From contig NC_049995.1 in NCBI RefSeq assembly GCF_000003815.2, positions 16,134,539 through 16,198,538 of the forward strand: DNA of 64,000 nucleotides, written 5' to 3'. The position numbers and the translations under genes are program-made. This document shows, piece by piece, positions 1-64,000 of the stretch (positions are counted from its first letter, which is position 1; each line of letters begins with the position of its first letter). The DNA comes from Branchiostoma floridae. Its lineage: Eukaryota > Chordata > Leptocardii > Amphioxiformes > Branchiostomatidae. The notes under the pieces are model-generated. The model was not told where the DNA came from. It did not search any database and worked only from the letters and a program-made list of their open reading frames with translations.

Positions 1-600
<600 letters not shown>

Positions 601-1059
601 ATTCCCAGGTTCTCAAACTTGTCCTTATGTGTCATTGGTAAAACCACTGCCTCTACAAGCTGGGGGGAGAAAATAACCACAGACATCAAGAAACCGACAA
701 AGAATTTAAGATATTTCTTGTTAAGGTACAGAGAAAACCTCTTACTGAATGTTTGATTCTGGAAAATCTTTAGGCTTAACTTTAGGCTAAAAATCTAAAT
801 CTGCTTTCAGAACAAGCTACAAAATGGTCATTTCAAGTATTGTATATGCGTACTGCACTCCAAAAGAGTAGGGTCCTAACTTCAGTAAGTTTTTGTCGAA
901 CTGGGGTGTGCTCCCTAAAGAAATTTGTAGCTATCCCACCTGAGTGCTGTAGACAATGTGATGATGTTTATTTTTGCATGTGTGACATCAGTACTAGAGA
1001 ACAGTTAATTTTTCTCATTAAAGAAAATTTGGACGATTTCATACATTACAGATCGATGT

Positions 1060-1156
1060 CAAGGTTCTCCGACGGAATAGCAGAGAAGGGAGTGTATATA
1101 GTGTATAATAAAAGTCGGAGCGAACTGCTAGTACTGGCCAGATGGTACCCAGGCTA
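1060..1156. mobile_element. Half of an AGCCTGG-type foldback element in PSMC3 intron 5
   Basis: The segment ends in ATGGTACCCAGGCT and shares GGAGCGAACT and AGCAGA blocks with the right half of the complete foldback element at 24441-24590. No left arm was found, so it looks like a truncated copy. Confidence 0.5.
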
Positions 1157-1435
1157 ACATTAGTTCTAGAGAACAGTTCATTTTTCTTATTAAACAAACA
1201 GCATGTGTTATTAGTGCCCCCTACCTCCTGTATCTGTTTGTCCAGCCCGCCGATGTCGCTGTACTGCTCCGTCGGTCTCTCGTCCACTTCCATCGCCTTC
1301 ACGCGGGAATCGTACTCCACGGGAAGCTTCTCCAGGATCAGGTACGAGTCTTTGTTCACCCCCTGCAAAGGAAAAGGCTTTGTTTAGTTTTATGGTTTTA
1401 CCAGTTCAATGGCAAAGTTTTTGCCATGCAGTCCA

Positions 1436-1797
1436 ACTGAACGTCTTTCTTCTTGCTCACAGGAGGATCAATAGATTTTATTTTTATTTTGATCCTTAAA
1501 AATTTTGATCCTTAAAAATTGCACTGGTGACACCATAAAAATATTCTTTATTTATTTTAATGGTGTCACCAGTGCAATGGTCAAGTGCTTGCCTCTCTGT
1601 CCGTAGGTTGTGAGTTTAATTCCCAGTTGTCAAAGACAAGCAAACAGACACCAAAACTACCCCAAAGCTTCAAGTTCAGAAATATCAGATTACGATAGTT
1701 CTGCTTTCAAGATTTGAGTCATTATTCCAAAATATTACATTTGATCCTTAAAAATCTATTGATCCTCCTGTGAGCAAGAAGAAAGACGTTCAGTTTT
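1436..1797. repeat. Nested inverted repeat (foldback) in PSMC3 intron 4
   Basis: A block containing GACGTTCAG, CAAGAAGAAAG and AGGAGGATCAATAGATTTTT occurs at about 1438-1480 and as its reverse complement at about 1750-1797. Inside, ATTGCACTGGTGACACCAT (about 1517-1536) is the reverse complement of 1559-1580. The whole can fold on itself and resembles a nonautonomous DNA element. About 1660-1755 also has a diverged direct copy at about 2400-2520. Confidence 0.7.
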
Positions 1798-2213
1798 AAG
1801 GTGGACAAGTAAACCACTTATCTATCTAAATCCCAATACAGTGAAGCTATAGAACCTGTTACTAAGTGTTAGGTCATCCTCCTCCTGTTACAAAAGAACC
1901 TTTCTCCCTGCCACAGTACTAGTTAAGTTGTGGAACTGCCTCCCACAGGACATTGTGAACATCAGAGACTTACAGAATTTCAAACATAAAATAAAAGCCA
2001 CCATATCAAATCTCACTCAATGGAAAAATCTTACTTACTTGGCAAGTCTGGTATAGGTCATGCACTTGCTTGATCAGCACTTGCACTTGCCCTAGACAAT
2101 AGGGCTATAGCTAGTGGACTTGTCCAACCCTGCTTAACATAAGTCTGCCCTTGATCTACTAGTAATAGGTAGACTTTAGATTTAGATACGGGCTAGTTAG
2201 ACAGTCTTTATGT

Positions 2214-2300
2214 TTAACCCTAAAACTGCTCCCTTACCACCAGGTCGGCAGGGTTCAGCTGTTCCACGTCCACCAGCCTGATGACTGTTAGGAAGTGAGA
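2214..2300 (-). pseudogene. Duplicate 3' end of PSMC3 exon 4 with its splice donor
   Basis: On the minus strand this reads [18 protein letters not shown] followed by GTAAGGGAGC, nearly identical to the end of the real exon 4 (2553-2723: [18 protein letters not shown]) and its donor and following intron. It lies about 250 bp downstream of the real exon in the transcript. The 5' half of the exon and an acceptor are missing, so it is most likely a nonfunctional partial copy. Confidence 0.85.
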
Positions 2301-2861
2301 TTACCTGTGATAACTTATTTCGAGGCCTTTGACCTAACGTCCTATCAGTGTCCCCGTTGTGCCTGGCATTTGAACATAAGAAAACACGCACACACAGATC
2401 TAGACAAAACTCACATTTCCCCAAAGCTTCAGAAACATATCACATTATGTCTGTTAATTACTTCTGCTTTAAAGATTCAAGTCTTTATTCCAAAAAATTA
2501 CATTTGAGCCCTAACAATCTCTTGCTTTTTAACCCTAAAACTGCTCCCTTACCACCAGGTCAGCAGGGTTGAGCTGTTCCACGTCCACCAGCCCAATGAC
2601 TGGCAGGAAGTAGGTTTGTCTGGTGGAGGTTTTGATGACCGCTGCCTTCCCCTTCCGGGTGGAGTCCAGATCCACGTTGGCTCCGTCTTCTTCGGCTTGA
2701 TCCTGGGGATCCACATCCAGGATCTACGATCCAGATTACAGAAAAACACATCATAAGATCTCAAATCATTGAAATAAATTTTATCAACGATGCTTTAAAA
2801 GCGGACTATGTGAAAGGATCTCAACTGCGCAAATGTTATTTTTTAACAACCATGAAGCAGT

Positions 2862-2983
2862 AGTATCCAGTATATTTCCGAAAATAATTTCATCAGGTTC
2901 GTAGATCATAGGACATAAGTCAGCAGGTGAAATAAACTGGTTGTGTAAAAGAAAACTCTTATGTCCTAGTATCCAGTATATTT
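2862..2983 (-). mobile_element. Short interspersed element with 16-bp target duplication
   Basis: AGTATCCAGTATATTT occurs at 2862-2877 and 2968-2983 and flanks a 90-bp insert. The insert is the reverse complement of parts of the longer element at 18152-18400: it shares the CCGAAAATAATTTCATCAGG end and the AACTGGTTGTGTAAAAGAAA arm. The long perfect direct repeats suggest target-primed (LINE-assisted) or similar insertion. It sits in PSMC3 intron 3. Confidence 0.8.
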
Positions 2984-3943
2984 TGATTACTAGTATACTG
3001 CTGCTGGGATCCCTGACACCAGGGGTAGGCATCGGTCAGCTACAGTAGTATTCACAACGCGCTTCCACGCGGCTCTGTCCAGCGGGTTCACCCGTTAGAC
3101 CGCACACTCTGATGTCAGGCTTTTAGCTAGGATTTTATAATAGGGAGTCCAAACTTATTGGTGAGTCGCGGTAAGTGACTATTGTAGGAGGATCTGGGGG
3201 CATCCAGCTTCTATGGTGCAGAGTTTTTGATGGTTTTAAGCAAAAATAGTGCATTCTAAGGTATCCCAAGAGGCAAAAATACTGTTACAGATGTCACAGT
3301 AGAAGACTGTGACCACAGATGACCTGGTAGCATCCCTGGTCAATCAGAATTTCATGCTTGTCAGATGATTTTCTCCCCAATACAGGGCGTCCAGAGGCAT
3401 CAAATTTCTTGTTATTCTAAGAAAAGTGTGTCCAGATGACGCATGTCTGGCTAAAAGCCTGTCTGATGTAGTAGGACTGATTTAATTCATGTGACAGCCT
3501 ACCTACCTACCTAGTCCCTTGACCTCCAGGTCGTTGGGGGGACAAGGTAGCCATGAAGATGGTTGTGTGACAGCAATAGTGTGTAAATGTCCTAACAAGC
3601 AAACTTTCATTCCAGGATGGAGGGACAGGTCCTGGAGACTGTCTTGGTTTTGACAGAGATGGGTTGAGCACTGGGATCAGTCTATAGCACAGGTAGCATA
3701 TTTTGTTCAGATCCTTGTTTTCAGGCACGTACCTCTATAACGTTGGACACCAGGTAAGGCAGTGTCTTGTTGACCTTGATCTTCTCTGTGTTCTCCTTGA
3801 TTTTCTCCCTCTGCGCCTGGAGCTCGTGGGAGATCCGCATTGTCTCGCTCTTCATAATCTGTGCACAGAAAAAAACGGAGTAAGACGTTACTAATTACAA
3901 TTTTTTTCTAAAGTGGAGATGCAACTCCATGCCCTGACTACTG

Positions 3944-4322
3944 TAGTGACCTCTTAGCCTGGAATCCAGCCGTGTTGTGCTCTGGTCGCTCTGCTTCCTG
4001 CCAACACGTCTGGCCTTCGTTACAATTGGAACGATCGGCCCTTACGTCACTAATGAAGAAAAGTTCGCGGGAAAGATAGAAGTAGTGTTCCCTTTTATTA
4101 CAAACTGTAAACATGATTTTGTGTGTTCGATTTCAATGGTAAGCCTTCCCGCGAAAGGGGCTTGGAGCTAACAGCCAGCCAGAAATCTCGCAGATAAACT
4201 CTGCGAATATTCAAATGCCGATCGTTCGAATGCTAACGAAGGCCAGTCGTATTGGCAGGAAGCGTACGTGAGGAAAGCGACCAAAGCACGATACGGCTGG
4301 ATTCCAGGCTAGTGACCTCTTA
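3944..4322. mobile_element. Foldback element (353 bp) with 13-bp target-site duplication
   Basis: TAGTGACCTCTTA is present at 3944-3956 and 4310-4322. The 353 bp between begin GCCTGGAATCCAGCCGT and end with the reverse complement. Imperfect inverted arms extend about 65-75 bp (CTTCCTGCCAA, CTGGCCTTCGTTA and their complements). There is no open reading frame, so it is nonautonomous. It lies in PSMC3 intron 2. A 13-bp duplication is longer than usual for the common cut-and-paste DNA transposon superfamilies. Confidence 0.85.
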
Positions 4323-5495
4323 CCCTGGGGAGCAGATCCTCTGAAGCTTTAACTTTCAATTCTACAAAACTCCACACCATGGAACAGGGAAACTCCCGTC
4401 CACACCATCTCCAACATTTGGTTTCTGTGCTCCCTCCCTATGCTCCCCCCGCAATTTTTTTCCTAGAAAAACCTAAGAACACTTTCTTTCAAGAATACCA
4501 GTTTAAGTTTTGGGCTTATTTATCTTGGTTTATTTCTTATTGTTACCTTTACAGAAGGGAACATATTGTTTTTGCTTTGTTTCTTCTTCTTTTCCGCACA
4601 AATAAGGTCAACGACCTGGACCAGATGGCTGTCACCATGGTAACTGGTAAAGCAGCAGGCACCATGTGGTGTTCAGTTACATAATGTAGCAAATGTCAGA
4701 TCTAGAGGGGCTCGGGTCACTACATTTAGAAATGTGTTCAAATAAGAATGAACAAAACAGTTGCCAGTGTTAGACTACAACATGTGAAGGTAACATTCTG
4801 TATTTGCTTGCAAATATTACCTTTCTAGTATAATCTAAATTTGTTATTACCCTCCCATCTTTTCTATTGCTTACCCCTCTTTCTACCTGCCTGGACAGTT
4901 TCTTGCATGGCAGTTTTAGCTGTGAGTTAAAAACAAAAGCATTTCTGTACCTTTATCTCATTATCCAGCAGCCGAGTTCTGCTGATGATCTCATCTGTGG
5001 ACATCCGCATCACTTCTTCTCCAAGCGCCTCCTAGGGGGAGAGAGAAGAATTACAGGTCAGTACAAATAAAGTCTTTTTGTCCTGTTTTTCATTTGTTGC
5101 CCATGATCATCATGATGATTATGTCATAGTACACAAGGTTTGTTTGTGTGATTTGTTTGAACCTTTGTTTATTCATGAGAAGCTCAAATCGGCCAGCAGG
5201 CCGCTTTTCATTGAGGTCATGAGGGAGGTAAAGGTCATATAAAATATAATACAGATACAGATTACATTGAGTACGATTAGATTCATCAACCTATATCACT
5301 ACACAAACATGGTACAAAACATATAGTGGTGCAGATGGCTCAGTGTTCATAGTCCGTGTCCGTTCGTTTTGGTCAATTACTTTTACTTCAAGAGTCTCTT
5401 AAAGCTGGTCAGATTTGGAGCCGTACGTGTGTCTGGTGGTAGGTTGTTCCAGACATTGGGTCCACGGTTCCCAGACAGTAACTGAGTAAGTTTTG

Positions 5496-5640
5496 ATCAT
5501 TGATTCATTCACACCGGGAGAGACCCTGACTCTTTTCAATTACTGTGGTGGGTTCTTTTAACTTAAGTTTTATGTGCTCGAGGTGTGGCTCTCCTCCAAC
5601 ATGGGACACTCCATTTAAGGTTCCATCCTTGAGACCCTAC
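5496..5640. repeat. Dispersed repeat copy (TCACACCGGGA family)
   Basis: The stretch with TCACACCGGGA, GTGGTGGGTTCTTT and GTGCTCGAGGTGTGG has relatives at about 15290-15410 and 25675-25800, upstream of SDR2 and SDR3. The order of blocks is the same in all three. No coding potential is visible; class unknown. Confidence 0.65.
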
Positions 5641-7228
5641 CTTATTTACACCAAGCAATGCCACACATATATAAATACACAACTACACAGTACATGCACA
5701 TATTAATCGTCATATTTTGTTCCCTTAGTCTGTCCATGAAAATTTTACAATAATGACAAAATATTTGTTTTTGTAGTAACGTAAACCAAATGCAATATTT
5801 CAACATTGTGTAAATTGAAAACTTCTTTGTTGGCAAGACATGTGAAAAAAATGTTATTGTATACTTTGTCTAACTCTAAGATTAAGAAGTACACAAATTG
5901 TGTATACATAAAATACGGACACTAAAAACAAAAGACTACCGAAGTATTCAGCCTATAAATATATTTTTGCTTTTACAAATTTCCCTTCTTTAGGACAAAA
6001 GTGCCCCCCTCCCCCATGGTTCTAACAACAAAAACATGCATGTTCATGGTTCCCATGTCACATAATACGGTCTTAATTTTGTACTTAATGATTTGATAAT
6101 TGAAAAATCAGATAAATAGAAATGCAGCAATAGAAATATTTACAAGAATAGACGTTTCGACAGCAAAGACTTCTAACGGACGAAAACGTTATAACTTTTT
6201 TTATGGACCTTTCAGGTTTTCTGAATGGGTGATGACCACGAGTGTGCCAAAATCGGTAACTTTGACCGACGATTTCTTCATTATTTCTCACTGTTTATCC
6301 CAACCTTTTCCCTGCTATTCTTGCTCATACTATAAAAAACGATATGATGAAGTATTTAGAGGCAGTTATGGCAGAATAAAGCAGTTTTTCTCACATCTCC
6401 GTCGTCCCAGATCGCCTTGTCATCCAACGAAGAAGCCGCCATCTTGCTTGTTTGAAATCACGTGATCAAATCACTTGCACAGTGCACGAGCGCCGTCTGG
6501 CGATTTCTATTCAAACTGCATCAAAAAATTTTGTTGACCACGCACGAGCGTTCTCTAGCGATTTAGATGGAACGTGCATGTTGAAAGGTTTGCAGGTGTT
6601 GCCGGAAGCAGGTGATTCATAATGCTTTCCCTATCGAACGGTAGCGAGTAGAATTGCGTAAGGCAAACGCAATGCGCGTCGCGTTTTATTTTTCTCCCTC
6701 CATCCAACAAACCCAGCATTTTCAAAGAGTGGTTTCTTGTGCTATAACGTTAACGTTAAAATGAAATGATTTTTCGCACGCCGTATAATGGCCCATATAA
6801 TGTTTGTAAAAACATGATCGACCGAGGAAATGGCATTGACTCATTCATTGAAAGAAACAAACACTTTCAAATGTATTCTTTCCGAGCTATCGACGTATCC
6901 CAATTTCTGGTGAAGTAAGACCACATCAATTTTATTTTTAGATATTGATATAACGTTACTGTATTTTCTCTAGCTTGAAATTGCAATATAATCGGCCGAT
7001 TTTTATGTTTCAATAGTTTCCTTTCTAATGTTTCTTTTTCGAGATTTAGCTCCCTTGCAGAAACACATAACGTTACGTGTCCCTACGGCACCAGAAATAA
7101 TGCCAGCTCAGCCCCTAGCCGAATGGTTTAGAATTATACTAATTTATAGACCAAATTATCGATCCATATATGGCTGGGAGCGGAACATCCGCAACTAGGC
7201 GCGCTTAACGCCGCCCTGACGTCACTGG

Positions 7229-7300
7229 GACTCCGTGGCGCAACGGTAGCGCGTCTGACTCCAGATCAGAAGGTTGCGTGTTCGAATCACGTCGGGGTCA
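7229..7300 (+). tRNA. tRNA-Trp (anticodon CCA)
   Basis: The 72-nt gene folds as a standard cloverleaf. Acceptor arm GACTCCG pairs with CGGGGTC (one U-G), with discriminator A at 7300. The anticodon stem is TCTGA/TCAGA with loop CTCCAGA. The T arm contains GTTCGAATC. The A box (TGGCGCAACGGTAGC) and B box (GTTCGAATC) for RNA polymerase III are intact. No intron is present. The sequence is close to the usual animal tRNA-Trp. Confidence 0.97.
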
Positions 7301-7560
7301 CATCGTTTTTGTCAGTCCTTTTACAATGGGGACAAGACAAACTGAATTACAACAAGCGAAAGACAACTTGATATTGAACCACCATTTACATTGGGCATTT
7401 TTTTTTCAGATCAAAACGTTGTATGTTGAATCACGCTCTGGTGTCACATCGTTTTTATCATGGGCTGAAAAATAAAATCTATTTGATTTCCAACGTGTGA
7501 AAGTACAACTTGATATTGAACCTCCGCCTACATTTTAATAGTATTTTTTTCTTGCGAAAT
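7291..7560 (+). repeat. Diverged tandem copy of the tRNA-Trp 3' end and downstream flank
   Basis: After the tRNA, the order TCACATCGTTTTTGTCA, then ACAACTTGATATTGAACC, then a T run is repeated about 150 bp further on: GAATCACGCTCTGGTGTCACATCG at about 7428-7450, then ACAACTTGATATTGAACC at about 7504. The second copy keeps only the 3' part of the tRNA (T arm and acceptor), so it cannot make a tRNA. Confidence 0.75.
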
Positions 7561-8063
7561 GAACAATGTAATACATTCACTAATAATTTTTCACAATGTT
7601 CCCTTTGTTGCTGGCGCACTTTGAAGGCGACAGCATTTCATTATTTTCATAATACTCCAAAAATCACAAATGCAACGTACAAGTCTTGCTGTCGGGGCAG
7701 CGGACTACAGGTCATTGACCCCGGTGAACTCTGTAAGAAAAACCGCAGGTAAACGCATCAAATAGATCTTCAGAAATCACTAAGTAGCTCCAAATTAACA
7801 ACATAGTCTGTTTATTATCACATTCTGCTCTGTATATAATTGAAAATAAAACAAGAGAGAGATTTTGTTGTGTACCGTTATATATTTTTTCCTTTCAAAC
7901 CATATCATCAACATCTTTGTTTGTGTTTTGATGCTGTCCGTCCACCTTCAAAGTTCACTGAAAGTTCAAAGGTCCAAACTTCAGGTCCAAGCAAGAAGAC
8001 TCGCGTTAGATTGTGAATAAAAGACATTTCCTGGCTGATTTCCGGCGTGCCTTCTGCCTAAAG

Positions 8064-11000
8064 ATGCCTGATTTGACGGGAAAAGTTGCCATAATCACAG
8101 GTATTTGTGTAGAAGTAAAAGCGAAGCGTTTGATTGTGTGTGTGGTTTCGACGTGGGGAGGGAGGGCGTGGCATACCGTGGCAGTAGAATTAGCAGAGTT
8201 AAAGAAAGTAAAAGAAAGTAAGTTAAAGAAAGTAAAAAATGTAATTCTTAAGGATTGTGCAAGCATTTTCTGTTGGTATTATCAAAATTCTGACAAAAGT
8301 GTCATTGTGTTTTCTCTCCATGTTTGTTTTTCCAGGGAGGTTAAAAAACCTTGGTCTCTCTCCCTTCTCTCTCCCTCCTTGCACTTGTCTTTTTCTATGA
8401 TCCTGTAAAAAAATTCTGTTATTTAGAGAATCATCCTGTCAAGCAACTTCCTTTTTCCACCATAACAGGTGCGAGTTCTGGAATTGAAAAGTTACGTAAA
8501 GTACCTCAAATCGGAATCCAAGAGCACAAAATCAGCAGCATGTCGGGATTCGAAGCTAGGACCTCTGGGTTCTTGGCTAAATGCCCTAACCATTTCACTG
8601 AACTGGCTATTTCAAGGGATTCTTGTGTTCCCGCCCCTACAGGTGCGAGCTCAGGAATCGGGAAGGGGACAGCTGTGGAATTTGCCCAGCTGGGAGCGCA
8701 CCTGGCTCTGACTGGGAGGAACCAGGAAAACCTGCAGGCCACAGCAACGGCCTGTGTGGAGGCAGGAGCTCCGCAAGACAAGGTGTTTGTTTGTTTGTTT
8801 GTTTGTTTTGGTATCATGGGGTTGCTTGTAACATGCGGAAATATCATTAATACAGTTTGTTTGTTTGCAATGCTAATATTTTGAGTTTTTCTGAAAAGAC
8901 TATTGTACAATTTTGCCCAACTGCCCAAAGTACAGGATACAAAGATAAGATATGCATGTAAAAGTATAATAAATCTAGTATAGCATGTGTGTTTGACTAA
9001 ATTTTCTTACTTCTCATTTTCTACCAAGGAACTTCTCAAATCCTTGGTAATGGTGAAAATGTTGATGATATTTTTATGTCATTTGTTTCACATGCGGGGC
9101 TCGAAATACTACCTGCATATGCAGGTTAATGCAGGTAAAATTGGAGCTGTGCAGGTATTTTTGCTAACCTGCACTGGTCCATGTACTGGGTTTTATACAT
9201 AAATGTCCTATGATGTATGTGCATGTGGATTGTTATTAGCTGCATTGACTGTTACCACCTATAAAGTATAAAAGAAAAAATAGCAATGATTCCTGAACAA
9301 TTTTAGTATGATCCATACTTCCTAAATTCAGGTGAGAGTGGTGCAGGTAAAATTTGTCTGGTGCAGGTAATTTTAAATGTTACAGTAAATGTTACCTGCA
9401 CCAGTGCAGGTATGCAGAAAAAGTATTTCAAGCTCTGACATTCCTAAAACCTTTTGAGGAATTGTGTTTTAAGGCCAACTTGGGCAATCATGTAGTAGTA
9501 CTTATAAAGTGTACATCAAAGACTATTTTACTTTTTCTCATCAAAGTTCATTTTTTTCTTCAGATCCTTATTGTAACAGGAGACATCTGTGATGAACAAG
9601 TGCAGAAAAACCTGGTGGAGCAAACTGTGCAGAAGTTTGGCAGGATAGATGTTCTGGTAATGACTTCTTAATGAGTTATTACTCTTTACTCTTTGTTCTC
9701 AGTTTATACCAGAGCTGTCTCCAGCTTTACATAAATTATATATAATTTTCTTTTCTTTTTTCTTTCGCACTCATTGTTTGGGAGCCACAATGTGTTTGAT
9801 TTTTGTTTTTAAATCTGTAATTCTAAGATTACAAAAAAAAAAAAACATTTTCGCCTGTTTTGTGTCATGAAGTTCAGCTATTTTGGAACGAGTGGGTGTA
9901 ATTTTTTGTCCGTTCCAAGAAACAAATTTCTGTCCCAAGATGGAAGAACAGAAAGCCATTGTGGTATCCATAACAAAAGTAACACAAAATTGTTGGTAAT
10001 AAACACTTTTGGTTTCCTATACTTGATAAATGTTGCTTGCTTAAAGCTGTTTTCTTTTGTACTTAATTACTTATTATATGTACTAGGTGAATAGTGCAGG
10101 CGTTATCCTAAAAGGAACCATAGAGACAACAGACATGTCGGAGTATGATCGTATGATGGACATCAACGCTCGCTGTGTGGTGGCTCTGACTCAGTTGTGT
10201 GTGCCCCATCTTACAGTCACCAAAGGTAAGGCAGGACTCGAATACTTTTTCCTGCATACCTGTACTGGTGCAGGTAACATTGAAAATTACCTGTATCAGA
10301 CAAATTTTACCTGTACCAGACAAATTTTTTACCTGCACCACTCTGAATTTAGGAAGTATGGATCATACTGAAACTTCAAAAACTATTGCTATTTTTCCTT
10401 TAATTTATACTTTATAAGTGGTAACAGTCAATGCTGTTGATACTAATAAAAATCCATATACACCTACATTATAGGACATTTATGTACATGGACCAGTTCA
10501 GGTTAGGTGCAGGTAGACATCAGAAATACCTGCACAGATCCAATTTTACCTGCACTAACCTGCATATGCAGGTAATATTTCGACCCCTGTAATGTTATGA
10601 GACATCATATCATATATTAGTTATCATTACATATATTTGAACCTTGAACCTTGAACGTGGACATCAGGGATGTCATCATATATTTATACAAGCTAAAAGC
10701 CAAAGGTTAAAAGGCAAGTCCCATAGCCTTTGTGGCCATAAGAGTAGTGTTGTTTCATTTTTTTTAACGATTTTGCTCAGTGCAAGGCCATTGACCACTT
10801 CTTAGGGCACTGACGTATGCTCACTGTGGCAACAATTGTTCTTCCCAAGGCAGAAAAATTGAGCTTCAATTGACTCAATAGATAAAACAAGGTTTACAAA
10901 GGTGGCTTGGGTTACGTTGTTGTCCACTGTATGTAGGCATGGTATTGGATGTTGAGAAGATGTCTGTATAACTGCAATGACTTGATTTCTTTATCCCAGG

Positions 11001-13316
11001 TGCCATTGTGAATGTGTCCAGTGTAACTGGCATGCGAGCGGTAAGATGTTCATAATATTTTTCTTGTCTCCTTTTTATTTTCTAGGAGGAGGCAAAGTTG
11101 TTGTTACAAAGTGCAATAAGAAGAGAATTAAATGTTGCAAAATCAGGTGCAAATCGTTGAGATTGGGCCAGATCCTTATGATTATCATACCAAACAATGG
11201 TAGAGATGTGGTACAGTAAAATTGGATAAGGCGATTTTTGAGTGAAGCTAATTTAAAGGGCCTTTAGATATGTTTCAGCAACAATATCAGTGGCCTAAGG
11301 TTTAGAGTAGGTTACAGTATAGTAAGACAAAATCTGTCAGGATAAAATTGCCATAAAGTTTGTAGCATACCACCAGCCTTGTCACAAACTTTTAGAGTAG
11401 GGGGCTAATATATGAAAGCAGCAGGCAAGGCGCGTAGCGGCTTGCGGCGAGCCACGCAGTGGCGAGCGAGGGGTAGGTACGGGAGGGGGGTGTTTTTAAA
11501 TTTTTAAATTTAGACCCCTGAATATGGTTTGGGGGTTTATTTTGGGTAACTTTTATTGTTATCTTTAAACAATAAAATTTATCTTTCGAATTGACAGAAA
11601 AATCCTGAATTTCAAAAAAATTTGGCATAGGTTCCCCGCTATGACCCCTAACCGGGGGCCAACTATCAGAAAACTGCCAGAGGTTTATCAAAACAAATTG
11701 CTGCAGCTGGAAAAATGTAAGTAGGCGGCTAAAATCGCCACCTGCCGCCTTGTTTTGACAAGGCTGACCACACTTTGTTTTTTTTATCCCTTTGGACTTT
11801 GGGTTGTGGATTTTTTGATAATTTGTTTCATCTATTACAGTTCCCAGGAGTCCTGGCTTACTGTATGAGCAAAGCAGCGATCGACCAGTTCACGAGATGT
11901 GTTGCACTTGGTTACCAAATACTTACAGCTTATGATACTTACTTTTACTTTTTTTTTTTAACATCTTACAAATTTTTGTGTCCATTCTAGTAAATATCAT
12001 GATGAAATATGTTCTGCATTTCTAAGCTTTGGTTTTACTTTGAAGTCAAACACAACTATATCTAATAACCCAAAGTTTGCAACATTAAAAAAGTTTTAAT
12101 GACACAATTTGTTCACTTCCTATGACACTTGTCTTATTGCAAAAACACGTAAGCTTGTTTTATTCATAACTATTATTAAATTGAATGAATTAATCTAAAA
12201 GGACAATATCAGAAGATTGAAAACCTACATTTAATTTTTCAGAACTAGCTTCCAAGCAAATCAGGGTCAACTCAGTCAAGTAAGTGTATATTATACTATT
12301 GTTAAACTTAAATTTTAAAAGATAGCTAATTACTACGGAAATCTCAGAATAAGGAGAGTTCCATAGCCCGTCACCTGTCAAAACGTAAAAGATGCAAAAG
12401 AAGAACAGAAATGCAAAAATTTTACAGGCATGCAGCCACTTTCTCGTTGCTTGAACTGCTAAGTTTACATTCTAACATCTGTACTATCATTGACTCACTG
12501 CTAATTGTAATGTAATTGGTCTATATATTAAATTACTAAGGATTGTGTGTCTAGCAGCTTGTTTGTCTAATCATATGATTTAATTGTTTGTAATATTACT
12601 TATATTCCCTGCAGCCCTGGAGTGGTGGTGACTGAGCTACACAAACGGGGAGGTATGAATGAAGAGGAGTACGCCAAGGTTAGAAATAGTTCAAGTTTAA
12701 GCATCACTGTGTTTTGTGTATCATATTGTTTTATCGTGTATCTGTATATACATCTGCAAGAGGGGTATGAAGATTCTTGAGATTGACTCTGGGAGGACCT
12801 TGCAGATGACAGATCCAGCTGGAGATGCACACTGCCCAGGCAGCTAAAATCAGGAGAAACCAGAATGATGCACATAGCAGAAAAAAGCAGATCTTGAGAA
12901 AAGAGCTTTGCAACAGACCTGAGTCAGCTTACAGATGTGCCCTATGTGGCAGAGACTGTTATTCTTGTATAGGACTGTTTAGCCCTAGCCGATACTGAAG
13001 GGCTGATATCAATTAGGATTTTATCATGGTCAATACTGACCAAAGGAGGCCATTGTACTATCATTTATCTTACTAGAGCTAAAGCTTTTTGACAAGGAGG
13101 ATATGTTTTTTATGGTATTTTCCTGTTTGTTTTTAATGGATCTTTTTTCCTCCCTAGTTTCTGGAACATTCCAAGTCAACCCACGCCCTCGGTAGAGCCG
13201 GGGAAACATCAGAAGTGGCAAAGACCATCGCCTTCCTGGCCTCATCGGACGCGTCCTTCATCACGGGAGCTCAGATCCCTGTGGATGGTGGAAGGCATGC
13301 CATGTGTCCACGCTAA
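8064..13316 (+). CDS. SDR1: classical short-chain dehydrogenase/reductase, FabG-like, nine exons
   Basis: Exons are 8064-8100, 8643-8782, 9564-9656, 10087-10225, 11000-11040, 11841-11910, 12243-12279, 12615-12678 and 13158-13316: 780 bp, 259 aa, all GT-AG. The product is a single-domain Rossmann enzyme that should move hydride between NAD(P)H and a hydroxyl or keto substrate. Cofactor motif G13xxxG17xG19 (TGASSGIG) is intact. TGR at the end of beta-2 suggests NADP(H). The usual NNAG is NSAG here (92-95). The catalytic tetrad is complete: N117, S144, Y157, K161. The family ending (NPG, then GAQIPVDGG) is present. There is no signal peptide or membrane segment. Substrate unknown; FabG-like, xylulose-reductase-like and other soluble SDRs cannot be told apart by eye. 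Start chosen because exon 1 is the same in SDR2 and SDR3. Confidence 0.93.
8469..8515 (+). pseudogene. Decayed copy of the 5' end of SDR exon 2 in SDR1 intron 1
   Basis: ATAACAG followed by GTGCGAGTTCTGGAATTG matches the acceptor and first codons of the true exon 2 at 8643 (GTGCGAGCTCAGGAATCG). Similarity is lost after about 20 bp and no donor follows in the right frame, so this looks like a relic rather than an alternative exon. Confidence 0.6.
9097..9430 (+). repeat. TACCTGCA-rich repeat, left member of an inverted pair
   Basis: The repeat begins GGGGCTCGAAATACTACCTG and ends with CCAGTGCAGGTATGCAG. It is an inverted, roughly 80-90% similar copy (by eye) of 10230-10590. Many short GCAGGTAA/TTACCTGC words add local palindromes at both ends. 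It lies in intron 2 of SDR1. Confidence 0.85.
10230..10590 (-). repeat. TACCTGCA-rich repeat, right member of the inverted pair
   Basis: This is the reverse-complement counterpart of 9097-9430, in intron 4 of SDR1. It shares GAAGTATGGATCATACTGAAA, the TATACTTTATAAGTGGTAAC block and the terminal CCTGCATATGCAGGT. Exons 3 and 4 of SDR1 lie between the two copies. Confidence 0.85.
12757..13000 (+). mobile_element. Decayed LINE fragment (ORF2 C-terminal end)
   Basis: In one frame about 12780-12830 reads [13 protein letters not shown]. In another, about 12926-13000 reads [16 protein letters not shown]. These resemble the WE-LA-DR-WR and C-x2-C-R-C-x-IGL motifs at the C-terminal end of some non-LTR retrotransposon proteins. 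Frame changes and stops show that it is dead. It lies in the last intron of SDR1. Confidence 0.65.
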
Positions 13317-13340
13317 CTTGTGCCAGGGTCACAGTTTAGT

Positions 13341-13525
13341 TTCTGCCAGACTCCGGGTCGCTGGAAGCTGTAGAAATGGAACAAATAGAGGAGTAAGCCG
13401 GCCAGAGAACTATAGCCGGCTAGTTACAGTACGCGACCTGCGCTAGCCGGCTATACTCCTCTGACCAGCTTACTCCTCTATTTGTTCCATTTCTACGGTT
13501 TTCCAGCGACCTGGAGTCTGGTAGA
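13341..13525. mobile_element. Foldback element in the SDR1 3' flank
   Basis: Arms of about 60 bp run inward from CCAGACTCC (13346) and its complement GGAGTCTGG (ending 13521). Both arms contain AATGGAACAAATAGAGGAG or its complement, and the inner part contains a further AGCCGGCTA palindrome. It starts 25 bp after the SDR1 stop codon, so it may be transcribed in the 3' UTR and form a strong hairpin. Confidence 0.85.
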
Positions 13526-13654
13526 ACCTAGTCACATTCGTCACATGGAGCATTGTCAAGCAGTCTGTGATTACTCTCCAAGCAGAGGTTCAGCTCTGGC
13601 TGGTTAAGAAATTTTTTTGTCAACTTTGTAGGCTCTTTCATCCTGTTTTTCTCA

Positions 13655-13692
13655 ATGATGGTGGAAGGCACACTATGTGCCTGCATCAACAT
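13655..13692 (+). pseudogene. Relic of the SDR last-exon 3' end
   Basis: GATGGTGGAAGGCACACTATG parallels the final codons of SDR1 and SDR3 exon 9 (D-G-G-R-H-A-M). It lies about 340 bp past the true SDR1 stop. The flanking AGTCTGTGATTACTCTCCAAGC at about 13559 and its copy at about 13750 show that local duplication occurred here. Confidence 0.5.
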
Positions 13693-14987
13693 ACAACATT
13701 GGAACGTTTGTCTTATGTCGTCATACAACTTTGATGTTGTAGTATTTTTAAGCAGGCTGTGAATACTCTCCAGGCAGAGGTTGAGCTGGTTTTTGACATG
13801 TTTTGTTGTCATTTTTCATCCCTTTTTCTTCATGTCCGCTGGCAGGCGTGAAAAAACAGTACAATACATAAAAATCTGGACAAAAATGCCTAAAAACGTT
13901 AATGATGGGAGCCAAACCTCTGCTTGCAGAGTAGTCTGTGACAGAACTGACCAATAAGGATCCAAGACAGAGCCTTTTCCGTAACAAGATCGCTGTATTT
14001 TGTATGAAACATACACGACCGTCCCTAAAATAAAAAAAAATAAAAAATAAAACTGAACTGAACTGAACTGAACTGAAAAATGCCCCAGTTTGCGATAGTA
14101 CATGTACCACACATAATAACTATTGTGTGCTGTATGTGACTAGGTTCCCATTTGATGCGACCAGATCTTCATCACCATTCCTTATCACTGATTTATCAGT
14201 GTTACTAAGCCTAAGAAACTTGATGTATGCAAAGACCCGATTAAATTGATAAATACTACATCGGTAAAAAGTTTTGACTGTACCAGCATTTTCTTCTTAT
14301 TCTTCTACGAGTTATAAGGTAATAATTATATTATATCTTACCCAAAATCAAGTTTCTATGCAACAATGAACAAAAATAATTTTGAGAAAAAAATCCTACA
14401 ATGTTCGACTTCTAGTAGATCTATGGAATTTCTATATTTTTAGATAAACAGATTATTGAACACCAGAATTATGACCAAATGCACAAATCATTGATGACAA
14501 GTTGTGATTGTAAATCTTTTAACCAAATGAAGGTAATTTATACTTTGGTTAGAATTAAAATCAAGCTGTCTTGGACCAGGTATAGTTTTGAGCATATTAT
14601 GTATGTATGACTATGAGAAATAACAAAATATTACAGAAAAGTTTTAATGTGCTTTGTTCTCAATTTATTTCATTGGAAAAGATGGAAATACTACTTTTAA
14701 AAGAGGTCTTTGTGGCATTTTTTGCAAGTAAACAATCAAAATTCTTTCTACTTTATGATTTAAGCAGAATACTTTTTCCTTCAAGTTTAATCAATGGAGA
14801 CTTAAATTAAATAGACGTTAAGTGTACAGGACCTGGTACATGTACAATTGTATATCATTATTTCCTTCAGAGAGAAATTTAAACACAGTCTGGATTTTTA
14901 TTCCAATTGACACCTATCGGTACAAGCAAAGAGGTTAAAAATCACTCTTTTTTTACCTCCTTGGTACAAGTCTTGTGATCTTTGAAA

Positions 14988-15167
14988 TACAGTAGAAGCC
15001 AGTTAATTGCACAACGGATTAACGCACACTTCTTTTAACTACACGGGATCCCAAAATCCCAAACCCGTTCATTCCAGCTGTATTAGACTTTGCATTATTG
15101 CACCAGCCGAATAACTGCACAAAAACCACTGGCAAATAGGCCGTGCAATTAAGCGGCTTCTACTGTA
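14988..15167. mobile_element. Pogo/Tigger-like MITE with TA duplication
   Basis: Terminal inverted repeats begin CAGTAGAAGCC and end GGCTTCTACTG, about 25 bp each (with TTAATTGCAC / GTGCAATTAA). They are flanked by TA on both sides (14988-14989, 15166-15167). The 176-bp element has no coding capacity. TIR sequence and TA target fit the Tc1/mariner-pogo group. Confidence 0.85.
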
Positions 15168-15289
15168 TACATATACACACCACAGTACATGCGTTTGTTT
15201 TGATACTAGTTTCACATACCCATAAACTGCCTCCTGACATATAACACAGCAGGTTTGTACTGAAGGGTACAAGCATATCCGGACACATT

Positions 15290-15873
15290 TATTTGATCCA
15301 CTCACACCGGGAAGGACCCCTACATATATAGTCTTTTCCACAAGTGTGGTGGGTTCTTTAACGTGCTTGAGGTGTTGTCCCCCTAGAATGGGACCAACAT
15401 CTGCTTGGAGAACTTTGACCAAGGCATGAGGGAATATTACGTCACCGAGGTCATTGACCTCAAAAAGCTTATCCTGAGCTAAAAGTAAAAAGAGTACAAC
15501 TTGGCTTTACGTAAATAGCTAACTTAGCCTGACGCGCAAATACATTTTCCTACCTTAGTTAGCATTCGAATATTTTTAAAATACATCTAAAACGTTTCAT
15601 TTTTGCAACACTTATGTTGCTGTTGGCTACATTTGATGTTAAAAAAAAATACAAATGTTGCCTTGCGTTTCGACGCCGTCCTTTTTCAAGTTCCGCGTCC
15701 AAACAAGTGCAAAGTTCACAAGCATTAAGCGTCATATAATATCAACTTATTACACAGAGCTTGGTCGCAACGAAGACTCATCAACGTCGTCCTTCCTGGT
15801 TACGGTCAGAGCCAAGGAGAGAAAACTTACGTTTGTTTTAGCCTCCAAGTATATTAAAGTCTTCTGCTAAAAG
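15290..15873 (+). promoter_or_regulatory. SDR2 upstream region, duplicated upstream of SDR3
   Basis: Blocks such as TGGTGGGTTCTTT, ACCAACATCTGCTTGGAGAA, CATTTTTGCAACACTTATG, TTCAAGTTCCG and AGCCAAGGAGAGAAAACTTAC occur in the same order at about 25680-26226, upstream of SDR3. The promoter and 5' UTR were therefore copied with the gene. SDR1 does not share this region. Confidence 0.75.
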
Positions 15874-16505
15874 ATGCCTGACTTAAGAGGAAAGGTAACC
15901 ATTATCACAGGTGGGTTATGGCGAGGAAGTTTTTAAGGTTTATGTATTATGCTTCCCAGTACGGTAGATCGAGGTCTTGCCGGTACTGGTAACTTACTAA
16001 GCTGACCCTGTGAGTTTCTAGTGTGTCCTGCAAACTCCATGCAATTTTCAAACGTACTGTAAATTGTATAATGTTTATTTTGGAGCACAAGAAAGATTCA
16101 AGAAGAAATACAGCTCCGAAAAATGTACTTCCGGTATACGGTAGACTGCAATCTTTTGTGAACTTGTATGAAGTTAAATCAGCTTATTACGCCCATTACT
16201 ATGAACAAAGATGTCACTGACTCCCAACTTCGTTCGAACTTTGTTCACTAGTATCCTGTTGTTAGTCTCTACCAGACTCCGGTCTGGCGGAAAAGTAATA
16301 GGGGACTTTGGCCAAGTTAGAAATAAAAGCCTAGCAGAAGTTAACTAGCCTGAGTGGACTGACTGGCCGGCGGATAGACTGCAAAAGAATAACATGACAA
16401 CTTTAGTTGTCCCTATTTGGGCCAATTCTTCTATTTCTCTAGACAATTTTCATCCAGCTGACACGTACCCTGCTCTGCCCCTAATTGCGAAATATCATAT
16501 CATAC

Positions 16506-17127
16506 NNNNNNNNNNNNNNNNNNNNNNNNNNNNNNNNNNNNNNNNNNNNNNNNNNNNNNNNNNNNNNNNNNNNNNNNNNNNNNNNNNNNNNNNNNNNNNN
16601 NNNNNNNNNNNNNNNNNNNNNNNNNNNNNNNNNNNNNNNNNNNNNNNNNNNNNNNNNNNNNNNNNNNNNNNNNNNNNNNNNNNNNNNNNNNNNNNNNNNN
16701 NNNNNNNNNNNNNNNNNNNNNNNNNNNNNNNNNNNNNNNNNNNNNNNNNNNNNNNNNNNNNNNNNNNNNNNNNNNNNNNNNNNNNNNNNNNNNNNNNNNN
16801 NNNNNNNNNNNNNNNNNNNNNNNNNNNNNNNNNNNNNNNNNNNNNNNNNNNNNNNNNNNNNNNNNNNNNNNNNNNNNNNNNNNNNNNNNNNNNNNNNNNN
16901 NNNNNNNNNNNNNNNNNNNNNNNNNNNNNNNNNNNNNNNNNNNNNNNNNNNNNNNNNNNNNNNNNNNNNNNNNNNNNNNNNNNNNNNNNNNNNNNNNNNN
17001 NNNNNNNNNNNNNNNNNNNNNNNNNNNNNNNNNNNNNNNNNNNNNNNNNNNNNNNNNNNNNNNNNNNNNNNNNNNNNNNNNNNNNNNNNNNNNNNNNNNN
17101 NNNNNNNNNNNNNNNNNNNNNNNNNNN
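16506..17127. other. Assembly gap
   Basis: The gap is 622 unknown bases in intron 1 of SDR2, ending 4 bp before the start of exon 2 (17132). Any reading frame through it is meaningless. Confidence 0.99.
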
Positions 17128-17884
17128 CCAGGTGCGAGCTCAGGAATCGGGAGGGGGACAGCTGTGAATTTGCCCAGCTGGGAGCGCACCTGGCTCTGAC
17201 TGGGAGGAACCAGGAAAACCTGCAGGCCACAGCAAAGGCCTGTGTGGAGGCAGGGACTCCGCAAGACAAGGTGTTTGCTTGTTTGTTTACCTGGCATATG
17301 GTAAATCTTGGTTGACTTTTCCCCCCCAAAAAAACATCTCTTTTCTTTTATGATTAGTTTCTCACTATGACTGCAGAAGCCTGAGGGTAAATGAATTTGT
17401 TTTATTCCTGATACTAGTATTCTCAACTACATTCTGCTTCATGTCTTTTTGACAAAGTTATTTGACTTCATATCTCTCCCCCCAGATTGTGTTGGTAACA
17501 GGAGACATCTGTGATGAACAAGTGCAGAAAAACCTGGTGGAGGAAACTGTGCAGAAGTTTGGCAGGATAGATGTTCTGGTAATGGCATTATCATGCTGAA
17601 GTTATGATCAGTTCTTCGTCTTTTAAGTATATATCTAATATGATTCCAAACTTTTCTTCCATATTGTAAAACTAGAAGTATCTCGTCTCCAGAAGTGTGA
17701 CCCTACTTGATAAGGTTTCAGTTCGGAATCCTTTTTTACGATAGGATGCCGATCTGACTCTTTCTCAGAAAGGCAGCAAGCGCGTCTTCAAGCATCGTTT
17801 TCCAGATAATTCAATGTGGGTAGTATGTGAACGGTGAAAGCCCCTGACACATAAACAAAAAACGTGTGGACAATGTATGTGAAT

Positions 17885-18015
17885 CGAGACAAGAAGTGTG
17901 TAACGCGTGGCGCAGCGTTTGGCTCGGGACCGAGAGGTCTCGAGTTCGATGGTGTAAAATCCTTCCGTCTAGAATTGGTGATTCTCTACAAATCACCCGG
18001 ACTCCAGGAAGGCTA
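17885..18015 (+). mobile_element. tRNA-derived SINE-like segment
   Basis: GTGGCGCAGCGTTTGG (A-box-like) is followed 20 bp later by GAGTTCGATGG (B-box-like) with an intervening arm, then an unrelated tail. The cloverleaf is not complete, so a SINE head is more likely than a tRNA gene. It lies in intron 3 of SDR2. Confidence 0.5.
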
Positions 18016-18141
18016 GTGACATGTCAGTCACTATCAAACCAAAACCAAGCCAACTTTACAAGACTGGGGCATTCATCTTCACCTTTGACATATTACCCAC
18101 AATGCGTTTCGCGGCGCAGGCCAGGCCGTATCATCGTGAAC

Positions 18142-18410
18142 CGTCTTATTCATAGGACATAAGAGTTTTCTTTTACACAACCAGTTTTTCTCACCTGCTG
18201 ACGTTTCGATGTCTGTCAGACATCTTCCTCAGAGCTTCTAACTGGAGTTCTGCTTCTCGCCGCTATATGTAGCCGATGTAGGTGGCGCTTAAATTGCGGC
18301 GAGAACACTATTCCAAACGTGGCTGAGAAAAAACTGGTTGTGTAAAAGAAAACTCTTAATATGTCCTATGATCTACCAACCTGATGAAATTATTTTCGGA
18401 CGTCTTATTC
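18142..18410. mobile_element. Foldback element with 10-bp target duplication, just upstream of SDR2 exon 4
   Basis: CGTCTTATTC is present at 18142-18151 and 18401-18410. Inside, TAGGACATAAGAGTTTTC...ACACAACCAG (about 18153-18184) is the inverted copy of about 18327-18366. A distinct end, ACCTGATGAAATTATTTTCGG, abuts the right duplication. The insertion ends 11 bp before exon 4, within the polypyrimidine/branch-point region. A shorter relative is at 2862-2983. Confidence 0.8.
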
Positions 18411-18560
18411 CTATCATACAGGTGAACAACGCCGGCACCGCAAGGCCTGACACTGTAGAGACGATGGACATGGCGGGCTATGACGCAGTAATGGGCGTCA
18501 ACGTTCGCAGTGCGGTGGCCCTGACTCAGTTATGCGTGCCCCATCTCACAAAGACTAAAG

Positions 18561-21500
18561 GTTTCAAGTTTCAGTTAGCACGCTGGTCCGTTGCTAGGCT
18601 ATTCTTCTCGTTGCTATGATAATAGGCCACACCCACAGGCGGGTCTGAAGTGCCGCACGGCATATATACAGAAAGCAGCAGAAGTATTTCCCAAGATTAC
18701 GATCGACTAGTTTATGATATAAATTAACAAAAGTATATACATGATACATGAAAATGTCAGCCTTGAAATGACGTAAAACTTAAAAAATGTCAGTGTAATA
18801 CAGTGCTCAAATCCCCGCTTTTACGGGACGTGGCAAAAGTCACTTTCCGTCGCTGAACTCTGAACCCCACCGACTTTTTTTTCTCATTTACGTTGGAATC
18901 AAACATTTATACCCTTATCTAAGCTCAAACTTTCTAAAATCAATTTCTACTGTGTAGTTTCTTATGTCTGATACATTTAAAATCCTGTTCATATTTACCG
19001 ATACTTTTTTTCTCCCATAATTCCTGAACGCACCGATAGAAAAACAAATACGAAAACCAAGATGGCGGGCGGCTTTTCCTCTTTCAAATGGAGTAGTTTT
19101 TGTTTCATTTTATCGGTAGGATCGGAAGATATCGGTCAAAATATGAAATGTGCACTTTATTCAGAGTTTCCACGCTGAAAAAGAGATGTTTTGAAGCTAT
19201 AATGAGGCGGTGTTGGCATAGATGACAGAGCCTTATTAGCGCCCCTTTGTCTTCGCGGGCACTTTCATGCAAATCATCTCTTTGTGCCTGTGCTGGGAGC
19301 GGGGTTTTCAACTGTAAATCAAAGTCTCTGAAATCGTTTGGTGTGTGTATTCAGTATGTTTGCCCTGTAAGTTACAAGCAATGAGTTTTGGTCAAAGCTG
19401 CTTGTTTTAAGCTAGTTTTGGACGAACCACTTTTTTTTCACTATCGTTCCGTAATTTGATTTGATTGTGTATTAAACGCAACTATATTCTGGGCATCGGT
19501 TACATGAATCAGACTTAAGTTTTCATTAAGTTTTCGTGACCGCTTGGGAAATCAAACATGGCGCCCGCCGGTTCATCTCAGGTCAATGGGATAGTCTACT
19601 GTATTGCGGTGGGAAATGTTGCGTGCGGTTTCGGATTGTTTTCTTTATTAAACTAAACAGAACGTTAGTTAATTCATTTCAGGACTTTTTTTTCAAAATG
19701 ACCAGAACATATTTCAAAGAATATGTGACTCAATTAGATAATTTGTCTCAAAATAAATGGTGCCTGTGTTTTTTTAATGTACAACTCACCCATGCTGCTA
19801 CAAATGATGTTACCCAAGCGGGATGATTGTTGTCAAGAACTGACGGCGTCGGTAATTCGTAACAATTTACAAAGCACCTTTTTGAAAAGGTCTAAAATGC
19901 CAGTTCAGGATTACAAATAAACTTTAAGGTTGGTCTACAACCTGGGCAATGATTGGAGAGAAAAACATACAAACTGGGACTGGCCATGGACAGTTTGATA
20001 AATGGTGTCTTCTATTTGAGCACAGTGGCGCTCGGTGTAACCAAAACGTTCCAACTGTTGCGCTATCTTGTTCTATTTTATCGGAAGGAACTTTCAAACC
20101 GTATCCTGTCAATAATTTGTCGCTGAAAAGTGGCTTGGTAAAGCTGTTTATATTACAAATACGTTCAGTTTGGAATGTTTTACTACTACTAGCGCCATAT
20201 TGAATCTTTTGCCGTCGAAACCCAGCACTAGTAAATCGTCCAACTTCACCAGCGGCGAGCTGACTGATATATATATATATTTTTTTTGATGATGGAATAT
20301 CTTTGGGTATTTTGACCATAAGATGGACAAAACTATACTGAAAATCCTGTTGGTTTTGAGTCAGGCAACGAATTGGTATTGTTAAAACGTGCTAATGTAA
20401 TAACAATTGAAACCAGCGGCAGGTAACGCATATGAATAGCAACGTTGACACAGGGGAGACATCGTAACATAAACATTACTACGGCCCGCCTTTTAAATTT
20501 TCAACCAATAACGGACAGTTTCCAATGGAGACAACAGTGATTGACACCTAATTATCATCAATATTCATGTCCCACAAGTGGGGATTTTTCATGCCCTTTT
20601 GGACCATCGTGTAGAATCTTTCACGCTTCCAAGTGGGTTCGCTTAAAAGGCTGGGCTGTCTACCAGGCCAGGCTACCTGGCCTCTCTACCTGGCCTGGCT
20701 ATCACGTCAGGCTACTCAGATCCCCCCATTCACAGCCGCATCATATGGCACACCAAAATAGCTGATTGACAGGCATAGTATTTGCTAATCTCCAACCCTG
20801 CCAGTGACCTGAGGTTGGCCTGTCCACTGGCTGGACCCTTTGGGAATGTGTCTGGGAGGCCTTCCTTGCAGCGTACAACCCCTTCCAAGTACGTTTGAGC
20901 AGCGGCAGGAAATGTAGGTGATAGAAATGTCAAAGGAGAATACCCCTGAGACATAGGGAAATCAGGCCCTGAAAGTGTTGCGAAAACGAGACAATGGTCG
21001 AGACGAAAACTAAGAACAGCTCAGGGCAGCCGCCAGGCAATCCCTGGCCCATTGAAATGTATACAAAAAGGCACAGAAAGACAGTGCCAATAACTCACCT
21101 TTCTGACGCCACTGGCATACAAACGTACCCTCATATGAAAGCTTATCATCTCAGTTGTGATAATACCCTACTGTCATTATAAATCTTACGGCATAATTTC
21201 TAGACAAATACACCAAAACCCTCCCACCCCCTCAAACTCATAACCACCAAGAAGAGAAGAGGCCCTTTCATAGCCAGAAAATAGTCCCAACTTCACATCC
21301 CTGATAACCCAAAATCTCAGCTTTTCGGCCATAATCATAAAGTAGATTTAACCCTCTCCGGTCACATTGACCTCAAAACTGCCAGAATTTCTACCCATTT
21401 TTTCCAAGAAAAAAAATCTTCAATTTTAGACCCGCAGCAACATTCGACCACCATCAACTTGCACGGCGGATCACTAGCGGATCAGGGGCCTTCGAATTCA

Positions 21501-21688
21501 TTACCTTTGACATCACCCACAATTCCTGTCTGCGCGCAAGCGTACTTGGAAACGTGAAAGAGCTTATGTCAAAGGCGAATGGAACAGGAGTGTTTGTCTC
21601 GATGATTTGACATGCCACTTGTACTTCCACAAATGTACATTATCCAAAGTCTTAGACCATCATGTAACCGATTGTTTACCACTTTCAG
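18561..21688. other. SDR2 intron 4: no gene recognised
   Basis: This is 3.1 kb of AT-rich intron. No exon, RNA gene or clear repeat was recognised. Short ATG-initiated frames are present but show no family motif. Confidence 0.5.
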
Positions 21689-22277
21689 GTGCTATTGTGA
21701 ATGTGTCCAGTGTGCGTGCGATACGAGCGGTAAGTATTTCTTTGTAACCGGTAATAAGGAAGTTCGCGATGTCACGTGCGCATGAGCAACGTGATACGTT
21801 CTGTGTAATGCAAGCGCCTGGCCGTGGACATGACCCGACACCAGTAAACAGTGCCGCATCAAGAGGGAGAGGGATGGATTTGCGTAATCAAAAAGTAGCC
21901 ACGATGAAAATTTAGCGGTCGTTAAAACCTCTAAATGTAAGTTATCGTTATAAAATTAAGAATTGGGAACTGCCATGCATTTTGATCCCGTGCACAGTTT
22001 GACGTTTGCACCGAAAAAGGCTACTAGAAATAGGCCGCGTTTGCCGGACGCTTAGAGACGCGCCCAACGGCCCGTTAATTGATTTATGGCGTAAATGATC
22101 TGAACTCTACTGTCTTTGTGCAGAAAATGAGCGGATTAGTTTTATTGCCTATGTTTTTTAAACACATTCAGGTCAGTTTAGGGCTTGCAGGAACATAGAT
22201 ATATATCATCAACATACAAGGCAATATCTATATTGCCTTGAATTAATTCTAAGGCTATCATATTTGTAATAAATCAC

Positions 22278-22520
22278 TCATTTACGATAAAAAGAAGTCC
22301 TGCAAGATCTTGAGTGTAGTTCTTCCCGTACCAGATGGTGCATAAGGCGGCGCCCATCTCCGTTTCTGTAGCCCCGGGCCACACAGCTTTGTACAATCAC
22401 TACACCAGGGGTCTTGTCAGAGGAAAACATCATGTACCAAATGCAAGTATTTGGTATGCCTCGACCGGGGATCGAACTCACGACCTACTGAATGCAAGGC
22501 GAACTCTCAACCCAATATCG
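22278..22520 (-). mobile_element. tRNA-derived SINE, minus strand
   Basis: Read on the minus strand, TTAGCTGAATTGCG is followed by GAGTTCGATCCCCGG, a B box, in a tRNA-like spacing, then an unrelated body (GACCCCTGGTGTAG...) and a CTTTTTATCG end. The frame through it is not a gene. It lies in intron 5 of SDR2. Confidence 0.65.
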
Positions 22521-22932
22521 CAATTCAGCTAACCAGCAGCAAAGAAAAAAAAATCATTCATTTATCATTCACCCACTCGGCTATTGCACCGTTTTCTCCG
22601 TAACAAGGCAGGTAGATCTTACACGACATTGCAGGACTGTACCAAAAATGCCCCAAGGGTTTACGATATCATACGACGATCGTACGAAGATTGTGACCTG
22701 ACTCTTATTCATACAATCATATTTTTCAGTTTCCGTCCGGTCTTTCATACAGCATGAGTAAGGCTGCAGTCGACCAGTTTACGAGATGCGTTGCGCTCGG
22801 TCAGTGAAATTATCTAAATCTGATATTATTAGTGGCACCTCTTATGAATATGAGGATGAACTGAACTGAACTGAACTGACTTTCCACTTAGATTCTCTAG
22901 GACTGAATTGTAGTTCTTGAGGTCGAATCGCC

Positions 22933-23248
22933 TTAAAGGTGGGGTTACACATGCGTATATATTCAAGTCTGTTTGAGGTGCGTATGAAGCTCTTGGTCTC
23001 TACCAGGCTCCACAGGTCGCGGGAAACATGGTACAAAATTAGACAAATATAGATACATAACATGCCAGATGAGTTAGCTGACCGAGAAGTATGGTTAGCG
23101 ACCCAGCTAATTCGTCTCTTATGTCACCTGTTTACGTTTGTCCAATTTCTAATACTTTTATAACGACCTGTGGGGCCTGGTGGAGGCAAATACTCCCATG
23201 CGCGTCTCATACGGACTTAAATATATACGCAGGTGTGACCCCACCTTA
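22933..23248. mobile_element. Foldback element in SDR2 intron 6
   Basis: TAAGGTGGGG-type ends (22934-22971) pair with their complement at 23211-23247. A second inner pair (ACCAGGCTCCACAGGTCG / CGACCTGTGGGGCCTGGT) lies inside it. There is no coding capacity. Confidence 0.75.
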
Positions 23249-24430
23249 ATAGTGCTATCTTGATTGAATTACCCTTAATGCTATTTTGAGTGTTTAGCTT
23301 TATGTTCTGTAAAGCTAAGGGCACGACCCGCCGTACGTGCAATTTTTCCGTACGTTTTTTGGGAAGCCACGTCCGCCACGTATTTCAGATTCTGACAACG
23401 TTCAGGTTGTACAGGGCAGGCGCGTCGCCCGTACTGGCACGTAGGTGGGGGTGGGGGCGAATCGATATCCCCAGCCCAAATACACAAAGTTTTGCCTGAA
23501 ATGTTATAAAGAATCGGAAGTCGGATAATTGTGGAAATTGCACCAAAAACAACAACTTTCACCCTTCGAATCTTCTATAGCGTTTGATATCCGGTTCTTT
23601 TGAGAAATACAGCCGTGTTTTAGTTATTTTACTTTCCCTTAAGACTTGAACTACTTTCCATCTTTCAGAACTGGCTTCCAAGCAAATCAGGGTCAACTCT
23701 GTCGTGTAAGTACGTTAAGCTTGTTTCTTGAATAGAATGCATGTTAAAGTAATAACTATTCACATTTTTTGGGTCCTTTTTATTACAAACCACAAAAAAA
23801 GAATTGTTTTTGGTATTTAAGTTGATGGAAAATCTTCCTTTGACTATCGTTGCGCTGGACTAGTAGTTGCTTCAGACATGATTGCGTTTTGAATGCAACT
23901 CTTCGAACGTTTTGTACGCATTCTTATTAATTATGCACCCCCCCCCCCCCCCACACACACACAGCCCTGGTGTGATTCCGACGGAGATTTTCAAACGAAC
24001 AGGAATGAGTGAAAAGGATTATACCAAGGTACTAGAGTTGTCTTGTCTACTTAGAGCAGTATATATACATACTTACGTATCCACGTATCAACAATCCTCT
24101 ACGAAAATAACCCTGACTTTTATATATTTAGAATAGATGCATAGTGCTGGTTTGAAGTAAATTTAGATACCGCATGTTAGATAACGTTACATGTACGGTA
24201 AGATATTGTCGTTGTTGCTTTAGATGTATGTGAATAATATTATGTTTTTCCCCCCATTTTCGCATAACTATAGCTTCTGGAACATTCCAAGTCGACCCAC
24301 GCCCTGGGTAGGGTCGGGGAAGTTTCCGAAGTCGCGAAGACCATCGATCGCCTTCCTGGCCTCGTCGGACGCCTCCTTCATCACCGGGGCACAGGTGCCT
24401 GTGGACGGGGGGATGCAAGTCATGTGTCCG

Positions 24431-24600
24431 CGTTAGACCTAGCCTGGGTACCATAGTGCGCTCCGGCGTTCATATGCAGTCGCTTCTAGCTCTGACGTTC
24501 ATTATACACTACTGATATACAGTCGCTTCTCTGTGTTGATAGCAGAAGCGAACATAGGAGCGAACTACTATCCGGATGGTACCCAGGCTTCGTTAGACCT
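24431..24600. mobile_element. Foldback element inserted at the SDR2 stop codon, 10-bp duplication
   Basis: CGTTAGACCT occurs at 24431-24440 and 24591-24600. The first copy contains the SDR2 stop codon TAG. The 150-bp insert begins AGCCTGGGTACCAT and ends ATGGTACCCAGGCTT, with inner GCGCTCC/GGAGCG and CAGTCGCTTCT/AGAAGCG pairings. It belongs to the same AGCCTGG type as the elements at 3957-4309 and 1060-1156. Confidence 0.85.
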
Positions 24601-24632
24601 ACGTCACATTTCCAAACCGTGGCCCGGGCTAA
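24591..24632 (+). repeat. Half of a dispersed inverted repeat (complete copy at 58969-59138)
   Basis: ACCTACGTCACATTTCCAAA and GGCCCGG match the left arm of 58969-59138. The right arm was not found here. Confidence 0.6.
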
Positions 24633-24811
24633 AGGAATTAATAGAAAGTTTATTTGCGAGTTCATGCCCGTAGGCTAATTGCAAGTACATATGGTACAAA
24701 CAAGAGAGGGAATATTCAAGTAACAATGAACTGTGATAAATATTATTACACAAAGAGACTACTCGAATACTAGTGTTGACTATATCTAGATATGTCAATA
24801 GATTAATGAAC

Positions 24812-24817
24812 AATAAA
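24812..24817 (+). terminator. Candidate polyadenylation signal for SDR2
   Basis: AATAAA lies about 380 bp after the SDR2 stop, the first canonical hexamer seen downstream. This is placed by sequence alone. Confidence 0.3.
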
Positions 24818-26226
24818 CAATAAGATCTTTACCTGCCCTTAAACCCGAGTGTGGCAGTAGAGTATGAAGTTTGATGCTTATCATTTTTTCTGTACAATGA
24901 TGCGGTTTATCGGGTATGCAATTGCAAACTTGTAAATCGCATAAGGCCACAGCAAGTAAATTTTATGGATGACATCCTATGCAGAGTGCAAAAATGAGGA
25001 TAGCGCGAAAAAAAACCAAGATGGGTAAAAAAAAAAGAAGATGGCTAGAAATTGACACCATAAACATCGTAACAATATTTGAAGTGACAAAAAAGTGAAC
25101 AAGTGTAGTAAAAGTGATACTAGTGTGGTACACTGGTATCACTTGCCAAGCCGGCAACCACATTTCATTTCTTCTATATTGTTGGCACTTTCACAACTAT
25201 CCAACAAGTTTCACTTCTGCAACTATAGTCATAGCTACCTTCCTAGTGTCACTTCTACAAGTATGATTATCAGGCTACAACACAATATGTTTGCCTATTT
25301 TGGTCTATCTGACCATCCCCAAAGAGGAAAAAAAATCTTGTTTTTTTTTCTGAAATCAGGCGAAAATTAATGCGCGCGCTGATTTACTTGTTGTGGCCTA
25401 ATGGCATAACACACCAGGTTTATAACGCTAGTTCACCTTTATCCGTGGAGAAACCTATATCGTTGTTTTTAAAAACATGATATTGGGGGATATCAAGTCG
25501 ATGGACGGTTCTTTCAAACTGTAGTATTTTGAAAATATTGCAGTTTGAAACCACTGTCAGTTGACTTAAAATCCATAAATGCCCTGTTTTTAGAAACAAC
25601 GGATATAGGTTACCCTACGGATAAAGGCGAACCAACGTTACTGAAGAGTACAGGCTGCATATCGTGACAGATTTAACTGATCCACTTACACCAGGAAGGA
25701 CCTATATATATATGCTCTTTTCCGTATGCGTGATGGGTTCTTTTACGTGCTCGAGGTGTGGCTAGTCTAAAACACAGGACCAACATCTGCTTGGAGAACT
25801 TGGACGAAGGGAGGAGGTAAGGTTACGTCACGGAGGTCAATGACCTCAGAAAGCTTATCCAGCGTAACGTAAACTTTGGCTTCACGTAAACTAGCTAAAG
25901 CATCGCATACTGATACAATCCCCTGCCTAGTTCCCATTGAAATATTTTAAGATACATTAAAAAATGTTTCATTTTTGCAACACTTATGATGTTTTTTACA
26001 TCTGATGCAAAAAAATTAAAATGTTGCTTTGCGTTTCGATGCCGTCCTTGTTCAAGTTCCGTGTCCAAACAGGTTCAAGGTTCATAAGAATTACACGTGA
26101 TATATCAATTGAACTTGGTCGCTGCAAGGACGTTATATACTGGTCAATGTCTTTGGTCACTGTCAGAGCCAAGGAGAGAAAACTTACGTCTGTTTTAGGC
26201 TCGAAGTTGAAGTCTTCTGCCCAAGG

Positions 26227-28136
26227 ATGCCTGACTTAAGAGGAAAGGTAACCATTATCACAGGTGAGTTAAAGTTATGTATTACGTTTCCCGGTATGTT
26301 CGATCGAGGTCTCACCGCTACTGGTAACTTACCTGACCCTGTGACGTTCCAATGTATCATCCAAACTCCATGCAGTATACACATAGGTGAGGTGACACAA
26401 ACGTTATGTAGATTGCATGTATCATGTTTATTTTGGAGGACAAGAAAGATTTGAAGCAGAATTGCAGCTCAAAAGAACGTACTTCCGGTATATGGTATAC
26501 GTAGACTGCAATCTTTTTGTGAACTTGCGTGAAGTTAAAATCAGCATAAGGTTATTACGACCATTACTATGAACTTCATTCGAACTTTGTTCACTAGTAC
26601 CCTGTTCTTAGTCTCCACCAGAATCCGACCTAACGGAATAGGGGACTTTTGGGCCAATTTAGGAATGAAAGTCTAACAGGAGTCAGTAATTGGCCTAGGA
26701 GTGAACTGACTGGCCGGTGGATTGACCGAAAAAGACTGAAATCCCATTGCAACTAATTTGGATCATATTTTTCATCTGAGCTAAAAAAAATAACACATCT
26801 GCTTGGAGACTTACCTGTTCTGCCCCTTGTGCGAACTGACTCTCCCTCCCTCCAGGTGCTAGTTCAGGTATCGGGAGGGGGACAGCTGTGGAATTTGCCC
26901 AGCTGGGAGCGCACCTGGCTCTGACTGGGAGGAACCAGGAAAACCTGCAGGCCACAGCAAAGGCCTGTGTGGAGGCAGGGACTCCGCAAGACAAGGTGTT
27001 TGTTTGTTTGTTTGCTTGTTAGCTTGTTTGTTTGCTTGTTGTTTTTACCTGGCATTGACTTCCTCCCCCCAAACATTATGACTGTAGAAGCCTGCAGGTG
27101 GAGCAAATTTGTTTTCCTGATATTTCTTTACTACATTATGCTTCATGTCTTTCTGACCTTCGGCTTGTATCTTACAATGAAAACATTTTTTTTTTCATTT
27201 GACTCTGCATCTCTCCCCCCAGATTCTGCTTGTGACAGGAGACATCTGTGATGAACAAGTGCAGAAAAACCTGGTGGAACAAACTGTGCAGAAGTTTGGC
27301 AGGATAGATGTCTTGGTGAAGGATTTAACTTATATTTAGTCCCAGTCTTAGAACAGAAGCATACTTAATATGACTCAAAATTCGTATGTCATAACTACTT
27401 AAAACTTGAAACATTACGTCTCCATACTTAATGTATTGTATCAATTTCAAAGGTCTCGGTTCGGAGTTTTTCAAGATAGAGTGCCCATTTGACTCTTGGA
27501 CCGTTTAAAAGTCCCCAAACATCATTTTGCGGACAATTTAATGTGAGTAATTTGTAAAGAGTAAAGGCCCATGAGACATAAACAAATCACGACTGGACAT
27601 TGTTATGCGAATCGAGTCAATGATCGAGACGAGAAGAGTTTACAAGTCAGGGGCATTCACCTTTTACATGTTACCCACAATGCAGTTCGCTGCGCGCGCG
27701 AACTTGAATCTTTAATCACCTTATCCCTATCCTAACAGGTGAACAACGCCGGCATCGGAGGTCCCGTTACCATAGAGACGATTGACATGGCGACCTACGA
27801 CAGAATCATGAACGTCAACGTTCGAAGTGTGGTGACCTTGACTCAGCTGTGCATCCCACATCTCGCAAAAACTCAAGGTTAAAGATCCGAAATAATGACT
27901 TAACATGTGACTTGAGCGCGGTCACATATGTCGTGCGATTGTCGTACAATCGCTAACTCAGGGTATTTCGGGGACACAAATGTACGTCTCCTGCAAAGTT
28001 CAACTGTCTTGTTACACAAAATGCTGTTTTGGATCCATGTCGGTGGTTGGTTCTGTCACGGCCTGCTTGAAAATCCTATGGCATCAAAATCGTGCGAGGA
28101 TAGCACAACCCATGTGACCGCGCCCTTAGTGACTTT

Positions 28137-28172
<36 letters not shown>

Positions 28173-31100
28173 ACGGTTTTTTTTACAGTTAGATATATTG
28201 AATTGTTCATTCTAGAAGAAGATTGATGGATGTCACTCGAAACTGGCGTCCGGAAGCAATTCTCCAAATCTTTTCCAGTTCTAGATTGATTTGATTTTGA
28301 AAATAGGTTTCATGTTTCATTTAGAGTATGTTGTATAGTGTAGTGACATAAATGTTTGTCTGAGCTGATTTGACAGTCAACTTGTAAATGTACAAATGTA
28401 CATAGATCTTATCACCTTAGACAATGCGTTTATCACTCGCACGGCACGAAAAACGGTATTTAAGCGTGCTGAAACCATGCGTAATGTTGACGTATTTCCC
28501 TCCTTTACGGACCTATACACCACTTATACGAGTACGTAAATATTGCCTTTAAGTGGTCTTTCCGTAGGTCCGTGTTAGTCCTTATTTTCCGGTTTTCCAG
28601 TTGTCTTTCAGCAGCTTAAAGATGTCGTAACTGATTATTAAAACCCCCTTAAAACTTGTTTAAACTTCACGTTTATTTGATCTAAAGCCTCTTTACGTCT
28701 TATATACGTGTGCATTAAGAGGATTATAACGTGTGTTTAGGTGCCTTTTCAGCAGCTTAAAGTTGCCATAAATACTTATTAAAACGCCCTTAAGACATGT
28801 TTAAACTTCACGTTTATTTGATCTAAAGCCTCTTTACGTCTTATATACGTGTGCATTAAGTGGATTTTAACGTATATTATGTGCCTTTTCAGCAGCTTAA
28901 AGTTGCCATAAATACTAATTAAAACGCCCTTAAAACATGTTTAAACTTCACGTTTATTTGATCTAAAGCCTCTTTACGTCTTATATACTTGTGCATTAAG
29001 AGGATTATAACGTGTGTTTATGTGCCTTTTCAGCAGCTTAAAGTTGCCATAAATACTTATTAAAACGCCCTTAAGACATGTTTAAACTTCACGTTTATCT
29101 GATCTAAAGCCTCTTTACGTCTTATATACGTGTGCATTAAGTGGATTATAACGTGTGTTTATGTGCCTTTTCAGCAGCTTAAATTCGCCATAAATACTTA
29201 TTAAAACGCCCTTAAGACATGTTTAAACTTCACGTTTATTTGATCTAAAGCCTATTTACGTCTCATATGCGTGTGCATTAAGAGTCTATATATTTCGTTT
29301 TAGCAGCTAAAAGTTGTCATATATACGCACTAAAACACCCTTAAGACATGTTTAAACTTCCCTCTGTACGTCTCATATACGTATGCATTAGGTTGATTAT
29401 AAGGTGTGGATAAGTGCCATTTTAGCAGAATAATCATAAGCACATTTCAAAGCAAGAAAATACAATGGATGACACTTTGAAATTTTATTGAATCACGAGA
29501 AAATATTACAGGGAAAAGTAAAAAGAAAACTACAGCCTACTAGGTATTTGTGGCCTATTATTCTGATGTAGTCGGCAGTTGAAGCAATCACAACGGTTGT
29601 GCAATTCCGTGCAGCATCCAAGTCCACAGTAACATTTCCAGTGTCGGACGAAGCGTCTCGGCGTAAGTTAAAAAGAGCACACAGTTCCATCTGGCCACCA
29701 CAGGAATAAGAATCCGGTAAGATCTAGAGTAGTGGCCGATATGACTCGTGTTGTTGGATGGTCTTGGACTCTTGGATTATTTGGACGCGAAACATGTTCA
29801 GCTTGCAGTCTCGGCTTCTATTAATCCGGATGGTACAATGGTCATGATTCCCCATTCTGTGTCGATTTCCAACAGCATCAACTTGTACAGAATGATAGCC
29901 ACCTCCTCTCTTTGCGTCAAATTCCGTCAACGGGGGTCCTAGGCGGTAACGGCCACAACTTGCGGATTAGAACAGGTCCAAACGTTCTTCAATACTTCTC
30001 TTCAAATGAACGCCTGGAAAGTAACCGCTCCGTGCCAGTAAATTTGAACCCCCACTCTTTTCTGCCATTGGATACATCCTATCACATGACACAGCCGCTG
30101 TGTATGTATAGTATGCCGGCCACAGACGGAGGCGCGCCCCATGCGGCCGCATACGCGTACGAATTAACGCTGAATAAATTTACATCTAGCCTGCCCACGC
30201 ATATCACAATAAAAAAAAAAAACACGAGCAACACGGGAAGACACTGCCTGTGAGCCCAAACTGTTCTTTCTTGACGCTTGCTTGCAGATAAAGAAGTAAA
30301 CATCATTCGTACATTTACTTGTAGAAATGCTCGCCGTTTTATAGTAAGAAAAACATAGAGAAAACACCACTCACTACACAAAACGCTATGTCTACTACAT
30401 CCGTATTCTTCAAGCAGAGGTTGAGTCGCTGAGATATCAATAGTGTAGCAGTCGGGATTTCTACCGGCGCTTAGCTCTCGGCTCAACTTGCCACAAAAAA
30501 AACAGGCGGCCTGAGTTAGACCCTGGAAGTTCAGAACATATATGCGGTATATTAAAAAGTGAAGGGTCTCCTCCTTTTCGCATAAACTGCGCTTCAAACA
30601 TGCCGTATGTTCAGCAGAAAAGGCCTAAAACCTTTGAGACCGTATAAGCCAATAAATAAAACGGGGCTGGTGCCCCCCGTTCGCTTAAACTACGCGGATT
30701 CAAAGATTAAACATGTCGTATGTTTGACAGAAATACGTAACATTTCATATACGTCTTGGCAACATATAAGCTAAACGGGGGTGGTCTCCCCTAGTTTGCC
30801 TAAACTGCGCGGATTCGAAGATTAAACATGTCATATGTTCAACAGAAATACGCAACATTTCATATACGTTTTGGCAACATATAAGCTAAACGGGGGTGGT
30901 CTCCCCTAGTTTGCCTAAACTGCGCGGATTCAAAGATTAAACATGTCGTATGTTCAATAGAAATACGCAACATTTCATATACGTTTGGGCAACATATAAG
31001 CTAAACGGAGGAGGTCTCCCCTAGTTCGCTTAAAAGTGCGCGGATTCAATTGAAAGATTAAACATGTCGTATGTTTGACAGAAATACGCAACATTTCAGA

Positions 31101-34100
31101 TACGTCTTTGCAACATATAAGCTAAACGGTGGAGGTCTCCCCTAGTTCGCTGAAAGTCTTAAACTGCGAAGATTCAAAGATTAAACATGTCGTATGTTCA
31201 ACAGAAATACGCAACATTTCATATACGTTTTGGCAACATATAAGCTAAATGGGGGAGGTCTCCCCTAGTTCGCTTAAACTGCGCGGATTCAAAAATTAAA
31301 CATGTCGTATGTTCAACAGAAATACGCAGCATTTCATGTACGTTTTGGCAACATATAAGCTAAACGGGGGAGGTCTCCCCTAGTTCGCTTAAACTGCGCG
31401 GATTCAAAGATTAAACATGCCGTATGTTCAACAGAAATACGCAAAATTTCAAATACGTTCTGGCAACATATAAGCTAAACGGGGGAGGTCTCCCCGTGTT
31501 CGCTTAAAAGTGCGCGGATTCAAAGATTAAACATGTCGTACGTTCAACAGAAATACGCAATATTTCATATACGTCTTGGCAACATATAAGCTAAACGGGG
31601 GAGGTCTCCCCTAGTTCGCTTGAACTGCGCAGATTCAATGATTAAACATGTCGTATGCTCAACAAAAATACGTAACATTTCATATACGTCTTAGCAACAT
31701 ATAAGGTCTCCCCTAGTTCGGTTAAAAGTGGGCGGATTCAATTGAAAGATTAAACATGTCGTATGTTTGACAGAAATACGCAACATTTCATATACGTCTT
31801 GGCAACATATAAGCTAAACGGTGGAGGTCTCCCCTAGTTCGCTGAAAGTCTTGAACTGCGTGGATTCAAAGTTTAAACATGTCGTATGTTCAACAGAAAT
31901 ACGCAACATTTCATATACGTTTTGGCAACATATAAGCTAAATGGGGGAGGTCTCCCCTAGTTCGCTTAAACTGCGCGGATTCAAAGATTAAACATGTCGT
32001 ATGTTCAACAGAAATACGCAACATTTCATATACGTTTTGGCAACATATAAGCTAAATGGGGGAGGTCTCCCCTAGATCGCTTAAACTGCGCGGATTCAAA
32101 GATTAAACATGTCGTATGTTCAGCAGAAATACGCAACATGTCATGTACGTTTTGGCAATATATAAGCTAAACGGGGGAGGTCTCCCCTAGTTTGCTTAAA
32201 CTGCGCGGATTCAAAAATTAACCATGTCGTATGTTCCACAAAAATATGCAAAATTTCAAATACGTTCTGGCAACATATAAGCTAAACGGGGGAGGTCTCA
32301 CCTTGTTCGCTTAAACTGCGCGGATTCAAAGATTAAACATATCGTGTGTTTTACAGAAATACGCAACATTTTATATACGTCTTGGCAACATATAAGCTAA
32401 ACGGAGGAGGTCTGCCCATGTTCGTTTAAACTGCGCGGATTCAAAGATGAAACATGGCGTATATTCAACAGAAAAACGCAACATTTCATATAATTTAAGG
32501 GAGCGCAATATATAAGCCAAACGTAAGAGGTCTTCCCTGTTCGAATTGAACCTTGCGCACAGAAAGATTGAATACGTCACATGCTTTCGGAACAAACAAC
32601 ACAGAACAGTATTGTATTTGACTTTGCTGAGTTATTAACATAACATTTTGTACCGGAAAACGCAATTGTCTGTTTTGACTGTAAATCTTGCCACTGTTTT
32701 AAAATAGATGACGCAATGCTTTATCAAACACCAGACAAAGGCTTATTATATTTGACATAGCCGAGGTAAGTTTGGTAAACATGTATTTTGTAACAGATCT
32801 AGAGAAACGGTATTTGTGAGTTTTGACAGAAAATATAACCACAGTGGTAAAACAGTAATACGGATTATTTTTTATAACTTTTTAAGACATTTAAGTTGTC
32901 TTTTCGGCATACTAAAATAGATGTAAAATTCACGTAAAGAAACACGACAGATTAAGTTACATTTACAAACGCTGAAATCTTACGTAAAGGTCAGATGTAT
33001 GTTTCCGATGCCTTTAATAGATCTTAAAATCTTCTGAAATATTTCTCCGCCTTTAAGGGCTTTATACGTATCCCTGAAACTTTGCTTAAATAGTTGTTTT
33101 CGTGCTGTGTCGCAGGGACCATTGTGAATGTGTCGAGCGGGAACGGGTTAAGACCGGTAAGTGTTTCTCTGTAACCGGTAATACGCTAGTTCGCAGTTTG
33201 ATGTGCGTAATCAGCAATAGGATACAGATTTCCGGTGCTAAAACTTCGTGCTGAAAATCGCACAACGATCGTACGACGATCGTACGATGAATGTGACCGT
33301 GCTCTTACTCGTACAATTCACTTTCAGTATCCGGGAAGTCTTGCATACAACATGAGCAAGTCAGCAGTGGACCAGTTCACACGATGTGTTGCACTCGGTT
33401 AGTGAAATTGCTCTATTGGTGTGCTGTATGATGTAAGAAGAACTTTATTGCCCGACAATTGTACTTGATACAATGTATGGCAACTGTTGAACTATTACAC
33501 AAAGTAAAAAATAGAGCTTAACAACCTAGTTAACATAACAAATGTTATGTTAACTAGGTTGTTAAGCTCTAATTTGTTTTGTTAAGCTCATTGCAATACT
33601 ACATCAAAGAATTATGTTAGCCCTTATTAATAAGGGCTAACATAATTCTTTGATATAGTATTGCAATGAAGTAGGCTAATCATTAGTTTCGGTATTCTTT
33701 CTAATAGCAGAGCAGTCCTTGATATATTTGCCTTTTTTTGCATTATAGGAGTTCTGACATCTGAAGATATATGCAAATCTGTTTGTAGCATCGAGTATCT
33801 TGAAAACTGTTGTACTTGATTCGAGAAATTAAAAACTCTCTCCAACAAGATCTCTCCAGTGTCACTGACGAAAGATAACGGATGTTTTCTGAAACGTTTG
33901 ACCGTTTCCAAAATCATATGCAATTGCTTGAGTAATTCTTTTTTTGGCGTATGTAACATCTTGAGTGCTTGGCGTTTATTTTCTAAGATCTGACAGTTAA
34001 TACGATAGACGTAGAATAGATGTATATCTAATTGGTATGTATGAACCATGGCAAAGTTAGTTTCCGAATAAATTTCAGAAAATCGGAATGAATTCGAAAT

Positions 34101-34944
34101 CGAATAAAACGAATACTATGGGGAAATTCGACCAAAATAAAACAACTTTCTCCAGTCAGATCTACTCTTGCCTTTGACATCCGCTTTTATGTGAAAAATA
34201 TATCATATACTTTCTCTTAAGACTATTTCTAATCTTTCAGAACTAGCCTCCAAGCAAATCAGGGTCAATTCTGTCAAGTAAGTCACTATTTCTTGAATAC
34301 AATGCAATGTCTTTTTTCAACTGAATTCAACTTTTCGAACGTTTTGTCCTTTGTAATGCATTGTTATTAATCATGCCCCCCCCCCCTCCCAACACACACA
34401 TGTACGCACAGCCCTGGTATAATTCCGACGGAGATTTTCAAACGAGCAGGAAGGACTGAAGAGGAATGTGCCAAGGTACCGTACTAGAGCTAGAGCTGTT
34501 TTGTCTACTTTAATAGAGCATTATATATACTTGCGTATACATCAACGAATTCGAATTCATCATCCTGTACGGAAATAACCCAGAATTTTATAGAAAAGAT
34601 GCATAGTGTGGCATGGTATACGTATATATGTGTCCTGTCAAGCCAAGCCAAGCCAGGATACTGTCGTTGTCGCGTTTAGATGTGTGCATGGACCTTTGAA
34701 GTTTGTGCCTGAAACAAACAAGGAATAATATTACGTGTTTTTTTTTTTTTTTTTTTTCCTTTTCACTTGCTATAACGTTATATAGCTTCTGGAACATTCC
34801 AAGTCGGCCCACGCCCTGGGGAGGAACGGGGAAGTGACAGAAGTGGCGAAGACCATCGCCTTTCTCGCCTCGTCAGACGCCTCCTTCATTACTGGAGCCC
34901 AGGTGCCTGTGGACGGTGGAAGGCACGCCATGTGCCCACGTTAA
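26227..34944 (+). CDS. SDR3: classical short-chain dehydrogenase/reductase, FabG-like, nine exons
   Basis: Exons are 26227-26263, 26856-26995, 27223-27315, 27739-27877, 33116-33156, 33328-33397, 34241-34277, 34412-34475 and 34786-34944: 780 bp, 259 aa, with exon sizes and phases identical to SDR1. The frame is open throughout. Motifs are TGASSGIG (12-19), TGR after beta-2 (likely NADP(H)), NNAG (92-95), catalytic N117, S144, Y157 (YNMSK) and K161, then NPG and GAQVPVDGG. It should be a soluble NADP(H)-dependent oxidoreductase of unknown substrate. The promoter region is a copy of that of SDR2, so SDR2 and SDR3 are the closest pair in the array. Intron 4 is 5.2 kb and contains two satellite arrays. 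A possible AATAAA lies at 35631. Confidence 0.94.
28138..28170. repeat. (TA)n microsatellite
   Basis: About 15 TA dinucleotides lie in SDR3 intron 4. Confidence 0.95.
28590..29440. repeat. 141-bp satellite, about six copies
   Basis: GCAGCTTAAA or close variants occur at 28611, 28752, 28892, 29033 and 29174, then diverged copies at about 29303 and 29424. Spacing is 140-141 bp in the core. Units share GTTTAAACTTCACGTTTAT and ATACGTGTGCATTAAG. The array lies in SDR3 intron 4 and is noncoding. Confidence 0.92.
29441..30560. other. Inter-satellite part of SDR3 intron 4, unassigned
   Basis: This single-copy-looking sequence is less AT-rich than its surroundings. On the minus strand a 29493-29730 frame reads CGGQMELCALFNLRR and then VDLDAARNCTTVVIAS, and another short frame lies at 29724-29930. 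I recognise no family, and no splice sites join the frames convincingly. It could be a decayed captured gene or mobile-element fragment. Confidence 0.35.
30560..32560. repeat. 115-bp satellite, about 16 copies
   Basis: ACATGTCGTATGTTCAACAG and variants recur every 114-116 bp (for example 30711, 30826, 30941), with some units of about 122 bp that carry a small insertion. Each unit contains a near-perfect inverted GGGGAG-GT-CTCCCC. The first and last units are more diverged, as expected at array edges. It lies in SDR3 intron 4. Confidence 0.95.
33512..33571. repeat. Perfect 28-bp hairpin in SDR3 intron 6
   Basis: Arms at 33512-33539 and 33544-33571 are exact complements with a 4-nt loop (AAAT). 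Confidence 0.9.
33589..33668. repeat. Near-perfect 40-bp hairpin in SDR3 intron 6
   Basis: Arms at 33589-33628 and 33629-33668 match at 39 of 40 positions with practically no loop. It lies 17 bp after the previous hairpin. Both share GTTAAGCTC at or beside an end, which suggests a common origin. Confidence 0.9.
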
Positions 34945-35818
34945 ACGGCTTCGATTCGATTCCACCAGACGCCGACGATCTTGCTGCGGCCTTCAAAGAG
35001 GGACTATTATCGACAATACTTCACTAGGTGAAAATCTGCCATTTTGGAAAGCGACCGTACGTTGTCATGGCAACCAGAGACCACAGAGCTAAAACTCTCA
35101 AAATTTTGTAAGTTTGGGCCAACTCCCTACACCACACAAAATTTGAGGAAAAGCGATTTATTTTAGTTTGGCCAACTTAATGCTTGGTTTTTACCGATAA
35201 AGGCTTTATATAACATCTATTTCAAGGATTGTTAAAGCAACCCTTGAAGTCATAATTAGAATATCATTCAAAATGTAAAAGTAACGTTATGACTGAAAAT
35301 ATTTGTTTTTTACCTGCTTTAACTGAACAAGAGTATGATGAAGTTTAATTCTTATCATTTTCTGTTTTAGTGGAACGGTAATTACAATGTGCTATTACAG
35401 CATTACAATCTTGAGTTTTGTTTGTAAACCGCCTCATGGCCTAATGCACCTATCCAGGTTTGTGCTGAAGAGTTCAAGCTGTATATCTGGACGGATTTAT
35501 TTGATCCACTTCCCCTGTGTCTATCACATTGTGAACAATGTAGTACTTGATGACAAACAAAGCAAAAATAGCAACAAAAAAATACATAACTATAATCATT
35601 TGAAACATTCAAAACCAATTGCAAAGCGTGAATAAAAGGAAGTTATGCCAAATAAAACAGAACAGAATTGGAAAGAGAGATGAGTTTCATTTTTACCACC
35701 ATAAGATGAGAGGCTGGTTTTTGTCTTTCTGTAATCACTCCAGGGCTGTGAAGAAATCATGATGAACGATGAAGTTATAAACTGACGAAGTTAAACTTTT
35801 TACCCTCGAATGTAATAA

Positions 35819-35982
35819 TGGACCGATCCCCAAACCCCGCCCCCTGTTCGATCATGGTTCTATTTCGAACACCTCCATCAAAAGTAGCCATTTCTGTCCC
35901 AGTGTGGCAGTTTTTGACGGAGGTGTTCGAAATAGAATAGGGGTTCTATTTGTTCGATATGGCGTTCGACAGGATCGGTCCA
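35819..35982. mobile_element. Foldback element (about 164 bp)
   Basis: GGACCGATCC at the left pairs with GGATCGGTCC at the right. Inner arms TCTATTTCGAACACCTCC and their complement form a second, stronger stem. No coding capacity. Confidence 0.8.
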
Positions 35983-36414
35983 TTCGGAAGGCTTTCGCGG
36001 CCGCCCCTCTAAACGGCTGTAACAATTAAAGGTAAACACACCTGACAGAACACAAATACGCAGGTGAGACAAATACCTGTTGTGTGACCTTGGTGTCACA
36101 CGCTGACGCCAACAGAGGTCAAAGGGGATCGTAGTAGCCAGGTAACAGATTGCTGGGGCAAACAGAAGGGGATACGGCTGGGCGCACTAGACGGCACTTG
36201 ATTAAGTTGATAGTTAAGCTTTGTCCTATACCTCTATTTTGTACTTTGTGTAATAGTTGTTGCCATAAATTGTATTGTGCACAATTGTCGTGCAATAAAG
36301 TTATTCATATAGCTTCTGTTTGAGCCTTTGAATTCTGGTCACAAACACAGATAAATAATATCTAAAAAGAGGTTCGGTTCCGGTTCATTTGTTACGTCTT
36401 TGAAGGCGTATTTG

Positions 36415-38230
36415 GCGGGCTTTCTATTTTTTTGTCCTTTTTCTTCATACCGGGACAAAATTAAATACGTAGCCCGACAAAAACAGCCACAGCCTTACCT
36501 CTGTTTGGAGAGTTACAGGTAAACACACCTGACTAATTTACATACAAAGTGAGGTGAGATACGCCATACCTGTTGATTGACCTTCGTACCGACGCCAACA
36601 AAAGTCACGGGTTATTTAGATAGATAGATGGTTTATTGCGCAACAGTTGTAGCAGTGCCAATGTATGGCAATGTACATGCATATATAACAAAAGGTTATT
36701 TGAGTAACAGCCTGAGGCCAGCAGAAGGGGAGGGGCGTCCCAGACGGCAGGACCGGGCCTGAAACTTCTCAGTTAAAACCTCAAATCCCGGCCACAGATA
36801 CAGCCAATCCTGGCCGAGACAGCATTTAGCAACTCTCGGGAAGGTAAGGTTACCGTTTTGGTATAGATGTAGATAACACGTACGGAAAAAAGACAATGTA
36901 GCAACAGTTCTTGCTTTTTCTTCTGGGGGTGGGGTGGGGGGGGTGGGGGGGCTTTGGTTAAACAAAACAAATATATAGGCAGGTGATACAGACCTTCCTG
37001 AATAGATTACCGCGATTTACAGGCAGAGAAAGACCTTTTTAACCTTGAATGATATATGTGGAATATTTGTAGAAACTTGCAACGAAAGAGGCAAAAGTGT
37101 ACATATATATTGAGAGAAATTTGGTCATATTTCCTTATCCGGCCTGGCTAACTTGTTTTGATGTTGTCCCGTTATACATGGCCATACCTATCCATACGCT
37201 GTAAATTTTTCAAAGAGGAAGGAAAAATAACCATTTTTTACTCAATAGACTACAGGCCAATTAAAAGTAGTAAATAATTTCTGTCACAAAAATACCACTG
37301 GCGTTCATATGTATGAAATGGCACGCTTAGCGTTGCCCCAAGATGTACATTTGCAGCAACAAGCAAGGTAAGTTACTTGGTAATTATAAGCAAGCGTCTG
37401 GCGTGCGTAGTCCAGTGATTAGCGGCCCTGCCTTTGGAACTAGAATTAAGCCGTTAGTTCAATTCCGGCTGAGTCGCTCACCGACATGCCTGCTACTGAA
37501 AATGGTGGCAGACGTTAAGCTGTGGTCCACTGTTCTTTGTGTTTGTCGAAAAGAGCTAGGGGAATTTCAATGTTACAATGAACCTGTAAATACTTAATAA
37601 ATACATGTAGCGTCTGTCGTCTCTGTTATGACCAGTGGAAGAATAGTCAGTGAGCTAAAATGGTTTGAGATCACTTTTACTTTCATTTCCATGGAAAGTA
37701 TTGGGTTTAACTTTCATGGAAAGTATAAGGTTCAAAGCTTCAAGCCATAATAGGATCTCAAATATCGCATTCGTCCATATATCTGAATTTTGTAATATCT
37801 TGTTTTACTGCAAGTCTTTGCTTATAATTTCTCATTAATTAAAGCTTAATTTGGCGGGCTTCTATTTTCCCCCTTTTCCCCCTATTTTTCCTCTATTTTT
37901 CATGCAAAATATGTAGCCCGACGAAAACAGCCGCAGCCTAACCTCTGCTTGGAGAGTTACAGGTAAACACACCTGACTAAGTTACATACATACAAAGTGA
38001 GGTGAGATACGCCATACCTGTTGATTGACCTTCGTACCGACACCAACAGAAGTCACGGGTTATTCGAGTAGCCAGGTAACAGTCTGGGGCCCGGAGAAAG
38101 GAGGGGGCGTCGTTAGGTTTTGACGCAGCAAGATATAATACAAAATAGAAAGCCCGATAAAAACGACTAAAAAAACGTTAAAAAACAGCCTGAGCCTAAC
38201 CTCTGCTTGGAGAGTAGGGCGTCCCAGACG
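36415..38230 (+). repeat. Dispersed 200-bp block, copies at 36415-36620 and 37853-38070
   Basis: Both copies contain GGCGGGCTT, TAGCCCGACAAAAACAGCC (or TAGCCCGACGAAAACAGCC), GAGAGTTACAGGTAAACACA and CCATACCTGTTGATTGACC in order. Partial copies lie at about 36030-36130 and 38145-38225. Noncoding; class unknown. Confidence 0.8.
37391..37530 (+). mobile_element. tRNA-derived SINE-like segment
   Basis: GTAGTCCAGTGATTAGCGG (A-box-like) and GTTAGTTCAATTCCGGC (B-box-like) are spaced as in a tRNA head, followed by an unrelated body. The acceptor stem is not complete, so a tRNA gene is unlikely. Confidence 0.6.
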
Positions 38231-39419
38231 GAACGACTGGCCCTTAAACTTCACATCTTATGATACCTCTACTTGAATGCATACATGTAGCTCCACTCAG
38301 GAAGGTAAGTTAGTCGTTTGGGCCCAGACGTATACGTAGATTACATATCATTACTCTGTGACACTGGAGGGTAACCTCCAGTAACAGAGTATTGTAATCA
38401 CTTTGTGCGTTGAGTGTTCGCACCTATATCTCTATGCTCCGTATGCCGCAATCGCAATGATGCACGTTGTTCTTTTCGCCGTAGCTGTTTTTATTATGGA
38501 TGTAATAATTTCAGTTTTCACCCCTACGCCGTCCGGTATAGTGGTTCAGGTCTTCCTTATGATTGTGCCTTAAGCCTTGTAGTAATTTGATACCGTCAAG
38601 CAGATGTTGTCCTCGTCGGAATATGCCATCTCATTCGGACTTTGCGTTTCCAATATTGAGGTTGGTTTGACATAGCATACTGTTAACATTTTGTGCGGTT
38701 GATAGTCATAGCATTTTATGGTTAGAACGTGTTTGATCCTTGGGATCATTTTTTTTCGCGGTAGCTGTTTACATTATCGATGTAATAATTTGAGATGTCA
38801 CCCCTATTTCCCTGGTATTGTAGACCAGCTGGCCCATAGACGCTGGGGTTTGCAATTACTTATCTCCAAGCAGATATGGGGTTATGTTATTTCCACAGCT
38901 GTGATTGACCCACTTTTTAAAGTGGTGTGCGTCTCAAGTATCCATTGTGAAGCTGTGTTGTTGTTTCATTTGTGTCGTTCGATTGAGACGCTGACTTAAA
39001 TTTAGCAGTGATAGGTATCTTAGCTTTTAAGTAGGTTTTTTTTGTATTAGCTGATGTGATGTGTCCTGTATGCGATTCACTACTATATAGATGGGGTGGC
39101 CACACTCTTAATCTGACGGGTAGGAACATGTCTTTTGTGACCGGAACACCGAAAGTAGAGGGAAATAGTAGGGACAGAAAAAACAACCAAACAAATACAG
39201 AAGCTTTTACCTGCTTAACCTCATCATTAACAAACCATTATTACGTCAGAGTTTGTTACCTACGGTCACTTGTTTGCATTTTAATCAGACAATTACTTGG
39301 CGAAGGGATGAGGTCGTGAAGCTCTAGTTTGCACTATTTACACATTTCTTTCCTGTTTTTGTTAAGTCGGAAGAAAATTTCTGCTGATGATCTGCTTGAT
39401 GACGTTTTAGTGTAGCAGG

Positions 39420-39593
39420 CATTTCATTGCCTAGCACTTGCACAACTCGCAAGCGACAAAAAACTAACAATAGAAAACGTGTGTGCTGCAGTTGTCCACC
39501 TCCAAAGTTTTAAGACTTATTTTTGGGATAATTCCTGATATTTCTTTCCAGGATTTCTACATGCTCGAAAAGAGATAGACCGGAATCTCAAAA
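39420..39593 (+). promoter_or_regulatory. Leader/5' UTR region shared by the TPR-ROCO and Death-GT genes
   Basis: The segment resembles 55195-55375: both have CTTGCACAA, an AAAACGT block, then a splice acceptor CCAGGATTTC, ATGCT, AGCTAGAC/AGATAGAC and the same ATGGCTGCC start. The acceptors (exon begins at 39552 and 55322) imply an upstream noncoding first exon in both genes, which I could not locate. Confidence 0.65.
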
Positions 39594-42500
39594 ATGGCTG
39601 CCAAAGGTAAGCATGTCTGCAATGGTCTACATATCTCATGTATCAGTATGGCTCTGAGTATACGAGTTATTGATTAATTTGCATGTGAGTGTTTTGGACC
39701 GACTGACTGCCACTACGGCTACTAGCTATGGGACTGAATGAGTGAATGTTTACTTATTTCTTCAGTCATATGATATGTCTCACTGCAAGTACCTAGTACC
39801 CGAGGAACGTGCAGTTCACGTAAGGAGCTACACAGATATTGTAAGTAAACATACGGCGGGAGTTCAATAGGCGTTACATACTGACGGTCTAAACGTCGAC
39901 TTCGCCACTTTTACTGTTTTGTTGAGACCCAATTTGTAACTACTGTAGAAGTTTATATATGATATACCCTCTGTATAACTCTATATGCTACTCGAAGCAT
40001 GTATGCTAGTATAGATGCAGTATCTGCCTGGTACTTATAATTAGTGTGGTTTCCAAATGCGAGACCAGATCACACTTACATGACTGTGCTGTTGTAGCCT
40101 CGTAGTAGTATAATTGTCTATATTGGCTAGTGTAGTAGTTGTGAAACAATGCTTCTCTCCCTTTACTGTAGGTAGGGCAGGTTATAGAATCTTCGATGTT
40201 TAAGATCTATTGCATATGTTACAATACAATAGTATGTAAGGCGGAAAAGTATGGTATTATATAAAGTTTGGTACTTGGAAATCATTTATATAGATATTAG
40301 CACCACACTTTGTTTTTAGAATACCATAATGTTTCTGCATCTGCATCAGAAACCATTGTCAATGTGCATGCTTACTGCCTAGCTGAGATATCTGGGACAC
40401 TTTACAATTTAGGTAACGCCTGGCAAGACATCGATGACCCCAGAGAGGCCATAAAGCATCATGAACAGGAACTGCAGGTGAAGCGGAGTATCTATGGGGA
40501 GGACACCGCGCATCCTGACATCGCCACGACACTTGATAACTTGGGTACCACATGGTGGAACATTGGTGACTACGAAAAGGCCCTGAGCTATTATGAACAG
40601 ACACTACAGATGAGACGAATTATCTATGGTGCGGGCTCCGCACATGCTGACATTGCCACATCACTTCACAACCTGGGTACCGCATGGGGGAAAATTGGTG
40701 ACTACAAAAAGGCCATCAGGTACCATGAACAGGCCCTTCAGATAAGGCGGACTATCTATGGTGAAAACACGGCGCATCCTGTCGTCGCTTCGTCGCTTCA
40801 CAACTTGGGTGTCGTATGGACAAATCTTGGTGATTACAAAAAGGCCATCAGGTACCATGAACAGGAACTTAAGATGTGGCGGGTTATCTATGGTGAGGAC
40901 ACGGCGCATCCTGATATCGCCTCATCACTTTACAACCTGGCTGTCGCATGGAGAATTCTTGGTGATTACAGATGGGCCATCAGGTACCATGAACAGGCAC
41001 TTCAGATGAGGCGGACTATCTATGGTGAGAACACGGCGCATCCTGTCGTCGCTTCGTCACTTGCCAGCTTGGGAATGGCCTGGAATGGCCTTGGTGACCA
41101 CAAACAGGCCATCAGCTACCACGAACAGGCACTTCAGATGGGGCGGAGTATCTATGGTCCAACGACAGCACATCCAGTTATCGCCACGTCACTTAACAAC
41201 CTGGGGTTAGCCTGGAGTATCATGGGTAATTACAGACAGGCAATAAGCTACCACGAAGAGGCTCTGCAGATGCTCAGGAGTATCTATGGTCCAACGACAG
41301 CACATCCTGATATTGCTACCTCACTGAACAACCTGGGGTTAGCCTGGAGTAACCTGGGTAATAATAGGCAGGCAATCAGCTACCACGAAGAGGCTCTGCA
41401 GATGCGCAGGAGTATCTATGGTCCGACTACAGCACATCCTGATATTGCTACCTCACTGAACAACCTGGGGTCAGCCTGGAGTAACCTGGGTAATGATAGA
41501 CAGGCAATCAGCTACCACGAGCAGGCACTTCAGATGGGGCGGAGTATCTATGGTCCAACGACAGCACATCCAGTTATCGCCACGTCACTTGACAACCTGG
41601 GTACCGCATGGGGACATATCGGTAATCACAGACAGGCCATCAGCTATCATGAGGAGGCACTTCAGATGAAGCGGACTATCTATGGTGAGACCACGGCGCA
41701 TGCTGATATCGCATCGTCACTTGACAACTTGGGTGCCGCATGGGGAAATCTTAGTGGTTACAAAAGTGCCCTCAGCTATCATGAACAGGCACTTCAGATG
41801 AAGCGGACTCTCTATGGTGAGACCACGGCGCGTCCTGATATGACCTCGTCACTTCACAACTTGGGTGTCGCATGGGGGAATCTTGGTGATCACAGAAAGG
41901 CCCTCAGCTATCATGAACAGGCACTTCGGATGATGCGGATTGTCTATGGTAAGAACACGGCGCATCCTGACATCGCCACGTCACTGGACAACTTGGGTGC
42001 CGCATGGGGGAATCTTGGTGATCACAGAAAGGCCGCCAGCTTCCGTGAAGAAGCCCTGCAGATGCAGAGGATACTTGCTGAAAGTAAGAGAATTTCAAAC
42101 ATCTTGATATTCATTGTTCCATCTGTATGTACCAAATTCGTTTTGAGTAAAACTTTATACAAATGTGTGGCAAAATGATGACATCCCTGTTGCTAAAAGA
42201 GTACCATAATAACGTAATGATAGATACCTGTAAGTAGCATAAAGTAAATCTTGTGCCCCCAGAAATTTCGTCCGATCCAATTGAGCTTATTGGGCAACCT
42301 GAGATGGTGAGGTTGTACGCCGAAGCCTGTCGCCAGGGGTCGCTGTCAGTACACAGCACACGGGTTCCGGTGGTGGGTCAGTTCAGGTCAGGGAAAACCT
42401 GCTTCATCAAGAGGCTGATGGGAGAAACGGTCAAAGAGGAGGAGGTGGAACCCATTACGGATGGAATCAACATCATTTCAGATGTTCAAAGCAAGACGTG

Positions 42501-45500
42501 GAAGAAGTCAAGAGGTTCGATAAGCGGGTCTATAGCATTCTTGAATTTTTCTCCTTTTTGGTCTTTATTGAAAAATGTGTAAGTAATTGAAATACTGATT
42601 TCACAATCCCTACTGTTCTCTGCAGAGAAGATAGATGACTTAGCAGCACAATTGCTTCGGACACAGCAAGAGACCGGCCCCTCAGCAGGTGATGTTTTAA
42701 GTTTGAGTAGTTTAACCAAACTTGATGTTTGTTTTCTTGAATTCTTAGACAGCAGCATAAGATTATGAAAATTTTACTTCTCTTGGCAGAAGACGAATAC
42801 AAGAATGATGACATGACAGAGACCATACAACAAGAGGCAGAGAACATACAACAAGGGACAGAGACCATGCAACAAGAGACAGAAAAGGCGCCAGAACATA
42901 CTGTAGAAGGTGAGATTAATCTACTTTAATAGGTTTCAAAATATTGATACAAAGTTACAAAGATTCATCATCGAATTAATTTCTAAGCAGATAACATGGC
43001 TGTATCTTTGTGATAACATGGCTGTATCATAAGGTGATCGAGGAAATACCCGGCGAAAGTGTGTGCATTTCCCACCGAAGGAAATCCACACACTTCGCCG
43101 GCTAACTCCTCGGCCAGCTTATGATACTATGTTATCCCACAGTAAGATCTGTTTGGAGATTATGCCGATTCAACAAAATAAGTTTATATATGTCGTTCTC
43201 TACATTCTCGCAGTTGCCCCTACAGAGAAACTTCGCCACGGTGCAAACCTTGAGGAAGAGATGCAGGCGGTAAGACCAGAGCGACAGACTGCGGTCGAAG
43301 AGAACCCAGCCGCCAACATTGAGGTCAGAATCTTGAAAGGTGCATCAGAGATCCCCAAACCGTCCATTCCAGACATCGTCATTGAAGCAGCAGAAAAAAT
43401 GAAGACAGCAGGTATCACTGAAGATGAGATTGGAACTGCCGATCATCCGCGCTTGTCCTTCTGGGACTTCGGCGGGCAGGCAACTTACTACGGAACCCAC
43501 CAGTGCTTCATCACCCCCCGGGGTGTCTACATCCTCGTCATGTCTCTGCTGCAGAAACTGTCGGACCCTGTTCCAGATCTGGACTACAAGGCGTCTGTGG
43601 ACAACCTGAGAACGGGAGGAGGTATGCCCTAGATAAGTTTTTGCTTAAAAACGAAACAGGTTCTTAGTTGATTAAGATATTACTGATGCACTTAAGATGA
43701 TATGTTTGATCTGGACATTTTGATGTAATCCTTTCAATAAGTTGATGTAATGAAAGTAGTGTAGTAAAAGCACGTTTATTCATTCATTCATTCATTCATT
43801 CATTCATTTTATTTATTTATTTAGCCAGGTATACACTCTTAGGACAAAAGCCCTGATTTTCAGCAGAACCCGGGTACATCAAACCACACAACCAATTCAA
43901 CCTGACAAACACAAAATAGAACAACAATGATAACATTGATTCTGTAAACGCGTACGAATGTATTCGCTGTTGTGTTTTCTACAGATTATCTGGACCACTG
44001 GCTCAACTCAGTTCACTCTCACACTCAACACAGAGGACGGCCTCCCGTGATCATCGTCCTCACAAACAAGGACAAGTTCTCAAAGGTGCGTTTTGTTAGT
44101 TTGTTTCACAGGAAATACAGTCTCTTTTACATAAGTAGTAATTGCAATAGTGGATGGAGTAATAGAGCTCCAACGACCCATGCAGAGTACTGTACAATTC
44201 TTAACTTTCTTCCAACACAAAAGTATACACCGATCAAATTTTCAACAGCCACTGTCGCTTTCTTCAGAATTCAGTATTGATCCTGAAGAAGGCGAAATTG
44301 GTCGTTGAAAATTTGTTCCGTGTATACCTTTGTGTTGAAAGAACGTTTGGCATTGTAATATGATAACTATACATCGAGGAGCTTCGTGAATGGCAAACTT
44401 TTGTCGGCATTCCACAGGATCCCGACTACATTGAACAGTACAAACAACAGATACGGCGCCATATCGAGGGAAAAGCGGCAGGAATGCTGGTCATGCCAGA
44501 AATATTTGCCGTGGACAACACAACGGAGGACGCAGAAGTTGACAAGATCCGTGACTACATACGGCAGGTGGCGAGAGACCTGCCGCACATGGGCGAGGAA
44601 ATCCCCATCTCGTGGCTGCATCTCAAGTCTAGACTGACCAAAAGACGGGAGGGGGGGTATCGTTTCCTCAAGTTTCAGGAAATAGCTGACCTCGCCCGAG
44701 TTCCTGAGATCAACATCACAGACAAGCACACGCTCGCCATGGTTCTCACCTTCTTCCACGACCGAGGCGACATCATCTTCTTTGACGAGCCCGGTCTCCG
44801 TGATGACGTCACCCTGCAGCCACAGGTGATGATTGACGCTTTTAAGACCATCATCACAGTACCTCAGTACCAGCTGGGCAAACGGACAAATCCAAAGATG
44901 TGGGAAGATCTGGAACAGAAAGGAGTTATCAGCGATAAGTTGCTGACAAGGATCTGGGAAGAGAAGGACCAACAACTGAAGAAACCTTTTCTGGTCCGAC
45001 ACAAGTCCTTCCTGAAGGCGCTCATGGAGAAGTTCTATCTTATCTGTAACGCCACACCCATCAGCGATGTCAGTGACGAGGGTCAGCAGATCTATTTCGT
45101 GCCTGCACTACTCAGCTGCAAGAGGGACAACACTGAGCTGTATCCAATCAACATGTATCCCTGTCCACAGGCGCTCTACTTCGTGTTCAGCGAGAAGTTT
45201 CTACCCAGCGGTATGTTCTGTCGTCTGCAAGCCTTGTGTGTACGCAGGTTCGGACTGGAGGAGTCCCGTGTGTTTGCCGGCTGTGCTCGCTTCCCTACGG
45301 ACGACAAGGAGCAAGCATTTGTCATCACCAAGGTCAACCACTACTTGAAGGTGGAACTTCTGTCGTCCTCTAACATCTTCACTGAAGGTCTGCGTGTCAG
45401 GAAGTTCCTCAGTAGCGCCTTGTTTGAGATCAAAGAGAAGTGGATCCCCTGTATCCAGTACGAATTGTGCTGCTCTACACAAGAGGATGGAGATGAACCT

Positions 45501-48500
45501 GCATTCCGGGCATTGCAAACGGGTGAAGAATCACAGGGACAGCGTTGGGGGTAAGTTTATAATTTGTCATGGGTAATTAGAGCTGAACAAAGATTTATCT
45601 GATGGTCCATCCCTTTCATTCCTGTTTGCTGATTCGTTAACATATTTCACCAAATATTCAATGTCGGCGAAGGATGATTAACAGAAGAAACATATGTACA
45701 GTTTTAAGCTGTTGATTTTTTCTGTTAAGGATATGAAGGATACTCTATTCCATGTTTTCTTACTAGATTTCCACCCCTCTTCCGCGCCGTTTGGATGTCC
45801 GAAGGGCCACAATCCGATCTTACAGGTAATCTTTTTGAGAACATCGTATTGTTATATGCCAATCAATCAATCAATCACCAACAAACTTTCATTCCTAAAG
45901 CAAGAAACTGTAACAAATGAATGTTCTGTAAGCCAGAATGGAGGCTGTATGTTGCGTCTTTGATGGCCTTAATATGTATATCACCAATGAATTGGTATGA
46001 GACGAATTTTTTTCTTCAAAAATGCGCCAATGTTATATTACAGAAAACTCAGGAGGAGATGGTCCGGTGATCCTTCAGCCGAAGGGAGACCCTAACCTCA
46101 TTGTTGGGATGCGAACGATCGGCCCCGTGTTGGACACTATGGAGCAGGGAGGAGGACTTACTCTGGACCAGTGTGACCACGTCAGGAACCAGCTGACACC
46201 TTTTCAACGGGTACGTGCGGTTCTGGAGATGAAGAAGAGAGGGGACGAAGGTCCGTACCTGCTGCAGTTGGGAGCTGCGGTAGCAATGTGCCTTCCAGAG
46301 TTTGAGGATCTCTTCAGGAAAGAAGAGCGAGGTATGTCATGTCTAGTTTCTAGTCTTGGACCATAAAACGTAGGGAAACAATTGATGCTTTCAATTATAG
46401 ATGATTTTAATGTTCTTGCTGTATTTGTCTACATCCTTCACTACAGAGTTTGTTTCTTTTGGAAACAGAAACGTTAAATGCAAAGAAAAAAAAAACTGAT
46501 ATGTATTCTATTTTGCAGGAAAAGAGCTTGTCATCCTCCACACAGATGACTACACTGCAGAGTTCGCCTCGCCTCTCAAGACAGCTATGAGTGAGTCAGG
46601 AGTGCCCTGTCACACGGAGATAATCGCGTCGTCTGACTCCATCACAGAGAAAACAGTGCAGCTCCTGCTCAACACAAACAACAAGATGGTTCTTCCAGTC
46701 ATCAGTCCCCAGACCCTACATCACCAGCACTGGTCAAACCTCGCCTACGAGTTCCCAGTTCGGAACGGAAGGCTGCTGCTGCCCATCCTGCTGTACCCAC
46801 GGGGTTCCAGACACCAGATGATCCGGGTTCTACAGCGGCGGGCGCCTGTCCTGTGCAGCATGGAACGTGAGGAGATAGAGATGAAAGGAGGTCTCGTGTC
46901 AAAGAGGAAGCTGAAGGATATCTTACAAAAGGTGTGTCATATTTGCTGTATCGCCATTTTGTATACATCATCTTACTTTGAAAAGGAAGAGATCATAATC
47001 CCGGTGCGAATGTTTTAACATTTCCTTTTTTTCCTTTTCTTCAGGTCATGATAGACAAGAAAGAGGGTGAGTTATGACGTCTGCGACAATCTAGATAATT
47101 CACTGACTTCACACGTGTGCTTAAATTCTACGGACATTGAAAAGTTTCCTTAAGTAGTCATACTTGATTCTTGACTCGAGGTGATCTTTGGGTTGACCAA
47201 GCTCCAGACAATCGTCATCGGTGAACGCTAATTCGCAATATTCTTGTGAATTCGAAATTATCGGATGGTCTTAAAAGTATTTCTTTACTCCTTCAATTGC
47301 CTGTAGTACATATTACAATCACGGCCGGTAATATACATGAAACCGTTAGACAGTGTACCTCTGTGGGATGCATTTAAACAGTTGATTCCATCTTTGTTTG
47401 ACAGAGGCCATTTTGTACCGGATCAGCAAAGCTGTTGGTGCAGAGTGGACCCGGCTGGGACAGGAACTGGGGCTGGAAAAGTCCGTCTTGGACGAGATCA
47501 AAGGTGACAACGCCACGAAGGCGGCAATGCAGATGCTGAAGGCGTGGCGCATCAAGACCCCCCACGGACCACTGCACTACCTGCCGCAGGTGGAGGATGC
47601 ACTGCAGAACATTGACAGGCCGGACGTGACTGCAGCTTTACAGGAGACATACAAGGTGAGGTGTTGTTCTGCCGTCTTTTCTCTGCTTGCATCCAATATG
47701 TTTTGTGAAACTTTTTGACATATATTGAAATATAAGTTGTTGTTCTTGAAAAAGTTTCTTTATGTACATTTTGTGAAATACATGTGATATGGCCATTTTA
47801 AGGAAACGTTGAACTACATTCTTAGTTATACGAACATAGGCAATCTTCTGCATTGATAGAGCTGGAACCCTACATCTACTTGCTTTGTTAACAGAAGAAG
47901 AGCCAAGTAGAGCGTGCTTTACATATCATTGGTGCACCCGTAATCTTAAGAATCAACTAAATGTCTTTACCATTTTTGTTTTGTCTTCCTACATGAAAAA
48001 GAAGAAGATTAGCACAACAGGAATAACAGCATGTTTTCCCAATCGGGTAAAACATAACGAGTTCTTACTGACGTTGGATATTGGTTCCCAATTATCTGAC
48101 CAATATCGCGTAGAAACTCATTATGTCAATTCAATCCATATCCGTCTAAAAAGGCTCACCAATGTCTTCTTTGTTCACCTCAGGAATACCGAAATGGCGT
48201 GGAGTTGAGAGAACTTAGTCCAGACATGAACGAAGACAAAACCTGGTGAGTTACCACGTTAGCATTTGACATTCAGAAGTATGTTTTCATCTGTATGTGG
48301 TTCATGAATGTGGTAGATTTCAACAGTCATGTACCTAACGAATGCATCTGTATGTAACCGACGACGATAAGTCAAACAATAATAGATGCAGAATATCTTA
48401 ATGCCTAAAATTTTGTTTGGTCGGGCTGTCATCACACGTAATTAGAATGACTTAACGTGTAAGTAATAAATTGTACGACATGTATCCAGGTATATGATAC

Positions 48501-51500
48501 CTGTGTTTATCTCCTCAGGTCCCTCCGCCTGCCAGGTGAAGGGAAGTACCTGTGCAGACGGACCGACCTGGGCGTGGTGACGCCCTACCCGCTGCACGTG
48601 ACCTACAAGAGTGTGAACTGGTCCGACAAGTGGCAAGAGGTCGGCGAATGGATGCCGGTGGGTCCGCTCTTCTCCATCCAGTGTGAGGACGTGGAGGGGC
48701 CGGTGGACATCCTACTGCCACACGTGCTGCATCTGACTGAGAATACAGGTAAGGAGGACACATTTAGTTTATACAGATGTATACCTAAACACTGAATAGG
48801 GATCTATTTGTTTTTCACGCAGAATGTCCAGCGAACAATATTTCAACTCACATGAAAAAGGATTAGTTATTAGATAATCCTTCTTTTAATTAGATGAACT
48901 TTATAAAAAGAGTGATATGTGGTTCGATGATTGATGGTTCTCTTCTGTTTCATTTCCAACATTTCTCAAAGCCATCACTGTTTGTACTTTTTACTTCAGA
49001 GATCACAATTGACGATCTACAAGTCGTGCACGTAGTTGGTGATTCGGTCGAACTGCTGCCGGTTACAGAACTCACCCCCTCCCACGCGGTGACCAGGTTC
49101 AAGAAAGGCAGTCTGTTTGGGTTGGTGGGGAAGACGAAAAAAGTGTTTAGCGTATCTAGAAATTGCCTGCTGATGGCGTTTCGCTTCCTAGATGACTCTG
49201 ATCTTTCCACATTGAAAGTCTACATCGTCTCCAACACTAGGGAGATAACAGAGGTGGGAATGTATGAAATATGCACGTACTCATAGCACAAATTGTAACT
49301 TCATTCAACAATCGAGGACTTTTGTGTCCTTTTAAATAACTTCAAGTCAATTCATTTCGAACGTACAGCTTATATCTAAAACTCAATCTTAGTTATCTAC
49401 TTATTTTACTACCTTAGACCCTTACGGAGGACGAGAAAAGGTGGAACTTTGAGCCATGTGGTCTCAAAACCTGCCATTTGAGCCCTGGTGACTTGTACTC
49501 CCTGGAGGGGAGTGTTACAAACGGAGGGAGTGAGATGGTGTCTATTTCACCACAGGTATGTTGATTAACATAAAATGTAGGGAGAATTGCTGATCAATTG
49601 CTTCATCTATAACAAACTTATCTCAACTGATTGATGCCACTTCCAATGTACCTGCAAATTTTTATCCCCATCAGAAAAATTGCATTTTGATAAACCGAGG
49701 TAATCATGCTTGGGAAAACAAAAGGACAATGCATTAATTTCCTGTATTGCGCCTTTGTTTATCCAGTATTGTGCTTTCAATCTTCAGCATCTTATGTTCG
49801 AAGACACCCTTGACAAAAACAAATTCTACGAACCGTTCGAAGTTGAAGTTACTGCCGACATCTGGATGGACAACACAACACGGCTGCATCTGGAACTGCT
49901 GAAGGAGACCACCGAAGAAGGGAATGGGACTCAGCCACTTTCACAGCTAACACTTGGTAGTCAGTCCCAGACCATTTGATTTCTGTTTTGTCATCCTAAC
50001 TTGGGTTTTAAAAAGATTGACAAGCAGATAACTTTCACAATGAAGAGTATGAACGACGATTATGAGCAACCGTTGATTTTTTTTCAGGGCGTTACAAGCG
50101 AAGTCAACTAGCTGAAGGAGTTGACAGTGGCCATTCAACGCCAACAGAGCTGGAATCTGTGAGGCAGAAACTGGAGTCAGCAAGATTAACAGGTATTCTC
50201 TGAACGTTACTGATGGCATGAGCTCCTGGTTAAACAAAACTGTCATCTTTACCATATAATAACAATTGCAAGTATGTGTATGTGTTACGTTATGTCATGT
50301 GTGTACTTTTGTATATGTCCAGGAAGACTAGCGCTAGCAGTGTACAATATTTAGAATTTTGTATCACAGCTAATGGACAAATAAAGCCTCTCTAAGCCCT
50401 GGAAACCAGACTGTTAGAATCTGCAGAGAATCTGTTCGGCAGCCAAAACTGGTCTTCCCAAGGACCTTAATTAAGCACTCCGGGAAGAAGTCATTCAGGG
50501 AGAGTTTTTGCCGACCTAGCTATATAGTCAAGACTTTTAGTTAGGCCAGTAAACTATCCCAGCATGACACTTGTTCAAAGAGACATCACTACTGTAAAAC
50601 AAATGTTAGAGATATGAAATATCTTTTTCTTTAACTTGCAACTATTTCCAACATCCCCTAAGCTATACACATCACATTGACAGATTTTAAACTTATTCAT
50701 TCACTTTAACTTTCTGCCTGAATGATGATAATGATGATGAACTATCTGCTTGTACAGATGACGACATGGGAGCTTCAGGAACTGCTGGACATCTGCAGAG
50801 GGAGCCTGGCCACCCAGGGGCTGAAACTGAAGGTGACAACTTATCAAACACTCTGACAAACCGCCTTATTAAACAATTCTTACTAATTTGGCATTAATGC
50901 TTAAACCAACTTATCAAATATTCTGTCACAAATTTGAATATATGGTATACCGGTAGATTTAACACTAAACTGACCCCGATTTGTATATTATTGATAACCA
51001 TAGTTTGGTGATTTACCAAATTGCTACTGCACCTTCAAACACAATACCAACCAAATGCAAACATAGCCACTCTCTCATAACCTTGACCAACCTGTCGTGT
51101 GAAGTGCATGCGATCTGCTTTAAAAAGATATGATGATTGATTTCTCAATGTTATTTTCAATAAGCATTGGACATACGTTTTTCGTTTTAATATTTGTAAG
51201 AAAATAATAATGCCAATAATGATAATGATGATGATGATAATACATGTACTCACAACAATAATAATAATAATAATAATAATAGAACGAGTGAAACAGAGCA
51301 AAAACTAGAGAGAAAAACTGTTTTTATCTTTTTTGTTGTGGCATTGAGACATCAAAACCGATCTTCGTAGTTTGTTTTCAACATCCTCTCATTTCAAATG
51401 ATTTAAATGAATAAAAGGCCCAGTCTCAAATTATCTTTCTATGTGTGAATGGTTTTAATTTGGCTAAAACGGAAATTCACCAAAAATATAACCAGTGTGG

Positions 51501-52826
51501 ACCTGTTGGTGATTGTTGAAAGTTACATGCATTTTAAAGTTTACATATATTTATCGGTACAAACTCCACAGAGGAATTTTGTCTCTCTAAATACATTTCA
51601 TACTATCATAATCATTTACACCCGTTTGATGTCAAGTGATTGATCCGTGTTTTTTTCCAGTAGACGTGAAGGAAAGTCATATCGAGACAGTCCTCAAAGA
51701 AGCCAGTGACGATTGGGATGAGCTGGCACTGAAGCTTGGTTTCAGCGATAACGAGATAGGTGTCATCCAAGACATGAAGCCAGACCAGAACCGCAGGTGC
51801 AGGAAAATGCTGACCGAGTGGAGAAACAGGGAGGGAAGTGGCGCTACTCTACATGTTCTGAAGCAGGCACTCAACGACATTGACCGACGTCGTGTAACAG
51901 AGCTCTTAGATCGTAAGTGCACGTCGTTGACGTTGTTGTTGTACCTTTATTTATTTTATTTTATTTTATTCACATACATTTAACGAGCATAGGACAGAAA
52001 GCTCAATAATGAGCTTATAGACGTCTTCTGCTCAAGATATATGAAATGACAGTCAAAATTAACAAAATCAACAGAGTCAAATGAAAATGGTGACAGTTAA
52101 CATAATAGTCAATTTGCAACAAAAATGAACTGGAGCACATACAAGGCTGGCTTACCAATCTAAATTTATCTAATTGAATCTTCCGGTCTTTGAAATAAAA
52201 TTGAAAACAAAGTCTGCAATATTACAGTTTGTCGAGTGTGGGAGGGAAGGGCTGCCCTTAATGAGAAAGGTACATAAGGTATGTATTGTCAGAGGAATTG
52301 AGGGGGTCAGGCGAGAGTAGTTCTTCTAGGTTTAAACGGAATATGGATTGCAGCATATGATTCCTTTCGCTGTTATATAGTTCACGGTGCAACAGGTAAT
52401 GCTCAGTGGTCTCATTTGAATTTCCACATTTACAAGTAGGACTAGTTATACAATAGTGTTTGAATAGATGTGAGTTAAGTGAGTTACCTTTATTTAACCG
52501 ATGTCTGTAAATAGTAAAGTCATTATGGTGATCAATTAACGTTGGCGCCCTCTTTTTCATATTCATTTTCGTGTAAATATTTACGGAATGTTTGAAAATC
52601 AATACAACTCTTAACATCTGCCGTTTGTAATGTAGGTGGTTTGATACTTTCAAAATATATAGATGACACCAATAGTAGGGATTTCGTGTACAAGAGGTAC
52701 ACTATTGACTAACATTAAATGATTTTGACATTGAATCGAATTTTTCGTCAAACAGGATCCCGAGTAGCTGTGGAGCCAAACGGAAACAATACTGATGGTC
52801 CACCTGGGAGGAAGAAGTCAAATTAA
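39594..52826 (+). CDS. TPR-ROCO-CARD-TIR-Death-ZU5/UPA(FIIND)-Death protein, 22 coding exons, about 2,080 aa
   Basis: Coding exons: 39594-39606, 40320-42083, 42263-42514, 42626-42688, 42790-42909, 43214-43621, 43985-44085, 44418-45550, 45767-45825, 46044-46331, 46519-46931, 47045-47066, 47405-47655, 48184-48245, 48519-48748, 49000-49253, 49418-49555, 49788-49956, 50088-50192, 50758-50832, 51661-51912, 52756-52826. Phases join exactly (6,243 bp). Domains (approximate residues): 13 kinesin-light-chain-type TPRs (10-590); Roc with P-loop GQFRSGKT (631-638), DFGGQ (822-826) and TNKD (900-903); COR (907-1284); CARD-like (1304-1400); TIR-like (1401-1538); Death (1546-1629); ZU5 then UPA, resembling the FIIND of NLRP1/PIDD (1630-1913); Death (1974-2057); basic tail. 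It is likely a cytosolic GTP-regulated scaffold or sensor in innate immunity or cell death; ligand and output are unknown. Death, COR and Roc calls are firm; CARD and TIR are by eye. A split into two genes is possible but phases argue against it. Confidence 0.85.
40397..42076 (+). repeat. Thirteen 132-bp (44-codon) TPR repeats in one exon
   Basis: Each unit follows the pattern SL-NLG-AW-LGD-A-YHEQALQM-R-IYG-TAHP-IA. Units 6-9 share longer identical stretches (IYGPTTAHP), consistent with recent unequal exchange. The whole array lies in a single 1,764-bp exon bounded by phase-1 introns. Confidence 0.93.
42995..43140. mobile_element. Foldback element in a TPR-ROCO intron
   Basis: ATACCCGGCGAAAGTGTGTG pairs with CACACACTTCGCCGGCTA, and outer ATGGCTGTATCATAAG pairs with CTTATGATACTATG. 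It lies in the intron before the exon carrying the Roc G3 motif. Confidence 0.75.
43776..43830. repeat. (ATTC)n microsatellite followed by (TTTA)n
   Basis: About seven CATT units run into TTTATTTATTTA in the intron before the exon carrying TNKD. Confidence 0.9.
44195..44345. mobile_element. Foldback element in a TPR-ROCO intron
   Basis: CTTTCTTCCAACACAAAAGTATACACCG-type left arm (kept here to its key part CAACACAAAAGTATACAC) pairs with GTGTATACCTTTGTGTTG. An inner pair (TTTTCAACAGCCA.. / ..TTGGTCGTTGAAAA) and a GAAGAAGGCG/CGCTTTCTTC pair follow. Confidence 0.75.
51186..51290. repeat. Compound (AAT/GAT)n microsatellite
   Basis: Imperfect ATA/ATG/AAT trinucleotides lie in the intron before the second Death exon. 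Confidence 0.9.
52255..52680 (-). mobile_element. LINE fragment (reverse transcriptase ORF C-terminal end), minus strand
   Basis: The 131-codon minus frame contains HRLNKGNSLNSHLF, a CKCGNSNETTEHYLLH segment and YNSERNHMLQSI. This Cys-rich, H-containing end after a reverse-transcriptase domain is typical of several non-LTR retrotransposon families. The polymerase part is missing. It sits in the last intron of the TPR-ROCO gene, opposite to its transcription. Confidence 0.75.
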
Positions 52827-53107
52827 TTACATGACAATGGCTTCATACCAGCAGAAGCGAACATACATCCTTGCTGTAGCATTAGCTTACCGGAGGAGAA
52901 TGATTTAATGTTTTATTTACAAAATCAAGCCCGAAAGCTAATTGCATGTGCAGTATCGAAGACTAAAAGAATTAAATAGTGTGATACATAACACTAGTGT
53001 CTAATAAACTATAAGATACAATGTATACTATTGACCGGTTTGACTTCTTCTTTGAAGGCAGTGGTTAATAAACTGTCACACGATCTGTGTAATGATTGTA
53101 TTTTGTG

Positions 53108-53400
53108 CTTTACGTAGCAATATAGTATTTTTGATCATCTAAATGGTAAGAGCTTGGTGAAATTATGGTAACTGCTTGAAATATTCTATTTCTTTCAGCT
53201 TCATAGTGAGTACATTGACTAATAAAATGCATTTCATTTTCCACTGCATTCATTGAGCAATATGTACATAATCTTTCGTAGACAGGGAGCTGATAATAGC
53301 GGCCCCTTTCTACCTCTAACGGATGTGCGCTTGTTCTTATTTTGTATATGGCTAGTCTTGCATATAACTCAATATGATACAAATAATTTTCAATAGAGTA
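53108..53400 (-). mobile_element. Second, unrelated LINE C-terminal fragment, minus strand
   Basis: The minus frame contains HPLEVERGRYYQLPVYERLC, CSMNAVENEMHFISQC and YEAERNRIF, the pattern of the post-RT region of Daphne/Crack/Jockey-like non-LTR elements. It is 5'-truncated and lies about 280 bp after the TPR-ROCO stop. Confidence 0.75.
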
Positions 53401-55194
53401 TTCGGATTTAATACTTGTAAAATCTTAGCTTACCATTATCACCTTACAACTGATGAAAGAAAGTTTGAACCTACATATCAGTAAGTCTTCTCTTTAACAA
53501 TGTACATAACATACCAAGAAGCTGTATAGTTTGAAACACGTAGTCTGTCAACTGTACGTCTTCTCTTCACTGAGTTGATAGCTGTAGCACTTCAGAGAGA
53601 TTACTTTTTTAATATGTCGTCTTAAAAATGTTTTGAACACATAAAAGAACATTTTTATAATAATTGAAGTAGTAGGTATGGAATCGCTTGAATATTGTAG
53701 AATGCTTTGCTCAATACATGTATACATGGCCATATGGATACCAAATTTGTGTAAAAAATGTGTTGCGCCAAAAGCCCAACAGTGAAACAATTCAGTGTAA
53801 ATGTTGCACTACTGGAGATGCTAATAAAATAAAGAAGTCTGAAGTTTTGAAATTGATGTGCCTTTAGTCCTCGGTGTGTGCCTGCCTTCTCAGGAAATCT
53901 ACAAGATAAACCCTATCCAGACTATCTTTAATATCTAACATATCTTAATACGACATTTTTAATTAGATATTTATAATTCATGCTAATGTGCTGACGTAAT
54001 TTGTTAAAATCCAAGTAGATGATGAAACGTATAATCAGCATATTTTCACTCATCACTACTTGGCATTTTCCTACCAAAACATTCATGTGAATGTTTTTAA
54101 TTCGTTTTCATGGGATTCTAGGGTTATATGTTAAGAAAATGTATGTTAAGACATTTAAGGTTGATGGTCCAAGAATGTGGATTGAAAGGAATAGCTGAAA
54201 TACATTTCATGACGTCATTTTTAACTTGTTGTAGTGGCCTTTGACAACAGAAGTCTTAGAAGACTTACTTATTGATAAGAAACTTCAGGAGTCCTCTGCA
54301 AATTTGGTGATCGTACAGTAAGCCGTTCCAAAAATTATGAAGGTTGTTACTAGCAGAGACAGGACGTCCAAACGTGCTACGTTAAACACACACATATAAC
54401 GTTATGTAAATATTAAGTTCTGTGACAAAAATGTGTGCACAGCAGCAACTAGCACATTCAATTAACTGGTTTCATCTGTGAAAGGCCGTACATTCCATGC
54501 CTTAAACAATACTGTTCGTGAAGGCTGCGGACTTGGCCAGCGTCGCTATTTGTTTACTGTCACAACAAAACGCAAACAAAGGTGAGTCACTTGACACGCC
54601 TATCCCATGGCGTCATGGAAAGTACCTTTGTGCCTTTTAACGGTTACACTGGCTGATAGAAGCCACACCACATACGTTTGGAACGTACGTCTATGAGCAC
54701 GTTGGTCAGACATATACCGTGCATCGAAGTTTTGTTCTCCATGGCACCCAACCAAAGACCTACCTAGAAAAGGGGTGAGACATTTAAAGCTGTTCTAGTC
54801 TCTTTTGTTTGTAAACTAATGCCCACTGTAAGGTGAAACAAGATGGCTTTCACTTTCCCAACGCTGCGTCGTTGAGGCGATAACAACCTTATCGTACAAC
54901 GGTTTACAATACTTGCTGTGTATCTAAAATCCATTTCACTATGTTTTTTCTCTATAGACGATCTAGTATACATGTGTGCGTGTGTAGAGGGGGGGGGGGT
55001 AATACACGTGTTGCCATTTAGTCCTAATAGTACGTACTAGTGTGGTAAAGTTTGTATTGCGTCTGTTATGAGTTAGAAAAATACAAGGAGAGGGACCGAT
55101 ATGGCCTCATGCCAGTCTAACCCAAGACCCGACTTAGAGTGGACGTCTAGTTACACTGGTGGCAGCGGTGGGATAAAAACAGATTCATTCTAGA
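53401..55194. other. Intergenic spacer before the Death-GT gene
   Basis: This is AT-rich noncoding sequence. A poly-G run lies at about 54988-54999. No gene was recognised. Confidence 0.5.
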
Positions 55195-55375
55195 GCACAC
55201 ATTCCATTGCTTGCGCTTGCACAAGTTGGCAGCCAAAGAACTAGACAATGAAAAACGTTGCAGGTGTCTACCCCCGATGTAAGATTTACCATTGGTCTAA
55301 TACCTAAATATTTTCCTCCAGGATTTCCGCATGCTTTCCTTCTGCCAGAGCTAGACTGGAGTCCTAGGCGTCAAA

Positions 55376-58300
55376 ATGGCTGCCCAAGGTAACTATCTCT
55401 TGTACAAAATCAGACAATATCTGTTGTATAAAACGAGCAGGCATGAATCCTATAGGTCATGTACCTGACACTTACTTCATTCCCATTTAAGCTTTTATCA
55501 CCAGTTTGGAGTTACCAGTTGGTTAGAGGGTTCATAATGGACCTTACATAAGATACCATGGGACAATGTTACAGTGTATTAATATCAGTAGCCTTATATA
55601 CATTATTGCTACGGCATATCTATAAGGGATCAGTGTTAATACCAGTAATAACTTTATATGATTAACTTTTTATTTCATGTTCAATTGGATGACTGTGTAA
55701 ATGCTCCCTCTAACATACATGTGACCATGGTCTATTTGAACACAGACAATAACGTACTCTTTGACCCTCATTGAGCGTTTTCGTCAGGCTTATTAGCACC
55801 GATTCACAAAATATACAATTTTGTCACATGCGGTTAATCAAGGGGCTTTTATACAAGCTCCTTGGGTTAATATATAAACATTTATCAACATTGAGAACGC
55901 CAAAGTTAGGGGGCGTGGTCTATTTGTGACCCTGGTCTATTTTAATAGCCCTAATCCCCATGTACCTCATTGAACTTAATATGTAAATATACCACGAGTT
56001 TGAAAAAGAGAGAAGAAAATATTAGAAGTAGCGATTAACGATAGTATTATGATGTGTCCTATGGAGACACATGATATCTTAGATCATTTTCCATTAGTCT
56101 AGCTGAAACTACTGTATTAGCTAACTTGCTTTTATTCCTTTTCACCCATTAGACCACTTGTGGCCAATTGTACATTTAGCCTACGTGCACGAACATGCAA
56201 TAAAGATTATTATTATTATTATCATTATTGAACAATTTCCCTAGGCTCAGTACCAATTGCGAAATATTAGATTTTTAAAGAACATTTATGAGTCACCAAA
56301 GTTATGGGGCGTGGTTTATTTGTGACCTTGGTCTATTTGAACTATGTAAATGCACTTTGACCCTCAGTGTGCTACTTTCTAATGCTCTATGCCCCTTGGA
56401 CATATAGTAACGCTAAATTACCCTTGGATCATATTTCAAAAATGTAAGTCATCGAAGTTAGGGAACAACTGATTTACATTTAGATTATTACGTCATTTAC
56501 TTCTAGGGTAGTTAGTCTTTCTAGTAGAAATGTTTGGTGGTGAGATTTATTAATGCTTGTTTCAGTTGACGTAAAGAACTATTTCAAAATAGTCATCAAA
56601 GGAGCCAGTAACAAGTGGGAGGAGCTTGCGGATGAGCTGGGGTTCGACGATAACGAGATAGGTGTCATCCGAGACTTGAAGCGAGACGATGACCGCAGGT
56701 GCAAGGAAATGCTGACCAGGTGGAGAAACAGGAAGGGACGTGACGCTACTCTACAGGTTCTGAAGAAGGCACTCATCGACATTGACCAAGCGATGGTAGC
56801 ACAGAGCTTAAATGGTACGTGCACGTCGTTGCTGTTCTGCATTTATTCAACTTAAAACGATATAGAATATCGAACAAAGAAACATCGAAATGTTTCGAGC
56901 TTAGAAGGTAAACACTGTGGACGGAACGACAGAGGGGTGTGGCGACTCTCCAACAGGGTCAAGATTAGCTTGGATGCCAACCTTCTTCAGTTCCCTCTTT
57001 TTTATCACTTCCCGTTGGGTAACCTAAAGCTGATAAGACTGTAATCTATAGCTAGCTATTAGCTACATTAATATTAGTGAGCAGCTGGCATGAGAAAGAA
57101 AAACAAATGTAACAATACTCATCTGAGGTTCACGTTATATGTCGGGATGTATTTACCTCCTTTGGGCCAGGTATGCAATAACATGATAACGCGAGAGGTA
57201 AACTTGCACTTTGACATTTGATTCTTGCGTTGCAGGTGAAAGCGGCATTCCTGTTCCACCGGAAAGCGGCACTGCTGTTCCACCGGGAAGCGGCGCTGAT
57301 GTTCCATCCAGCAGCGGCGCTGGTGTTCTACTAGGAAGCGGCGCCGATGTTCCCCTTGGAAGCGGCGCTGGTAAGCACACATGGATGCATGACAAGTGCT
57401 ATATCCAAAGCTTCATATGAACAGTTATATGAGTAAACATCTCTAACACTCAAGCATAAGCTTGCCACATTAGAGACCACTGTAAGAGTAAGCTACTTTA
57501 CGGGGAATACTCACTATACTCATAAGTGTGAAAACCAGCAAAACTATTTTTATCTTAGTAGTCCGGGGGCAGTTAATAAAATAATTTTATTGTATTATCC
57601 TTTGATTAATCATGACATTGCTTCCTACAGGTCCAAAACGAACCATCTTGTTGGTCAACGACGAGTATGGCACCTCCAAGGGGGGAGTTTCTACCATCAA
57701 CTACCAGGCGGGCCAAATGCTGAGCGCCGCAAACGCAACCGTGTACGCCACAGCCCTGTGGGTGCCGAAACGAGACCAGGAGGCAGCAGACAGGGACGGC
57801 GTGATGCTGATAGGCCCAGATCTGCTAGGTAAGAAGGACGAGCCAACTTTAGACTGGCTGACCTACTACCACGGAGTCCACTACCCAAACCTCCCAAAGC
57901 ACGTCGACTGCATCATCGGTCATGCTCCCATAACAAATACGGCGGCACGAAACATCTGGGAACAGCGCTACCCACTGGCAGACCTCATGTCGTTCAACCA
58001 CGTCCTACCCGAGGATACAGAGTACTACAAGGGAGGTCGGAAGCCCATGGAAGCATGGAAGAAAGAGGAGGATATCCTTGATAAAGTCAATAACGCACTG
58101 GCAGCTTTCTCGGTGGGCAAACGGATCTATGACCACTTCGACACCATGTACAAGGCAGACAAGAAACCGCGGAGTCACTACATCTTTCTCCCGAAGCCAT
58201 CCGAGATATTTATGGACACCAATGTGAGTCCTGGAGGAGAGCAAAAAGTCGTCTTGTGTATCGGCAGGGTGAGGAAGGTGGAGAAGCTGAAAGGTCATGA

Positions 58301-58850
58301 CCTCGCAGCAGAGTCCATGGGACAGGCGGTGAAGGAGGTCAAGAACGCCAGGTTACGCGTGCGCGGCATCAACGAGGATGATTGGGAGGCGAGCAAGAAG
58401 ATCCTGGAGAAAAACCTGAACAGCCCCGATTTGAACCCCACCCTCCTGCCGTACGGAACACAAGAGGACATCAGGAAGGACATGATGACAGCCCACCTGG
58501 TCCTGATGCCGTCCCGCTCCGAGCCGTTCGGACTGGTCGGCCTGGAGGCCATCGCGGCGGGCATTCCCGTCCTCATCTCAAACCAGACCGGCCTGGCAGA
58601 GATGATCATGGACCTGATCAAACAGAAGAAAATCAACGACGAGCACAGGCACGTCATCGTGGCGACCAGCGTGAACGACTCTGACCGAGCCGGCGATGTG
58701 AAGAGGTGGGCTGAAAGAATCGTGGACATCCTCAAGTACAGCGACTCGGCGTTCAAGAAAGCTGCCAGGTTCAAGCGGGAGCTGGTGGAGTCAAGGTACT
58801 GGGAGGAATCCCACCGCACCTTCCTGCAGGCCTGCGGCATCTCAACTTGA
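55376..58850 (+). CDS. Death domain-GT4-type glycosyltransferase fusion, four coding exons, 538 aa
   Basis: Coding exons: 55376-55388, 56566-56814, 57236-57370, 57631-58850. All introns are phase 1 and sum to 1,617 bp. Residues 5-87 are a Death domain (WEELADELGF, EMLTRWRNR, LKKALIDID) clearly paralogous to the second Death domain of the upstream gene (exon 51661-51912). Residues 88-132 are a linker of about eight-residue SG/VPP repeats. Residues 133-538 are a full GT-B fold of the retaining GT4 type: glycine loop KGGVS near 149-153, the GR...KGHDL phosphate-binding segment, and an EX7E motif at E430-E438 (EPFGLVGLE). It should transfer sugar from a nucleotide-sugar donor; acceptor unknown. 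No signal peptide or membrane segment is seen, so a cytosolic enzyme recruited through Death-domain contacts is inferred. The GT domain is one intronless exon. Its start exon (MAAQ) mirrors MAAK of the TPR-ROCO gene. Confidence 0.88.
55720..56350. repeat. Repeated GTGACC-TGGTCTATTT blocks in Death-GT intron 1
   Basis: GTCTATTTGTGACCCTGGTCTATTTT-type blocks occur at about 55722, 55918 and 56311 with shared flanks (AAAGTTAGGGGGCGTGG / AAAGTTATGGGGCGTGG; TTTGACCCTCA). Local duplication; function unknown. Confidence 0.6.
56100..56230 (+). mobile_element. LINE 3' end (CR1/L2-like tail)
   Basis: GCAATAAAGATTATTATTATT at about 56198 is a polyadenylation-signal-like sequence running into an (ATT)n tail, as at the 3' end of CR1/L2-type elements. 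The body upstream is not recognisable. Confidence 0.5.
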
Positions 58851-58968
58851 GCTGCACATCATTAGAGGTCACGGGACAACAGTGGACACGGTGAACGCAA
58901 TAATCCTAAATTTTACCTTCTGTCTAATGCCAAAACCAATACAGATTTGGTGCCATTATGTCTACGTT

Positions 58969-59138
58969 AGGCCTACGTCACATTTCCAAACCGAGGCCCG
59001 GCAGGGCAGCTTTCGGGAACGAAATACACAATAATAGTTGTGAGCATTATATCTGTATATTTTTTACGCATACATCTCTATTTGTCATTTCCACAAACAG
59101 CCCGGCCAGGCCCCGGTTTGGAAATGTGACGTTAGCCT
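58969..59138. mobile_element. Foldback element downstream of Death-GT
   Basis: The left arm (GCCTACGTCACATTTCCAAA, then GAGGCCCGGC) is complemented by GCCCGGCCAGG and TTTGGAAATGTGACGTTAG on the right. The left arm has a relative at 24591-24632. Confidence 0.8.
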
Positions 59139-60289
59139 TCGCAGGCCAAAGGTTTATTATTGAGTTATTTCGGATAGTAAACACATGTTGCCAAATCCAA
59201 AGCCAGCTTCAGTGAAACTCATCAAATTGCCTTTTTTGCTGCTGCCCACCCAAATGTCAAGGATCAGGACAGCTAAATTTGAGTCACGCAGTACACCTGT
59301 ATCAGGATGTTAAGCTTTACTTTCATGCTACATGTACTTCAATTGTTAGGTGCTCCAAGACGAGTAGATGATGTACACTATCAGCAAGTTGTACCAATTC
59401 ATATGGATGAGTAGACTATAGTTTTAGGTAGCTAGCTGTAAAATGGTTGTAATCATCACTGGCAAGGAGATTCTGTTTCCATGTTTTCTTTGTTTGAAAG
59501 CAGGAAATTAACTTACGAATTCTTAGAAGCAAGAAGGTTATGTCTTAGTTTAGGGAGACAGTGGTTAGATGTTATCATAAGTGATTCCGGATTTCAAAGA
59601 AACTAAAACCATTTCAAGACGAATTATTGATCGAATCCAATCGTACCTTTATTTCAAACTATCTTTAGAATAGGTATAATCACTTGGGGAAAAAAGACTG
59701 CCCATACTGACCAGGTAGAGATCTCCAAGTTTCCTTTCATAAGGAACTATAACTGAGAAGGGAATGGAATATTAATTTTTTCTACATTTAATACCAGAGA
59801 TAATATTGCCTACTGGGAGCACCTTTGTAATGCTAACAGGATTGAATACAATATCTTTGGAAATTCTGTTTGTGATGTTTCTTTAATGTGTGAAGAAAAA
59901 TGTTTCCATTCCCAAAGTCACATTGGTTTGTCACATTGATACACTAGGGTCTAATGCCCCTGGCAACGCATAAAAATCACTGGGGGTTTTGAACTTTGAC
60001 ACATTACCCACAATGCACCACACAACGCATGCTCACATCAAACAGAAACTTATAAGTTATAACTGCCACTGTGTTGTGCTTATATGTGTGTATCAGCTCC
60101 TAAGGTATTTACCTTAAAATATAACTAGTATACAGAACTCAGCACTTGGGCTAACACATTATGGCAAAAAACATCAGCCCAACATATCTACTTATCAATA
60201 GTACATAATTCGATGCAGCTTTACCAATTTGGAGAGAGAATCCATTCAATATACATATCCAACACTGTATCCACACAGGTAAACAGTGA
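59139..60289. other. Intergenic spacer, nothing recognised
   Basis: This is AT-rich sequence between the Death-GT gene and the SDR4 3' repeats. No gene, RNA or clear repeat was found. Confidence 0.5.
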
Positions 60290-60952
60290 ATATGGTATGA
60301 CTTCCAATGTCCACAACTGGAAATAGTTGCCCTAACAACAGCGATGAATCCTACATATGTCTGATAACCATGATATAAGTCTAAAGCATCAAATGCCAAA
60401 AACAACGTAACTATTACAAGGCATTTATTGCGTGGTTTCGCTTTTCATGCAGTGTAATTTATTGTGGACACATGGCATACCTTCCTCTGTCCACATCTGG
60501 AAATAGTTGCCCAAACAATAGCGATGAATCCTACATAAGTCTGATAGTCATTATATAAGTTTAAAGTATCAAATGCACAAAGCAACGATTACCAGGCATT
60601 TATTGCTATTGGTATATTTCACTTTTTGTGCTGTGTAATTTATCGTGGGCATGCCTTCCACCATCTACATCTAGAAATAGTTGCCCTAACAATAGCGATG
60701 AAGCCTTCATAAGTCTGATAATCCTTGTCTCAAGCATCAAATGCCAAAAGCAACCACTGCCAGGCATTTATTCCTATAGGTATGTTTTGCTTTTTGGGCT
60801 GTGTAATTTATCGTCGACATCTGGAATTGGTTGCCCTAGGCCTAACAATAGCAATGAATCCTACATAAGTCTGATCAACGCTGTATCAAGTATCAAATGC
60901 CAAAAATCATCTATTGTGTGGTATGCTTTGCTTTTTAAGCTGAGTAGTTTAA
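60290..60952 (-). repeat. Tandem repeat made of the SDR4 3' end (about four units)
   Basis: Units of roughly 160-185 bp share TGTAATTTATCGT / GGACACATGGC, GGAAATAGTTGCCC, GCGATGAATCCTACATA and CAAATGCCAAAA. On the minus strand the unit near 60648 reads GATGGTGGAAGGCATGCCC and then ACGATAAATTACAC, matching the last codons, stop and 3' flank of SDR4 exon 9. The true gene end forms the last unit. Confidence 0.8.
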
Positions 60953-63896
60953 CGCGGACACATGGCGTGCCTGCCACCATCTATGGGGATCTGAGCCCCA
61001 GTAATGAAGGATGCATCCGAAGAGGCCAGGAAGGCGATGGTCTTCGCTACTTCTGAAACTTCCCCGACCCTACCCAGGGCGTGGGTCGACTTGGAATGTT
61101 CCAGAAACTAATGAGGAAAAAAGAGAGACAGATGAACAACGGTTAGATGGCACAAATTTAATTTATTGTTTCTCGGATTCTAAAATAATTACTGCATGAG
61201 GATCACTTTTATGCCCTGGAGCACATTATTTTAATGAGAAATTCAGTCTAACCTCTAGCTCTACATTTGTGATGGCCGCATTCTATATTTACACCTTAAA
61301 TTGTCTGAGAACTAAGAAAATAAATGGTGTGGCCTTAAATGCTTTTGCCAGATATAATTGCAGCGGTTATCATGCAACATCATATTACAAAGTCATCTTC
61401 AAAAGATAGAAGGAACAGAATAAAAGGAGCATATTTCTAATACTTAATGACTGGATATTTGAGGCGAGTAACTTTGTAACAGAGATTTATCTCCAAGCAG
61501 ATATTTGGGGCAAAATTATAAGGATTTCTGCTTGGATAATCATAAGATATAGTAAAGCTCTCCTACCTTGGCATATGTTTCGTCATCCAAACCTGCACTT
61601 TTGTGAACATTAGTTATAATCACTCCGGGGCTGTGAGGGAATACCAATCATAGAGACAAAATCAGACAGAACATTATGAAAATCATGAGGGTTTCGATAA
61701 TTTTCAAAATGTTTTGAAACCAAAACCAGCATATTAAATTATCTGTGATCTGAAAGAATTTGTAGCTGGGCAATTTGAAACTTACTTGACAGAGTTGACT
61801 CTGATTTGCTTGGAAGCCAGTTCTGAAAGATCAAAAGTGAATCTGTGTTAGTGTACAGTGTATGATTATAAATTTTTTATAGATTTTTTATAGATTTTTA
61901 ATTTTCTGATTCTGAGGCTTCAAAAAGTGTGTCTCAGTCTTCATACATGGGACTTCTGAAGCTAGTTACTCATCTACACCTGACTGAAGTGAGGAAATCG
62001 GTGTCATTGCCTTAATGAATCCTAAGGGCACAACATCAGAGCATGTCAGGTGTCTCAAACACAGGACCTCCTAGCTTTGAGCCAAACACCCTACTGCTAT
62101 GCTACACTATGCCTAATTATCACTAACCAAGAGCCACACATCTTGTGAACTGGTCCACAGCTGACTTGCTCATACAGTAGGCCAGAAGCCCGGCAAACTG
62201 CGAAGGAATCATAACAAATTCATGAGTATCAACATAAAAACGTACTATCATATCTTGCAAAGTACAAAGAACTGACTCCAGGTAACATGGATTTTTCTTT
62301 AAAAAAGCTCTTGCTTGCAAAAGAAGTATACAAAGTGCAGTCATTTCAACATTTATCTGGTTTTAAACTTCCTAATTGACAGTTTGTTATCTATATCCTC
62401 AAAGTGAAACATCTAAGAAGGAAACAATTGGCCTACCGCTCGCATCCCGTTGACACTGGACACATTCACAATGGCACCTTGGAGAGACACAAGAAAGAAC
62501 ATTACATCAGACTCCTGCACAAGTTGTCTTTCATCAAGATGTTTTAATGGGCAATTATTTGAAATATAAATAAACATGTCAATTGAAATTGACAGGAAAT
62601 ATAATAAAACATGATATTGTGTTAATTCTTTAAGGTAGTAACATTGAAGACTGGACCAGTAACTTTAGCCCTATTTTGATTGTGATTGACAGAGCACACA
62701 TGCATGCGCACACACTCTCTCTTTCACACACACACACACACACAGTCCACAAACATACACACACACGTTCTTTTACACACAGACACAGACACACACACAC
62801 ATAATCCACACACACTCTCTTTCTCTCTTGCACACAAACACACACACATAGTCTACACACACACAGAAATGCACACACACACACACACACAAACAAACAA
62901 ACATATATCATAACACTAAGTGAAACATATACCTTTTGTTACTGTGAGATGTGGTACACACAGCTGAGTCAGGGCCACAATACTGCGTACATTCACGTTC
63001 ATGAGTTTGTCGTATTCTGCCATATCTGTTGTCTCTATGGTTGCCAGGTGGGCAGTACCAGCATTGTTTACCTGTAGGGATGTTTCAAATAATCTGATCT
63101 ATTGTAGCATACCCTTAGAGCATACAAAATTACCTGAAATAAAGTATGCAATCAAGAAAATACGGTACATTTTTATTTATCTAATTTCAAGAATAGTATG
63201 TATTTGCTTGATTACTTTGAATCTTTGTTTATTCATGATAATCTCCAAAATTAACTGGCCTGGAAAATAATTTTACCCCATCCATCCCAAAAAAGACATG
63301 AAACTGTTGAAAATATACTTTCATAAGCTTAAACTGATAGGCAGGAAAATCAACAACATGGGCTTCAAAACAATGAGAGGAATGGAAAAAAGTTCAAGCT
63401 GGAGACAACCCTCAGGTACTGTTATTGTCATTGTTTAACATAAAGATATTACCATACCAGGACATCTATCCTGCCAAACTTCTGCACAGTTTGTTCCACC
63501 AGGTTTTTCTGCACTTGTTCATCACAGATGTCTCCTGTCACAAGCAGAATCTGGGGGGAGAGACTTGGATAAATTTTCTCCTGAATACATGCCAAATTAA
63601 GGACAGAAAAGAGTGAAGCAGAATGTACTTTATCGGGAAGAAAACAGAGAAATTCATTAACCTTCTACAGTGACAAAGTGAGAATCTTATAAAATTGCAA
63701 TAAACAGCTGGAGCCAAACCTCTGGTTAACAGATAAACAAACAAACAAACAAGCACCTTGTCTTGTGGAGTCCCTGCCTCCACACAGGCCTTTGCTGTGG
63801 CCTGCAGGTTTTCCTGGTTCCTCCCAGTCAGAGCCAGGTGCGCTCCCAGCTGGGCAAATTCCACAGCTGTCCCCCTCCCGATCCCGGAGCTCGCAC
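60949..63896 (-). CDS. SDR4: FabG-like SDR, exons 2-9 (exon 1 off the right edge)
   Basis: Exons on the minus strand, in transcript order: 63757-63896, 63458-63550, 62933-63071, 62437-62477, 62128-62197, 61786-61822, 61567-61630 and 60949-61107. Sizes and phases equal exons 2-9 of SDR1-3. The frame is open, so only the 37-bp first exon (12 codons plus one base) is missing from view. Motifs present: GASSGIG, LTGR, VNNAG, the MNVN catalytic Asn, NVSS, YCMSK, NPG and GAQIP(I)DGG. It is a likely active soluble NADP(H)-dependent oxidoreductase, substrate unknown. Exon 2 is almost identical to those of SDR2 and SDR3, showing recent duplication or gene conversion. It is transcribed toward the Death-GT gene, opposite to SDR1-3. 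Introns are short and lack the satellites of SDR3. Confidence 0.93.
62695..62902. repeat. (CA)n-rich microsatellite
   Basis: Long imperfect CA/CACT/CAAA repeats fill part of SDR4 intron 4. Frames through it are low-complexity artefacts. Confidence 0.97.
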
Positions 63897-64000
63897 CTGG
63901 AGGGGCAAGAACACAGGTATCATTCACTTGACTAAGTCGATTCAAGTGGCATCGAGTTGGAAAAATGGTAAGGGTCTTTGGCACAGATTGCAGAGGTCCT

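What the first reader, a model, noticed from the sequence alone, without database searches (positions are those of the whole stretch)
39594..52826. One reading frame joins TPR, ROCO GTPase, CARD, TIR-like, two Death domains and a FIIND-type ZU5/UPA module
Seen: 22 exons with matching phases give about 2,080 aa with 13 TPRs, Roc (GQFRSGKT, DFGGQ, TNKD), COR, a CARD-like helix bundle, a TIR-like segment, Death, a ZU5/UPA pair and a second Death domain. Known: in vertebrates FIIND/ZU5-UPA occurs in NLRP1, CARD8 and PIDD1; ROCO, TIR and Death normally sit in different proteins. Inference: a GTP-switched immune or cell-death sensor that combines several signalling outputs in one chain. I know of no described protein with this full order.
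Basis: partly seen in the sequence, partly recalled or inferred. Interest (0 to 1): 0.9.

Follow-up and report, generated by a model that had tools for sequence, protein, structure and literature searches.

The report
Amphioxus ROCO–TIR–FIIND–glycosyltransferase immune sensor gene
This stretch of what is probably a lancelet genome encodes one giant protein that joins a GTP-driven switch, several cell-death signalling domains, an inflammasome-type FIIND module and, most likely, a sugar-transferring enzyme known from microbial warfare, and it belongs to a large family of mix-and-match relatives.

Summary
The 22-exon model (39594-52826, 2,080 aa) reproduces, with GT-AG introns and matching phases. 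Pfam finds 13 TPRs, Roc 1.3e-12, COR-A 1.4e-12, Death 2.7e-11, FIIND 2.4e-33, UPA-FIIND 7.4e-9 and Death 3.4e-16. CARD and TIR are only weakly supported. Two paralogous loci keep Roc-COR-CARD-TIR-Death-FIIND-UPA in order, under purifying selection (dN/dS 0.32 and 0.26). A 22-base microexon joining TIR to Death is kept in four loci.

A third Death exon and a GT4-conflict glycosyltransferase exon (1.9e-71) follow in phase, giving about 2,591 aa to 58850. GT4 is the nearest downstream same-strand neighbour of 22 of 29 FIIND pieces tested; the opposite strand never was.

Best reading: one member of a combinatorial ROCO family, probably immune sensors, with swappable N-terminal sensors and C-terminal Death/GT4 outputs. 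The FIIND keeps the catalytic Ser and His but has Gly for Phe at the cleavage site, so self-cleavage is uncertain. No transcript evidence was available. New variant of known kinds (ROCO, FIIND, AP-GTPase-effector conflict proteins).

The parts
39594..39606 (+). proposed exon 1 (MAAK), weakly supported
   Evidence: phase fits; strict pattern search found no copy in paralog A
40320..42083 (+). exon 2: 13 tetratricopeptide repeats
   Evidence: TPR_10 4.3e-114, 13 stretches; 57-60% identity in paralog A; no match in the stretches read upstream of paralog B
42263..44085 (+). exons 3-7: Roc GTPase (GQFRSGKT, DFGGQ, TNKD) with a low-complexity insert
   Evidence: Roc 1.3e-12; dN/dS 0.25-0.49 in the three exons compared; exons 4 and 5 not found in A or B
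44418..45550 (+). exon 8: COR domain
   Evidence: COR-A 1.4e-12; dN/dS 0.23 and 0.19
45767..45825 (+). exon 9, short linker exon needed for phase
   Evidence: 79% identity over 19 aa in paralog A
46044..46331 (+). exon 10: divergent CARD-like domain
   Evidence: CARD 0.043, below cut-off; Apaf-1 CARD best on the 9-member profile, 0.055
46519..46931 (+). exon 11: divergent TIR-like domain
   Evidence: 15-member profile: AbTIR 0.0014; TIR_2 in 2 of 10 members, best 9.1e-4
47045..47066 (+). exon 12: 22-base microexon joining TIR to Death
   Evidence: same length, frame and splice dinucleotides in the window and three paralogs
47405..47655 (+). exon 13: first Death domain
   Evidence: Death 2.7e-11; 30 genomic matches
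48184..49253 (+). exons 14-16: FIIND (ZU5-like) domain with LPH, VVH and KGS at the cleavage-machinery positions
   Evidence: FIIND 2.4e-33; CARD8 7jkq 2.1e-7; KGS at 16 of 16 distinct places covering the site
49418..49956 (+). exons 17-18: UPA domain (begins at the end of exon 16)
   Evidence: UPA-FIIND 7.4e-9
50088..50192 (+). exon 19: conserved linker (AEGVDSGHSTPTELESV)
   Evidence: 82% identity in A; phase-1 donor in the window, A, C3 and C4 copies
50758..50832 (+). exon 20: optional linker, unsupported elsewhere
   Evidence: phase fits; skipping it also stays in frame
51661..51912 (+). exon 21: second Death domain (phase 1-1 exon)
   Evidence: Death 3.4e-16; a relative (41%) follows UPA and exon 19 at C4:27.947 Mb
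   Evidence: no support found; repeat search not answered
56566..56814 (+). third Death domain exon, tandem copy of exon 21 (phase 1-1)
   Evidence: Death 2.6e-15; 77% DNA identity with exon 21 over 341 columns
57236..57370 (+). Pro/Ser/Gly-rich linker exon (phase 1-1)
57631..58850 (+). GT4-conflict glycosyltransferase exon with stop codon
   Evidence: GT4-conflict PF20706 1.9e-71; phase-1 acceptor

Best explanation
One gene, 39594 (or nearby) to 58850, encodes a cytosolic immune sensor of about 2,590 aa: TPR - Roc - COR - CARD - TIR - Death - FIIND - UPA - Death - Death - GT4. SHOWN by sequence: the domains (CARD and TIR weakly), the order, the conserved splice phases, purifying selection between paralogs, and co-linearity with GT4. 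INFERRED: that it is one transcript; the TPR solenoid reads a danger or microbial signal; Roc-COR acts as the GTP-controlled dimer switch; opening it lets CARD, TIR and Death domains seed oligomers and recruit caspases or kinases; FIIND-UPA holds the C-terminal Death-Death-GT4 part in check. The protein may cleave itself at the KG|S site and stay associated until activated. GT4 then glycosylates an invader or host target. The family diversifies by swapping phase-1 exon modules at both ends.
For: Domains. Order kept in two paralogous loci. Microexon between TIR and Death kept in four loci. dN/dS 0.315 and 0.259. Nearest GT4 within 15 kb is downstream on the same strand for 22 of 29 FIIND, 23 of 30 Death1 and 8 of 17 TIR pieces; opposite strand 0 in each of the six sets. 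Of 23 GT4 5' ends, 18 have a pyrimidine-rich phase-1 acceptor (3 and 0 of 23 for the other two phases) and 14 have no Met in the open run. At C3:32.23 Mb exon 19 is open, has a phase-1 donor, and ends about 370 bases before the GT4 match. All joins in the window are in frame. GT4 is 43% identical to A's (389 codons) and 72% to B's (58 codons), while most other A exons are 72-89% identical, as expected from C-terminal swapping.
Against: No transcript or protein data. The GT4 exon in the window has an in-frame ATG (57612) upstream of its acceptor, so a separate intronless gene is possible here; 9 of 23 GT4 exons have such a Met. Two FIIND pieces have their nearest GT4 upstream and five have none within 15 kb; 28 of 55 Roc and 9 of 17 TIR pieces have none. 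Paralogs A and B show no Death2 (A reads through to GT4; B has a 2.2-kb N run there). Exon 1 is unconfirmed. CARD and TIR are below Pfam cut-offs. A conserved two-gene cassette could also give same-strand co-linearity, and tandem duplication makes the counts non-independent.
Confidence: 0.62

Rival explanations
1. The gene ends at or near 52826 (Death2) or just after UPA, and Death3-GT4 is an independent neighbouring gene that travels with it as a cassette.
For: An in-frame ATG lies just upstream of the GT4 acceptor in the window; 7 of 29 FIIND pieces lack a downstream GT4 within 15 kb; some loci carry DeathB instead of GT4.
Against: 14 of 23 GT4 exons have no Met in their open run and must be spliced to something upstream; UPA match to GT4 match is only 529-789 bases at six loci; phase-1 chain in the window and at C3; 0 opposite-strand cases.
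Confidence: 0.2
2. The FIIND is a non-cleaving ZU5-UPA-Death supramodule that works only as an autoinhibitory clamp, as described for UNC5B (recalled).
For: The P1 Phe, described as a structural anchor for cleavage in CARD8 (PMC3210808, abstract and passages), is Gly at 16 of 16 distinct places covering the site. The position of CARD8 Glu-279, which modulates cleavage there, is Leu in the printed alignment.
Against: The Ser nucleophile and the VVH/IVH histidine are kept at 16 of 16 places, and LPH is kept in the window; Gly-Ser is the scissile pair in self-cleaving SEA domains (recalled).
Confidence: 0.5
3. Two fused models: a TPR-ROCO-CARD-TIR gene followed by a Death-FIIND-UPA-Death gene.
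For: Both halves occur separately in the genome: COR-CARD-TIR without FIIND, and Roc-COR-Death-FIIND without TIR.
Against: The 22-base microexon and its flanking phases are conserved at the TIR-Death junction in four loci. I did not search systematically for a separate first exon of the second half.
Confidence: 0.05
4. Pseudogene or assembly artefact.
For: Tandem families assemble poorly; N runs occur in the window and in paralogs.
Against: No internal stop in 2,591 codons; dN/dS 0.26-0.32.
Confidence: 0.04

Closest known systems
Bacterial AP-GTPase (Roc)-COR conflict proteins with GT4 or TIR effectors (Kaur et al. 2021, PMC8195603; section 15 read, other passages seen)
   Same: Roc-COR switch fused to a repeat sensor and C-terminal conflict effectors including GT4 and TIR; several paralogs per genome
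   Different: Here the animal protein adds CARD-like, Death and FIIND-UPA modules and carries several outputs in one chain
NLRP1, CARD8 and PIDD1 (FIIND / ZU5-UPA proteins)
   Same: FIIND-UPA followed by a death-fold domain; CARD8 is the best solved match; Ser and His of the cleavage machinery kept
   Different: ROCO switch, with no NACHT hit; Gly for the P1 Phe; C-terminal GT4
Human ROCO proteins LRRK1/2, DAPK1, MASL1 (architectures recalled; names in search listing PMC3995007)
   Same: Roc-COR tandem with repeat domain; DAPK1 also ends in Death
   Different: No kinase hit; CARD, TIR, FIIND and GT4 present
Animal GT4 proteins (coral expansion of over 500; GT4-TRADD-N-LRR in cephalochordates, hemichordates, cnidarians; PMC8195603)
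   Same: GT4-conflict domain in multi-domain immune-type proteins
   Different: No TRADD-N among the Pfam hits of the segments scanned; fused to ROCO and FIIND
TPR-ROCO-TIR of the red alga Chondrus and exon-shuffled LRR-ROCO of brown algae (PMC11378527, passages)
   Same: ROCO with TPR and TIR; exon shuffling as a diversifying mechanism
   Different: Shuffled units here are whole phase-1 domain exons; death-fold and FIIND modules are not in the architectures quoted in the passages

Membership tests
ROCO | Roc GTPase immediately followed by COR | tested here: met
   Roc 1.3e-12, COR-A 1.4e-12, both over cut-off
ROCO | intact P-loop, G3 and G4 motifs | tested here: met
   GQFRSGKT, DFGGQ, TNKD in the translation; motif meaning recalled
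ROCO | GTP-dependent dimer cycle | not testable with these tools
   needs protein
FIIND | Pfam FIIND and UPA-FIIND over cut-off | tested here: met
   115 and 36.6 bits against 25.8 and 27
FIIND | Ser nucleophile and the two histidines equivalent to CARD8 His-252 and His-270 | tested here: met
   alignment to 7jkq (numbering matched by me from the spacing); KGS and VVH/IVH at 16 of 16 distinct places; residues from PMC3210808 passages
FIIND | Phe at P1 (SF/S or HF/S) | tested here: not met
   Gly at 16 of 16 distinct places covering the site, window included
FIIND | autoproteolysis | not testable with these tools
   needs protein
TIR | significant similarity to TIR domains | tested here: inconclusive
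   no Pfam hit in the window exon; AbTIR 0.0014 and 0.0021 best of 5 PDB matches with a 15-member profile, then two histamine methyltransferase chains at 0.21 and 0.43; TIR_2 in 2 of 15 members, TIR in 1
TIR | catalytic Glu of NADase TIRs | tested here: inconclusive
   the invariant Glu of WSxLxYEF lies two residues from the AbTIR Glu in the printed alignments; catalytic position recalled
CARD | significant similarity to CARD | tested here: inconclusive
   0.043 and 0.027; 3 of 9 members match CARD weakly; Apaf-1 0.055; a TAL-effector chain ranked first with 5 members
Death domain | Pfam Death over cut-off | tested here: met
   2.7e-11, 3.4e-16, 2.6e-15
GT4-conflict glycosyltransferase | Pfam GT4-conflict over cut-off | tested here: met
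   1.9e-71, 241.6 bits against 26
GT4-conflict glycosyltransferase | E-x7-E catalytic motif | tested here: met
   EPFGLVGLE, identical in paralog A; motif rule recalled
NLR | NACHT domain | tested here: not met
   no NACHT among the Pfam hits shown for the segments scanned
DAPK | protein kinase domain | tested here: not met
   no kinase among the Pfam hits shown for the segments scanned

The most novel reading that the evidence does not exclude
A chordate 'ROCO inflammasome': a repeat-fused Roc-COR GTPase whose FIIND cleaves itself at a non-canonical KG|S site, so that activation or degradation of the N-terminal half frees a UPA-Death-Death-GT4 fragment. That would deliver a bacterial-type conflict glycosyltransferase as the effector, with sensors and outputs exchanged by phase-1 exon shuffling across dozens of paralogs.
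Probability: 0.25. Interest if true: 0.92.

Novelty: new variant of a known kind. Interest (0 to 1): 0.72.

Why it matters
FIIND-driven release of a death-fold fragment is known from vertebrate NLRP1 and CARD8 (recalled), and GT4 and Roc-COR conflict proteins from bacteria. A family that physically joins them in an invertebrate chordate would show that FIIND control also lies outside NLRs. It would also give an animal immune output that is an enzyme rather than only a recruiter, and make the function of animal GT4-conflict domains directly testable with one gene.

Tried and rejected
Structure prediction for the TIR exon was not possible (switched off), so profiles against PDB sequences were used. 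A scan of prokaryote contigs with a two-sequence GT4 alignment found no relative; patterns from two close sequences are a poor probe, so this says nothing about bacterial GT4. A 2008 amphioxus domain paper gave no match for ROCO, ZU5, TPR or glycosyl. Two-gene and pseudogene readings were set low on the microexon and dN/dS evidence. Death2 was at first suspected to belong to a neighbour because A and B lack it; a copy after UPA and exon 19 at C4:27.947 Mb argues for membership. An apparent frameshift in exon 19 of the C3:32.23 Mb copy was my own error: the join repeated one base.
Full report
Setting. The window is C17:16134539-16198538 of an unnamed 513-Mb, 431-contig genome. The size agrees with the Florida amphioxus assembly as I recall it; no tool named the organism. 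No eukaryotic transcript or proteome collection was available, so the argument rests on DNA, profiles and paralogs.

Observation. Pfam gives TPR_10 with 13 stretches, Roc 1.3e-12, COR-A 1.4e-12, Death 2.7e-11, FIIND 2.4e-33, UPA-FIIND 7.4e-9 and Death 3.4e-16. The 'ZU5/UPA' pair is therefore FIIND-type; its best solved relative is CARD8 (7jkq, 2.1e-7). The CARD exon scores 0.043, below cut-off, and the TIR exon nothing. With more relatives, the best PDB matches of the TIR profile are two chains of the bacterial NADase AbTIR (0.0014 and 0.0021, 15-member alignment), followed by histamine methyltransferase at 0.21 and a TIR-STING fusion at 1.2; with 10 members AbTIR chains were the only two matches, at 0.029 and 0.049. 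Pfam TIR_2 matches 2 of 15 members (best 9.1e-4) and TIR 1 of 15; unrelated families match 1 or 2 members each at 0.02 or worse. The best CARD profile matches are Apaf-1 CARDs (0.055, 9 members), and CARD is the only Pfam family listed (3 of 9 members, best 0.016). With 5 members a TAL-effector repeat chain ranked above Apaf-1 at 0.0011; it was absent with 9 members. I call these two segments divergent CARD and TIR, not proven.

One gene. Paralog A (C17:3.10 Mb, minus strand) carries exons 2, 3, 6-11 and 13-19 (TPR, Roc, COR, exon 9, CARD, TIR, Death, FIIND, UPA, linker) in the same order. Paralog B (C5:23.96 Mb) carries exons 3, 6-8, 10, 11, 13 and 15-18; exons 14 and 19 are weak there and exon 9 has only a marginal match inside the COR frame. 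Exons 4, 5, 20 and 21 had no convincing match in either. B has no TPR in the upstream stretches read, but an N-terminal CARD (3.3e-18) and, by eye, ankyrin-like frames further up. Nei-Gojobori dN/dS is 0.315 (A, 1,197 codons) and 0.259 (B, 1,149 codons). Per exon it ranges from 0.16 to 0.49, except exon 19 in A (1.02, 34 codons) and exon 9 in A (no synonymous change, 19 codons); TPR was left out, and exons 9 and 19 gave no hit in B. The junction that decides one gene or two, TIR to Death, contains a 22-base microexon in the window, A, B and C4:27.94 Mb, with the same length and frame and with AG and GT at both sides.

The 3' end. All joins are phase 1, so exons 1-21 plus these three read as 2,591 aa without an internal stop.

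Is GT4 part of the gene? I took 80 of the 106 GT4 pieces and, for each feature set, asked for the nearest GT4 within 15 kb (order: downstream same strand, upstream same strand, opposite strand, none). FIIND (the best 29 of the 48 pieces): 22, 2, 0, 5. Death1 (30 of 30): 23, 2, 0, 5. Roc (55 of 147, picked by hand): 23, 4, 0, 28. COR (58 of 84): 25, 3, 0, 30. TIR (17 of 20): 8, 0, 0, 9. CARD (17 of 22): 8, 0, 0, 9. Tandem duplication makes these counts non-independent, but they come from several chromosomes. Of 23 GT4 5' ends read (window, A, B and 20 more), all 23 have an AG at the phase-1 position within 40 bases, which alone is not rare; for 18 it is pyrimidine-rich, against 3 and 0 of 23 for the other two phases in the same output. 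Fourteen of 23 have no Met in the open run, so they cannot start a protein themselves; nine do, including the window (ATG at 57612). At C3:32.23 Mb exon 19 is open, ends in a phase-1 donor at 32231023, and the GT4 match begins at 32231391 (one search had shown a frameshift there that came from a one-base error in my join). UPA match to GT4 match is 529-789 bases at six loci and 1.6-1.7 kb at two of the eight computed. Phase-1 donors at exon 19 are also seen in A and C4. At C14 an LRR-Roc-COR frame has two phase-1 and one phase-0 donor candidates near its end, the last (phase 1) about 1.5 kb before GT4. I judge fusion about 80% likely.

A combinatorial family. Merging hand-typed subsets of the hit tables by strand and distance (GT4 49 of 106, chosen near other features; DeathB 39 of 150; UPA 15 of 29; Roc 45 of 147; the merge rules are crude) gives: 3 loci with COR-CARD-TIR-Death-FIIND-UPA-(Death)-GT4 (window, A, B); 16 with Roc-COR-Death-FIIND with or without UPA and then GT4; 4 COR-CARD-TIR-GT4 and 1 CARD-TIR-GT4; 6 COR-CARD-TIR-DeathB; 8 Roc-GT4 or Roc-COR-GT4; the remaining strings are partial or singletons, among them loci with no GT4. 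The window protein thus unites modules that elsewhere occur in subsets. A's GT4 is only 43% identical to the window's (389 codons) while most other A exons are 72-89% identical (one Roc exon 58%); B's is 72% over 58 codons. The C-terminus seems to be swapped independently of the core.

Mechanism. Roc-COR switching and repeat sensing follow from the ROCO family (established knowledge). CARD, TIR and Death are recruiters or, for TIR, possibly an enzyme; the invariant Glu of WSxLxYEF sits two residues from the AbTIR Glu in the printed alignments. For FIIND, D'Osualdo et al. (PMC3210808, abstract and passages) report that CARD8 needs Ser-297, that His-252 and His-270 are crucial, that Phe-296 is a structural anchor, and that Glu-279 modulates cleavage. 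The window has the Ser and both His; the Glu-279 position is Leu in the printed alignment. In one search (20 tblastn rows = 16 distinct places covering the site, three duplicate rows and one row too short) all 16 read KGS and keep the VVH or IVH histidine. Phe is absent in all 16. Self-cleavage is about even odds. The GT4 keeps E-x7-E (rule recalled), so an active glycosyltransferase is expected; Kaur et al. (PMC8195603, section 15 read in full, other passages) propose that such GT4 domains modify invader or host molecules.

Novelty. Kaur et al. describe bacterial AP-GTPase-COR proteins with GT4 and TIR effectors, large animal GT4 expansions, and TRADD-N fusions to FIIND. A 2024 paper mentions TPR-ROCO-TIR in a red alga (PMC11378527, passages). 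Of the other papers, PMC11508797 and PMC7159879 were seen as passages and the rest as listings. Searches (open-access full text only) listed no paper that I could see to describe ROCO with FIIND or this order; the source data of Kaur et al. could not be read and might list such proteins. I therefore file it as a new variant of known kinds.

Noticed in passing
window 56566-58850: Third Death exon and GT4-conflict exon downstream of the finding; treated as its probable 3' end.
   Followed up: yes
L046:2967-3551 and L049 (C5:23.95-23.96 Mb): Paralog B has an N-terminal CARD (3.3e-18), and ankyrin-like frames (by eye) further up, in place of the TPR array: swapped sensor end.
   Followed up: partly
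L076:330-4250 (C14:1.94 Mb): LRR-Roc-COR in one 1,306-aa frame followed by GT4: a simpler relative of the same kind.
   Followed up: partly
L053:1284-3132 (C6:436-439 kb): Pairs of Death exons 60-74% identical to exon 21, about 1.5 kb apart and repeated at four places on C6; possible source of the shuffled Death exons.
   Followed up: partly
window 8345-8884, about 17100-17300, 60949-61107, 62916-63664: Pieces of short-chain dehydrogenase genes on both sides of the ROCO gene (adh_short or adh_short_C2 hits for four frames; the 17 kb copy was seen by eye only).
   Followed up: partly
   Followed up: partly
L052, about C17:3097325-3098122, minus strand: Reverse-transcriptase-like open frame (by eye) downstream of paralog A's GT4.
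   Followed up: no
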